DNA from: Platycnemis pennipes
Taxonomy: Eukaryota; Arthropoda; Insecta; Odonata; Platycnemididae
Direction of reading: 5' to 3'
Assembly (NCBI GenBank): GCA_933228895.1
Contig: OW121852.1
Span: forward strand, 129,265,544 to 129,329,543
Length of the DNA: 64,000 nt
Positions within the stretch are counted from its first letter, which is position 1. Each line of letters begins with the position of its first letter. Positions 1 through 64,000 of the stretch are shown in pieces. Both the position numbers and the translations under genes were made by a program. The notes beneath the pieces are model-generated. The model made no database searches. It had not been told where the DNA came from and saw only the letters and a program-made list of their open reading frames with translations.

Positions 1-1379
1 ATTTGTAGGCACCCGATATATGTGTGGACTTGCTACTGGTGAATCTTGCACAGATGAAGTGTATAATACATTATACAATAATAAATTAATTCTTTATACG
101 ACGTCACCGAAGTACTCTTATGAAATGATAATGTGCCTACTATGGACCATGTCACCCCTGCTTATAACATTTTAGACCAGTTGAATTTACAACTTCTCTC
201 TATTTCGACCCTCTGCCTTCCATGGCAGTAGCTTCATCACTCTTTCATTGTATCTTTGGCAGTTTGTCCAAGTTTTCATCACTTCATACAATGCTCTCTC
301 TAATTAATCCTCAGTGTGTGAAATATTAGCTCCGTTGTCTTCGCCGTTCTCCTCAACATCATTGAACAATGAACTGAAATCTCCAGATTTCCAAGTGGTC
401 TAAGTCATTAGTCTGTAAATTAATTTAAAAGTAAAAAGTGTGCACTTAAGTTATGTAATTAGCTTCCCTGAAAATGGCAACTGGTTTCTTATTTAAATGT
501 TACATTTAATGTTATATTTTGTAAATAATGCTGTTCTATACAATTATGTAAAAGTTCATATGAGTCATTATGTATTACCCTGTTGCTTTTAGGGGTTTTG
601 TACACAAAGCATTGAAGTAAACCTTGAATTTTCCGTTCAAATCTCTGCATGGATATTGGGAAGAAGGAAATAAAACATGGCGTCGCAATATGAATTATAA
701 TTCATGAATTGAAATCATTGGGGATTTCAACATCAAATCATATCAAGTTTTGTATTCAATTAACATCACTGTTATACCATAGGGCCACATGCTTTACAAA
801 GTCTTCATCAAGTCAGGGTTAGGTAGTCAGCAGTCTTTCGTAGGCATTTTTATGAAATCATGTATAAACATGGGGGTTGTGTTTGAAACCGTCGGGATTA
901 CGTTGAATAGGTAACCAAGGAGTCACGTGGTACAAACACGAATGGTTCGCAAATTCAATGGATCTGAATCGCCAATAAAATGATCATTATTGTTTTCACT
1001 CTAGTTTTCCTCATCTGCCTCAAGTATAGAGCCCCTAGATGGAATATGTCACAAGTGTAAACAAAGAATACGGTTGTAATAGACAATTCAAACACACTTC
1101 ATTAGCTACACATACGTGTTTATACGACGTGACTCTTTGGTTACCTATTCGAGACGATCTCGTCAGTTTCAAATACAACCCCATGGAAACTGTTATGAGT
1201 CGAGAAAAGAAGAGATTTCTCACTTCAGAATAAATGTATATTACTGAGTAAATAAATTCATGGTAAATAAATAAAGGTTATTCATGAATTTCACCGCAAT
1301 ATGGATTGCAGTACGTTCGGTCGCGTGACTGAGTCCATTCATAGGAGACTGTGAAATAAAAACAAATGGGTGGGAATGG
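1..1379. other. No recognisable gene
   Basis: AT-rich sequence with no ORF longer than about 65 codons and no family resemblance that I can see. The short ORFs near 1035-1233 overlap on both strands and look like chance. It may be intergenic sequence or old, unrecognisable transposon. Confidence 0.5.
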
Positions 1380-1470
1380 GTTGTACGCCCACATAGCCAT
1401 GGTAGGGGGTAGGGGGGGCCCAGTGCTCTAACCGCTAGGCCACCATGTCCCCAAGTTCCTCTGGAGCAAT
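1380..1470 (-). repeat. tRNA-derived SINE head (partial)
   Basis: Read on the minus strand, GGTGGCCTAGCGGTTAGAG closely resembles a tRNA D-arm / Pol III A box (TGGCCTAGCGG). It is followed by C-rich sequence instead of a normal T-arm, so it is a SINE or decayed tRNA pseudogene rather than a working tRNA gene. No B box in register was found. Confidence 0.45.
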
Positions 1471-1723
1471 TCAACATTTCTGGTTAAGTAAGGCACATCT
1501 TACCAACATTAGTCAACATAAACGTTACCTGGAGAACATACTCAGAAACCTAACTACAGATTCAACAGAATATCTTGATCTAATCAAACTTCAACAATAT
1601 TAAGCCTCACGTTATAGGTCTGAGTGCCTTTAGTATAATGTCTACTGCAGAGTTATTAGAGCATTCTTAGATTATAATCAATATAGAGACCCTTGAGTGC
1701 ATTGATCATAAAAAAATTAGAAA

Positions 1724-2105
1724 GGGGGCGTTTACTCGGAACCGAAATCGCAATTTTGTACACGAAATCGTTAGTAGGAAACGAAAAAAGATTTTTTGTG
1801 AAAAAATTAATCTTCTAACCACAACCATTCACTCATAAATCAAAAATTAAAAAAAGCAATAAGCCCACCGAAAAAGCTGCTGTGATAACATTGTCGTCAT
1901 TTTCCTCCCCTCCTTGACTGCTTTTAGGGAAAGGGAAGGGAGTGGACGGGGGTTCTCGGAAGGTAGGTTCGCACAGATAATGTGGCAACTGTCCTATTGG
2001 CAGAGTCAGCTGTGTCAACACCACCTCGATTAGAAGGCCTTAGTGCTCAAAGTTCGAAATCCTCTGACGTCATCATCCGGAGGCCTATTCCTCCTTGACA
2101 ACGAG
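1724..2105 (+). mobile_element. Left end of a GGGGGCGTTTAC-type DNA element
   Basis: The sequence starts GGGGGCGTTTACTCGGAACC and stays closely similar (roughly 85% by eye) to 44968-45265, a complete small element of the same family. Here the similarity stops near 2020 and the sequence continues into a THAP-domain exon, whereas the 44.97-kb copy goes straight to its other terminus. The simplest reading is that this is the end of a longer, once protein-coding relative of that MITE. No matching right terminus was found nearby. Confidence 0.6.
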
Positions 2106-2141
2106 GTAAGTTTGTATTTATGCATCGTTGTATCAATTAAA

Positions 2142-2294
2142 ATGGTTTATAAATGTTGTGTTCCTAACTGCCGTGGAAATTATTCGAGCAGTGAGAAAGT
2201 GTCAGTGTTTCGTTTTCCAGAAGACGACGAGCTGAAGAAAAAGTGGATAAGGATTATTCCGAAGGACAAATTCATACCAACTGCACATTTGAGG
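2142..2294 (+). CDS. THAP zinc-finger protein, exon 1
   Basis: The 51 codons begin MVYKCCVPNC and contain the first half of a THAP domain: the C-x4-C pair (Cys5 or 6 and Cys10), FRFPED at residues 23-28, and the conserved Trp at 36 in KKKWIR. The exon ends in AGG followed by GTAAGT, phase 0. THAP domains are DNA-binding C2CH zinc fingers found in P-element transposases and in host transcription factors. The second Cys-His pair should come from the next exon, which is damaged. Position 420 bp inside a transposon end suggests a transposase origin (inference), but a domesticated or host gene is not excluded. Confidence 0.6.
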
Positions 2295-2554
2295 GTAAGT
2301 TAGAAACAGTACAAAGAATATGTTTTTGGTGTAATGTGCTTGTATTAAGCTTGCTTCCAACTAATATGCTTGTTCTTCGGAGTTAATATTTGTCGTAGAA
2401 ATTATATAAAGAAAGCATTACCAAACGTTATCATTAACCAACGAAACATTATCGTAGTTGAAGTATTATATTTCATTAAAAAGTTAAGGAGCAAAGGCCT
2501 TAATTTTTTGTTTACGATTCAGTTTTAAAAATGCTTTTACTACCAATTTTTCAG

Positions 2555-2758
2555 GAATGCTAAAGCATTTTCAGGCACATGATGTTTTATGGCATTCATC
2601 CATATTGGACCAGAAGACTGGGAGAAGAAACTGTCCATGCAACAGCTTTGAGTATTCACAGCTACATCGTAACTATGCTTGCTCAACCTGACTACCTCTG
2701 GTTTGGGATAGGTCACATGTTGTGGCAGTATCTGAGAAGCAACCACATCAACGAGGAG
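2555..2758 (+). pseudogene. THAP protein exon 2, frameshifted
   Basis: After the acceptor TTTTTCAG the first two codons are Glu-Cys. A two-base remnant then precedes AAG CAT TTT (Lys-His-Phe), so the C-x2-H-F signature of the THAP domain is present but broken by a 1-bp loss. The restored frame continues through KTGRRN and NYACS. A second shift then leads to PDYLW, which resembles the usual proline-rich end of a THAP domain. The exon ends at GAG followed by GTAAGC. Two shifts in about 200 bp indicate a pseudogene or poor sequence. No downstream transposase domain is visible. Confidence 0.45.
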
Positions 2759-3420
2759 GTAAGCATGAAAATAAAAGAGAACAAGAGATTAGAAATTCAA
2801 CAACAGGTTTAAGCATGTAAAGCACAAATGATCAACTTAATGAATTGACAAATTTAAAGACTCTTCAACAAAGAGGACAGGCTCTATATGATACATCAAC
2901 GGTCTCTGCCATTCGAGTTACATATTTGCCAATATGGTTCTTCTGAGAACAATAAATATCTCCAGAAGGTAGAAAGATTGTAAGATGTCCATTTTATTAT
3001 GTTAGCATCAGCCAAACTGTATGCCCACAACTATTAATTACACTGTAAGCAAAAACCATGATTCCTCTGAATAATAAGTACACAATAATTAATTAGTGAT
3101 GAATAATTAGAGAACTCTTCTTAGCACATATCTTTAAGTATTGCAGAACAAGATTCTCACAATGCTTAACTTTCCAATCAATCTGCACCCACAAATAAAA
3201 ATATTTTTATCAATTTCCCCCTCACTCATTCTCCTCTCAATCAATTTGTATTTCCAACAAAATGTCAAACGTGAATGAACCCACCGTAATAATATATGAA
3301 TCATTGTAAGGCTGTAGTGGAGTTTCAATGCTTTTTCTGGGAGACAAATGCTCTCTAAAAAATAAAACTTGTAATACCTCAATGTTGATACATAAATGAG
3401 AAAAATAACTGTACACTAGC
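2759..3420. other. No recognisable gene
   Basis: AT-rich sequence after the THAP exons. I looked for further transposase-like frames on the plus strand and saw none that continue over more than a few dozen codons. Confidence 0.4.
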
Positions 3421-3545
3421 CCATCAGCCCTGAAGATGGAGAACGACTCGGTCTCCGAAACGTCGGCGGTAATGGAACAGCTTACCCGGTGGAAGACCCG
3501 AATAGACTTCACCACAGCTATTCGCTGGGAGAACCTCAAATCTTT
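3421..3545 (+). repeat. Retroelement 3'-tail-like repeat
   Basis: It contains CCTGAAGATGGAGAACGAC followed by TCTCCGAAACGTCGG. The CCTGAAGATG...GAAAC pattern also occurs at 11700-11762 and on the minus strand at 14186-14230. I know this pattern from 3' ends of dispersed arthropod retroelements, but I cannot assign the family from this piece. Confidence 0.4.
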
Positions 3546-3830
3546 TTTAACTGTACACTAGTTGTGCTTAAGATATCAGCTTTGCATCACAGCTTGTATC
3601 AGTCTACTCGTATATAATACTAAAGTATATGACAAACATATATATGTAGTATATTGTTTACAGCTTAAGTCAAGAGCTGTCACATTTTTCTCCGACATAA
3701 ACTTTCCTTAAGACCACCTAGTATTTTTGAAATTCATTGAACTTACCAACCTGAAATTCATTGGGATTATCAGCAATGTTGGCGAAGTCCAATGAATTTC
3801 AGTGTTCAGCATACCAAACTGATCCTTATA

Positions 3831-6047
3831 CAGTAAACCCTCAATAATATGAAGCACGATTATACAAAGTTTCGGTTATATGAAGAAAAACGGCCGGCCA
3901 CGAAAATCCTAGAGTGATAGCATGGCAATATTCGATAATACGAAGTTTTGAAAATACGAATTTTTCGAAATTACAAACTTCGGGCCCGGTCTCCAGGAAC
4001 AAATGGAATACGTTTTTACGAACCTCTGCGAAAAACTGCTTCAGCAAAACTAATTTTGACTACGTAGACATCTAACAAATCAGTGTTGCCGATTGTGGTT
4101 CTTCAAAAATGAAATGCGTGAATAGTAGTGCATTCATCTCCCACATAGTATTCCAGTCTCTCCCCATAATTTTCCGCATGTAATTCTGCGTATCAATTAG
4201 ACAATGAGTAATGTGGAAATCGTAGTTAATGCCGTTATTTATCCTGGATATTATTTGTTTTACCTGCTACCAGCATTCTCATAATGTCCATGGTTCTCTT
4301 TTAATTAAAGCATACGTGTGACGGCACATACCGTGCTCGCCTCCATGCACCTGGAATTATGGCAGTTCAAATTCTCTGTGAACCCTACCTCGTCCTTTAA
4401 GGCGAGCAATCCTAGCTCAGCTCTCCGTGAAGGGGCTGTCCACACCAAAATCTTGTAGCGTGGACGGGTTGAGTGAGGGTGGGTGATGCAGTTAGGAAAT
4501 TTGGGCGGGTTGTGTTGGTGGGGCTAAGGATTACGACGGCCGGGGAGTTTGGCTTTACGGTGCATGGGGGGGAAGAGGGTCTGGTTGTGGAGAGGGAAGG
4601 TCCCAGTTGCGGGCGTATCCTTTAAGAGGCCTTCAAACGGGCGCCAAATCCGGGAGACCCTCGCCCGCCCGTGCCGGACGCCCTCACCTGTGTTCACCTC
4701 TGCCTGTGTGACATAGACGCCCGACCGTGCCCGTTCCCCCTGGGTGCCTGCATCCTAGGCGGGTGCCCGGGTTGCTCACCCAAACTGAAGGGAGGGGTGG
4801 TAAAAGAGTGAGCAAAAAATATTGCAAATGGTAAAGACCCTTGAGAAAGATACGCAGCGGTGACGACCTTAGGGTGGTCACCCGCACCAGCCGACGGGTG
4901 ACCGCATATAGTCGGCAAGTTTTCCATTAGGTTACATTCGTAATACTTCGAAAAGTCCGTCAAATGTCTTCGAGTTGAGCCTCTCTCTTTATCTCTCACA
5001 CACAGGCGGGCGACCCTCACCCTTATTTTGCACCCATGTGCAGGCCTCTAGTTTCTTTCTCTCTCTTGCCGAGCTTGAAAGAGGGGAGGGAGTGGGTGGA
5101 TGGTATCATGGAATGTCTGCAAGGTTCCTTCTTCTTCTTCTGGGCAACCCTTGGGGGTGCGTGGAGGTGGCTGATTGGAACCGATTCGGGTGTTGAGTGC
5201 AAAGGGGAGGGTCAGGGATGCGGTGTCCTTTGTAATAAGGAGTGTCTTCGACCACTCCTCACACTCTGACACCTCTAGACCATCCCCTTCGCTTCCCTCC
5301 CTTCCCCCCGATATCCCCCGAAGATTCAACCGTAACCACCTGCACTTGCCCCCCAGGGTTGCCCAGGAGAAGAGGAAGGAACGCCACAGACGTTACCCCA
5401 CGCCCTTAAAGCTCAGCAAGACAGATAAAGATACGTCATATAATCCTTGAGGAGACGATGTGTAAAATATGCCGAATCATGCCCCATTTGTCATCAAGGT
5501 CTTATTAGTAGAAAAGAAACAATATTACCTCCCAAGATCATTTATTCCGCTGACGATAGACGGAAGACGCAACAAGTAATAACCTGCGAATGATTTTTTC
5601 TGGAAACGGGCTTAGTTCCGTGCTTTTTTATAGCTATGATTGGGCGATAGTGGACAACTAGAGCACGGTTGGGCCAGCTGCCATCATAACAGCATGCATG
5701 TTTGAAGCAACTGTCTATTTTTAGCATCCATACTAGATTCCCGTCTTTACTGACAATTCCGAATTTAAAATTCATATTAAAATGCTCAACTTTCGTTTTC
5801 TATATTTTTTCGATACTGGGACGAAATTTTATCGACACTACGATCGCTGACTTAAAAGCATTGACACGTGAATGCTTTCACGAACGACCACAAAAGATAC
5901 ACGAAGTTGCCGAAGAGAACAAAAGTTAGAGAAAACAAGGATAAAAGTTTTTCACAACTTTTTTACAATGTTCGAAATTAAGAAATTCTCAATTACGAAG
6001 TGCCGATTTTCCGGTCCCGCTGACTTTGTATTATCGAGAGTTTACTG
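3831..6047. mobile_element. pogo/Tigger-like DNA transposon relic
   Basis: The left end CAGTAAACCCTCAATAAT and the right end ATTATCGAGAGTTTACTG form imperfect inverted termini. Both are flanked by TA (3829-3830 and 6048-6049), the target expected for Tc1-mariner-pogo elements. CAGTAAACCCTC is typical of pogo/Tigger termini. Subterminal sequence contains CGATAATACGAAG-like motifs. No DDE transposase frame remains, and a GC-rich segment with different composition sits in the middle (about 4320-5455). It is dead and probably old. Confidence 0.55.
4320..5455. other. GC-rich insert, unidentified
   Basis: This stretch is much richer in G and C than the AT-rich sequence on either side and holds overlapping ORFs of 70-110 codons on both strands. 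None has a recognisable domain, and the overlap in several frames is what GC-rich sequence gives by chance. It lies inside the pogo-like relic, so it may be a later insertion such as an untranslated end of a retroelement. Confidence 0.35.
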
Positions 6048-6900
6048 TAAGAGTCTGTCAACTTCAATGCTCATATGCATCAATGTACTAGATTAGGTAT
6101 TTTATCCACCACTCCTTGGCACCAAACATGAAGCCAGTTTCATGGCTGGCAACCTACCAACCCCAAACCTCCCCCCCCATACACAGCAGCTTGTCAGGTG
6201 ACCAATAGAATTAATTTATTTTTCCTTTCCTGTTGTAAATTGTCATTCTGAAGCAGAAGCATTCTGCACTTATCATCACATCACCTAGTCTCGTCATCCT
6301 AATTGAGTTATTTCAAAGATTGTTATTCCTAAGATGTTTGTATTTGGGTGATTGTTGTTGATCATCTCTGCGGCTATATTCACCATTCCAAATTTCGCAA
6401 TGATGAGAGCCATTCTTAATTTTAAAAATACTCTCCCTGTTTGTTGACGCTTGTTTTATTAGAAACGAGCATTTTGATCCACATTCACCATTTGTGGCTG
6501 TAAGTTCTAGTTGGCTGCTTTATGGGCACACACACATCTTCATGGATGGGGAAAAGCACTTGTTCCAACAACAGAGAAAGGTATTGGAGTCCCTATCACA
6601 ACAGACACCAGAATATAGCATTTTCAAATTTCACTTCGTAGCACCATCAATTTTACTTTATAGAAATCTGTAGCACCTATAAATGTTTAGCACCTTAGTG
6701 GAAATAAAATGGAAAAACAGGTGGTTTTGCAAAATTATAAAAAAGTACAAAAATATATTCACATTCCATAAGTATTTTACTATATTTATTAATACGAAAA
6801 TTAGAAGAATAATATGGGTTGTAAATGTTCTGAAACACATCTTGTTATTCAGTAGCCTTAATTAGAATTTTGAACTTAACCTTGTTAAGTACTGAGCATG
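6048..6900. other. No recognisable gene
   Basis: AT-rich. The two 60-codon ORFs near 6660-6865 are antisense to each other and are composition artefacts. Nothing else was seen. Confidence 0.4.
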
Positions 6901-8165
6901 TCATTTCAGTGAAAAAATACCAGGCTTCATTGGCTGAGGAAACTCCGAATCAACATTGCTTATGGCAGTCCATGTTGTATGCATAGCTGCATTACAAAAT
7001 CCTGTTTTGCCAATTTTGTAGTGAGCAGAATCAGCTTAATTTCACAGGTGTCTTCTTTTACTTGCCGAAGAAGACAGCAATGGAATTATCTGTAGCCATC
7101 TAGGAAGCAAATCCATGCTCAGACCCTAAATTCATAGAAACTTGGTTTTGTAGCTTTAACAGCTACCTCAACCACCATGACATATGATTAAATTTAAGTA
7201 TTTTGATATTGGCCCAGGAACCAGCATGTTATTAAATACAAGGTGAAAAACCAAGACTAATCGGGAGAAGCCTCACTACAATTGCCTGATTAAATAGGGT
7301 CCCTGTGTCTTTGTAAAGTTTATTTGCATCGTATGACTTAGTGTTGCAAATTAATTTTTGTGGACCTCTTTGAAATGCCAATTCTAGGCTCATGACTGCC
7401 AAAACTTTTTCGCTGGCATTTCTAAAGCCAGCCAAGAACCTAGTTGTTTTTCTGAGAAGGAACCATTGGCATACTGCTTGAGTGACTGACTAAGTGACTC
7501 CAAACTATCCAAACGCATGTTGGCAAATGGGTACTTTGATCCTTCTTATGCTTTCATCAAATCTGTGAATAGCTGGCAGATCTTGGAAAGAGAGAAAACT
7601 TGAGCTCTCAGCATCAAAGATTCAAATTTATTCTCAGACACACAGGGATGGAAATGGCATTTACCACGTCATACTCGATTCAAGAGCATATGTTCCCAGG
7701 TACTTGACGCTTCAAGAATTTCACCATGTGATTGCATGCAAATAATCCAGGGGCCACATCTTCCTACAAGACTTGCATAGGCCTGTTTCATTTTTCTCCC
7801 TTGTAGGAACACCACCTTCACTTTGGAGACCTGAATATTTAATTCAGGCAGCTCTTTCATGAACCAGTCTGTGGATTGATATTTTATTTTATTTCCTTCC
7901 ATGAACACTTGTGGATTGATATTTTGGCTTGTGGCATTTTAATTATTCTGCTTGTTTTCATCCCAATCACGTTTACAACATTGACAAAGTGTTGGAAGTC
8001 ACAGAATGAGGTAGGTGGAACTACCAACCTTATCACTGGCAAACCTACAATGTTGCCAAGGAAATTGAGGGATATTTTTTGCGTGCGAGTTTTTCCAGGG
8101 CTCACAGTGCTGCGCTTGGACGTCAAGATTTTTGACAGCTCAACATTATGAATGGCATTACCAAC
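6900..8165 (-). pseudogene. Unrecognised decayed coding sequence
   Basis: Read on the minus strand from about 8165 down to about 7230, frames with protein-like composition follow each other with shifts and stops. Segments include GLPVIRLVVPPTSFCDFQHF, then WFMKELPELNIQ, then LMLRAQVFSLSKICQLF and LGSWLALEMPAKKFW. The blocks are collinear and low in repeats, which suggests one old open reading frame of about 350 residues now interrupted several times. I do not recognise the family. A transposon protein or retrocopied host gene are both possible. Confidence 0.35.
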
Positions 8166-8199
8166 TTCATGAAAACTTCCTAATGAAAAACAAAAAGCA

Positions 8200-9735
8200 G
8201 AGGAGTTCCTGTATAAAGACCAATTCGGATTCAGGAAAAGTAAGGGTACGAGAGAAGCAAGATTGGCTCTTAGGCTGCTCATAGAGAAGAGAATGGAGAA
8301 GAACAGGCCGACGTTCATTGCATTTGTGGATTTAGAGAATGTTATGACCGTTATGGAGTTCAAATAATAGTGCATTGCATTTCAGGAACAGGATTTGTAT
8401 TCACTTATATAAAGACACAGGAAGCAATCACAAAGGCTTGTTACAGAGAAGGCTTTTGACAAAGTGGATTGGAATTCGATGCTTGAAATTCTGAAGGGAA
8501 TTGGAGTGTCCTACAACGACCGAGGAATTATCCAGTCTGTATAAAAACCAAGTTGCTGTGATTAAATCTGGACCCAGCTGTGAAGAAGCAAGATTAAGGA
8601 AAGGAGTGAGACAAGGCTGTGAACTGTCTCTCCTTATTTTAAATGTTTACATCGAGAGAGCCATCAATGAAATCAAAGAGAGGTCTTCTAAAGTGAATGT
8701 CCATGGAGAAAAAATAAGCATGCTGCGATTCGCTTTCTTCTTGGAAGAAGAAAAGTTGTTGTCAAGATGAAGCCATCGATCATGGAAGAAGTCTTAGACT
8801 TGATTGAAGAAAGAAGAAAGCACAAGAAAGCGAAAACTGAGGAAGGGCAGCTTTGCTACAAAAGAATAAGGAACACAATCAATCACCAAGCCAGAAAAGC
8901 CAGAGAAATGTGGATAAAGAATCTATGCAAAGATGTACAAAACAACCTTGCACTAGGAAAGCTGAAAGCTGATGACACATGTATCAAAGATACTGACAAG
9001 GATCATCTGCAGAAGAATAGAACGAAAAGCAGAGGAGTTCCTGGACGAAGATCAATTCGAATTTAGGAAAAGTAAGGGCACAAGGAAATCAATATTGGCC
9101 CTTAGGATACTCATGGAGAAGAGAATGGAGAAGAAAAAACCGATGTTCATTGCATTCGTAGTTTTATAGAAGGCTTTTGACAACGTGGATTAGAATTCAA
9201 AGCTAGGAATTCTGAAAGGAATTGGAGTGTCCTACAATGACTGAAGAATTATCCATAGTTTGTATAAAAATCAAGTAACTGTGATTAAATCTGGACCCAG
9301 CTGTGAAGAAGCAAGATTAAGGAAAGGAGTGAGACAAGGCTGTGAACTGTCTCCCGTAATTTTAGATGTTTACATCAAGAGAGCCATCAATGAAATCAAA
9401 GAGAGGTCTTCTAAAGTGAATGTCCATGGAGAAAAAATAAGCATGCTGCGATTCGCTGATCACATAGCACTCATAGCAGAGACAGAGAGGAATCTGAATA
9501 AGATGCCCATGGAAAGGACAATGGCCAGACATCAGCTGAAGATCAATACGAAGAAGACTAAGACATTGGCGTGCAGCAAGAGAGAGGAGGCCAAAACCAA
9601 CGTTAAACTAGGAAAACAAAAACTGGAGGATGTGAAAGATTTCTGGGGTGTATTACTTTGAGTTAGTTAATGTGGATGTGAAAGAGTTCTGTTACCTAGG
9701 AAGCCAAGTAACCAATGATGGACGAAGCAAGAAAG
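8200..9735 (+). pseudogene. Rearranged LINE reverse transcriptase fragments (family 1)
   Basis: Two head-to-tail partial copies of the same reverse transcriptase are present. Copy one (about 8217-8760) has DQFGFRKSKGTR, the finger motif, then an AFDKVDW-like block and RKGVRQGCELS, and stops at MLRFA just before the catalytic box. Copy two restarts upstream of the RT domain (8767, RRKHKKAKTEEGQ) and repeats the same blocks to RFADHIALIAET, the FADD catalytic box with its second Asp changed to His, and on to the thumb near 9660. Stops and shifts occur throughout. The same family is present in opposite orientation at 9942-11668, so this cluster probably arose by repeated insertion and local rearrangement. 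Confidence 0.75.
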
Positions 9736-9762
9736 AGAAATAGTGAGTAGAATAGCCCAGGC

Positions 9763-9899
9763 AAGTGAGGGGGAAGAGACTGGAGTTGGAGTGTTGTGCT
9801 ATGGGTGTTATGCTATGGCTGAGGGTCCAAACCCCCGTTTCCCCCTCTGCCTCCTACCCGTAGCACCACACTCCGACTCCAGTCCCTTTCCCCTCACTT
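9763..9899. repeat. Foldback repeat (inverted arms about 45 bp)
   Basis: The left arm from AAGTGAGGGGGAAGAGACTG pairs with the right arm ending CCCTTTCCCCTCACTT, separated by about 50 bp. Several mismatches are present. It sits between two opposite copies of LINE family 1. Likely a small foldback MITE or the scar of a rearrangement. Confidence 0.55.
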
Positions 9900-9941
9900 C
9901 CCCTCTTATCCCTTAAACACCTGTATTTGTATATACTATAT

Positions 9942-11668
9942 CATCATCATCAAGGGTCAGAAATCCTAGGATTGGTTTGACGCAGCCCTCCACTCGATTC
10001 TTCTATCGGCCAACCTCTTCATACTAACGTAGTTCCTCTCTTTCACGTCCTTTACAACCTGTTCTATGTAACTCATACGAGGCCTGCCTTTTCCGTTCTT
10101 CCCGTTCACTTTTCCCTCGACGATTGTCTTCATCAGACCATCGTGTCTTAAGATATGGCCGATTAGGTTGTCCCGTCTTCTTTTTATAGTTTTCAGCAGA
10201 CTTCTCTTTTCTCCCACTCTTCTTAAGACTTCTTCATTTGTCACTTGATCGATCCATTTTATCTTTATCTTCATCATTCTTCGATAGCACCATATCTCGA
10301 AGGCTTCCACCATTTTCTTCTCCGCTGCTGTCATCGTCCATGCTTCACTGCCGTAAATAAACATGCTCCAGATATACGTTTTGATGAATTGCTTCCTTAC
10401 TTCCAAGCTTGTATTTCCAAGTGGAAGTAGATTCTTCTTTTGGTAGAATGCCCTCTTTGCCTGGGCTATTCTACTCACTATGTCTTTCTTGCTTCGTCCA
10501 TCATTGGTTACTCTGCTTCCCAGGTAACAGAACTCTTTCACCTCTTCCAGTTTCTGTTTTCCTACTATAACGTTGGTTTTGGCCTCTTCTCTCTTGCTGC
10601 ACACCAATATCTTAGTTTTCTTCTTATTGATCTTCAGATGATAACTGGTCATTGTCCTTTCCGTGGTTTTTAGCATCTTATTCAGCTCCTTCTCTGTCTC
10701 TGCTATGAGAGCTATGTCATCAGCAAATCGTAACATACTGATTGTTTCTCCGTGGATGTTCACTCCAGAACACTTCTCCTTGACTTCATTGATGGCTCTC
10801 TTGATGTAAACATTAAATATTATGGGAGACAGTGCACAGCCTTGTCTCACTCCTTTCCTTATTCTTGCTTCTTCACAGCTGGGTCTGGATTTAATCACAG
10901 CTACTTGGTTTTTATACAAACTGTGGATAATTCTTCGGTCATTGTACGACACTCCAATTCCTTTCAGAATTCCAAGCATTAAATTCCAACCACGTTGTCA
11001 AAAGCCTTCTCTAAATCCACAAATGCAATGAAGGTCGGTTTGTTCTTCTCCATTCTCTTCTCTAAAAGCAGCCTAAGGGCCAATATTGCTTCTCTTGTGC
11101 CCTTACTCTTTCTGAATCCGAATTGATCTTCATCCAGGAACTCCTCTGCTTTTCATTCTATTCTTCTGTAGATTACCCTTCTCAATATCTTCGATGCATG
11201 TGTCGTCAGAATTATAGTCCTAAAATTTTCACATTTCTCCGCTCTCTTCTTTTTGGGAATAGGAATTATGATGTTTTTTTTCGAAGTCCCTGGGTATTTC
11301 TCCTGTTGAGTACATGTCGCAGATGGCCTTGTAGAGATGGGCCAATGTCCTCTCTTCAGCATTCCTTATCAGTTCTGCGGGGATATCATCAATTCCAGGA
11401 GCCTTATTCATCCGAAGGTCCCTTACTGCTGTGTCAAATTCCGATATTATTATCGATGCTCCCATATCATCCTTATCGACTTCGCTTTCCTCTTCAACAA
11501 CTTTCGTGCTGAGATTGTTCCTGTTGTATAACTCTTCCAGATATTCTTTCCATCTCTTCACTTTGTCTTCATTTTCAATCAAAAGTTCTCCATTCTTGTC
11601 TCTTATAGCATTGCATCTTGTGCTCCGTTCCTTGAAGTGGTTCCTCACTATCCTATAGGCAGCTTCCA
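9942..11668 (-). mobile_element. 5'-truncated LINE, family 1, with target-site duplication
   Basis: The frame 10979-9966 gives 337 residues with RKGVRQGCALSP, the catalytic RFADDIALIAET and the C-terminal part of an endonuclease-RT polyprotein. Upstream pieces at 11362-11153 and 11669-11229 supply the fingers (APGIDDIPAEL) but are out of frame. The 3' end on the minus strand carries GATGATGATGA. An 11-bp direct repeat ATATACTATAT flanks the copy at 9931-9941 and 11669-11679, which marks both ends and shows 5' truncation by target-primed reverse transcription. Resembles LINEs annotated in arthropods as craniofacial development protein 2-like; clade not resolved. Confidence 0.85.
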
Positions 11669-11699
11669 ATATACTATATACAGTTGCAAATATGACTAT

Positions 11700-11762
11700 T
11701 GTACCTGAAGATGTCAGTAAGTGTATGAAACCCAGGTCATAACAATAAACCTTTATAATTGA
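11700..11762 (+). repeat. Retroelement tail-like fragment
   Basis: CCTGAAGATGTCAGTAAG then GTATGAAACCC, ending in an AATAAACC-like stretch. It has the same overall pattern as 3421-3545. Lies just outside the target duplication of the LINE to its left, so it is older than that insertion. Confidence 0.35.
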
Positions 11763-12061
11763 CCATTAGAAAGTGCAATAAATTTTTTATTCACAATTTC
11801 ACCATGGAGAGGTTCCACATAGTAAGGCCTGAAGTCATTACCGATAGATCACTTGTTTTTTATCACTCCAACTCCTGAGCATTGTGACTGAAATTTTAAC
11901 AATGATTCTCTCCCAGCTGAATCATTGTACTACCTCAAAAACCTTGAAGAATCCACCTTCACAAATTTGAATATTGTTCACTCATTCATATAGTAGGGTT
12001 TTTAGTTACTCCAGCAGCTAATGTAGGTATACTGCAAGGTCTAAATTAGTATCTTAATCCT

Positions 12062-12165
12062 GAGACAAACACATTATCCATGCCAGAAGTGGGGTTCAAA
12101 TCCATGACCCTTGCATTTCCAGGTCAGCATGTTACCGACACCATGATTGGCTCACTGAGTGGCCA
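12062..12165 (-). repeat. tRNA-derived SINE fragment
   Basis: On the minus strand ATGGTGTCGGTAACATGC resembles a Pol III A box region, and 30-40 bp downstream GGATTTGAACCCC resembles the B box (T-arm). The intervening anticodon region does not fold as a clean tRNA, so a SINE head is more likely than a gene. Related copies appear at 21758-21815 (minus) and 63635-63712 (plus). Confidence 0.5.
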
Positions 12166-12342
12166 AAAAAACAAATAGGTATGAGATGTATGACATTACG
12201 CACATTTATTATAATTCAACAAATTAACCTAGCATTTTTTGTCTATAAATCTCAAACAATAAACATCATCTCCAAGTATTTTATCAAAAAGAAGAATAAA
12301 TACACATAGTCACTATGGACTTAGAAATAGATTTGCACTGAA

Positions 12343-12615
12343 TTAACTCTGATTGCCACTATTGACGGTGAAGCCACTATCAATAGTTACTGAAAGGAAC
12401 CAAACCAGTAGATGTTTCCACCATCGGGCTCTTATGGGAGTGGGTGCACCCAGATGAGAACATCGCTTGACAGGCAGCTCCAAGGCAGTCTTTTTGCTGA
12501 TGCGTCTCTGAGGAGCAGATGTGGACTGCCTATTACCCTTTGACCTGGCAAGGGTACCACTACTGTGAGCAATATTCACGGCTGCCTCTTTTTCATCCCC
12601 ATCTCACTCTCTCAA
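12343..12615 (-). CDS. Candidate last exon of the Rab gene (interrupted by TGA)
   Basis: Downstream of Rab exon 4, a pyrimidine-rich acceptor (CAATCTCTCCCAACGAAG) is followed in the required phase 0 by Leu-Arg-Glu, a TGA at 12604-12606, then 87 open codons beginning DGDEKEAAVN and containing QRRISKK and LPVKRC. The hydrophilic, Ser/Lys/Arg-rich start would suit a Rab hypervariable tail, but the frame ends without the CC or CXC prenylation motif. Options are a real stop after LRE, a sequencing error (TGG to TGA), or a chance ORF. The true last exon could also lie outside the window. Confidence 0.28.
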
Positions 12616-12765
12616 CTTCGTTGGGAGAGATTGCAAATGCACAGCGTGAAAACATAATGGCTCCGGAGGACAGTACCTAGAACCTTTCAGTCCTCAAAAT
12701 TTTCCATTGGCTGCTGAAGAACATCTCAGTCTCTACCCACTATTTGTCCGTTGAATGGCAATACT

Positions 12766-13035
12766 AAAGATTAAAAGAAAATGTCAGAAGATTAGAAAAA
12801 CCAAATGCCAAATTAATTATGGAAAAATCGATATCTCCGAAACCAGTTTTTCGATTGTCAAAGGCAATCATCAACGGGGAGAGCAAGGCAAAACAGGTCA
12901 GAACCTGTCGGAAGTCAAGCGGAGAGTGAGTGTGGAACGCGATTCGAATTCGATCGAAAAACCGGTTTCGGAGATATCTTTTTTCCAAAATTAATTTGGC
13001 ATTTGGATTTTCTAGTCTTCGGATATTTTAATTTA
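12766..13035. repeat. Long-inverted-repeat MITE
   Basis: About 90-bp inverted arms: the left arm reads through AACCAAATGCCAAATTAAT and GATATCTCCGAAACC, and the right arm returns GGTTTCGGAGATATC and ATTAATTTGGCATTTGG. The arms can form a long hairpin. There is no coding capacity, and overlapping ORFs on both strands are by-products of the symmetry. It lies in the Rab intron after exon 4. Confidence 0.7.
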
Positions 13036-13291
13036 AGCCAAATTAGAAGATCCCATTATTTCATCTAATACCAAAGATTATTTGTAGTCTTAAACACCTG
13101 GTTATCCTAATGAATGCTGCAGTTATAAGCCATTGGGCAGTCAGCTACACATTTCAATAACACCTTCATCCGGTAACACATGCATGAACCTGTCAAAGAT
13201 TCCTTTTACCTGAACAGCATTACAAATCAGTTATCAATTTGAGAGCATCTTACACAAAGGGAAAAAAGGCTCCATTACAAGGCAGATGATA

Positions 13292-13472
13292 AAGATAGGA
13301 AAAGAAAATACTAAAATTCCACCTACAAACTTATTGTAGCACGATTTGGGTTTCGTCACAGTGCAGCATCATCATGTATCCTGTTTTTTCCAGGACACCT
13401 GATGATGCTGAAACCCGGGTTGTGCAATGAAAAGTTTGTGTGTGGAATTGCAGTATTTTCTTTTCCTATCTT
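13292..13472. repeat. Hairpin MITE next to Rab exon 4
   Basis: Nearly full-length palindrome. AAGATAGGAAAAGAAAATAC on the left pairs with GTATTTTCTTTTCCTATCTT on the right, and GCAGCATCATCA pairs with TGATGATGCTG around a roughly 25-bp loop. It ends about 110 bp downstream of the exon 4 donor and could form a stable stem in the pre-mRNA. Confidence 0.7.
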
Positions 13473-13579
13473 CACAATGGATACATTCCACAGAGTTACA
13501 CCTGAAACTGTGATCTTCATGCAGATGATAAGTATAAATTGAAAAACTGAATTCATAATTATTTGAAGTTACTTCTTAC

Positions 13580-13705
13580 CTTCCTCGCAAGTTTCTCAAA
13601 TAAATGTGATATTCCTGCACCTTCCTTAATAGTGGTTTCTACGAAGAGAGCCTGATTGTTTTTTGAAAACTCAAGTCCTTCCATCCGGGTCACTTCACGA
13701 TTTTC
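13580..13705 (-). CDS. Rab-family small GTPase, exon 4
   Basis: Forty-two codons in phase 0 between acceptor CCAG and donor GTAAGA. They start ENREVTRMEGLEFSK and include LFVETTIKEGAG, the G5 region. Canonical Rabs have ETSAK here, so this copy has ETTIK, a departure at the base-contacting loop. It is followed by the C-terminal helix HLFEKLARK. The segment aligns in order with the end of Rab GTPase domains such as Rab18. It joins exon 3, which ends in NKLDL, without frame change. Rabs are membrane-traffic switches that cycle between GTP and GDP. The prenylated tail is not securely identified. Confidence 0.85.
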
Positions 13706-13914
13706 CTGGTATCAAAAATTTGAAGACCAATTAACGGCTTTTGAAAATCAACTTTTTTCAAGCTATGAAAGACAAAATAATATTTTATAGTCCATTATTT
13801 ACATGTTTCCAGATTGAGTATAGTTTTATTTCATACACAGTTTTACATTGGCTACATATTACCCTCAAATAATGTCACATAAGGAAACAAACCAAATTAG
13901 AGAAAAAATGTAGG

Positions 13915-14150
13915 TGAATTGGAGGGTTGGGTGGGGGCCTCCTGGAGCCCACGTCGGCACTTACACCCCTTCAGATCCGTTGTGCCAACCAACATTTAAC
14001 CTGCCCACCACTTACAAACAGGGGACAAGGGCACCACGGTAGAGGTAATGAAAGGGGTCACCTATCAAATCTGTCTCGGCCCAACATTGCTAAACTTCAG
14101 TGATCTGATGGGAACCAGTATCAACTTGGCTAGGCCTTTGCCAACCACAT
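13915..14150 (-). mobile_element. 3'-end fragment of a LOA/I-like LINE
   Basis: CACTTACACCCCTTCAGATC and TTGTGCCAACC resemble the 3' region of the LINE at 24130-24200 (GGCACTTAGACCCATTGG, TTGTGCTAACC). Orientation is the same as that LINE (minus strand). There is no coding sequence. It is a short, diverged 3' end. Confidence 0.4.
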
Positions 14151-14185
14151 ACGTATATTTCCATTTAGAATTTACCTACATATTA

Positions 14186-14245
14186 GGTACCACTAGTTTC
14201 AACCCATAGGAGTCATCTTCAGGTACAAGTTATGATTTTAGTGTT
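14186..14245 (-). repeat. Retroelement tail-like fragment
   Basis: On the minus strand it reads TACCTGAAGATGACTCC then GGGTTGAAAC, the same pattern as the fragments at 3421 and 11700. Unassigned. Confidence 0.3.
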
Positions 14246-15424
14246 GTTGGTATACATATGTACACCCGTCCACCATAACATGTTACCACATCAGAGCCGA
14301 AATTTTTCTAAGTCCTGAGTTGACAGTGATTTGACAATGCTGCATCACGGATTCCCTCTGGCCAAGCCTGGAGAAGCTCTAACCGAAACCAAACCTCCCC
14401 TCCCCCCTCCTTTCCATCTTTAGCAGAAGGGACTAAGGGATTACTGAACGATCAGTCTTTTTATATCCTAAAGAAAATGGGCGGGCACCCCATGGTCATT
14501 TTTTCCGACTAGCGCTGCACGACATATGAAGTCTGAACACATCTCTACATTTACCGTCGCATAGTGATCGGTAGTCAAAAAGCTGGACAAAATTCCAAAA
14601 TAGCTTTCTTTGAGGTATAGACTTGAAATTCACACAAATACTCATAAATGATTGCTAATTTATGAATATTGCATCATTTGATATAATTCTTATCTTTTAG
14701 TCAGATACAGGGGCTCAAACATGAACAAATTTCCAAATAAACACCTGAGCTAATTTTTCTCCGAATGTCGTCCAAGTTGATAGTGACGTTGTGTGAGGAA
14801 TTTCAATGAATAAAGAATAATATGGTCTATTAACACAAGGCTTTATCTTTAAATTACCTAAGCTTAAAATATTTTTTAAGCATTTTATTGCAATTCCATT
14901 AAAAAATGTCAGATGCTGTTATCCAATAAAATTTTTACAAAATGTATAGAATATCCAGCGTTTTTGGGAGAGACCTGTCAAGTGACTTATATCAGAGCAC
15001 TCGTTGAAGACTCACAAGCAAGAAACTGAAGAGAAATAAAAAATAAATCTGCGGCACCGAAAAATACATATGATTTTCTGATCACGTGTCCGGGGTCTGG
15101 CTCCGTGTGGCGGGGGCTGGAAGTGCCATGACTCACTTACATTGTTCCCTAAGGCTTACCAATTCGTCATTTTTCAGCTGTACTCATTGTCACTAACCTC
15201 TACTGACTATGTTGATGAAATCACGAGAATATTGAATCATTCGACCGGATAAGTTTACGTGGAATCACGTTAAATTATTTTTCTTTGCGTACGCTCTGGG
15301 AACATACTTCTTATTCATGCCCATCAGTTATTGAAAAGAGTGGAGTCTTTCTAGGGCCCATGTAACATTCCAGAAATACACTAATTTTTCTTTCGAATTC
15401 CTTTCACCCCCTCTTTTTATTCAC
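14246..15424. other. No recognisable gene
   Basis: AT-rich intergenic-type sequence. No ORF above 60 codons and no clear repeat structure was noticed. Confidence 0.4.
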
Positions 15425-15556
15425 GTGGCAAGAATGCATTACAGGGAGAGTGCCAAAGATACGGGATGAAGATAAATAAGAATAAAACGAAAGTAATGCG
15501 ATTTTCAAGAACAAAAAGGGCCAGTATAACTATAAATGTAGGAGGTCAGAGGTAAC
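15425..15556 (+). pseudogene. LINE family 2 fragment
   Basis: The sequence through AGATACGGGATGAAGATAAA and GTAATGCGATTTTCAAGAAC is nearly identical to 42930-43040, which encodes the RT palm/thumb region (YRMKINQKKTKVMRFSR). Only this short piece is present. It may come from a heavily truncated copy or a gene-conversion scar. Confidence 0.75.
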
Positions 15557-15582
15557 ATTTCACTGTGGATGGGTGTACACAT

Positions 15583-15668
15583 ACACAAGTAAGGTACGTT
15601 ACCTTACTTGTGTACCGTACTTGTGTACCGTACCCCCAACCTACGTCCAAAAGTACGTAGGTTGGGGG
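15583..15668. repeat. Two adjacent perfect hairpins
   Basis: First hairpin 15583-15613: ACACAAGTAAGGTA, 3-bp loop, TACCTTACTTGTGT. Second hairpin 15633-15668: CCCCCAACCTACGT, 8-bp loop, ACGTAGGTTGGGGG. Both have perfect 14-bp stems. They may be termini or a core of a foldback element; no target duplication was identified. Confidence 0.65.
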
Positions 15669-15799
15669 AAAGGAATGGCATTGTTGAAACCAAAAGGTGG
15701 GAAGGGGGTGGGGTGGTGTTAATGGAGCAGAGGGGAAGGCTCACTGTTGAGGGTCAGGAATGCTTATCCCTCAAGGAATGGGAGGCCTACGGAAGTGGG

Positions 15800-17195
15800 G
15801 AGTGACTCACAAATACATTATCATTCACTTCTTAAATTACACTTATTCTATGATATTGCTAAAGAAATAAAACAGGTAAAAAGAGAAGAATACTTCATAG
15901 TTTAGGAGAAAGGAATGTTATCATCTGCAAAGGTCACGATATAGAATAACTGTATTTTGAATTGCAACTAATAAACAAAAAAAAACAGAAATAACAACGA
16001 TATGGAATAACTGAATTGAAAATTTTGAATTGCAAAAGTGGAAGTGTAGAATGTATGATGAATATTTATTTACTTAATGTACTTTTACTATTTAATTTAT
16101 CATTATTTCATTTATAATTATTTATTTAGTTAACAACAGGTGTTCATTTTACTGTGCATGTAAGTTTCACCACAAAAAACGTCCTGGCTTTGACCACTCC
16201 CAGCAAAAGAAAAGCAGGGAGTGTAGGATGTTAGGGAATGAGAGTTAACACCACGTTCAACTGAGAATTTTTGAGTTGTGATAATTTTTGCAGGTGATTA
16301 TTAATACAGGTTTACCAGAGCTTAGCGACTCTAATACAACTGTAAGTTCAGGCAATGAATATTCCTTCTGCCTCGCTATGTAAACAATATTCATATTACG
16401 TCAACAAAAGCACTGCTGCAGCAAAAATTAACATTTGATTCTCTAATAAACTGGGATTCCTCAATCCAAATTATTTGCATGCTATCAATATATTTCTGAT
16501 GGAGCACAAATCACAATTAATAAGTTCTATTTTCCTTGGTGAAGGAAACCTCCCTGTTCAATATAGTCGTTTTCCAATAGTTTGTATCATGGAGATGACT
16601 AGAATGCTTTATCTCTTCACACTTAAAAATTAACTTGCTCCTTTTCTCCTCTAAATTCCTAAAAAAAACTCCTTGAGAACTCTCTGGTAACCCTGATGAC
16701 CTCCAACGACAAGTCATGAACTGCCTGCATCAATGCATACTATAGTACTCACCTCCGTGAAAATAGTACACGAGTACTTCCCAATACTAATTTTTTCCAG
16801 TACTTCCAGTACTACTTTTTCGTAAGGGTAATAATCACAAACGACTTAATGCCAGCCAGCAGCTATATATATGGCCTCCCTGTCTCATTCCCATAATTGG
16901 AAAATGTGTCAGGCCGTATGTCAAAGGATGATAGGATACAAAGTAGTTAAGTTTAGGTTGTAAGGTACATGTATAAGTAGTATGTGAGATGAAGATATTA
17001 ATCATTCAGTAAGTGAGAATCACGATCCTTCATTTTCCTTATTTTTTTCAATTTTGTTCCTTTGGGGAACAGTTGGCAAAATGGATACGAATAATGGTTG
17101 GCCAACCGCTGCACCTAGAATAATAATAATATAGGAATCCTCATGACCAAACGTTGGCCCAGCCGTCTGTGCTACATGGGTATGTTCCAAATACC
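15800..17195. other. No recognisable gene
   Basis: AT-rich intron sequence of the Rab gene. ORFs are at most 66 codons and have no domain resemblance. Confidence 0.4.
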
Positions 17196-17199
17196 TTAG

Positions 17200-17352
17200 C
17201 CATAGTGATTATAGAAAACTATATATAATCACTATATATAGTCCTATAATCACTATATATAGTCCTATAATCACTATGTTCCAAATAACTATAGGACTAT
17301 AGCCATAGTGATTATAGAAAACTATATATAATCACTATATATAGTTCCATAG
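17200..17352. repeat. AT-rich palindromic tandem repeat
   Basis: Repeated units ATAATCACTATATATAGTCC and CCATAGTGATTATAG alternate in both orientations, producing several short palindromes over 150 bp. The end at 17352 repeats the start. No coding role. Confidence 0.7.
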
Positions 17353-18180
17353 TATTTTTTTCTAAGGGTGTCTGCTGTGAGCTTAAGTGATTTACTTCGG
17401 TTGTTCCTTAAAACAAAGAGCAGTAACTATTATGCACTAGTAACACTCAATGGCCATGACCCAAACGTGGCCAATTTTGAGAATTACACATCCCATTGCT
17501 TTATAACTACCGGTAACTCTCATTTAACATGCCAAATTAAACAGATTCGTGCTAAGTGAAAACTGAAAATCCCTTATGGACATTGTAATTCATACATAAA
17601 ATACACTAAGAATAAATATGGACCTAGTAAAGCACATCGGCCAAGCTTAATATTTTTTTTCATGAGTGATATATAACCCCTCAAGCACGTAGGACATTTA
17701 ATTAAATCCCATCCCAGTGGCCGCAGGATATTGAAATGACTACACCTTTTTGTCATTGTATCATTCAATAAATTATAACTTTCAATATAAGATACCAATC
17801 TTTTTGAAAATTTTTGTGAACTTTTGCACATTATTTTTTAATGTACGCTAAATTTTAAATGAATTAGATCAACATTTATCATTTTTTCCCTCGTTCTCTC
17901 TATACAATGTATACGTTCTAAGTTTTTAAAGTGTTATTTTTTTCATTTTTTTTAATCGATCTTTATTGTTCATACTATGCAATATTTTTTGCAGAAAAGT
18001 ATGAACTTCATTATCATACGGTTACTTTCGATATGATTACCCGTATCAAAAACATAAACATTCATAACATAATCTATTTCTTCAGCCTTGAAAGATTACG
18101 ACCTATTCATTTTATGCAGAAATTGACGTTTTGTGGTGTAAAATGTTAGTGCGGAATTATATTTATATGACGTTACCTTA

Positions 18181-20247
18181 CTAATTCTGCTTCGTGTGAT
18201 AAGGTTCAAAGCAATCCAAGCACAAACTTGCTGCACACGATTCACAAAAGTAACCGCTGTCTCTTCTTTTCCCGTGCTTTGTACACACTTTACACCTCTT
18301 TTGGGGCTTTGCTTCTTCCCAGTTATGGGAAAAATCTTCAGAAAATGTCTCTCTGTAAGCCGTGGAACTAAATTATCTAAAAAGTGACGGCCTGGTGCAC
18401 ATTGTCTGCCAACAATAGCATATTTCAAAAATATTTCCTCTACCAGCTGTATATGAAAGGATATGTGGTCTAAGTTTTTATTCCTATTTTCCCTGTGAAT
18501 AAAATAAGAATTTAGGACTGCTATATTCTATAATCTTCTACACAACTTCATATACCACTTTCTATGCCGTTTTCTTTCAATCAAGTACATATGCAACAAC
18601 TGGTCCTTGAGATCCACCCTGCCCATGAATTTGTTGCAGTCCAACACACAACTTACCTTTCGGGCCTCTTTTTTGCCTTTGGATACTGTTCTCATTTCGT
18701 CACTGTGGAATGTTGAGATCACGGAGACCATTTTTTTGTCCCTCCATTTGAAAACAGCAACAGGCCCAGAATGTTGTCCACACATTTCGCCCCTTTGCAA
18801 TTTCTTCTCTTCCACGATTTTCGGAACATCCTTTCTGTTCAACCTCAATGTTTCAACACAATCAGTCATGTATTTACTTTTCAGTAGTGTTGCAAGGACA
18901 GGAGAATAATAAAAATTATCAATCCAAATGCATCGTCCTTGATTTAGCAGTGGTTCAATCAGGTGTAAAACTATTGAAGTTGTCTTGTTTGTGTTGGCTG
19001 GAGTGATTTTTGAGGGAAATACAGTATCTTTTCCTGTGTACACCAGAAACGACCATAGGTAGCCGGTATATGCATCACAAAGCTAATAGGTCTTGATTCC
19101 TAACTTTGATGCCTTCAGAGGAATGTATGTACTTCTTGAAGGACAGCCTACCCTTCCATAGAGTCAATTGAAATGTTGCAATTTCGTAAAAAATGTCTGA
19201 AATTTTTCATTTAGATGTTCAATTATGGGAATTTTTTTTTCAGCTTTAGAGGACTCTGTTGATCTTCTTCCCCATTGTTGTTGAAATGAAGGAATTTACA
19301 AATTATCTCTTGAAATTACATCCGCAAAACCTGGAGTCGATATAACTCTCTTTGTGGAAAAGTATAGAATAGAATAGAATAGAATTTTTATTTGTCCACA
19401 TGATACAATACACTAGTCAAACCAGGCAGGTATATAGGACACGTCAAACATCAAAAATTAATTTGAAATATATACATATCAAATGTAAAATGTTACAAAA
19501 TGTGTGGCATCACAGTTACGTACTCAAGTACTCCTTGACACTGTAAGAACACTTTTCTACAAGGTAAGTAAAAACCATTTTTTTAAAAACAGGTATTCTA
19601 TCTTCACATTTTATATAGGCAGGTAGTTGATTATATAGTTTTGTACACATTGCACGGGGTCCTTTGGTGGTATGGGTAAAATTTTTTTGTGTAACATGTA
19701 AATCATTACACCTTCTGGTGTTGTAGGAGTGTATACTATTATTTTGTGTGAAGTCGCTAAGTGTTGGCTCAGTGGCTAAGTATACTCAAAGTGTTGGCTT
19801 CTGAACAATTCCCATGTGCATGAATAGTCCTAAGGTTATGTATAATTCTTCTGCTGTCACAGGTTTCCAAGCAGTTATTCTTGACTTTCGCAAAAAGAGG
19901 GGCTCAATAAATGAAATCTGTTACTCAGCATAATGATTCATTTTTAAAACAATTTCACGAACCAATTCCTCGTCAAAAAATAACAGAAAAATATCCACTG
20001 AATTGGACAAAGTTTTGGCCATGCCTTGAAGTCCAAAACCACCAACAAATGTATCTCTGTTACGTAAATAATTTTTTATACCCTCCCATACCAAGGTTTT
20101 GGCTTCATCCGCATCCTTAACTTCATCGTAAATTGGCTTGAGTGTATCCATTTCAGAGCGATCATTGATGTAATTTTCTTCGTCACTTTCTGAACTTGCA
20201 CTGTCATCAGAATCACTTGCAAGTAATACTTGTTTTTTCCTCGTCAC
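18181..20247 (-). pseudogene. piggyBac transposase pseudogene (copy 1)
   Basis: The N-terminal frame 20247-19921 has an acidic Ser/Asp/Glu start and FLLFFDEELVREIV, the piggyBac domain entry. After a stop it continues WKPVTAEELYITLGLFMHMG until a LINE insertion (19367-19777). The frame resumes at VISTPGFADVISRD. The block LGIKTY, stop, LCDAYTGYLW leads into 19043-18528, which contains WIDNFYYSPVLATLLK and GRVDLKDQLLHMY of the DDD catalytic domain. A last frameshift precedes the C-terminal cysteine-rich finger (CESCAASLCLDCFEPYHT), ending with a stop at 18181. Typical piggyBac order and length, but inactive. It lies in Rab intron 3, same strand as the host gene. Confidence 0.9.
19367..19777 (-). 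mobile_element. 3' fragment of a CR1/jockey-like LINE inside piggyBac
   Basis: On the minus strand the end of a LINE ORF reads HSYNTRRCNDLHV, KLYNQLPAYIK and a final KCSYSVKEYLST before a stop at 19516. About 150 bp of 3' UTR and an ATTCT-repeat tail follow. The 7-bp direct repeat AAGTATA at 19360-19366 and 19778-19784 marks target duplication, so the LINE landed in an existing piggyBac copy. A related C-terminus is at 51390-51850. Confidence 0.8.
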
Positions 20248-20924
20248 TTGGAAATGGTAGTTTTTTTCTACTTGTGGAAGCCATTATAGGAGTACGTATT
20301 TATAAAAACTGCTTGCTGGAAGTGCACAAGAGGAAAATGATATCGCACTGTACGAAAGGACACTACACAACATGGAGGGTTCCAGTGGACTGAACAACTT
20401 GGTTTCGAAACTCCCTCGAGGGATGAGTAAAGATTTTGAGGGGGCCCAGTTTATGCTGACTGTTTATAGAGACTCTTATCTTCAATGATTATGGACTATG
20501 AATGTAGGAGCAAAGAAACGCAGAGCAAAGCACATGGCCCTCTCATTTGGGACTGACGTGACGAAGAAAACATTCATTGGGCTCGAGGTGATGATGCACA
20601 AGGGAAGGACATTGAGAGAAGGCAGAGAACTCATGAGGAAGATATCGTATCTCATACACGAAAGTAGCTGACCCTTCTTGACGTCTCACCACTAAAATAG
20701 GCACATTATTTCAAGGTAGTTAGGAAGGAGGAACGTAAGGACTGGAAAGATCAAATTCATTTACTCTCGGGTTTGGAAGGAAATTTAGTTGCAAAATTAA
20801 AAAACAACTAAAGGGCTAAAAATGTTGCGTATTTTACTATGCGAAGAATAAACATATCTACACAATATACAGTAAAAAAATTGGACTAAATATGCAATTT
20901 CAGACCGAGAAAAATTATTATATT

Positions 20925-21008
20925 CGGCAGTTCAGCAAGCGTACTGGGTACGCATGACGGTGATTTAAACATGCGTCCTGGGTATGTAGGATGGCGTAGA
21001 GGGGTTAA
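20925..21008 (-). repeat. Candidate piggyBac terminus with TTAA
   Basis: Upstream of the piggyBac start, the sequence ends GATGGCGTAGAGGGG followed by TTAA (21005-21008). piggyBac elements insert at TTAA and commonly have C/G runs at the tip, so this is a plausible 5' end. No partner terminus near 18.1 kb was found, so the call is tentative. Confidence 0.35.
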
Positions 21009-21596
21009 GAAGACATGTTTTCATGACAACAATTTTTGGAAATCCTAGAGTACCTGGTGTTGATAAAATGTACAAAACCACAATAGTCTTTGCCACTGGT
21101 AGAAGAGAAAAATCAGTCCCCAAGTCCTTAGCAGGTCATAGATGTCACAATGGTGGGATGATGAAGGGACTGAAGGGGAGAGAACTGAGTGGTCGTCATC
21201 ACAGATTCCAAATGGCTTGCAGCATAGTTGCTATTGATGCCTCAATGCTATCCTACTCACTTTGTAATTTCATTCAATTTAGGTCACCGTTTCATTACAG
21301 CTGAAGGTTTAGTCTCAAGTAGATGCCTTTTTCTGAAATGAAACTTTGTAAACAATGCATACAGGCTCATGCCATGCTGTTTTCAGTGCTCAACAAAAGT
21401 GATGGAGCAACACAAAGTAGGTTTTCATACCGTGATGGATTTGGTCCACAGAGTAATGGTGTTTGAATGGAATTCTTTCACCAGTGTTAATGTGCCTACC
21501 CTATACCAAAGACAAGAGTTCGGGATCAACCCACCCACTCAATCTATGCGAAGTGTTGGTTTCTTTTTTGCATCACTAAGTTCAAGAGGAAAAAGA

Positions 21597-21760
21597 TTTC
21601 ATCATCAACATCATCAAGGGCCAACAGTCCTAGGGTTTGTTTGATGCAGCCCTCCGCTCGATTCTTCTATTGGCCAACCTCTTCATATTAACGTACATAG
21701 TTCCTCTCTTACACATCCTTCACGACCTGTTCCATGTAACCCATATGAGGCCTGCCTTTT
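21597..21760 (-). mobile_element. 3'-end fragment of LINE family 1
   Basis: CATCATCAACATCATCAAGG followed by TTTGATGCAGCCCTCCGC and CAACCTCTTCATATTAACG matches the 3' end of the copy starting at 9942, in the same orientation. Only about 160 bp remain, giving a severely truncated insertion. Confidence 0.75.
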
Positions 21761-21815
21761 CCACAGGACTGGAATTGAACCAAGGACCTTTGGCTTGCGA
21801 TTCCTGATCCCAAAG
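21758..21815 (-). repeat. tRNA-derived SINE fragment
   Basis: The minus strand reads GCAAGCCAAAGGTCCTTGG then GGTTCAATTCCAGTCC, a B-box-like T-arm. The core AAGCCAAAGGTC is shared with the SINE at 63635-63712. Confidence 0.45.
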
Positions 21816-21837
21816 GTGATTTTATTGGGAACTATAG

Positions 21838-22760
21838 GACCTTGGGATGGTCGGATCCAAAGATACACGGATGTTTTATTTCACTAGGATCCAAAACCAG
21901 ATCCAAAGACAGTAAAATCAGATCTGGATTTGAGATTTTAAATGTTCGCGGCTTGGCAATTGAAGCGCCCTGTAAATGGAACATAGGCAAGGTAGATATT
22001 GGCAAGGAGAGGTTGTGTAACTCGGGTCACGAAATTAGATGAAAATAATTCCGTGGAACTATAAGCAAAATAAAGAAATATGTGTTTTGGCTTTTTTTTC
22101 CTCAGGCCTGGTATCTGGAGAAAAAAATAAGTAGAATGCCACGCAAATATCCTACATTCACCAGACTATGAGGGACGAGAGCTAATGCACTGCAGGTTGC
22201 CAAGTTCGATCCTTATCATAATTTCATTATTTCTTTCAGTCATTGCACTGAAAACTTTATTATCTTCCATTTCTAACTCTTACTTGTGAATACTCACTTT
22301 TTCACACTTATATAATTTAAATTAGATGTAAAAATGTATTTTTCTCATAAATTAGGGATGCTTGGATCCGATATGTCAGATCCAAAGATCGGTGGGTCTT
22401 TCATTTTCATTCACTACTGAAATTGGATCCAAAGACACAGTGTAAATTCAGATCCAGATCAGAGGTTTTAAAGTTTCAAGATTATGAAATTAGGTGAAAA
22501 TTATTCCTGTGCCACAACAGCAGAACATCCAGAAATACACATCCCATTCTTTTTCTCCAGTCTGGGATACACAACAAAATAATTAAGTGGGTAGCCTACA
22601 TATTCCAGACTCACAGGAACCAATGGTGGTGCAGATGTTAATAATGAGAGGTAGTGTACTACAGGTCCCACGTTCAATCCTTAACATGGTTTAAATTTTT
22701 GCTTTCAGTCACTGTATTGAAAACTTTATCATCTTCAATTCTTACTAGGGGCCAAAATGC
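21838..22760 (+). repeat. Diverged tandem duplication, unit about 0.5 kb
   Basis: Unit 1 (about 21838-22290) and unit 2 (about 22360-22760) share an ordered series: GATCCAAAGA motifs, CAGATC(T/C)(G/A)GAT, GGTGAAAATTATTCC or TGAAAATAATTCC, CTCAG/CCAG-TCTGG, a B-box-like GTTCGATCC / GTTCAATCC, and TTTCAGTCA followed by TGAAAACTTTAT. The divergence is high, so the duplication is old. The B-box-like motif suggests a SINE inside the unit. Confidence 0.6.
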
Positions 22761-23405
22761 TTCTAAGCATATCTTTTTGTTGCCAAGAATGAAGTTTAAT
22801 CCACAGTCTAAACAATCTCTAGTAATCAACGTAAATGCTGTTGAGCTGCACATAAACTTGACAAAAGTACCACTTTCCATGAAAAGTAATACTAGGTGCT
22901 GATGTGCTGAGCCCCAACAGTGAGCCTTCCCCACTGCCCCAAGTAAATACGAAATTTTCCCATAATTTTGACAAGTCGCAGTCATGAGGAGTTCCACTAT
23001 CAAAGAATGACATGGAATCCATAGGAAGAGGTTTCAATATTAATCCAAATAAACACTGATATATATAAGCTAATGTAGATAGAAATCAGGAGCGTAAAGG
23101 AGAAGAATATAGTGAGAAAACTTGTTTCCACTACAGACCAAGGCTATGGGTCAAAATGGCCCATAACCATCCTTCTACGTTAAACTAAAATTTAAAAATT
23201 GCACTACAATAATTATGAAATTGTCTTTCTATCCAAGTTAAATATAGATGAAGTGCACCAAGTCACAACATTTCAAAATAATCAAATAATAAATCATTAA
23301 CTAAATTTTATTGAACTCAAAGAATGGGTGACAACCGACCCTCCCAACCGTCTCGTGATAGTATTTTACAAACTAGAATATAAACCACCTCAAATAAATA
23401 CTTAC
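22761..23405. other. No recognisable gene
   Basis: Intron sequence adjoining Rab exon 3. Overlapping 70-110 codon ORFs on the minus strand have no domain resemblance and are not supported. Confidence 0.4.
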
Positions 23406-23594
23406 TAGATCCAATTTATTTCCAACTATGATTACTTTGACAGTTTCCAAGGCATAACATCTTATACATTCCAACCAATATGGGAGTTTCTCAAATGAGC
23501 TCCTCTTCGTAATGTCATACACCAAAACAGCTCCTTCTGCATTACGGAAGTACTGAGGGGAAAGTGCATTGTATTTTTCTTGACCAGATGTGTC
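23406..23594 (-). CDS. Rab-family small GTPase, exon 3
   Basis: Sixty-three codons flanked by acceptor TTCCAG and donor GTAAG, phase 0 at both ends. It opens with DTSGQEKYNALSPQYFRNA, the G3/switch II motif (DTAGQE in most Rabs; Ser replaces Ala here). The conserved GAVLVYDIT strand and SFEKLPYWL follow, and it ends with VIIVGNKLDL, the G4 guanine-specificity motif NKxD. These elements are in the order and spacing expected for Rab/Ras proteins. Large introns full of transposons lie on both sides. Confidence 0.93.
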
Positions 23595-24102
23595 CTGGAA
23601 TTAAAATGAGAATATTTTTTCAGTTGAAATCTGACTTAAGCCAGATTTTAACTGAATTTTTCTAGCTTGAGCCATATTTGAACTGGAAAAAAAAATATTT
23701 CCACCTTCCACACCAAATGTCTTTTCATTGGAAAAAAAACTCCTGATTCCCATTTAGTTCTGTCATCTCAAAGTCCTTTATTTCCCAGGTTCTCTATGCA
23801 TGATATTTCCATATTTTCCACCAAAATTTTTTACCGATACTAGTTCATCATTCACAAAACATCGCAGTATTCTGTTCCTGAGTAAAGGTTCTTGACGAAT
23901 AACAATTTTAAATATCATTAACGTCTGCTGGTGAAAGATTGCATTTATATGATCTGTTTAGTTATAAAAATTTACACTCACTTACAAAGAAAACTTACAC
24001 AATAATACACTCCTCTTTTGACTTACACCACCTCTTTAGTGAAATGCCTTTAGCATATCATGCACGTGGACTATGACATTGAAAACCCATATGCGAGGTT
24101 AA
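23595..24102. other. Rab intron 2, no other feature seen
   Basis: AT-rich sequence between the exon 3 acceptor and the target duplication of the large LINE. Nothing recognisable. Confidence 0.4.
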
Positions 24103-24215
24103 CAGGTTCCACTTGATTGATTGATTGATTGTAATAGTGGTGGAGTTCCTCACAATGGAGGCCCTGAGGCACTTAGACCCATTGGTCCATTGTGCTAACC
24201 ACCCTTTTGAAGAAG

Positions 24216-24482
24216 TCACCCATAAAGGCCGATCGCCCTGCTAAAGGCCAACAAGTCCCAGATGGGGATTTCCCTTACCTCCCTGGGTTCCAAAAATGGG
24301 GAACCCAGGTACCTGTTTCGAGTCCTCATCACCGCAGGGCACTCGCATAACATGTGGGATGTGGTTTCATCCTCTTCTTCGCACCACCTACATCTGGGGA
24401 ATCTACGATTCCCAGGAGGTGCAGGTGCCTCATCACCTGGTAGTGCCCCGTGAGGAGTCCCACTACCGTTCGTAGTTGACAC
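24216..24482 (-). pseudogene. LINE ORF2 C-terminus, out of frame
   Basis: The frame gives RFPRCRWCEEEDETTSHMLC ending in a stop at 24216. The Cys-x2-Cys and His-x4-Cys arrangement is the zinc-knuckle-like end common in these LINEs. It overlaps the end of the RT/RNase H frame, which reads the same DNA as DVGGAKKRMK. A single indel near 24.44 kb therefore separates the two parts. Confidence 0.8.
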
Positions 24483-27070
24483 CTGTTTAGTGACAGGAGT
24501 CTTTTGGCAAGCCCAGGCCTAGGCCCTTCAATGTGTAGTTTGGCCTGTCTAAGGCCTGGTGCAGCTCGCCAGATCTCAGAATGTCGGGTTAGCCCCCACA
24601 TTCTAATTTCCGCCATCCCTACCGACGAGGCAATAGGTATAATTGGCTCTGGACCAATCGGATCTCGGCTGGAACCGGCCCTTGCCAGCTCATCAGCCAT
24701 CTCATTTCCAGATATGCCTGCATGACCAGGCACCCAGAAAAGTTCCACCTTGCCGCATCTGCCTATATCATTGAGTGCCTCACGACACTCCTGCAGCAGC
24801 TGTGATTTGCACCATGGTGATGTCAGCGCCTTTAAAGCTGCCTGACTATCCGTGCATATGTGTATCGGTCTGTTAAACATCCCGATTTCCTTAATAGCAT
24901 ACGCGCAGGTCAGAAGTGCAGATACCTCTGCCTGGAACACCGTAGCATATTTTCCCAAAGGGATTGAGAGCTTCCTTGGTGTGCTACAATTGTAGACCCC
25001 TGCTCCCGCTCTTCCTTCTTTCCTAGAGCCGTCCATATACCATACCTCGGCCCCAGAATGAAGTTCTTTCCCCTTTCCTCTAGCCCACTGTTCCCTATCC
25101 GGGAAGTGGGTTTTGAAGTAGGGGGGTGTTTGGTTGAACCTGGCTATCATTCCATCACTGCCCATCCCGAGGATGGGACTCGACTTCATGAGCTCTGTCC
25201 AAACTTGTCTGTGACCATAGGAACTTCCTTTGTCATACCACTGTCCCATACATTTGAGACGATAAGCCGCTGTCCTTGCCTGCACCTCAGCTTCCACATG
25301 GAGTGGAGCGAGGTTCAGCAGCGTTTCCAGCGCCAGAGTTGGGGTTGTTCTCATAGCCCCTGAAATGCCCATACAGGCCAATCTTTGAAGGTGGTTCAGT
25401 TTGTTCCCAGCAGTTTTGAGCCGGACTCTGTTCCACCAAACTATAGAGCAGTACAAGAAGCTAGGTTTAATGACTGCCGTATAAATCCATCTAATGGCTT
25501 TTGGCTGAAGTCCCCATGTTTTACCAAGGGTCCTCCTGCACATCCATAAGGAGGCACAAGCTTTCTTTGCCTTGGTCTCCAAATGCTCTCCCCAGTTAAG
25601 CTTGGAGTCCAGAATAACCCCAAGATACTTGACCGATGGTGAGGGATATAAAACCTTTCCCTGCAAAGAGGGAGGTCTAAAGCCCTCCATTTTCCTTCTA
25701 TTGGTAAACAATACAAGCTTAGTTTTCTCCGGATTTACAGTCAGCCCTGTTTCTGCACACCACCCCATTGCCTTATCCAGGGCTTTCTGCATGAGTCCAG
25801 AGACAGTATCAAGGTACTTTCCAGTAAAGATTATAGCCACATCGTCTGCGTACCCTTGAGTGTATGCGCCAGTCCTATTCAATTCTAAAATAAGACTGTC
25901 GACTACCATATTCCAGAGGAGTGGAGATAACACTCCTCCCTGAGGGCAGCCTCGAGTCACAGCTACCTTCATTGAACTGTCTCTCAAGACTACTTTTACA
26001 GTTCTTTGTTCCAACATGTATCTAATCCAGCTCACAATGTGAGCATGGATACCATGTCTTCCTGCAGCAATGCATATTTGATCGAAGGACGTGTTATTAA
26101 ATGCTCCCTCGACATCAAGAAATGCCCCCAGTCCGTACATTCCGTGATCCAGCACTCCCTCAATCCTGCTAACAAGATTGTGGAGCGCTGTCTCCACGGA
26201 TTTTCCCTTCTGGTAGGCATGTTGATACAGGTGCAGGGGGTGATCCCTTAATGGCCCATCCCTTATGTACCTGTCAACTATCTTTTCTAGTGTCTTCAGT
26301 AGAAAAGACATCAGACTGATTCCTCGAAAGGAGTCTGCTCTTGTGTAGTCAGTCTTACCTGGTTTAGGTATGAAAACCACCTTGGTGACCCTCCAGGCTT
26401 TTGGAACATATCCATAAGCCAGGCAGGAGCGAAATATTCTTACCATTGGAAGGAGGAGCAGATCCTGCCCTTCCTGAAGGAGTGCAGGAAATACCCCATC
26501 CTCCCCAGCAGCCTTAAAGGGGCTAAAACTCATGATTGCCCATTTTGTAACTGTGTACGTCACGATGCTGGAGGAAAGTCTCCATTCTGTCCGAGCCGGA
26601 CGGATGGGATTCCTCCCATGATGCATCTCCCTCAACTCCCTGGAGCCTGGAAAGTGGGTCTCCAGCATTAGCTTTAGTGCTTCCTTGTCGGAAGACGTGA
26701 AGTCTCCCGAGGGAAGCAGCAGAGAACCCACCCCTGCTTCTGAGTCTTTCGATAGGATCTTATGAAGTCTTGCCATCTGTGGAACAGTCTCTACGCTCTC
26801 ACAGAAGCTCCTCCATGAGTCCCTTTTACAGCGCTTGATTGCTGCTTTGTACCTCCATTGGGAAACCTTAAAGTTTTCCCAATCCCGAGGCATTCTTGTC
26901 CTCTTTGCTTTATTAAAGAGTTTCCTAGTCTCTCTACGGAGACCGTCTAATTCTGCTCCCCACCAGGGTAATTTACACCCTTCCTCCCTGGTCCTTAGGG
27001 GGCAGCTGTCTTCGTAGGATGTGATGATGCTTCTCTGTAGATAATCAACAGCAGCATCTACCTCATCCAC
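24329..27070 (-). CDS. LINE ORF2: reverse transcriptase and RNase H
   Basis: 913 residues. RT: WRVTKVVFIPKPGKTDY (about residue 230), AFLDVEGAFNNTSFDQI (first catalytic Asp region), RGCPQGGVLSPLLWNMVVD, and the catalytic box GYADDVAIIFTG. RNase H: VWYMDGSRKEGRAGAGV (first Asp), ICTDSQAALKAL and FWVPGHAGISGNEMADELA. All main catalytic residues appear intact. The upstream endonuclease frame (27075-28271) is one frame off, and the C-terminus is shifted near 24.44 kb. Given the preserved residues this insertion is relatively young. Confidence 0.92.
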   Translation of the reverse strand: MDEVDAAVDYLQRSIITSYEDSCPLRTREEGCKLPWWGAELDGLRRETRKLFNKAKRTRMPRDWENFKVSQWRYKAAIKRCKRDSWRSFCESVETVPQMARLHKILSKDSEAGVGSLLLPSGDFTSSDKEALKLMLETHFPGSRELREMHHGRNPIRPARTEWRLSSSIVTYTVTKWAIMSFSPFKAAGEDGVFPALLQEGQDLLLLPMVRIFRSCLAYGYVPKAWRVTKVVFIPKPGKTDYTRADSFRGISLMSFLLKTLEKIVDRYIRDGPLRDHPLHLYQHAYQKGKSVETALHNLVSRIEGVLDHGMYGLGAFLDVEGAFNNTSFDQICIAAGRHGIHAHIVSWIRYMLEQRTVKVVLRDSSMKVAVTRGCPQGGVLSPLLWNMVVDSLILELNRTGAYTQGYADDVAIIFTGKYLDTVSGLMQKALDKAMGWCAETGLTVNPEKTKLVLFTNRRKMEGFRPPSLQGKVLYPSPSVKYLGVILDSKLNWGEHLETKAKKACASLWMCRRTLGKTWGLQPKAIRWIYTAVIKPSFLYCSIVWWNRVRLKTAGNKLNHLQRLACMGISGAMRTTPTLALETLLNLAPLHVEAEVQARTAAYRLKCMGQWYDKGSSYGHRQVWTELMKSSPILGMGSDGMIARFNQTPPYFKTHFPDREQWARGKGKELHSGAEVWYMDGSRKEGRAGAGVYNCSTPRKLSIPLGKYATVFQAEVSALLTCAYAIKEIGMFNRPIHICTDSQAALKALTSPWCKSQLLQECREALNDIGRCGKVELFWVPGHAGISGNEMADELARAGSSRDPIGPEPIIPIASSVGMAEIRMWGLTRHSEIWRAAPGLRQAKLHIEGPRPGLAKRLLSLNRCQLRTVVGLLTGHYQVMRHLHLLGIVDSPDVGGAKKRMKPHPTCYASALR

Positions 27071-27074
27071 ATTT

Positions 27075-28271
27075 CTAAACTTCTACTGAGGTGCCCCCCT
27101 CTAGGGCAGCTCCCAGCCTTTCTCGATATAGTCCCCAATTGGTAGTTCTGGGGTTTCTATATGTTATTTCCCTGTAATTGGATTCTAAAAGAGTGAAGAG
27201 TATGTGTCTGTGGTCGGACAAAGTTATCTCCCCTGACACTCTCCACCCATCAATCCTGTGCAGCAGAGAACTGGTGCACAGTGTAATATCTATCACCTCC
27301 TGCCTAATGCTGTTTGCAAAGGTAGGTTGTGATCCTTTATTGAGTATTTGTAACTCCGTAGACATAAGATACTCCAACAGTGCCTCTCCCCTTCCGTTGG
27401 TGCTTCCACTCCCCCACACAATGTGGTGCGAGTTAGCATCACAACCGATCAGAAGATCCCACTTGTTGGTCTTACAGTGACTCACCAGCCTCTCCATCTC
27501 ATTTGATGGTGGAGGAGCCGGTGCATCGTATGGCAGGTAGGAGGAGCAGATGACCACCCTCTTCCTGTTCTCACCTTCCCCCAGGGTCAGCAGAACTGCT
27601 GTCTGATCCCTAGTGGTAAATTCCGATAGATGCAAAGCACTTATCCCATTCACATAGATACAAGATCTAGGCCTATCAACAGTGGTACAGTAATATATTT
27701 TTCCGCCTGTCATGCTCAGGCCCCTGACTCTTCCCTGGAAAGCCCAGGGTTCCTGAATCAGAGCTATTTTGACCATACCTTCAGAGAGTATCCTTTGCAG
27801 AACCCCTGAGGCAGCCTTACTGTGTTGTAGGTTGGCCTGAAGCACGGCTATGCCAGCCATGGTTCGGCCCCGCCCACATCTTCTTCCTCCCTTGTCTCCT
27901 TCTCTTCGAGGGGGTATGGAGCCTTCCCTTAGGCCACTACCCACAGGGGCTCCCGAGTCAGACTCTACCCCCATGGGGGAGACCAGGCTTGGTGCCTCCT
28001 TGAAGGTGGGCCCAGAGAGGTTGAAAAGGATGTCGTCCTCCTCTCCCCACGAAGGGTATGAGGGGCAACTGAGATGTGTGGGTCTCCCAGAAGGAACCCC
28101 CACAGGCAAGGTTAAGGTAGTAGAGGGTGCGTCCCGACTGGGATCCCCATCGGGGCTCTCCACCGGTATCGCATCCCCCAAGGAAGAAGACAGACTACAA
28201 GAGTCCATGTGAAGAGTGCGCCTCTCAGCGCCCTCCATAGTTTTGTTTGAGGGTTCCATGTTTGGTCCCAC
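27075..28271 (-). CDS. LINE ORF2: APE-type endonuclease domain
   Basis: 398 codons. The first ~135 residues are low-complexity Pro/Ser/Gly. The endonuclease begins near MAGIAVLQANLQHSKAAS and has the APE-like blocks ALIQEPW (catalytic Glu), CSSYLPYD, DLLIGCDANSHHIVWGS, EVIDITLC and LSDHRHILF (catalytic Ser-Asp-His). It stops five bases before the RT frame's first Met, in a different phase. In intact relatives endonuclease and RT are one protein, so this is a frameshift. Confidence 0.9.
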   Translation of the reverse strand: MGPNMEPSNKTMEGAERRTLHMDSCSLSSSLGDAIPVESPDGDPSRDAPSTTLTLPVGVPSGRPTHLSCPSYPSWGEEDDILFNLSGPTFKEAPSLVSPMGVESDSGAPVGSGLREGSIPPRREGDKGGRRCGRGRTMAGIAVLQANLQHSKAASGVLQRILSEGMVKIALIQEPWAFQGRVRGLSMTGGKIYYCTTVDRPRSCIYVNGISALHLSEFTTRDQTAVLLTLGEGENRKRVVICSSYLPYDAPAPPPSNEMERLVSHCKTNKWDLLIGCDANSHHIVWGSGSTNGRGEALLEYLMSTELQILNKGSQPTFANSIRQEVIDITLCTSSLLHRIDGWRVSGEITLSDHRHILFTLLESNYREITYRNPRTTNWGLYRERLGAALEGGTSVEV

Positions 28272-28596
28272 GAGTAGCTAGGGAAATATGGTGTCCGCCC
28301 ATACAGAGCCCCGCATGCATGGGTAAGGCTAAATGAAACCGGAGGTCGCCCTGTATCCGGAGTCTCTCTGTTAGTGACTTCTTACCCTCCGCCCCGCAGA
28401 TGCGGTCACCCTTAGCACAGAGAAGCACCGTGGTGATGGGAGCTGTTTATTGACCGCCAGGTCTAGATCCGTCATGTTCAGCGATACCAGGGGCACCTCG
28501 AGGAGGATGTGGCTCTTCACCACGCATGACGGTCTTGGTGGTCCATAGGCATGTTCTGCCCTTGTCCCTCCCTGGAGTCACTGACCCCTTACCCCC
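28272..28596 (-). pseudogene. LINE ORF1 remnant / 5' truncation
   Basis: The minus strand shows short open stretches (LLEVPLVSLNMTDLDLAV, then KGDRICGAEGKK) that fit the C-terminal gag-like ORF1 of this LINE type but change frame. The 5' boundary at the target duplication (28596) shows that the rest of ORF1 is missing. Confidence 0.5.
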
Positions 28597-28609
28597 CAGG
28601 TTCCACTTA

Positions 28610-29550
28610 CTTCAATAAATTTAAAATGCGGTAATCTAACAATAAGTGAGGAGTTATATCGTACAATTCATCTTCAATAATTTCGATGCAAAGTGTAAGA
28701 AAGAAATGAAAGATCACGTTAGGAACTTGAAATGTCAGGCCATTTTAGTCCATCGCATGAAATCAGTCATCATTTTGCATCACGAAAAAAATGGGGGCAA
28801 GGATAAGGGCACACGCTCTCACTGATTCCAAGCGATTATAATATTTAACTAAAATTGTTCAAGGTCCTTAAATCTAAACACGATATTGCCGGCAATTACA
28901 GAGGGGGAAGAGAGAATGCTCTCTAGAGCAGGGCTGCCCAGCGTTCATGCGCTGCGCAGTGAACCCGTGCAAGGTGCAAACAATGACAGAGTTTCGTGCA
29001 CGCAAAGGGAGGGCTAACTCTACGACTGGGCGGTTTTCGGTGCACCGGTTCAGATGTTTTTGAAGACGACAATGGCAAAGGCCTTAGCAACGCTCGGAAA
29101 AGAACCGAATGAAACAGTATTTTTCAACGTAAATGACACATTTCTTAGAAACATCGACGACAAAGTGTAAATCGGTTACAAGAATAACAAAGTTTAAACA
29201 TTTTCTCATAAAATACAGAAAGAACGAAAGAAATCGATTAATATTTAGTAATTTTACTGGGCGAAAGAAAAAACTCTTGTGCTACCATAAATTGAAAAAG
29301 TCCATTTAAACCAATGCAAATACATAATTTGCACCAGAAATCGAACCTGGGCCCTCGCCTTTTTTAAAATAGCCTATAGCACCTAATATATACACTCGAC
29401 TCCTACAAAATTTCAGCTCAATCAGTGCAGTAGTTTTTGAGAAGATGCGTAACATAGAACTGCATATCAGGGCTACCTAGCGTGCATGCACCAAGCAGTG
29501 CACCTGTGCAAGCAGTAATTAGCACATGTGCATTTTCCAGCGTCTGGGCA
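28610..29550. repeat. Two diverged hAT-like ends, otherwise empty
   Basis: CAGGGCTGCCCAGCGTTCAT at 28929 and CAGGGCTACCTAGCGTGCAT at 29468 are related 20-bp starts followed by further shared words (GTGAACCCGTGCAAG / GTGCACCTGTGCAAG). CAGGG tips are typical of hAT superfamily termini. Two ends in the same orientation 540 bp apart suggest neighbouring copies of one MITE family. No coding sequence. Confidence 0.4.
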
Positions 29551-30084
29551 CAGGGTTTATAGGGGTTTTCATTTTCATTTTCCCTGACTTTTCCTGGATT
29601 TCCAGACCATTATTAGTGATTTTCCCTGACTTTTGAGCTCCTGAAAACTCCAAGATTTCGGTCATATAGAGATAAAAGTGGTAGCGAGGAAGCAAAAAAG
29701 TCTTAACTTATGAAAAATTGTAGGTTTCTTTTCATATGAATCATATGAACTTCCAGTAATAAGAGATCAACAACTTTAAGTCCACAAAATAGAAATTATG
29801 ATCACTTACATTGATATGCCTTCAGAAAGGGTTTTAATTGCAGAAAAATATATGCAAAGAGGGCTAACCTGGCTTTCCCTTCAAACCTGATGTCATGTTA
29901 AAGTAGCTCTTTGAATCAATCTTGATTTTTTCTTCCTCACATCCTTCTAAAAATTTGGCTAAATGAAATCAAATTTGACTGAGAATAACTTTTTTGTCAT
30001 CAGAGGGACAAAGTGAAGCATTCCTGGCAAAATCGCTAGCAAATTAAAATCAGATGCGCACACCTTTCGCCAATACCCTGATAA

Positions 30085-30790
30085 AAATAAACTCCTCCGT
30101 GGTGGGTAGACGGAGGGTAAAGGAAGGGTAGTACCCTCCATTGTGGGTAGTAACCCTCCGTCAACCCACGCTCTACCCACCATGGAGGGTAAGGGAAGGG
30201 TAGCACTACCCTTCCACTACCCTCGCTTCGAACTCCTTCACTTACCATCCATCTACCCACCATGGAGGGTAAGGGAAGGGTAGCACTACCCTTCCACTAC
30301 CCACCATGGAGGGTAAGGGAAGGGTAGCGCTACCCTTCCACTACCCTCGCTTTGAACTCCTTCGCTTACAATCCATTTACCCACCATGGAGGGTAAGGGA
30401 AGGGTAGCACTATCCTTCCACTACCCACCATGGAGGGTAAGGGAAGGGTAGCGCTACCCTTCCACTACCCTCGCTTTGAACTCCTTCGCTTACCATCCAT
30501 CTACCCACCATGGAGGGTAAGGGAAGGGAAGCGCTACCCTTCCACTACCCACCATGGAGGGTAAGGGAAGGGTAGCACTACCCTTCCACTACCCTCGCTT
30601 TGAACTCCTTCGCTTACCATCCATCTACCCACCATGGAGGGTAAGGGAAGGGTAGCGCTACCCTTCCACTACCCACCATGGAGGGTAAGGGAAGGGTAGC
30701 ACTACCCACCATGGAGGGTAAGGGAAGGGTAGCACTACCCTTCCACTACCATCGCTTCGAACTCCTTCGCTTACCATCCATCTAATCTCC
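30085..30790. repeat. Subterminal minisatellite, GGAGGGTAAGGGAAGGGTAG units
   Basis: Repeated ACCATGGAGGGTAAGGGAAG and GGGTAGCACTACCCTTCCAC, each palindromic around AGCRCT. They are combined into a longer 130-150 bp unit that also includes CGCTTTGAACTCCTTCGCTT and is repeated about five times. The ORFs across it are artefacts. It follows the left TIR of the 6.3-kb element and shares motifs with the array at its right end. Confidence 0.9.
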
Positions 30791-31918
30791 AGGTATAGGC
30801 TTTACATTATGCAAGTATTTGCACAGATATCTGTGGTATGTTTACAATATGGTGGCGAAATAATTTTTCCCAATAACCTTCTCAAAAAGTACACAAGCAC
30901 GTGATTCTTGTTGTATTAATAATAATAATCACACCAATAAACTACTTCAAATGACTATGTATCTATATAATATGATTCACTTAAATGTAATTCATTCCCT
31001 GCCAAGTTGAAAATAAAGTGTGAAACAAGTGTGCTTACACTTATTTGCACACTTTCTGCACACTTCCCTGGTCAAAACGTTCACACCTGAAGTCTAAATG
31101 GCAATATGGACGATGTGGACAATGATCTGGGCAATATGGAATAGTGTGTAGCGGGGTACATCACCACCGTCAAAAACATATGGATTGTACTTTGACCCGG
31201 GCTTCGGCATTTCCGCAGATCTGAAAATCTAAAGTTATGTTTCCAATATTTCTACCTCGTTAATCCACCCTTGAACGCTGAAGTGCAAATTGGAGCAAAT
31301 GTTTCCAGCAAATTTATTATACCCGCGGATGCTTGGACAAAAAGCCATATAAAGTAAGAGAAAGTGGACTGATTTTGCTTAAACGGCGCGCAATCATCGT
31401 AATACTTTCCGCAATTAATGGCATGCGTAAGACAGATACATGTATTTTGAGTTCATTTCAACGCTGGCGCAATCGAAATTACTAGTAAGGCGATAGCTTT
31501 CTTCCGAACTAAGCTACTTAAAATTTCATTTTTGTCGAATTAAAGTGTAATTGCCAAATTGAAATCCGTCCAAAGTGCAAATAAACCGATTTACTGCATG
31601 AAGAGTTCTCCGACGAGATTTAAAATAGCGCCGGGGAAACTTTCTTTCTTGGCCCATAGGTGGCCGAGCAATAGCGAAAAACAAATTAGCGAAACTTACA
31701 ATTAGCTGTTGTGTTCACTACGGATCCAACGATTCTATATTCATGGATCCAACTTTATTTACTCACAGTTATCTCTTTAATCTCTTTCCTTTCCTTTTAA
31801 ATACTCATTGATCCATATCGTCTTCATTTTTTTATCTTCATCTACCATTTTATGGTTCATTACCTTCACGACTTGTGATTTTGTTCAACGGTACGGCGGT
31901 TTTTGGTCACTCTTTGGA

Positions 31919-34074
31919 ATGGATTCTCTTGGGACGTTACAAACCCGTCCTCGTGGAGAAATAAGAGGAGCAGTTTCTACAACAGCAGCCTTGTTCAGAA
32001 GAATATCTTGTAAGTACTTCTTGCCTATTAAAAACTAGCACAGGTTATGTGAGTGGTAGCACGGAAAATTGCGTCAACAAATCTTCCCGAAACTGTAACT
32101 CTTAATAATAGTCGAGCATATTAAGAAAAAATGATGGATACCTTGACAATGACGCGAAGACGTTGAAATCGATTGGTAGAATAAACTTAAAATTGTGGAA
32201 TTGTACAAGGTATTTTTCTTAACGTGTTCAACGTATCAAAGTTCCATCAACTATCTCCTGCCTCCATCCGTCTAATCCATAATAATAGTATTTATTTTAT
32301 GATTATCATTCAATTTTGAAAATGGAAATTAATTTATTTGTTATTTTGACATGAAATCATTGGGGTTGATGTCTTTTTTTTTCATTTATCTTTCAAGTGC
32401 CTAAAGAGTAGCTTCTTAAGGGGCATGCTCTTCATGAAAAGGATGATGCGAGGTTTAAGGCAAAGAGGAAGTGGTGAATGACTTGAAGAGTAACAAGCAT
32501 GAGTCGCTCTCAACCTTGCCATCCACCAGCTTCAATGACAAGATGCCTTCATAGTCTGTGAAGGAAACGGAAGAAATGGAGGCTGAATTAAGAATTCACG
32601 TGCTAATAAAACTGGTAAGCTTGAATACAAGTGTATTACTGCTATTTTCTCATCATTATTTGCAATAGTAAATTCGTTAATTCATTCTCGAATTGACTCA
32701 TAACTTAGGAATAATCTTAGCCTGTCATTGGATAACTTGGGCCTTTCTAAGATGGCTGTCATCTGTTTCCATTATGTGATTTATTTTGTGTGTTATACTT
32801 ACATTCAAATTTTTATCCAACAGTCAATTAAGAATAGTGATGGATTTCTATTTTATATAGGTTACAGAGTTATCCCTCATTGAAGGGAGCTTCACAAATA
32901 ATTGTGTTGTTGGAATCGCAGTGGGCACCATGATGGACTCTTCAGCAAGTTACTTTACCTTGCTTGGCTTAAAAAAGAAGAGAGCTTTCTCACCACTTTG
33001 GATGAAAGAAGTTATCTTGTGTATGTATTTACTTTGGTTTCATATGTAAAGGCTGTAATTAATGTGCAGCACAATGCCAATACTTGTGTGTTGAAATTGT
33101 AATTTTTTACTTTGCACGGTAGTGTGCAGTCATTTTGTATATTATCCCTTAAAATGGTAGAATAGATGAGTGGTTAGGTATTTGCATAAGAGTGGAAAGT
33201 AAGAAGAGGGTTAGGACCTTAGATTTGGCATACAGGCATTTTGAATAAGAAATAATGCATGCTGATTAAGGTATTGTGGTACCTGTTGTGCCTAAAGGTT
33301 ATTAACATGTTTATAAGATCATTTCTTTTGAGTATCCTTTTTTTCATTATTTGAGAGGGAGAAATGCAATTTTTCATATGGGCATTCAGGAGTATTAAGT
33401 AAAAGACCATTTGGAGGCTGTGTATCTTACATCTAGGTCAAAGTAGACTCTTAGTAGTAGAGATGGGCAACTCGGTAAATTACCGTGGTATTTTTCATAA
33501 AAAACAACCCTGAAAATTACCATAATAAACTGTGATTTAAAGAAAAAGTTCATGTATGTTTTCTCAAATTTGTTACATTGTGGAATAATATGAGAAACTT
33601 CTTGGTTCAACTGTCTCCAGACAAAAAAGAACAGTTGACACACGTGAAATGCCTAGATTTGGGGGACTAAACTGATCAAACACATCCAATTTATAGGCTA
33701 TATTTTATTTTCAAAATAAACAGTAGAAATGTCAGTTTATCCTAAATGGAATTGATACAATAACTAGTACGTGAAATGCTTTGATTAATTTTGTCTCAAT
33801 TTAACTTTGTGGTAATGATCTTAACATGCATTTCTTTGGTAACACTTTAATTCACCTGGGGTGAAACTGGGGGCCATTGGCTGATTGACAAGTTGCCAAT
33901 TATCTGTGATAGGAAGAATGTTAATGGATTCTGCTCTTTCTGACAGGCAAACAATGGCAGGGAGCAAAAGAGAAATTATACCCATCTTCACCATAATGAG
34001 TGGAAAGACAAGGAAGACCCTGTGGAAGAGTAAATATAGAGGCCTGATATCCAAAATGTGGAAGTGCAGGAGAG
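31919..34074 (+). pseudogene. Exon-like segments inside the 6.3-kb element
   Basis: 31919-32009 opens with an ATG and MDSLGTLQTRPRGEIRG and ends at GTAAGT. 32398-32614 follows a good pyrimidine tract and ends at GTAAGC, but needs frame shifts (blocks HEKDDARFKAKRK, VVNDLKSNKHESLS, ETEEMEAELRIHV). About 32862-33017 starts after TTTATATAG with VTELSLIEGSFTNN and ends at GTATGT. 33948-34074 follows TTTCTGACAG and ends at GTGAG. Splice signals are good, but the frames do not join cleanly. Either a decayed transposase or captured host-gene exons. Family not recognised. Confidence 0.3.
33455..33660 (+). repeat. hAT-like MITE end (AGAGATGGGCAA family)
   Basis: TAGAGATGGGCAACTCGG then AAATTACCGTGGTATTTTTC. 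The same family, inverted, ends at 61886 (GTTGCCCATCTCTAG). The AGAGATGGGC tip is common in insect hAT MITEs. The right border is not clear. Confidence 0.5.
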
Positions 34075-34694
34075 GTGAGACACTTTAGTATGCCTTCCAA
34101 CCTAACTATTATAACTACTCCAACAGCAAAAATGCAGCTAGTGATTTAGTGTTAAAATGTGCCAAGTAATGAAATGGTAATGAAATAGCATGACATTTGT
34201 ACTAAGTCTGTTCTAGGCACATTTTAAATTAATGGAAACAAATGTAATAAGTAATAAAAACCAGACTAGGGAGTTTTAAAAATTATGAGATTATAATTGC
34301 CCTTTCATATTTCACAGGTGGAAATGGCTATTGATTATCAATAGAAGGGATTTAAGTAAAAATTGTTGTAGGATTTTTGTTCGTACAGAGAAGAAATTGG
34401 CTGCCCACTTCTTATCATAGTTTCCCTTCACTAAGTGGATTTTTTCTGGTTAATGGCTACATGAAATCAAAACATAGCAAACAAATTAACCAGACTTTTC
34501 CTCGGATTTCCTATGAAGTTTAGAAAGTAGATGTTCTACCTTAATGTGAGTGATTCGATTACTCCAAAGTATGCTTTGATTAATTTTTTGTAATTCTGGT
34601 AAAACTGAAAGCGGTTATAGTGAATTTTACATGTATTTTTATTGGGAACGCTTGTTCGCCTGAGGTTGTATGGGAGGCCATCAGATGGCTGCTG

Positions 34695-34765
34695 ATCAAA
34701 AAACGGAAAAATAAGTGTTATATTTTTCAAATACTATCAGATTCAGGAATATAAAAAATATTCTT
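34695..34765 (+). repeat. Right-end relic of the GGGGGCGTTTAC family
   Basis: ATCAAAAAACGGAAAAATA and TACTATCAGATTC resemble 45416-45475 just inside the right end of the MITE at 44968-45495. The terminal GTAAACGACCCC is missing. Confidence 0.45.
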
Positions 34766-35765
34766 CACTTACTCGAGTGTCCTCTGCAAATACCTCTGAA
34801 AACACATCTAAAATTAAAAATTGGCTAAAATCTTTTAAGTAGCTTCCATAACTTCGCAAGCTTGACCTCTCATGTGTCTGTAAATTGTCTGATTTTAAGT
34901 GGAAGTTTTGAGAAGGCTCTTCAATTGTGGTTTGTAATTTTCTTGAGTTAGTTGAAATATAGTTCCTGTTTGGTTATTTACATCTGCTACTTGTTTCATG
35001 TGGAGTTTACTCACCTGCCTTCAACAGAGTAGGAAAGAATTTTAGGTCTTTGGCAGGGCATGTCATAGTGAAACCTATTGTTTCGAAAACTTTACACCAC
35101 AGCACTTCTCTTTAAAGATGAAGCAAAATTTTGCCTTGCATTCAGTAATCGAAGTGCAAGTGCCACCTGTACCGATGAAGGTTTGGCAGGGTTATACATT
35201 GACCAAGATAATAGTGCATCCAAGGGTTAAAACTCTAGCCAATATAAATAACCTATCCAAAATAGAAAATTCTATTAATATGTTTTAATTATGTTACCGA
35301 AGAGTAGAAAGACTGCGTCATTTTGTATGATGGTATGAACCCTACTTAAATGCATGTGTACGCTATGAAGAAACATTTTATTTTATTAAGTTTCTTAATC
35401 TCTGTATGAATAAAGATATTAATTTTTGTCATAGGAGATGATTGTGTTTGTTATATTAATATTAAATGCCCACTAAAATTTCATAGTGATTCAAGATAGA
35501 GAATTCTATTAAATATATATATTTTTTAAAGAGATTATTGGAAGTTAATTTAATTTAAATAATTTAAACTTAACACAGATTTATTCATTCCTATAACATA
35601 CAAATTGTGCTTATCAGGTTTTATTGTTTTTTTAATGTGTTTCTTTTAAACACCCAGGTGGTTTTTTTTGGGTCGGGCAAAATAGTAACCACCCAGGAGT
35701 CTCCCTTCATTACTGCTACTGTTATTCATTTTATATGGCATCGTGTACAATATTTCTCTTCTTTT

Positions 35766-35843
35766 TTTCAGGGCCGGGATGGTATGTATGACAATTCTGT
35801 GACCTGCAATTACAGTGTAGAATTTGCTGTGGAAAACAAATAA
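35766..35843 (+). pseudogene. Terminal-exon-like segment
   Basis: After CTTTTTTTCAG the frame reads GRDGMYDNSVTCNYSV and stops at TAA within AAATAAAAG, close to a poly(A)-signal-like AATAAA. It could be the last exon of the gene-like series that starts at 31919. Function unknown and linkage unproven. Confidence 0.25.
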
Positions 35844-36134
35844 AAGTTTTATTTTTGACCACAGCCTCTTGTGTTTCATTAAACTTGTCAAATTAGTTGT
35901 GAAGTGAGAAAAATATATCTGCTATTAAATGCTAAGGGAAATACACTACCAGTCAGTGAAAGTGTTAAACTTGTATTGGATCTTTCTCCATTGCTCTTGG
36001 TGATGTAGTGTACCACTGCCTGATGAATCAGGATTCATGTAAACACGGCATACACTTTTGAAATATATGTACTACTCTGTACCTATATGATGTGAAACCT
36101 AGATTTGAAGGATAGCATTACCATTCTACAACAC

Positions 36135-36395
36135 TCAATGGAGGGTAAGGCTACCCTCCATTGAGGCTACCCTCCATTGAGGGTAGCCGTACCCTCCATT
36201 GAGGGTAGACGGAGGGTATTTTAGAACATTGGAGGGTAGGCCCTACCATCCGTGGAGGGTAGACGAAGGGTAGGGCTACCCTCCAATGTTCTAAAATACC
36301 CTCCGTCTACCCTTGCTGGAGGGTAGGCGGTGGGTAGCACTACCATCCGACTACCCTCAATGGAGGGTAAGCCTACCCACCATGGAGGAGTTTAT
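36135..36395. repeat. Right subterminal minisatellite of the 6.3-kb element
   Basis: Alternating ACCCTCCATTGAGGGTAG palindromes plus one longer inverted pair: GGAGGGTATTTTAGAACATT and its mirror AATGTTCTAAAATACCCTCC around GGGTAGGCCCTACC. It is organised differently from the left array but built from the same GGAGGGTAG word. Confidence 0.85.
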
Positions 36396-37158
36396 TTCTA
36401 TCAGGGTATTTTCACCAAATTGTGCAGACTATAGCCAGAAAGAACCAGAATAGGGCTGCCTCCTCCACAGCGAAGCCAGCCTTTGGCCAGTCATCCCCTC
36501 CTTCACCCTGCCCTCTGCTCCTATGCGCAAGGCATTTTCAGGTGATAAATTCCAAAATTTGAACATTTTGCAATTTTTCCCTGACCACACGTTAAATTCC
36601 CAGACTTTTCCAGGATTTCCATGGCTGTTTTCATTTTCCCTGACTTTTCCAGGTTCCTATAAACCCTGGGTCAGCTCTGCTGTAGATGACTCCAAGCGAT
36701 CAGCATCTTTCACACAAAGTAATAAGGTACAGCATAGCACGATATGTCTGACAATTAAGGCATTGTAGCTTTATGCTTACAACAAGGGATATGAAGTTAC
36801 ACTCACATTAATTAAATCTAAACCTACGACTTGCGGGCAGTGTGGTGTGAACTACCTGTCTCATTATTGAGTCAGACTACCTTTAATTACAAGGAGAGCT
36901 GGGCTTTACTTAAATGTAGATTGTAAAGCTTTGTTCTTGACTACTTGTCAAAAATACTAATATTTTGTGAGTAAGATTACTACTGAGCTAGCACATATTC
37001 CTCCTCTATAACTTTACGCAACACAGCATTACGACTCAAAACCTAAGAAATCAACCTCCAGTGTGATGATAGTTTAAAACTCTGGTGATAGGTTCACTAA
37101 AAGATCTTTGCTTCAGGCCGCAAGTGAAGTTGAAAAAGTAAAACTTTAAGAAAATCTC

Positions 37159-39090
37159 TATGAATCGATGTGAATATAAAATTATTTACGACGTGGACAA
37201 TAATCCTAAAATTAAAGAAAAAATAGCAAAGAAATACGATATCCCATCATGTCTTGCGAGAGGGTTTGCTCAAGCCGTATTTTGAAATATTCAATGCAAT
37301 GGCATTGCATAGGAAAGACAGTGCTTTGAGCGAGGAAGAAATTTTGTTAGATCCGAGTGCCGGTAATTTATCAGATTTTCCATTAAAGTATGATGAAGAG
37401 AGTTACAAGAGCAGAAGTGATTCCTATATTGCAGTGAAGATCAGAAATAGAAAATCCACTCCTCTCTTGATAAGTGAAAGTTACTCCCATAAGAGTGCAA
37501 GTGAACACAAGACTTCACCAGGAATCTCTATTACGTGGGAAAAAAATAAATTATGAGAGGGATGTAGAGCAATTTTTGGGCCAACCTGGAGTAAAACATG
37601 TGCCAGAAAATTCTACCAGTGTCCTTGATGTTGTCTCACTGTTTGCTGCCAATGACTTGTTCGAAATGATGTGCATTGTCAAATCTGCTTTACCGTCAAA
37701 ACCAACATAAATACAAAGAATCACCAAAAACAGGAAAGTGGTCTGACATAACCATTACTGAAATGAAAAAATACTTTCCTATTTTGATTCTCATGGGGCA
37801 GGTGAGGAAAGATTAACTGAAGGAGTATTGGAGCACTGATCCTCTAATTGCAACGAACATATTTAGAGAATTACTGACGAGAAAGAGATTTGAACAGATT
37901 TGGAAAGCATGGCACTTCAGTAATAATGAGAAAATTTTGGACAGGAAGAACATACTACACAAAATAAGACCCGTCTTGGAATAATTCATTGAAAAATTTC
38001 AAAATGTATATAAAACAAAGCAGGAGCTATCTCTTGATGAAGCAATGATTCCATGGAGAGAAAGATTAAAATGAACACCTATAATCCAGAAAAAATCATA
38101 AAGTACGGCTTACTAGTTTGTAAGGTTTGTGAAAATGATTCTGGCTACATTGGTAATTTAGAGATATATCCGGCCGAGGGAAAAAAATTAGAACAAACCA
38201 TACTTTCTCTTTTGTAGCCTCATTTCAATCTTAGGCAACACGTATATCAAGATAATTATTACAACAGCGTAAAGATAGCAGAACTGCTCTTTGATTATAA
38301 AATTAGAGTTTGTGGAACCATCAGACCAAATAAGAGTGCTCCCTGCCACATTGAAGAGTGAGGCGAAAATATTGAAAAAAGGACAGGGCACATTTTCTCG
38401 CAAAGGTGAAGAGTTACTTGTGCTGTGGAAAGACAAAAGAGAGGTGAGGATGATTAGCACTATTCACAGCGCTAAGAGGGGTAATACAAAGCTGAAAGAT
38501 AGGATCACAGGACTTTCGATCAAAAAACCTTACTGTATTTATTTTGAAATACGATGAGTATATGAAAGGTGTAGACAGGGCGGATATGTATTTATCGTAT
38601 TCTACAATCGTGAGAAAAACAATGAAATGGTCGAAGAAAGTGTCCTGTGGCTAATAAGTTGTGCTCTTTTTAACACTTATAGAGTTTATGAAACACAAAA
38701 TGAATCAAATAGCGTTCGATTCAAGGGCTTTCTGCTCCAGACCGCCAAAAAGTGGGTAGCGAGTAGAGAGGAGCTAGATGAGCCATCCTCGGACGATATA
38801 ATAAACCGACAGAGCGTACTCCTTTGAGAAATCACCCACATCGTCTCTCAAGAGACCATGCTAAACATTATCTCGTCCCTATCATGGGAAAGGGATAGAA
38901 GAATACCACACCCGAAGATGCAAAGTGTGTGCTTACAGAAAAATTAGGAAGGAGATGAGGTATGTCTGCTCAACTTGCGGTGTTCCACTCCACAAGGGAA
39001 ATTTTTTTATGGAGTATCACACAGAGGAAATGCTGAGAATTTCTGTGCCAATTATTTTCCAAATCCCATTAAAAAATTTTCATTTTTAAA
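37159..39090 (+). pseudogene. piggyBac transposase pseudogene (copy 2, PGBD4-like)
   Basis: Acidic N-terminus (SALSEEEILLDPSAGNLSDF), then GVKHVPENSTSVLDVVSLF, the tract KWSDITITEMKKYFPILILM and the catalytic-domain block ELSLDEAMIPWRERL. Next come GLLVCKVCENDSGY, VYQDNYYNSVKIAELLFDYK, then MKGVDRADMYLSYS, and a C-terminal Cys finger (RRCKVCAYRKIRKE, CSTCGVPLHKGNF). Blocks are in normal order but need many frame changes and pass several stops. Distinct from copy 1 and on the opposite strand. The first ~40 codons (DNNPKIKEKIAKKYDIPSC) instead resemble a CENP-B/pogo helix-turn-helix, possibly a separate fragment. Confidence 0.85.
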
Positions 39091-39099
39091 TAAGTTACA

Positions 39100-40482
39100 G
39101 CAATTTTTACTGATGCAATGCATTTTCTAACAGAGGTGTTAAAAAATTCACTGGAACAGAGAGATAAAAGGCGGTTAAATACCCCGGAATGCAACGTGCT
39201 AAAAAATACACCACTGAACGAAGGATCCTTGAAGTTTCAACGTGTGTTGCTTTACTGCTAACAGATATGGTATTTCGACCTTTTTCATTTCATTCATGCC
39301 AAGTGGGGTTCTATTTTGTTTGGCCAGGAATATAGTGCGGAGTGAATAATCGTGTTTGGCAACAAAATAATGTGATATCAGTGAACTTTTTCTTTTCATT
39401 TCAAATTTTGGTGACCAATAGACAGTGTCTTCGAAAATGTCGAGGAAATGCCATTGATTGTGTGTTGACGTGCTGTTGTGTAAATTTTGCATAATTTATT
39501 TGCATTGGGCTTCTGGTAAATAAAGGTATTTATTATTATATTTTTGTTATATATTGATGGTTTCTGGTGTAATTCCTGTAGAAGCAGTTGGATTTGGTGT
39601 TTTCCAGGCATTTTTGATAACCTGTTTTTCCAAACGAAACTGATAAATTGTTTTTGTGAACAGAATATTTACTGTAATACCTAAGTTTCGACTACGCAGT
39701 GTAATTGTGAGTTTACCTGACATGTCGTAGAAACATAGGTATCTTAGTTAGTATATTAAATATTAAACTACGCAGTTAGTAGTTATATTAAATACTCTAC
39801 ATGGAAAACCAAGAGTTTACTGCCTTGTTACATTATTGTGTTGACTATCGCACTACTATGAAAACTATTTTACGTTTAAATCTAGTATGCTGTAAACCTA
39901 CATTAATGGTTACCAGTAGACAACGAAAGGTGGAAATTTGCTCCATATTTCGACCACATGTAGATGTTATGTAAATCAGGATAAGACGTATACATAAGGT
40001 ATGAAGCAAACCTCATGGTCTGCTGTGTAACAGTTGTAGACGTACAAATTATGTCTACATTAGATTTGCGGCAAACTTTGTGCTCTCAGGGTGTTGTTCT
40101 ACAAAGAAGAAAAAGTTAAAAACGTCTATGATGATATGCTGGAGATAATAAAATCGGTAAGAGAAGAACTCGCTTGTTTCGCTAATTACTTACTAATAAC
40201 ATTGACTACTTACTACTCAATATTATTTTCCGAAATGGGCGCTAAGTCCACAAAAAATTAAGAGACTTTAGAATTGCATATACGAAATGCTAGCAATGCT
40301 AGGCTCGTTTTAAAGATTAATTGTAAGCGGCCAACGGCTGCACTTTCACCATGCCATTAATCGAGGCATCTAATTCTTTGCGACCGATAGGTTTATACAT
40401 CAGTTCCAAACAGAAAATTGTATGATTATAAAGGGAATAATTTCCGTTCTCATCAGTCAGTTTCATCCAAGAAATTTCATAC
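39100..40482. other. Rab intron 2, 5' part
   Basis: AT-rich sequence between the piggyBac relic and Rab exon 2 with no ORF above 100 codons and no recognised repeat. The exon 2 donor GTATGA is at 40482-40477. Confidence 0.4.
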
Positions 40483-40606
40483 CCATATGGTCAGTGTTAT
40501 TTCTTTTCCATCGATGAAAATACGCTCTTTGAAAAGATCAACACCCACGGTCGCCCTGGGACTCTGTGTTGATCCTACGTTGTTTCGCTTTAAGGCCGCG
40601 ATGATG
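40483..40606 (-). CDS. Rab-family small GTPase, exon 2
   Basis: 124 bp from acceptor CTTGTAG to donor GTATGA. The first base completes a Ser codon with exon 1. It encodes IIAALKRNN, the effector/switch I region ending in RATVGVDLF with the Thr that contacts magnesium in active GTPases, and the beta2-beta3 hairpin IFIDGKEITLTIW leading directly into DTSGQE of exon 3. The intron to exon 1 is only 96 bp; the intron to exon 3 is 16,888 bp. Confidence 0.92.
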
Positions 40607-40702
40607 CTACAAGTATAATATATGTACATCGAATGAGCAATTATTAGCTTATGTTTTGCACAGGGTAAGATGTCCCTTTTCTTTTGGCAACTTTTAACAA
40701 AC

Positions 40703-40824
40703 CTGCTTTTTCCAACGCCCGAATTTCCTACCATTACAATATTTAACACTACACGTTCTTTTTCTGCCATGGTGAAGAACTCATGGTCTTCTCTCCCGGT
40801 CCAAACGGCCGTCATCGCCGCCAT
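40703..40824 (-). CDS. Rab-family small GTPase, exon 1 (start and P-loop)
   Basis: Two ATGs with good Kozak contexts are in frame: 40824 (MAAMTAVWTG) and 40770 (MAEKERVVLN, context CACCATGG). The second gives the shorter N-terminus usual for Rabs. The P-loop follows as MVGNSGVGKSS, with the last Ser codon split by a 96-bp intron (donor GTTTGT). An uncorrected read-through of that intron turns the P-loop end into GKSRFVK, which is why this exon needs manual splicing. Exons 1-4 total 187 residues from the first ATG. Confidence 0.9.
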
Positions 40825-40968
40825 GGTCGCCTATGGGTGCGGTCCAGTTGCTGCTACTACCTTAGCTGCTACAAACGCTCCAGAGCAAAGATTATAATAC
40901 ACCTCCAGAGCGCTCGTAGCGAGTTCCAAGTCGGTCCACTTGGCGCTCCAGAGCGCTTCGGTATAGAG
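40825..40968 (-). promoter_or_regulatory. Rab 5' flank, GC-richer, with repeat-like inverted motifs
   Basis: This is the only upstream sequence of the gene before the large nested element. It contains GAGCGCTCGTAGCGAGTTCC, GGTCCACTTGG and CCAGAGCGCTTCGG. Related words (CGCTACGGAACGG, GGTCCACTTGGC) occur inverted at 54270-54360. It may be core promoter or 5' UTR, or the end of an older transposon. No TATA box is evident. Confidence 0.35.
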
Positions 40969-41879
40969 TAAGGTGACCAGATTTCTGATCTGCTAAACCG
41001 GGACAAAATATCGCTTCTCCTGAAGCATAGGCAATTTTACATGTATGTATGTATGCATGTTTCTTTGGTCAAGTGAAGCGTTAAAAAAGTTGTCACTCTG
41101 AGTCCTACACACCTCACTTTTCCAGCACCCGAATTGGTGCAACTTCCTGATGCTACATATGTAAGAGCTTAGTATATTATAAATATAGGAATGTATATAT
41201 ATTAAGCATTTTTAATTCAATAGAACAATAAAAGAAATCAAATATTAAGGAAAAAGATTTTTAATTCATTTTAATGTTTATGAAATTATTTTTTATTAAA
41301 CTTTTCGAAGAGATTTGTATTCACAATTCAAATTCACAAAAATCACACTCTATTTATGATATTTTTCAGATGGCAGAATTACTGTACCAAATATATGTAC
41401 GGATTTTTCATGTAAGAATCTGTTTGAACCATTATTTTTACAAGCGTTTAAAAAAAGACCAAAATTCAAAAAACAAACTAATTGTTTTGATAGCATAAAT
41501 CCAAAGACCGGTACACATTAGTATTTGTATTTAGTCTTTCGGGACACCGGGACAAACACCCCAAAAACGGTACTGTCCCGGCCAAACCGGTACGTATGGT
41601 CACCTTAATGATGAGACCGAAAGGAAATTACCAACTCCATGATACGTATAATCAACTATCGGCAACGTAACTTTGTGATGCACACTAATCGCGATGATAA
41701 AATTTGCGTAGTAATTTTCTACTTCTCTTCGATATCCCTTTCTTAAGTCCAATGTTTTGAAATATTGACGACCTCTTATAATGATATTGAAACCGGTCAG
41801 GTCAGAAACAAGAAAAAGGAATTATTGTGTTCTTGGGAGAGTTTAATTAAAGGGGTTTCCCGTTGCCTTCCACGTTAGT

Positions 41880-43640
41880 GTTTTTAACATGACACCATCA
41901 CTTGATAGGCCGCCCATCTGGTGTCAGACGCCTTCACACAGCCGCCTCACTGAGGAACAGAAGCAGCGAGTAATGTTATCGGGCATCAAGAAAGGGAAAA
42001 CGGTTCCATGCATCAAAGACAGAAGGGGAAATTTAGCAACTGAACGAGAGGAGATACAGCGTCGATGGAGGAAATATGTTGAGGAACTCTATGATAGCGA
42101 AAATAGGCCTAGGAACTAGGATATAGAAGAGGAAAAGGACGTAGATCAGGATGACGTGGGCCCTGGAAAACTGAATAGTGAGATAGAGAAAGCATTGCGA
42201 GAAATGAAGCGGGTAAAGCGGTAGGGATAGATAACATCCCAGCTGAGTATCTGAAAAACGTTGGAAAGCGGGGAAGGGAGAGATTTTATGAACACGTTCG
42301 TAGGATATACGAGGAGGGGACTTGGCCGGAGGATTTTGTAAAAACCGTGCTGATACCTATGTCGAAAAAGAGGGTGAAGACTATAGAACGATAGGTTTGA
42401 TTTCTCATACGATAGTGCTTAGAATCGTCAACAGAAGAATGGAAAAGAGAGCAAAGGAATTTATAGGCGAGGATCAGTTTGGATTTCGGAAGGAGAGGGC
42501 CACTCGGGATGCGATTGCAGTGGTGAGAGTACTAGTGGAAAGGAATCTAGAATATGATCAGGATGTATTCGCTTTTTCTGTTGATTTCGAAAAGGCGTTC
42601 GACAGAGTGAGGTGGGAAAAGTTAATGGAAATATTGCGGAAGATAGGAATAGACTGTAGAGACAGGAGACAGATCCGGAATTTATGCATGGCGCAAGTAA
42701 GAGTAGCCGATGGAGAATCGGATTAAGCCACAATAGGGAGGGGAGTTAGGCAGGGCTGTCCGTTATCGCCGGTGATTTTCAACATATATCGGAGGAAATG
42801 GTGAGAGAGGCTTGGGATGAGCTTGAGGCTAGAATAAAAGTCGGGGGGAAATTGATAAAATCAGTGAGGTTTGCGGATGACCAAGCGCTATTTAGCCAGT
42901 CAGTCCGTGTCTTGCAAAAACTGCTGAATGCGTTGCAGGGACAGTGCGAAAGATATAGGATGAAGATAAACCAGAAGAAAACGAAAGTAATGCGATTTTC
43001 AAGAACAAAAAGGGCCATTATAACTATAAAAGTGGGAGGTCAGAAAATAGAGCAGGTGGAGCAATTTAGCTATCTGGTAGTGTGTTGGAGGAAAAAGGGT
43101 ATAGCAGCATTAAAGTGAGAAGGAGAATTGCATTGGCAAAAGAAGCTTTTACTCGTAGCCGTAAACTAATGACAGGGGCGTTGAGTAGGGAAGTGAAGAA
43201 GACTAGCGAAAAGTTTAATATGGAGCGTTGCACTATACGGGGCGGAAACGTGGAATTTGCGAAAATAAGATGAAAATAGACTTAGGGCTTTTGAGATGTG
43301 GGTGTGGAGAAGAATGGAGAAAGTAAAGTAGGTCGAAAGGACGACGTACGATTAAGTGCTAGAATTGGTAGGAGAGGAAAGAAATTTGATGGATGAAATT
43401 AGGAGAAGGCAGACGGTTTGGATGGAAAAGGTAATAAAAGGAGATGTTGTTTTGAAGGAGGTGATTGAGGGAAGAGCGTTGGGTAAGCGGGGAAGAGGGA
43501 GGAGAATAACGGGTAGCTTGGATGGTATGATGGTTGGCAGGAGGTATGAGGGGATGAAGAGGAACATCGTGTGAAATTTAGGGGGTGGGAAGAATTAAAT
43601 GTCCATTGAAACCTACCTTCATCGGTAGAATACTAATAAT
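41880..43640 (+). pseudogene. LINE family 2 reverse transcriptase, decayed
   Basis: Ordered RT blocks with shifts: EEQKQRVMLSGIKKGKTV, GIDNIPAEYLKNVGKRG, RAKEFIGEDQFGFRKERATR, FSVDFEKAFDRVRWEKL, RGVRQGCPLSPVIFNIY, SVRFADDQALF (the FADD catalytic box) and YRMKINQKKTKVMRFSR. A C-terminal block reads RRRQTVWMEKVIKG and GKRGRGRRITGSLDGMM. It ends with a trinucleotide tail (AATAATAATAATAATT, near 43640). RTE/craniofacial-protein-like LINE, 5' truncated. Confidence 0.85.
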
Positions 43641-43704
43641 AATAATAATTCCGGACCCCTCCTCCCACTTGTCAAACCCTGTTGTGACACACAATCACCA
43701 GTTA

Positions 43705-44147
43705 AAATATTAAACTTTTCACTAGTCTTTTCTTCACTTCCGTACTCAATGCCCCTGTCGTTAGTTCACGCCTCCGAGTAAAAGTTTATTTCTCCAATAC
43801 AATTCTCTTTCTCACTTCAATGCTGCTATAGCCTTTTTCTTCCAACACACTACCTAGATAGCTAAATTGCTCTACCTGCTCTAGCTTCTGACCTACTTTT
43901 ATCGTTATATTATCCCTTTTTGTTCTTGAAAATCGCATTACTTTCGTTTTCTTCTGGTTTATCTTCATTCCATATCTTTCGCACTGTTCCTGCAACGCAT
44001 CCAGCATTTTTTGCAAGCCACGGGCTGACTGGCTGAGTAGCGCTTGGTCATCCACAAATCTCACAGATTTTATCAATTTCCCCCCGACCTTTGCTCCAGC
44101 CTCCAGCTCATCCCAAGCCTCTCTCACCATTTTCTCCGAGTGTATGT
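43705..44147 (-). pseudogene. LINE family 2 copy, 3' half (split by hAT)
   Basis: The minus strand reads MVREAWDELEAGAKVGGKL, RFVDDQALLSQ (catalytic FADD changed to FVDD), YGMKINQKKTKVMRFSR and GYSSIEVRKRI, ending near EVKKRL. The continuation upstream is interrupted exactly at the hAT target site. The other half is at 47482-47715. Confidence 0.85.
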
Positions 44148-44469
44148 TGAAAAGTCATGGGCGTAGCCAGGGAATTTGGCTGGGGGGGGCCATGGGACCA
44201 CCCACCCTCCGGAGGGTCTGGGGGGTACCTCCACTTCAAGAGGGGGTGTTCCTCCCCCGGAAATGTTTTTTAATTTAACCTTCTCAGAACTGAAATTAAG
44301 CCTAATTGCTGATGACATTTTTGTAAAATACTGAAAGGGATTTTTGGGCTAGAAAATGATCACACCGAGTTGGAAAATAAAATAGCTTTTATTTTCAACG
44401 AGGATTCACATATTTTCAGAGGGATCATTGTAAACTTTGGGATGGTTATCTGCTAATAAATTAAATACT

Positions 44470-47035
44470 CACAACTTCAATTAATATTGAAGTTGTGAGT
44501 ATTTAATTGTGAAGTGTCGAAGTGTTGTGTGAATTGTGAAGTGTTGTGAGTGAGTATTGAATTGTGTAAGTGAAAACAAAGAAAGAAACAAAAATTTTGG
44601 TTGATAGGAATTTTATGTTTTTTTTGACAAAAATGTTCATTTAATGGTAGTGCTGGGAACCCTTTCTTTAACAAGTTTTTTTTCGATGTGAAGAATGGAT
44701 GGATTTGAAAATCTTGATTGGCCGGTTGTAGACCGAACCCACGACTTGATTCTTCGCATGACTGAAAAACTTCTTTCACATCCACCCTGACGGGCAGGCC
44801 GATTGCTACTTGGAGAAGTCTGTAAACATTCGGCATGATATCTTCATTTATTTCTGCTCTGACATTTTTAAGTTTGACCTCTAGTTCCTTGTTTTTTAAT
44901 ATATTTCTCAATACTGTTGCCTCGGCATTTAAGGAATGGGTATCAAGATTCAAAATTTCATTGTAATGGGGGCGTTTACTCGGAACCGAAATCGCAATTT
45001 TGTCCACGAAATTGTTAGATGGAAATGAAAAAATAAATTTGGTGAAAAAATTAATCTTCTAACCATAACCATTCACTCATAAATCAAAAATTAATATAAG
45101 CAAAAGGTGACGCCCACCGAAAAAGCTACTGTGATAACATTGACGTCATTTTCCTCCCGTCGCTGACTGCTTTCAGGGGAGGGGGAGGGAGTGGAGGGGG
45201 ATTCTCGGAAGGTCTGCTCGCACAGATGCTTTCGTAACTGCTCCGATTGGCAGTCAGCTGTGTCCCCCCCTTTGCGATAAGGCAACGTAGCTTCGCGGGC
45301 TCAGTTGTGATTGGACGAAGTCGATATACGTCAGAGGTTGCACCACACCCACTTTTCCGAAAGGGTTAAAAACACCAGTTTTTCGCCGCCTTTAACTCGA
45401 GAAATAATTGACGAATCAAAAAACGGAAAAATAGTGTCTTTTTATTTTACAAACTCTATCATATTCGGCAATAAAAAAGTATGGTAAACGACCCCATTGT
45501 TAATGAAATCTTCAGCTTCAGTCAAGTTCAACTGTGTAATGGCGTGGTAATGGCATCCGCTGCCTTTGCCAGGGGAACGGACTCAAACCTGTGCTGAAAA
45601 TGTGAAATAACGTTATCCAAAACCCTGTTGTACAGATTGATTTTCCAGTTATCTCCAGTGTTGGGGTTGGTGTCAGATGGTAGGTCGGTCAGCTGGCTTT
45701 TTCCTACGGTAGTTTCAACATAGTAAACGCTCATTTTTGCGGGCGGCTGCCGCCTTCTTTTCTTTGAGACAGACACAGGCTCTAGCAAAATGTCGTTGCT
45801 GTTCGCAAATTCTACTATCTCGGCCCATAAACCATCAAAATTATTTCTGCTCTCTGCGAAAGTAGTTTTAATGCTGGCAATAACTGAACTTGCTCTCCCG
45901 AGCGTCGCATCTGGGCCTTGTAAATACTCAGCACGTTGGTCACCGATAAAACTGAATGTATTACGAAAAGATTAACAACGAATTCATGTTGTGCTATAGA
46001 TCTCAACAAACCGATGGCCTCCACTATACCCCCATCTCGTGCAGCGTTGATTTCCTCCTCAAGGGCTTCTTTGATTGCGTTGAAGTTATTTATTACAACG
46101 TTACAATATGTGTAACGGCCGCACCATCTTGTACTACTTAAGCTCCCCATTTATTTCCCACCCTTAATGCCTAGCTTCTTTTGAATCTCTGCTAAGATGG
46201 CATGATTACCAGGTTGTGAATAGTGCATATGGAGGGCTTCAAGAGTATTGAAGAAAATGTAAGCTGACTGGACATCAGACAGCAGCCAAATTTACTTTGT
46301 GAGCTAAGCAGTGGATATAAATTGCCTGTGGGTGTAACTCTTTCATTTTCACCTGGAGACCTGAGTTATTGCCTGACATTACGCTGGCACCATCGTATGA
46401 TTGTCCAATCATTGGTATATCGTCCAAGCTGTATTTAGTTAAAAAATCTTGAATCATTTGGCTTAGCGACTCGGAATCTCTTGCTGTGGAACAATTTAAG
46501 AAACCCAGAAACCTTTTGATGGGCTCCAATCCTCTTACGTATGTACCTCAAAACTACTGACAACTGTTCTTCTTTGTAACATTTGGCTTCATCAACCATC
46601 AATGAATAAAACCCACACTCCCGCACTTCCTTTACAATTTCTTGAAGAGTTAGACCGGCTGAAACTTCTATTATTTCGTTCAGAAACGTTGGCCTGCAGT
46701 AGTTGAGTCACTGCTCAAAATGTTTTGCAAAAAAGTCATCATACTTCGCAAAAAGCTTACACAATTCAACAAAGTTTCCCCTATTCCGAGATTCAGAGCT
46801 CTCATCATGTTCTCTCAGTGGCATGCCTTGACAACTGAGATACGAAATGATGTCAGGTACTTCTGTCAAGTAACGTTTTTTTCTCTTCAATCTCTTCTTT
46901 ACGACTCTCTCGTGTACAGTACCAGACGCATTAGCCATTTGGTACCCCAGATACTTTTGATGACAATCCGAATGAGATCCTGATTTTTCGTGTTTTTCGA
47001 TCGTATCTTTTAATTTTTCCATTTGCAAAACCCCG
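44470..47035 (-). pseudogene. hAT transposase, DUF4371 / hAT dimerisation domains, broken
   Basis: From the N-terminus: end of a TTF-type zinc finger (TIEKHEKSGSHSDCHQKY), the DUF4371 start NFVELCKLFAKYD, LMVDEAKCYKEEQLSVVLRY, GQSYDGASVMSGNNSGLQVK, YIHCLAHKVNLA, SSTRWCGRY and the region AMSVYYVETTVGK-like to 45528. The MITE (44968-45495) follows, then NVYRLLQVAIGLPV. The hAT signature CERSFSVMRRIKSWVRST is present near 44.7 kb but in a shifted frame. Multiple stops and shifts. Proteins of this type are commonly annotated zinc finger MYM-type 1-like. Inactive. Confidence 0.88.
44968..45495 (+). mobile_element. Complete MITE of the GGGGGCGTTTAC family
   Basis: The left tip GGGGGCGTTTACTC pairs with the right tip GTAAACGACCCC. 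Flanks ATTGTAAT (44960-44967) and ATTGTTAAT (45496-45504) look like an 8-9 bp target duplication with one indel. It interrupts the hAT transposase frame between KSQLTDLPSD-containing sequence and IAISVPSKRPHYNE. The left 300 bp match 1724-2020, where a THAP gene follows, which suggests a deletion derivative of a THAP-encoding (P-like) element. Confidence 0.8.
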
Positions 47036-47481
47036 TTTAAATGACCCTAGGCCCCCCCCCCCCCCTAGAGTTCTGGGGGGGTCCCCCAGAAGGGAATTTT
47101 TAACCTTCTTCTTAACCTTCTTTACTAACTTGCGTTCACACGAGCCACAAATTCAGGTAACCTGCGCCAAACCTAGTAACTCAATGCTGGTAAAATCAGT
47201 TTACCAGTGTTTCTCCAAGCTGTGTTCATAGGACGAACTTGATACTCAAGTTACTAGCATATAGGCGCGGGTTACTGGCTTTCTAACCTAGTAGTGTGAA
47301 TGGGGCCAAAGGGACCGCACCGCCGTGCTATGGCTCCGCCGCAGACGAGCGGTTGCCAGCGCTGTGTGAAGCGTGGCCACCACAATTTCGATTCGTCAAA
47401 AATTTCTGGGGGGGGCCACGAGCCTTCTGGGGGGGGCCGGGCCCCCCCAGGGACCCCCCTAGCTACGCCCATGTGAAAAGT

Positions 47482-47715
47482 ACCGGCGATAATGAACAGC
47501 CCTGCCTAACTCCCCTCCCTATTGTGGCCCAATCCGATTCTCCATCGGCTACTCTCACCTGCGTCTTCTGCGCCATGCATAAATTCCGGATCGGTCTCCT
47601 GTCTCTCCAGTCTACTCCTATGTACCTCAATATTTCCATTAACTCGTCCCACCCCACTCTTTCGAACGCCTTTTCGAAATCAACAAAGCCCGCGAATACA
47701 TCCTGATCGCTAGCG
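47482..47715 (-). pseudogene. LINE family 2 copy, 5' part (other side of the hAT)
   Basis: The minus strand reads DQDVFAGFVDFEKAFERVGW, IGVDWRDRRPIRNLCMAQ, RVADGESDWATIGRGVRQGC and SPVLF, breaking exactly at the TGAAAAGT duplication. Together with 43705-44147 it forms one truncated LINE in opposite orientation to the copy at 41880-43640. Confidence 0.85.
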
Positions 47716-48156
47716 AAACATGACGCCATAAGAATAAAATCTGTAGAAGAGTACGAATTGTTCTCTCTTCATTTTGCAGCTATGAAATATTTTCGTCACT
47801 GCCAATACCCAAAAATGCTACTGTTCATTTAGTCCAAACAATGGTGGTCGATTTGTAGCAACTGATCAAGGCGAACTTTGATAAGCAGTTCCTGATAATC
47901 CGTTCTCAACAATTAATTTTATTATTAAAGTTTAACATTATAAAATTTACAAAAATAATATAAAACTCATATCCTGGTGAAATAGCTACATGGAAGCCGA
48001 AAACCGCATATTCCCTTCCCGTTTTCCCACCGTTCCCTAGCTTGTCGTGTATTCTTTCTAAAAATCGGGACTTTCTTAAAACCCCGCGGGACGCGGGATA
48101 AATTGTTAAAAATCGGGACTGTCCCGCTAAAAGCGGGACGTATGGTCACCTTAGTA

Positions 48157-48222
48157 TAGAGGCACTGTATTGGTACCCAATACCGTATTGGTACCTGTAC
48201 TGTACCCAATACAGTGCCTCTA
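48157..48222. repeat. Palindromic module TAGAGGCACTGTATTGG
   Basis: TAGAGGCACTGTATTGG and its mirror CCAATACAGTGCCTCTA frame a 30-bp centre with further TACCCAATAC / GTATTGGTAC symmetry. The same module occurs at 61944-61991. It is next to the GTATAGAG target duplication, so the outer element inserted at its edge. Confidence 0.65.
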
Positions 48223-48293
48223 CTCGGTGGTTACGCTCTACTTCGGTAAAATATATGACGTCACGGAAATTGTCACGTGATTCGCTCCCTCCA

Positions 48294-51155
48294 AGCTCCA
48301 GGCCATGGAACTCCAACTCAACGTTATAATTATTTACCCGGGGGTACTGTTTACCAACTACACTTATAGATGGTGCTGGTGGCGTTACTACAGAAGGCCC
48401 GCTAAATTTGAATTCAACGCGTCGTCGCATTATATATTTCGCCATATTCTTTACTCTTTTATCGGTTTAAATTTAGAGATATGGAACTTACTCCAAATAC
48501 GCAGGGTCAACATTCATCTTCAATCTGCAATAGAAGGGGACTTGGGCGTCACAGATAATAAAAACAATTGTTCCAGGCATGGAAATTGATGACCTTTATT
48601 GATAAAAAAAATGTTACACATCCATTGCCATAACCTAAATGAATGTTGCATATTTTAGGACAATAAATAATGGCACATTAAACATTTCTACAAATATAAA
48701 GTAATTATTAATATAAAAGAGGATTCTTACATTGAAGAACCTTGGAAGAAAGAAGGAAATAATGACAAAAGCTGCCAATCTCATTCGAGATTTAGAATGC
48801 CACTTTCTGGAGGCCAATCATCACCAGGAATGAGAGTGGAGACTGGATTCTTACTGGAGTTTGTTTTTCATTTCCTAAGCGCAATTGTTTTGTGTTGATC
48901 GTTAGGCTGGCTGATATTATTTGGTCAAAAAACTATTGTAATACGACTAATAATGTGCTACAACGTTAACAGTCACACTGGGAGAGAGGACTTAATAATA
49001 ATCAGATTCTCATTAAATCTTCAAATTACGACGAGTTAGTGGAGAACCACTAAACTAACACCATCACCTAACTTAAGCATACTTTCATAAAAATACTTGG
49101 AAACTGTGATGAAATGAAGTGTGCAACCCAATAAATCTATGGATAGTCATAACGTCTGCATAACAAATATCAATATCGACTACAACCATGAAAGAAGCCT
49201 GAATGAATGAGGAAGAGTGAATACCCAAATGTGAGTGCCCACACTTACGAGCTGGTTGGCCATACAGTCTCCGTACATTAAGGTTAAGTTCATCTAGGGA
49301 GCTATAAGGGTGTTTTTTTTTAGTATTTACAACGACAATTAGTTTAGATACAGGAAGGAAATCTATTGCAGACACTTCAATTAGAGTATATCCTATTCAA
49401 AGTTCCTGACAGATCAACACATACCGCAAGGCTGCACAATACAGCGTATTCTCATCTAAGTAACTACCAAAAGGACCAAAAAGAAGACAAGAAGCTACTT
49501 CGTGATGAGATTCCCATCGTCATCAGTGCGTGCTAGAGTGCGATAGGCAATACTAACGATAGCAACAATTGTCTTAAGTGTTGAAATTCGACGTAAAGCC
49601 TCTAAATGTGTAATTCTGCGCTGTCAGCAGCTGTTAATCCAGAAATTTAGTATATTTGAATTCCACGAACGGACACTTGGTAAGGCATTAAAGTTTATCG
49701 ATGAATTTGTCTCATCATACAGGTTGTGTTCCTATATGTTAGTATTGTGTTGGCATTAAATATTTTCAAGCCATTTCTACCATCGGAATTTGGTCACGCA
49801 TATGCTTTTTCGTGCTGCTTGGTGGCGTAAATATCAGTGAGTAACCCTCGAGTGCCTTAAGACAATTGTTACTATCGTTAGTATTGCCTATCGCACTTGA
49901 GCACGCACTGATGACAATGGGAATCTCTTTACGAAGTAGCTTCTTGTGTTGTTTTTGGTCCATTTGGTAGTTACTTAGATGAGAATACGCTGTATTGTGC
50001 AGCCCTGCTGAATGTGTTGATCTGTCAAGAACTTTAAATTTGGATATACTCTAATGGAAGTGTCTGCAATAGATTTCCTTCCTGTATCTAAACTAATTGT
50101 CTGTGTAAATACTAAAAAACACCCTTGTAGCTCCATAGATGAACTTAACCTTAATGTACGGAGACTGTATGGCCAACCAGCTCGTAAGTGTGGGCACTCA
50201 CATTTGGGTATTCACTCTTCCTCATTCATTCAGGCTTCTTTCATGATTGTAGTTGATATTGATATTTGTTATGCAGACGTTATAACTATCCATATATTTA
50301 TTGGGTTGCATACTTCATTTCATCACAGTTTCCAAGTGTTTTTATGAAAGTATGCTTAAGTTAGGTGAAGGTGTTAGTTTAGTGGTTCTCCACGAACTGG
50401 TCGTAATTTGAAGATTTAATGAGAATCTGATTATTTTTAAGTCCTCTCTCCCAGTGTGACTGTTAACGTGGTAGCACATTATTAGTCGTATTACAATTAG
50501 TTGTATTACAATAGTTTTTTGACAAATAATATCAGCCAGCCTAACGATCAACACAAAACAATTGCGCTTCGGAAATGAAATATAAGCCTCCAGTAAGAAT
50601 CCATTCTCATTCCCGGTGATGATTGGCCTCCAGAAAGTGGCATTCTAAATCTCGCATGAGATTGGCAGCTTTTGTCATTATTTCCTTCTTTCTTCCAAGG
50701 TTCTTCAATGTAAGAATCCTCTTTTATATTAATAATTACTTTATATTTGTAGAAATGTTTAATGTGCCATTATTTATTGTCCTAAAATATGCAACATTCA
50801 TTTAGGTTATGGCAATGGATGTGTAACATTTTTTTAATTAGTAAAGGTCATCAATTTCCATGCCTGGAACAATTGTTTTTATTATCTGTGACGCCCAAGT
50901 CCCCTTCTATTGCAGATTGAAGATGAATGTTGACCCTGCGTATTTGAAGTAAGTTCTATATCTCTAAATTTAAACCAGAAAAACGATAAAAGAGTAAAGA
51001 ATATGGTGAAATATATAATGCGACGACGCGTTGAATTCAAATTTAGCGGGCCTTCTGTAGTAACGCCACCAGTACCATCTCTAAGTGTAGTAGGTAAACA
51101 GTACCCCCGGGTTAAGAATTATTATAACGTTGAGTCGGCCTTCCATGCTCCAGAC
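48294..51155. repeat. 2.9-kb near-perfect palindrome (arms about 1.3 kb)
   Basis: Sequence from about 48294 to 49578 returns as its reverse complement from about 49856 to 51155, around a 278-bp spacer. Evidence: a 60-codon frame (48635-48817 minus) is identical to 50623-50805 plus. A 96-97-codon frame (49085-49375 minus / 50054-50347 plus) is nearly identical. The innermost match is CTTAAGACAATTGTT, and the outermost is around CCCGGGGGTACTGTTTACC. The encoded frames have no recognised domain and may be by-products. Arm similarity looks above 90%, so it is recent or maintained by gene conversion, or an assembly join. Confidence 0.9.
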
Positions 51156-51389
51156 CCTCCAGACACCAGAAAAAACGTGGGTCAGCTCCTAGATCAGTAA
51201 TATGACCATATTCACAGTCGTTGGGTCAGCTAGAGCGCGTTCATTTCGTGGCGGAAATTCAAGTGATACAAGTTGACTATGGCTAACACCAGCGAGTTGC
51301 AGCTATGTGATCAGGCCTTTTAACATCATTACCCTTGTTAAAATTCCCTTTCCTGCTTGGTCCAGTGCTCAGAATGGTATAAATGCTTA

Positions 51390-51850
51390 TGCAAAAATAA
51401 TAATAGTATTTATTGTTCCGTTGGTCAAGAAAATTTGACATAGAACATGGTCATGAAAACATATAAAAATACAGAATATATTTTACACAATACAAACATT
51501 TATAATACAAACTCTAATTTACAGGTTCATTACATTATAGTCGGTCAGAAAATTTCCGTTTACACTGTAGTAACCTTTGTTGAGCAACATTTTCTTCAAT
51601 TGACATTTGAATGTATGAGGAGATTTTATTAAATTAATTGTTTGGGGCAATTTATTGTACACAAGGGATGCGGTCCATGTTGGGCAGCAGTCAGATTATA
51701 ACTATGAAGGAGAATATGGTTCTTGGAACGAGTAGAGTGCTGATGAATGGTTGAACTCTAGAAATGGCAAGATTACAATGCATTTTTTGCTATTATAATT
51801 TCACATTTTTCCCTCGTTGGGGGATATTATTCAAAAAATTCCCCATTCAT
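51390..51850 (-). pseudogene. C-terminal fragment of a CR1/jockey-like LINE
   Basis: The minus strand reads YNKLPQTINLIKSPHTFKCQ, then LKKMLLNKGYYSVNGNFL and a stop at 51519. This is the same motif series as the LINE at 19367-19777 (KLYNQLPAYIK ... KCSYSVKEYL) but a different copy. The 3' UTR runs to about 51395 and ends in an AATAATA tail. Confidence 0.65.
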
Positions 51851-52019
51851 ACGCCCCCAGTAATTCAAGCATCAAAAATACCCTAGTGAGATTATAGTAG
51901 ATACACCATTCAAAAAAAGAGCATCAAACTTTTTTTCATTCTAGGTCATATATTTTTCAATAATACAGTACTAATCTCAGAGTAAGGATAATGTGAATTT
52001 AAAAATAATCTTCAAATGA

Positions 52020-52510
52020 ATAGTGGCAGTTCCATACATAAAACGGATTATTAATTCCCATTTTACAAAAGGAAATAGAAGCACACAGCAATTACCATAA
52101 ACATGAGTGCTCCCAACACTCTACATGTGAACAATGGCAGTTTCATAAATATATCAGTATATAAATTGAAGCTTTAGAAAGGAAATTATAAGCACACTGC
52201 AATTACTATAAACATGATTGCCCCCAACATTCAACACAAGATCACTATCAGTTTTATAAACACAATATTACATGAATTGCAACTGTACAAATGAAATTAT
52301 ATGCACAGCAATCCCTATTATTATGAGTGCCTTCAACATTCACCACAAGATCAATGGCAGTTTCATATTTACAAGATTATATAAATAGCAACTTGAGAAA
52401 ATAAATTTTAAGCACACAGGAAAAGCTATCAACTGGTGTGCCCCCAACACAACATCAATGGCAGTTTCATAAATACAACAGTACATGAATTGTAACTGTA
52501 CAAAAGTGTA
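52020..52510. repeat. Tandem array, unit about 115 bp, four to five copies
   Basis: Recurring words in order: AAGCACACAGCAATTACC, ATGAGTGCCCCCAACA(TTC), CAAGATCAATGGCAGTTTCA, TACATGAATTG, AACTGTACAAA. Units begin near 52090, 52193, 52303 and 52410. Copies differ by substitutions and small indels. No coding role is visible. Confidence 0.75.
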
Positions 52511-52513
52511 CAA

Positions 52514-52591
52514 ACTGTGCATTATTGTGGCAATAGCTGCAATTATAACTCCTCTATCTTCCTCGTTCATCGCCAGTAATTCCGCGGCCAT
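52514..52591 (-). other. Exon-like ORF start, MAAELLAMNEEDRG
   Basis: On the minus strand an ATG is followed by MAAELLAMNEEDRGVIIAA, then the frame runs into the 115-bp array. The short acidic start resembles the beginning of some PIF/Harbinger-derived (HARBI1-like) proteins, but no catalytic part is present. Truncated upstream by the hAT-like insertion at 52614. Confidence 0.25.
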
Positions 52592-52613
52592 GACACTTCG
52601 CTAGCTTCGCTAG

Positions 52614-54262
52614 TAGTGATGGGCGAAAAGTAACTATTCGTTACTTTTGTATCCGTTACTACCTCGAAACCGAACTAACGATTACTCAACTTGAGAAAAA
52701 CCGAGTACGAGTACTCGTTTGAATACCTACTCCAGAGTCCTCTGGACGGCATTCTCACCACTACTCCCTAACCACTTCATAGTTATTATGTAGCATGTCA
52801 GAGGACTCTGCCTACCTAAGCTCTTCCTCCATGCCTACTTGTGGTAGGAATTCGGTACCCTTGTCCCGAAAGTAACCTAGGTCAGTTTCGGTACACCCAT
52901 ATATGGGTGTACCGAAAAGGAATCGAAGTGAGTTTCGGTACATCCATATATGGGTGTACCGAAAAGGAATCGAAGTGTTTCGGTACACCCATATATGGGT
53001 GTACCGAAAAGTACTCGAAGTGAGTTTCGGTACATCCATATATGGGTGTACCGAAAAGGAATCGAAGTGAGTATTCGGTACACCCATATATGGGTGTACC
53101 GAAAAGGACTCGAAGTGAGTTTCGGTACATCCATATATGGGTGTACCGAAAAGGAATCGAAGTGAGTATTCGGTACACCCATATATGGGTGTACCGAAAA
53201 GTACTCGAAGTGAGTTTCGGTACACCCATATATAGGTGTACCGAAAAGGAATCGATGTCAGCTTAGGTGAACCCATATCTTGTGCACCGAAAAGTAATTT
53301 AGGCGATGATTGATGTAATGATTGATATAATGATAGACATTTGATTAGACAGAAAAAGGTTTGGATGGTATTACATTTAGGGATGTCTTTGAAAAATATT
53401 GTTACGCCGGTAATTCTGGTATTGCTATCATGCGTTCGTACGGCTGAGGGATAATTTTAATTTTCAATTTGTTTTACATGTCATCAAGTTTTCGAGGATT
53501 TTTTCCTTTTTGCCTTACATGTGATGGGGTAAATGTTGATAGTGAGTGGGTGCATATTTAACCAGTGAAATAATTTGTCATGTTCCTGAAATTAATAACG
53601 TGATAGATTTTTCATAAATAAGTCCAAACAATGCTAGCTATACTTTCGTCGCGTCTTGATAATGATGATAAGACAACAGTATTCCAATTTGGTCAAAACG
53701 ATCCAAACTGGTAATACTCCGGAAACGATTATCACCGTCTTCCCATGACAGCGTCAATAATTTATAAAAATGGGTTTATGCTTTTTGTTATCTACAGAAC
53801 ATATTCTGCAAAACTGGGGTCTAAAATGTTGAAGAACCAAGCAGTTCGTCTACTCATTCCAGTCAGCTTGTTTCCTGGAGAAATTTTTTGAATTCTCAGT
53901 TTCCAGCTTGACAATGAAGTTACAAGACACAGGTCGACGTCTTAACAAAACTAATATTTATTTATATCAACGCATGCGTACATATTTTTCTCTCTGGCTA
54001 ATATTTTTCTTATTTTTAGGTTTGGTCTATCGTATTGTTTTTCCACGCAAATCGTTACTCATTTGTCTTAATACGAGGTAATGCTAGTTCAATATAGTCC
54101 CGCCTGGCGCTGGATTCGGACCTACTCCTGAAAGTAGGCAACCAAGGTGAAGAAAACAAATGAGAAACGAATACCGAGTAACTACTCGAAAGGAACGAGT
54201 ACATAACGAGAAAGGAACGAGTACTACCGATTATCGAAAAGTACCGATAAAGCCCATCACTA
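52614..54262. mobile_element. hAT-like element carrying a palindromic minisatellite
   Basis: The left tip TAGTGATGGGC and right tip GCCCATCACTA are inverted and flanked by TTCGCTAG (52606-52613) and TTCGCTAC (54263-54270), an 8-bp duplication with one change. Subterminal regions share ACTCGTTCC/GAACGAGTAC-like words. There is no transposase frame, so it is a non-autonomous element of 1.65 kb. TAGTGATGGGC tips are typical of arthropod hAT MITEs. Confidence 0.8.
52886..53250. repeat. Minisatellite of 47-bp units, each with a 28-bp palindrome
   Basis: About eight units. Each carries CGGTACACCCATATATGGGT GTACCG (palindrome, 26-28 bp) joined by AAAAGGAATCGAAGTGAGTTT. Minor variants (CATCC for CACCC, GTACTC for GGAATC) alternate in a regular order, suggesting duplication of pairs of units. 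All long ORFs here are artefacts of the repeat. Confidence 0.92.
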
Positions 54263-54269
54263 TTCGCTA

Positions 54270-54480
54270 CGAAAGCTCCAGAACCGGTCCACTTTCTAAA
54301 AGCTAGGAACTGGCATAGCCAAGTGGACCACCGTTCCGTAGCGTTCAGAGCAGTTTCTTTCCACTCCCGTATAAGGCGCTTTCCTAAGTTTTAGTCCCAA
54401 ACACCGTTCGAAGGTTGCGCCCCCGTCGCCATAACCGCGCCGGGGCGCGCAGTTCAAATACTAATATTTTTAAATTTTCT
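54270..54480. other. GC-rich segment with inverted motifs shared with the Rab 5' flank
   Basis: Contains CCAAGTGGACCACCGTTCCG and GTAGCGTTCAGAGC, inverted relatives of words at 40890-40960. It is followed by a CpG-rich stretch (GTTGCGCCCCCGTCGCC, GCGCCGGGGCGCGC). It could be a PIF/Harbinger-like terminus or a promoter. No gene is assigned. Confidence 0.3.
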
Positions 54481-55010
54481 TTTATTTATTATTCTTTTCT
54501 TAAAATTTAATACTTATTACGTGCACGCGATGGTAAAAATCCTCGGATGCGCTTCCATGTTGTCCATCCTCTTCATTTGATGATCGTTTCCTTACCCATA
54601 TCAGGAAATTCCTTGAAGTCACAGTGACATTACACAAACGTCATCTGAAGAATTCCCATAATACTGCATGAAACCGACACGACGAAATAAGATCACATAC
54701 GCGAAGACACAAAAAACAGGCACTTCAACATGATCATTGGAATCAAGGGTAGCAAATAAAAAAACTGATTTCAAAGACTCATTTAATTACTTATACTGTT
54801 ACACACTTCAGCTTAATAACAAAATCAATGAATGGATTATGAAGTCAACCAACAGTTTTCATACTTCAACAATTTACATTTAAGAAATTGATACAGCCAT
54901 TTGAATGTCAATACTCCTCATCAGCTCTTCAAAAAGCATTCCTGCAAAACAATCAATAGAAAGAAAAATGTCAGTATCACTTCATAGTATTTTACGTTCA
55001 AGTACCAATT

Positions 55011-55199
55011 TTATGTGAGGTAGACCATAACAACTAATGCTAAAGCAACAGTATAGATAACAAGGAAAGTAACTATGCTTAGAGCTGTCCATTTCATGCC
55101 TCTTTCTACAAAGGAATAGTTGGTAAAACGTGAGGAGTTATCCATCAATGTGCTGATTATTCCACTACCACCCAGGAGGTTATCACCTTGGTAGCACCT
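55011..55199 (-). CDS. Small membrane protein, last exon
   Basis: From a possible acceptor (AAAAAG, phase 0) the frame gives RCYQGDNLLGGSGIISTLMD, a short polar loop (NSSRFTNYSFVERGMKW) and one hydrophobic helix (TALSIVTFLVIYTVALALVV) ending in MVYLT and stop TAA. The helix at the extreme C-terminus suggests a tail-anchored or type II single-pass protein. The acceptor has a weak pyrimidine tract, and an undetected small exon may precede it. Family not recognised. Linked by strand, phase and spacing to the exon at 56831-56917. Confidence 0.5.
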   Translation of the reverse strand, partial: RCYQGDNLLGGSGIISTLMDNSSRFTNYSFVERGMKWTALSIVTFLVIYTVALALVVMVYLT

Positions 55200-55309
55200 C
55201 TTTTTCATGGTCAAGACCCATGTGGCAAAGAGATCCCCAGTCCAAGAAGTAAGTGTAAAGTTTAAATGTATAAGCAGCCCTTTAACGACTGATTTTTCTG
55301 GCACAAATT

Positions 55310-56825
55310 ATAGAGAACAATTTGTGCCAGCACCTAGAAAGCTTGTGCAAGCAAGCAACACTGGTAGAGACACCTCCAGCTTGTATAGGCATATGAGAAA
55401 CCAAGATGCTAGTAGCTCTGAACCATACGGTCCACCAGAATATCAGGGCAGGCTCATTGCCAGGGGGGCTTCTGGTGCTTCAGCACCCCCTGAAAGTTTT
55501 CCCAATAAGTTTGTTGTTCTGATTTTTGTAATGAATTTTACGAATGAGAAGAGATAAGCATGGGCACAGTAAAAGTAAATATCAAGAACTGAAAATTAAG
55601 GCAAGAGATTTGGAACATGTCGACACCGAATGGGCAAGGCTGATTTGTTTTAAGTTAAGCAAGACTTAGCCCCACCCGAAGCAAATTTCTGGCTACATGC
55701 CTGTATCAGGGTGGAGGATAATCACTGTACACCATTTAACTGATCTTCCAAATAATCACTTGACAATATGTACAACATAATTTGAGCCATATTTGGAGTG
55801 AAAGGAAGCAAATCAATAGCACAACATATTAACAAAAAATTACTATATTAAATTAATCATAAACTAGGGAAAAACTAAGGCTTGAGCATAACAGTTACAC
55901 ATCTCTGGCAAAAGATAATACATGGATATAAAATCACAACAGCATAATTTGAGGAAATTAAATGATTTTTTTCAGTTTCATCTTCCTCTTATCGATACAT
56001 TATTTTTAATGGGCACTTTGGTGACAACTGAAATGAAAAAAATTCTTAAATCAGTTAGATGACTGTTGCACCTGAAAAAAATCAAAATGCACACCCACAA
56101 GGCATTATTAATGTGGAGAGGTTTCTTTCATGATCTGTAGCTCTCTTCTGGCAGCCGTGATACCTCCTTCAATTATAGAAAGAAATTCTCCTGAAGGAAA
56201 AGATCAGTTATGAGCTTCATTTTCAAAAAATAAAGCGAAGATATCCTGAAATAAACTAGGATCTATTGTGAGGAATGGATCACAAAGGTCACAAGGAGGA
56301 TTTTAAAGGAACATCATTGCCACACGAATTTTTATGGGCACAACTGAATTTTTACAACTGAACACTAATTTTCTTACAACTCAATATTAGTTCTCTTCCT
56401 TTATAGCTTCTGTTGATCTCATGCTGTCTAGATTCAGCATCTTACTGAAGGAAAAAAGAAGACAACTATTAATAGGCTGCACCCATCCTCAATTTTATAT
56501 ATTTGTCCCTGGATATAAATTAAATAGTTAATTACAGCAGTCTTCAATGCTCCTATAACTGTTAAATGAAAGGGTTATGATTTGCATCACAATTCTGCCT
56601 AATAATACTGAAAAAAAAGTTTCAACCGGGTCTTGAATAAGGTTGTGGGTTCACAAATGCCAGCATTGTTCTTTTTACTAGGTCCGACAACAACATTCCT
56701 GATTTAATATAAGCTAACTACCCATTCTGATAAGGAGGGTGGATTACTGACTTTTGCCCAGGGACTGTCACAAAATGATTTTCAGATAGGCAGATTCCAA
56801 GAATTTCACATGAGGACTCACCTAA
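55310..56825. other. Intron of the small membrane-protein gene, mostly empty
   Basis: AT-rich. A hairpin TGGCACAAATT / AATTTGTGCCA lies at about 55300-55330. It is followed by a short plus-strand frame (LYRHMRNQDASSSEPYGPPE) that recalls the end of a BED-type finger, probably a transposon scrap. Nothing else was seen. Confidence 0.35.
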
Positions 56826-56830
56826 CTTAC

Positions 56831-56917
56831 AGCTGACTTCAAAGGTTCCTTCGGCAGGTGCATGGGCGTGTGGTCCATGGTTCCATTTAAGCTGTCAAAA
56901 GCAGAGTCCGCCTCCAT
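56831..56917 (-). CDS. Small membrane protein, first coding exon
   Basis: Twenty-nine codons from an ATG: MEADSAFDSLNGTMDHTPMH and then LPKEPLKSA, ending at GCT followed by GTAAGT in phase 0. The acidic/polar, Met- and Pro-containing composition is protein-like, and the donor is a perfect consensus. With 55011-55199 it would make a protein of about 90 residues: cytosolic N-terminus, C-terminal anchor. A 5' UTR exon may end at about 57628 (GAGAG before GTAGGT). No homologue recognised. Confidence 0.5.
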
Positions 56918-58199
56918 AAAAAACTATGTAGTCCATCTTTGCCTAAAACACCTGAAACCATACATCAGTATTAATAGATGAGAATGTATTTGAAAGTAGA
57001 AGGCACTAGCCTCATACATTTTCTTTGAGATATTTTGATGACGATTGCATGATAGCTAACACCTTGTCACCAGGCTGCGAGCTACACACGACAGTTCACA
57101 CGAGATACTAGCAAAGGAACAGCAAGTGAAGATTACGAGTTATGAAACATAATAACAAACAAATTGTTTTGAGTAACGGGCTCAGCACAAAGATTCACCG
57201 ATAAAACAGCTTCCGACTGTGATTTATAAAACTCAGATGCCGGGCATAACGGTTCGCCAGTTGGTGAGTTATCATTTTCATAACATAACAAGAACTTGAC
57301 GAAAACGAATACTTTCACATTATTTATGTGAATACCACTATTCAACACACAAAACAATATAATACTTATTTCAATACAATTAAGATGAATGTTTCAATGC
57401 AATCGAGAAGAATGTTTCAATGCAATCAACATCGAAGAAAATAGTATACTTCATTGCAAGGATGAAATTCGTAACAAAAACACAACATGGCAACTACTGT
57501 CGCTTCTCGAATACTAACATACAACAAAATAGTTACGTCCAAAGGCACTCATAAGGTTCATTAACGGACACATAGTGGGGCAAGGACAGATTACAGCATA
57601 CTGTATCTTAAAATTGCACCTACCTCTCAAGTACTTCTCTCCGGGAGCAGATCAACCTTCAATACAGCACATTCTGCATTCCACATCCAAATTCAGGCGT
57701 CAATTACAACAAAAACACAGATTTCGACTGCCTCAGTGATTCTCCGATAGCCCCCCAGTAGCCACCCATTATTGGCCAATGTTGGCTATTCATTGGCACC
57801 CCATATTGGCTATATGTTGGCAATGAGATGAGAACCAATGAATAGCCAATATAGGCAAGCCCATGAGCAGCCAATATGGGCTACTTCATGCAACCCAATA
57901 TTGGCTATTCATTGGCCCCCCATATTGGCTATATGTTGGCAATGAGATGAGGACCAATGAATAGCCAATATTGGCAAACCCATGGGTAGCCAACTTGGGC
58001 CCAATATGGGCTACCCCCACATTGGCCACCCCATGAAACCCCAGGTTGGCATACCTGTAGACCTCACCTGCATAAGCTACCCAGTGATACCCTACAAAAT
58101 GCTCAAGAGAAGAGAATTACAAAAAAAAACTATAAGCTGCTCCTGGAGATACGTCATGGAACTCCCACCTTCTCCTACTCCAAAAAAGCTGAAGAACTA

Positions 58200-59790
58200 G
58201 ATAAAGCTGAAATAACACACAGCACGACCTCGGATCGAATATAGCATATCACTTCTAATTTGATTCGGCATAATTTCGCACACGCCCACTATTCGCATAA
58301 CTCGACCGAACTATATCCGTGAACGTCTGGCGTTTCCTGATGTCACATAAGGAATTCACAATTTTATTAACAGACTTAGGCGAGTTAGAATTTGAAACAA
58401 ACAGTACAGTTTATAAATATATTATATTTATTGACAGTACTTCCAGTTTCAATCATTGCATTCACTTGCCTTTGTAACACACAAGATTCCAAATATGAGG
58501 CATAATCTCAAAAATAACCAATGTGACAATAACAATATTAAATAAACCACATGACATGAGAATGAAAAGCTGTGATCGAGCTTGCTTAATGCATAAAATT
58601 TTATTTTAATGGTTAATCAAGGTGTTAAACAACCAGAAGTCTTTTGTTGAAAAATAACGCTCCGCTAAAAAGTGAAACTATATTTTTCCAACGGGGAGTT
58701 CGTTTAAATATCATCGAAAGTCATCACTGCACTGTCACAACACACACAAAATATTCACGTTTATCATGTAGCTGAATAATGATCTGAATTCTCATTGGAA
58801 CATTCCGAATGTTCCAATTTGTTTATGACTTTTATGTGCCTGAAAAATTATAAATACAGTCAATTCCTGTGTCAGCAATTCAAAAAGTCTGCATGGACAA
58901 ATTCGTTCAACACAATCGCTTGTCATAACAATCATTTACTCACCGTAACGTTATTGTCCATTAAAATTAAAAAATAAGCTTCCATGATCACTAATTAAAA
59001 GAAAACTTATATACTTGAGGAGATAATTCTTTCTCACGTTTCTCGCTATCAGGGAGTGTGTAAATATAGTATCCCTGCTCGCTATGATGACAGCCATTTT
59101 GAATTTCGAAGTGATCTTGCATTTAATCGATAGTAGTCTATTCGATATTGGTCGATACAACCAGACAACTTTCCACAAACCGCGAACTATTAAAATGTGA
59201 ATATTCACGTTACAATTACTCGTGGGCACGACAGTTGTTACTTATGGTTTGTGATATTTTTCTCTTTAAGAAAGAAGTTTCCTAAACTTTATTGAACTGA
59301 ACGGACTTGGAATTTCATCGTTGAAAATTAAACCTCAATTTTTTAAGGGCATACCTACAGTAAGGATTTTATTTCCCATTTTCATACTATTAACGAAGGA
59401 TTGTTTTAAGTTTAATGCAGCTAAATCGTCAGTGAAATCTATCTTTTTACATTATTATCAAGGAGGTAAAACGTTTAGCGTTTCTCCACGTTTTCAGCTA
59501 GTTCTTGACTATAATTATACTTATCAGTGTTTACAATGAAGGTGATTATGGTGGAATAACTATGAGATTTACAGAAATTTCGAAGTATTGAGGTAAATAA
59601 CACTTTGGGTTGTAATTCCATCGGGATTTAAACAAAGAAACGTATCCCCTCGAGAAAATCAGGCAAATGCAGTACATCATTTAACAAATATGCAGGCTTC
59701 ACACTAAAACTAATAAATAATAATAAACTAAAAATTCAATGTATGCACCACCTCAAATCACCTATTTTCTCCATAGACTTCAGCCTCACA
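58200..59790. other. Centre of the CCCCAGTAGCC element, no gene
   Basis: AT-rich. A short palindrome GGAACATTCCGAATGTTCC is at about 58798-58816. ORFs of 60-92 codons have no domain resemblance. It could be host sequence if the two CCCCAGTAGCC ends belong to separate copies. Confidence 0.35.
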
Positions 59791-59799
59791 TGACATGAA

Positions 59800-60010
59800 G
59801 CACGCTTCTTATAACACTAACAGATATTTCTATAAGACTCATATGGCTTCTCATTACACTAACAAGTAATCTGATAAGTTCTAATGAGGAGTCTCATAAG
59901 TTCTCAAAGCTTCTCATAAACTTCATTAAGAATTCATGCTTCTCATAAGATCTCATAGCTTCTCATAAGATCCCATAACTTCTCAATAGATATTATGAGA
60001 AATATCTATG
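59800..60010 (+). repeat. Degenerate tandem repeat, CTTCTCATAAGATCTCATAG
   Basis: Roughly 20-bp units such as GCTTCTCATAAGATCTCATA, varying in length, repeated about ten times. It ends in a palindrome around ATATCTATGAGAAAT. No coding role. Confidence 0.65.
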
Positions 60011-61040
60011 AGAAATTTCCAATAGGGAGTTAGCCAGGATTCTCCTATCCAGAGGACAAATATCCCATAAATAGAGGTGTTTGGAATATAATAAGTCCAC
60101 TTACTGCTCTTTTAATCCTTTTTAGCATTAGAATAACTACTATCACCAGAATGATGTATATGAAATTAAAATGCTAATAAACATTTAATTACAAATTTGT
60201 GTCTGGACCGTCTGGACAAATAAATGGGCCTTGAACATGTAAGTGGGAAAGCAATCATGAAAACGTGTGCGCTGAGGCATAAAATATTAGTGAACTCTAT
60301 GATTAACCATTATAAATATAATGGGGTGTAAGCCGATATTGAGTTTCGTGGGGTAGCCAATGTAACCACATGGGGTAGCCCATATTGAGTTTCGTGGGGT
60401 AGCCAATGTGGGGTTACTTGGGGTAGCCAATATTGGGCCATTATGGGCTTTCATTGGCAGTCCATGGCCAATGAAAGCCAACATTGCCATCTTGGTCCAA
60501 CATTGGCCCAATATGGGCCCAATGTGGTAGGCTACTGGGGCCGTTGACACTGCGTGTGCTTCCCTCATTTCAAATCAACAGGGATGCATGGAGGGGGAAA
60601 TTTCCCCCTCCCTTGACCTCGAAAGTGGTGGGGGGTAATCGTGCAGTTCCAAACACCGTTCGCAGAGCGTATGGAACTTAGGGGAACGGCCGCGGCGCCA
60701 GTGAAATCCCCATGGTTCAGAGCGATGAGTCGTTCCGAATGGAGAAAGTCAACCGTACGGTATAACCGACAGAAGCGCATAATACGGAAAAATAATGAAC
60801 TACGTGGAAATACACACTGCTGCCACACTCACAAAGTTAAAGAGTGACGGTAAACTGAAAGATAGATGATGCGGAAAGAATTAATCTTTCAGGGAAATTC
60901 AATTATTTCTTGTATATTGGTTGAAAAGAAACATGTCTCATATACAAACCGAGAAAATGAATTCATTTATAGGTATACTGAACTTTGATATACATAAAAG
61001 TCAAATTCCTCAATAGGAGATTGAAAACAAATTTACAGAA

Positions 61041-61455
61041 GGAGTCAACCTTTTAGGTATACATGTGCTTGGACTACAATATGGTTTCATTCTTAAATAA
61101 GAGATTCAAACAAATTGACAGAAAGAGTCAACCTTTTAGGTATACCACTTTAATTCTTGTATACTGAGTAAGGTAGATCATTTATTCTTTCTATAATTGA
61201 GAGCAAGAGTCAACCTTTTAGGTATACTCAAGTTTGGACAACACCCTGGTATATTCTTCAATATGATATTCAAAACAAACTGACAGAAAGAGTCAACCTT
61301 TTAGGTATTTCTGCCACGGACCAACACCGGCAACCAGTCTCCACGAAATCCCGCCAGAGAATGAGAAGAAGACAGTTGAAGCAAATTACCAATATGAACC
61401 GCTATGCCGTAAATGGCGCTGGCGTCGGGTATACCTTGAGGTTGACTCTTTCTCC
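61041..61455. repeat. Dispersed 22-bp box, four direct and one inverted copy
   Basis: AGAGTCAACCTTTTAGGTAT occurs at about 61041, 61133, 61205 and 61288, with spacings of 92, 72 and 83 bp, often preceded by TGACAGAA. An inverted relative GGTATACCTTGAGGTTGACTC lies at 61428-61449. The sequence between boxes is unique to partly similar. It might be the subterminal binding-site array of a DNA transposon, or a decayed satellite. Confidence 0.7.
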
Positions 61456-61587
61456 ATTCTCCAATACTCTTCCGTTTCGGTCACGGATTGAAACACTTCC
61501 TACGGGGGTGCAAGCGGGATTGGCCGACGACGTAGGATGTTTTGTGATCGTAGTACCACAGAGTATATACCACAGTAGTGGTCGTAG

Positions 61588-61611
61588 TACCACAGAGTAT
61601 ACTCTGTGGTA
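61588..61611. repeat. Perfect 24-bp palindrome
   Basis: TACCACAGAGTATACTCTGTGGTA. A second partial copy ACCACAGAGTATATACCACAG lies just upstream (about 61556-61576). Possibly a foldback tip. Confidence 0.75.
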
Positions 61612-61679
61612 GTACCTTGTGAAACGATGTGCATTTGTTATTTTACTCTGAATTAATTGGAATTAATCATGGACACAAT

Positions 61680-61886
61680 GTAACCAAAATCGTTTTAGCT
61701 ACTCAATTTATAATATCATCCATTCCAATGGTTTCTTCCTGAGGAAGAAATTTTCTGAAAAATAACTTTTCTGATAATTACCATTTATTACGGTAATTTT
61801 CAGGGGCGTTGGTAGCTTACGAAAAATACCACGGTAATTTCCGAAAATTACCGTGGTAATTTACTAAGTTGCCCATCTCTAGTTAT
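61680..61886 (-). repeat. hAT-like MITE end (AGAGATGGGCAA family), inverted copy
   Basis: It ends AATTTACTAAGTTGCCCATCTCTAG, the inverse of the tip at 33455. Both carry the neighbouring motif ATTACCGTGGTATTTTTC (inverted here). The opposite terminus was not found. Old, truncated. Confidence 0.5.
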
Positions 61887-61943
61887 ACAGTGTTCTTGGC
61901 CGAGGGCCTAGGAGTCTCAAGGGCCGTTGTGCACACTTGGGGA

Positions 61944-61991
61944 GTAGAGGCACTGTATTGGGATACAATACAGTGCCAATACAGTGCCTCC
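61944..61991. repeat. Second TAGAGGCACTGTATTGG palindromic module
   Basis: TAGAGGCACTGTATTGGG, then ATACAATACAGTGCC and CCAATACAGTGCCTCC. It shares its arms with 48157-48222. Likely tips of a very small foldback element. Confidence 0.55.
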
Positions 61992-61995
61992 ATTG

Positions 61996-63630
61996 GGGAG
62001 AGACTCCCAGAGACACCTACGTCGAAAAAAAGTACCGGGAACAAACGAGCTATGATTTTCAATCAGAAATGGAATGGCGGTTTTTTGCTTTAGATCACGG
62101 TCAGACTATCGTGATTTCTATGCTATATATGTACGCGTTCCCTTCAGATAATCAAAATTTTCAAGTTTTCAATATTATAAGGAGTTAATGTTTACTGATA
62201 GTGTACTGTAGGTGATATTTTTTGGTAAATAGATCAGTGAATACTTGCAATACTTTAAATAAAATGAATTAATTTCATGTAAAATGTTTTCTCCATTTTC
62301 TGCATCGCCTTATAAAAACTTGTTTTAAATTTGCTTTTTGAATTGACACTTAGAATTAGTATAAGTAACTTTCGCTCCATGTCAAATATAAACTCTTCTT
62401 CCTTACTTACTTGGGTGCTGTCTTTATTTTCAATTTACGTTTCTTATATAGGTATTTTGGATAGTATCTTTCCACTAAAAAATCGTAAATACCTTCGTTG
62501 ATAAATTTCAGAGTGTTCGTCATTTTCACATATATTATAAAAGTCTGTTTCATTTTTAATCAACTTAAATTTTGTTTCGGTTCATATACGTATATTATAG
62601 CACAAGGTTGTTTTTAATCGCTGTGTTCGGGAACTGATGACCCTAACAATTAAGTTCATATATATTCATAGAATCTTACAAATAAGATATGGAGTAAGTT
62701 TACGGCATTATCTGTTAGTCCTTTGCAACAGTTTCTTTATTAATATACAAAATTGACGTTACTAACCCCTATCATCAGATTTAAATGCTATTAAATTTAT
62801 ACAGGAAGCTCCTGTTTCTCTATATGATATTTAAACATAATTAATTCAATATTGAAAAAAAATGATATCATGAATGGCATGCTAAGAAAAAATTTAGTTA
62901 TAGGCTGCATGCGTTGCTTTCATAATGGTTTTCACTTACATAGCTGTAAATGTTTATTCAACAACATTTCAAACTCCTTCATGAAACCATTCGCTGTCTG
63001 GTACAACCTTTTATTAATTAAAATCTCTGTTTACTGAATTATGACAATTGTATGTTGACTATAGTCATTTTGAAACAAGCTGAGTGTTTTTTAAGTTTTA
63101 CAGGCTCTGTATATATGACAGCAGACAATTTTCGAACAGATATATCATTAAAATATACGTATGTTGGTGATTGACTGTTGTTAATTTCTATCGTCTACTC
63201 TAGTGTGAATAAAATGATGAGTAAGGCGTGAGAAGAAAAGTCATTTTACGTGCTTTCAGGATAACATATTTGGAAGTGGTAGGAAATCATAATAGGGTGG
63301 ATTCCTTCATCAAAGAAAACAGACTTCATTGATTGCGATTTGTGCCCTGCCATAAATTTATTTAATTTAAACAAAAAGTTTGTATTGAGAAATCCCAGTT
63401 TACTAGAGAATTAAATGTTAATTTTAAGGCCATTTGAAAAGGCTCTGAAATGGCGGGGTGCGCTGCCTTCATGCTGACGTAACAGGTAGGTAGTTTACAT
63501 TGCGAGGCATTGGAAAATTCGTCTCCCTAACTTACCGTTGCTATAGTGAAATTTTCAGCGGGTGACGCCGCTAAAGTTTCCGAATGAGACCTAGCTCCTA
63601 TACATCGTACTAAAATTACATTAAGAATCA
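61996..63630. other. No recognisable gene
   Basis: AT-rich, no ORF over 83 codons and no clear repeat. Intergenic or decayed sequence. Confidence 0.4.
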
Positions 63631-63634
63631 GGAA

Positions 63635-63712
63635 TACTGGGTAGGTTGTGGTGTTGGCAAGCCAAAGGTCTGTGGTCTGATTCCCATCCCAGGACACCTT
63701 CCCACACAGCAC
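63635..63712 (+). repeat. tRNA-derived SINE fragment
   Basis: GTTGTGGTGTTGGCAAGCC resembles a Pol III A-box region, and GGTCTGATTCCCATCCC resembles a B box. The core AAGCCAAAGGTC matches the copy at 21758-21815 (minus). It is not a functional tRNA because the arms do not pair as a cloverleaf. Confidence 0.5.
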
Positions 63713-64000
63713 ACAAAAAATTTATATCGTATAAAATATGCATAAATGGATTGGTATAAATAGTAAATAATATTCTGTCGATTATATGCATATTATTTGA
63801 ATAATATGCGCGGACTGCAAATAATATGCAAACATTATGCCATCTAAGACTGCGAGTAAAGAGGCACATAATATGTGCATATTTTTTGAACAGACTATAA
63901 TCGATGCCTTGCAATAGATGTATCTTTCCCATTATTGCCTCTTTGGCTCTCAGCTACGCTTAGGTAGGCTGCGCAAAAACTACCAAAAGCATACGAAATA

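What the first reader, a model, noticed from the sequence alone, without database searches (positions are those of the whole stretch)
30073..36409. Unassigned 6.3-kb DNA element with subterminal GGAGGGTAG minisatellites
Long TIRs (about 37 of 39 bp), a nearly perfect 8-bp duplication (TTTCGCCA/TTTCACCA), two different subterminal arrays built on the same word, and exon-like segments with good splice sites but no recognisable transposase. This combination does not match a family I can name and is the best candidate in the window for an undescribed transposon type.
Basis: partly seen in the sequence, partly recalled or inferred. Interest (0 to 1): 0.75.

Follow-up and report, generated by a model that had tools for sequence, protein, structure and literature searches.

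The report
Non-autonomous CACTA-type (TRC) DNA transposon
The 6.3-kb element is one young copy of a jumping-DNA family that has no transposase gene of its own and probably moves with the enzyme of a 19-kb relative in the same genome, so it belongs to a known animal branch of the CACTA transposons and is not a new type.

Summary
In further copies from the same 1.79-Gb genome (20 fetched) the three outermost bases of the supposed TIR vary. The true ends are CCCTGATARAAATAAACTCCTCC (window 30076-36406). The duplication is 2 bp: 12 of 12 two-ended copies match, TA in the window. The "8-bp duplication" is chance; 0 of 8 copies checked show it. CCC ends plus a 2-bp duplication are the published marks of TRC elements, the animal branch of the CACTA (En/Spm) superfamily. 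A 19,030-bp relative with the same ends carries an open 795-codon frame that passes Pfam's cut-off for Transposase_21 (tnp2). It shares co-linear DNA with the 6.3-kb family, whose 20-copy consensus has no frame above 117 codons. Best reading: a non-autonomous derivative, probably moved in trans. Copies are 1-3% from the consensus, so spread is recent. The subterminal arrays are more orderly than reported: in the arrays read, most TACCC/GGGTA words sit on an 11-bp grid in either orientation. New member of a known kind; modest interest.

The parts
30076..36406 (.). whole element, 6,331 bp, corrected limits
   Evidence: boundary shared with other copies
30074..30075 (+). target duplication, left copy (TA)
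   Evidence: 11 of 11 two-ended copies match at 2 bp
36407..36408 (+). target duplication, right copy (TA)
30076..30109 (+). left TIR, CCCTGATAAAAATAAACTCCTCCGTGGTGGGTAG
   Evidence: 32 of 34 match the right arm
36373..36406 (-). right TIR
30103..30780 (.). left subterminal array; 52 TACC[CA] words on both strands counting the terminal one at 30074, 41 of 51 gaps exactly 11 bp after orientation correction; 124-bp higher-order repeat
36119..36380 (.). right subterminal array, same word, other higher-order sequence; 22 words counting the terminal one, 15 of 21 gaps exactly 11 bp
36190..36325 (+). hairpin inside the right array (-62.8 kcal/mol as single-stranded DNA; 200 shuffles mean -18.6)
30790..36110 (.). 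interior, shared within the family, no long frame in the consensus
31143..31342 (+). segment co-linear with the 19-kb relative (88%)
33675..34608 (+). segment co-linear with the 19-kb relative (86%); holds the exon-like stretch 33947-34074
34688..34891 (+). segment co-linear with the 19-kb relative (86%)
34884..36125 (+). segment co-linear with the 19-kb relative (84%)
30065..30072 (+).

Best explanation
It is a non-autonomous member of a TRC-type (animal CACTA / En-Spm superfamily) transposon family. Shown: ends beginning CCC, 2-bp target duplication, many near-identical copies with a shared interior, no long frame even in the consensus, and a 19-kb relative with the same ends that carries a Transposase_21 frame and shares co-linear DNA. 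Inferred: the 6.3-kb form arose from such a large element by internal deletion and divergence. It moves by cut and paste with the relative's transposase supplied in trans. The transposase, or a TNPA-like partner, binds the TACCC words of the subterminal arrays, brings the two ends together and cuts at CCC, with a 2-bp stagger at the target. The arrays keep most words 11 bp (about one helical turn) apart whichever way they point, so neighbouring bound proteins would sit on nearly the same face of the DNA.
For: Left-end search: 273 candidates, 40 scored, all 40 (window included) at 97-100% identity. Ends: 19 of 20 fetched left ends and 10 of 10 right ends start CCC; L030's left end is altered. 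2-bp duplication in 11 of 11 two-ended copies incl. the window, plus TC/TC in the 19-kb copy. Interior found in 19 of 20 fetched copies (L012 has only array). Consensus of 20 copies: longest frame 117 codons. Substitutions from consensus 1.0-3.1% in the 20 copies measured. 19-kb relative: 795-codon frame stop to stop, first Met at residue 39; PF02992 Transposase_21 31.9 bits over cut-off 28.6, PF06869 DUF1258 31.7 under cut-off 33.1; D-x-M-H-x3-L-G present (4 of 2000 shuffles have it), core of motif I D-G...W-P-I (0 of 2000), C-x-x-C, two Asp 87 apart. Co-linear segments of 202, 972, 206 and 1,275 aligned bases at 85-90% to the consensus. No other inverted ends with a 2-bp repeat were found just around the frame (138 seeds, none with CCC plus matching dinucleotide). 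TRC marks: CCC, 2-bp duplication, Transposase_21 (PMC1636069; PMC4298943). Arrays on an 11-bp grid: window right array more regular than 500 of 500 random placements; same grid in 20 of 20 fetched left arrays (70-88% of gaps exactly 11) and 10 of 10 fetched right arrays (79-100%), and in both arrays of the 19-kb copy (121/161, 68/73).
Against: Only one transposase-bearing copy was read; a genome-wide search for others did not complete. Its 19 kb include at least one nested insertion of about 2.35 kb in the left array (arrays at 54-2366 and 4694-5008; inverted flanks), so other nesting, even of the frame itself, is not fully excluded. The Transposase_21 score is modest; motif I and motif A in their strict published form are not met. 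The structure model was useless (mean pLDDT 34). tblastn of the frame finds nothing in the window or the 20 fetched copies. About 2.3 kb of the interior (consensus 1360-3700) has no counterpart in the 19-kb copy, so simple deletion is not the whole history. Binding to the arrays and movement in trans are not shown. The grid test shows order, not binding; tandem growth alone could spread an 11-bp register.
Confidence: 0.93

Rival explanations
1. An 8-bp-duplication transposon (Mutator/Phantom/Spectre, hAT, P, Merlin, Zisupton) with subterminal minisatellites.
For: TTTCGCCA/TTTCACCA matches at 7 of 8; minisatellites are reported in Rehavkus and aphid Phantom elements and 8-bp duplications in Spectre (PMC6446971). 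I held this view until.
Against: 0 of 8 copies with printed flanks have an 8-bp repeat; the bases between the 8-mer and CCC vary; the relative's frame is Transposase_21.
Confidence: 0.02
2. Two independent MITEs flanking unrelated host DNA.
For: The two arrays differ in higher-order sequence.
Against: No inner TIR; the same interior lies between the same ends in other copies at 1-3% from the consensus.
Confidence: 0.01
3. A Pack-type element: part of the interior (at least consensus 1360-3700) is captured host gene DNA with exons.
For: Exon-like segments with splice sites (3 vs 0.68 expected, P 0.06) and a slight excess of medium frames (P 0.02-0.03); this stretch is missing from the 19-kb copy.
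Against: No protein match among those the search admits by length (2,098 candidates, none E<=10) and no Pfam hit; the exon-like segment 33947-34074 lies in DNA shared with the 19-kb relative, so that one is transposon DNA.
Confidence: 0.15
4. The arrays are passive: they grow by slippage or unequal exchange and bind nothing.
For: Word counts vary widely (17 to 192 exact words in the left arrays of the 20 fetched copies); tandem growth alone can hold a register.
Against: Two arrays of different sequence keep the same 11-bp grid regardless of word orientation; subterminal motifs bind TNPA in plant CACTA elements (PMC2613891).
Confidence: 0.2

Closest known systems
TRC elements of animals (SmTRC1 of Schistosoma mansoni; Tribolium 5.2 kb, Aedes 9.2 kb) - PMC1636069
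   Same: TIR starts CCC, 2-bp duplication, Transposase_21 domain with a D-x-L/M-H-x3-L-G motif, a tandem-repeat region inside SmTRC1
   Different: The window copy has no transposase; its relative is 19 kb; long subterminal arrays on an 11-bp grid are not mentioned in the passages I read
Spongebob (EnSpm-4N1_HM of Hydra; also in insects) - PMC4298943
   Same: CCC ends and 2-bp duplication in the Hydra element, assigned to TRC; short non-autonomous forms in the three other species of the passage
   Different: TIR sequence differs (CCCAGCC...); non-autonomous forms of about 0.4-0.5 kb
Plant CACTA: En/Spm, Tgmt* - PMC2613891, PMC8978399
   Same: Asymmetric subterminal regions of one short motif in both orientations, stem-loops, tnp2 transposase, non-autonomous copies moved in trans
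   Different: CACTA ends and 3-bp duplication; motif 12 bp (En-1) or 17-20 bp in soybean; no counterpart of TNPA recognised here
Galileo (P superfamily) - PMC3688188
   Same: Internally repetitive ends with several binding sites for one protein domain
   Different: P-related transposase with a THAP domain, TIRs over 1 kb

Membership tests
TRC / animal CACTA | TIR begins CCC | tested here: met
   window both ends, 19 of 20 fetched left ends (L030 altered), 10 of 10 right ends
TRC / animal CACTA | 2-bp target duplication | tested here: met
   11 of 11 two-ended copies incl. window; 1 of 1
TRC / animal CACTA | Transposase_21 (PF02992) domain in the autonomous partner | tested here: met
   31.9 bits over cut-off 28.6, in the one 19-kb copy read
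TRC / animal CACTA | transposase in this very copy | tested here: not met
   it is non-autonomous; a non-autonomous copy need not have it, and membership rests on ends, duplication and DNA shared with the 19-kb copy
TRC / animal CACTA | motif [LVI]-D-x-[LM]-H-x3-L-G of animal/fungal TRC | tested here: inconclusive
   all fixed positions but the first (P instead of L/V/I); strict pattern not met
TRC / animal CACTA | motif I with D-G-x3-[FY]...W-P-[ILV] | tested here: inconclusive
   D-G and W-P-I present, F/Y replaced by G, first position F; strict pattern not met
TRC / animal CACTA | transposition by the partner's transposase | not testable with these tools
   needs an excision assay
Mutator (Phantom, Spectre, Rehavkus) | 8-11 bp duplication | tested here: not met
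Mutator (Phantom, Spectre, Rehavkus) | MULE transposase | tested here: not met
   none in the element; the relative's frame hits PF02992 and PF06869 (and PF12171 at E 0.22), not MULE
hAT / P / Merlin / Zisupton | about 8-bp duplication (recalled for P, Merlin and Zisupton; hAT also in titles and abstracts) | tested here: not met
Plant-type CACTA | CACTA terminal core and 3-bp duplication | tested here: not met
   CCC; 2 bp

The most novel reading that the evidence does not exclude
The ends are length-variable protein scaffolds: a transposon-encoded protein binds TACCC words set 11 bp apart in either orientation, and copies gain an edge over others by enlarging these arrays (17 to 192 words in the left arrays read), so array size sets how well a copy competes for transposase.
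Probability: 0.2. Interest if true: 0.5.

Novelty: new member of a known kind. Interest (0 to 1): 0.3.

Why it matters
It gives a young animal CACTA/TRC family with a large transposase-bearing relative in the same genome and very regular subterminal arrays, a good system to ask whether animal TRC ends work like the TNPA-bound ends of plant En/Spm.

Tried and rejected
Rejected: 8-bp-duplication families, after copies were read; two MITEs. Reading the array frame as a protein to find other arrays found nothing. Joined exon-like fragments found no relative. TIR and array words in viral and GTDB contigs gave 0 hits or 3 short matches whose surroundings are not like the element (I take them for chance matches in bacterial or phage DNA). 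DNA search of phages: none. Transposase search of viral contigs: none. PDB by sequence: none. Paper search for the TIR and array letters: 67 papers, the 20 listed show no transposon paper by title. A first phase test without orientation correction gave an unclear best period of 10.15-11.25 bp; corrected. Structure model of the 795-aa frame discarded. tblastn of that frame against the window and the 20 fetched copies: none.

Not settled: number of transposase-bearing copies; origin of consensus 1360-3700; the host's name (arthropod-like, an inference from the insect names among relatives of its LINE).

Full report
Observation. The inverted pair is real (38 nt, 95%) and its end pattern occurs only at the two ends in the window. 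The two arrays hold 23 of the 25 TACCCTCC words in the window. No Pfam family appears in six frames of 30800-36100 at E<=1. The 8-bp match next to the ends (7 of 8; chance about 5e-4 for a given pair of flanks) looked convincing, and on it I first considered Mutator-type families, which in insects can have minisatellites and 8-bp duplications (PMC6446971: passages and section 6 part 1; PMC3169594: passages).

Copies. After many unanswered requests the genome search returned 273 candidates for the left end, of which 40 were scored; all 40, the window included, match at 97-100%. I fetched 20 of the other 39. In the 19 left ends printed the three bases before CCCTGATA vary widely. 19 of the 20 left ends and 10 of 10 right ends found start CCC; L030's left end is altered. 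Eleven two-ended copies (10 fetched plus the window) all have a 2-bp repeat directly outside CCC...GGG; the other 10 of the 21 showed no right end in the stretch fetched. A twelfth, the 19-kb copy, has TC/TC. None of the 8 pairs printed has an 8-bp repeat. So the element is 30076-36406 with TA as duplication. Left-flank dinucleotides are mixed (TA 6, AA 4, TT 4, others 7, of 21 including the duplicated locus L021/L022), so it is not a strict TA inserter.

One family, one interior. Family interior is found in 19 of 20 fetched copies, in some only in part (L012 has only array). Per-copy substitution from the consensus is 1.0-3.1%, median 1.3% for the 15 copies with more than 1,500 bases aligned. 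The consensus (19 fetched copies plus window; L022 dropped as the same locus duplicated beside L021; depth 10-19 along the element) has no frame longer than 117 codons. The exon-like segments therefore do not become a gene when private mutations are removed, although the window copy has slightly more frames of 50-60 codons than shuffles (P 0.02-0.03). One exon-like segment (33947-34074) lies within DNA shared with the 19-kb relative.

The partner. Pairing the left-end list with the right-end list (191 candidates, 40 scored) pointed to a pair 19 kb apart on C4. It was read in two adjacent pieces. It has the same TIRs, larger arrays and a 795-codon open frame, stop to stop, on the strand opposite to the family's left-to-right direction. 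Its left array is split at 2366-4694 by what looks like a nested element with inverted flanks, so 19 kb is more than the family's own length. A scan for inverted ends just around the frame found no pair with CCC and a matching dinucleotide, so there is no sign that the frame itself is nested. The frame passes the Pfam cut-off for Transposase_21, the tnp2 family (31.9 vs 28.6 bits), and comes just below it for DUF1258. The D-x-M-H-x3-L-G stretch that DeMarco and colleagues give as special to animal and fungal TRC proteins is there except for its first residue; D-G and W-P-I of motif I, C-x-x-C, and two Asp 87 apart (80 in the paper) are there; the strict forms of motifs I and A are not met (PMC1636069 section 9). 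The 6.3-kb consensus shares four co-linear segments (202, 972, 206, 1,275 aligned bases, 85-90%) with it (the window copy directly: 84-88%). Consensus 1360-3700 has no counterpart in this copy.

Assignment. PMC1636069 (passages and section 9) and PMC4298943 (passages) give CCC ends and a 2-bp duplication as marks of TRC elements in the CACTA superfamily. SmTRC1 itself showed the 2-bp repeat in 7 of 14 copies. The marks are met, directly for the ends and duplication, and through the 19-kb relative for the transposase.

Arrays. With one fixed offset for reverse words, 41 of 51 gaps in the window's left array and 15 of 21 in the right are exactly 11 bp. For the right array 0 of 500 random placements, scored with the same choice of offset and period, are as regular; for the first part of the left array P is 0.002. 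The grid holds in 20 of 20 fetched left arrays (from 28/40 to 90/102 gaps exactly 11) and 10 of 10 fetched right arrays (23/28, 19/23, 109/114, 37/45, 35/38, 35/40, 23/29; 33/37, 37/44, 23/23), and in the 19-kb copy (121/161 left, 68/73 right). Array length varies from 17 to 192 exact words on the left. Single strands of three stretches fold far better than shuffles. Plant En/Spm has the same plan, with TNPA bound to subterminal repeats and a 12-bp motif in En-1 (PMC2613891 passages; PMC8978399 passages); in Galileo tandem repeats of the ends bind the THAP domain (PMC3688188 passages). I infer a like role; it is not shown.

Mechanism. Shown: ends, duplication, many copies, youth, missing transposase, transposase-bearing relative. 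Inferred: supply in trans, binding of the words, synapsis, cut at CCC, 2-bp stagger. Confidence 0.93 in the assignment, about 0.6 in the array-binding step.

Novelty. A new family of a known kind. I searched the paper library for the TIR and array letters (20 of 67 papers listed) and for subterminal-array and CACTA terms and saw no paper describing this family in the listings; most subscription papers and Repbase are not held, so it may be named there.

Noticed in passing
57753-60540: A second element with TRC marks: ends CCCCAGTAGCC, flanking CC/CC, subterminal arrays of CCAATATTGGCTA-type words at both ends. Assigned only by its ends in one copy; the C-rich ends make the exact start ambiguous.
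   Followed up: partly
48304-51147: Foldback-like element: about 1.29-kb inverted arms at 93% around about 0.3 kb, with a 10-bp near-repeat GCTCCAGGCC/GCTCCAGACC beside it; no Pfam hit at E<=0.01 in six frames. One copy only, so the duplication may be chance as it was for the finding.
   Followed up: partly
52862-53298: About nine copies of a 47-bp unit with a perfect palindrome TTCGGTACACCCATATATGGGTGTACCGAA.
   Followed up: no
24329-28277: LINE on the minus strand with endonuclease and RT-RNaseH frames; one named relative is a Lian-Aa1 protein, which I recall as LOA clade.
   Followed up: partly
18528-19082: piggyBac-type transposase fragment (DDE_Tnp_1_7; PDB relative piggyBat).
   Followed up: no
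40477-40830: Minus-strand frame with a weak Ras-family match just over the cut-off (22.5 vs 21.6 bits), possibly a host gene exon.
   Followed up: no
46708-47046: DUF4371 fragment (34.6 vs 32.1 bits), a domain I recall from hAT-type proteins.
   Followed up: no
33458-33546 and 61767-61881: A repeat of about 90 bp inside the element also occurs, inverted, elsewhere in the window.
   Followed up: no
L020 (C4:3369584 and C4:3374747): Two right ends 5 kb apart lie on the same side of one left end; DNA like the element's own array edge follows the first right end, as in a tandem or nested copy (98-type coordinates).
   Followed up: no
L021 and L022: Two left ends with identical flanks 15 kb apart on C44: a segmental duplication that holds the element.
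   Followed up: no
L032 2340-4700: A nested element of about 2.35 kb with long inverted flanks (GGGTGGTCCATATCTGCAAAGTGGGTAAAAATGCGAGGG...) inside the left array of the 19-kb copy.
   Followed up: no
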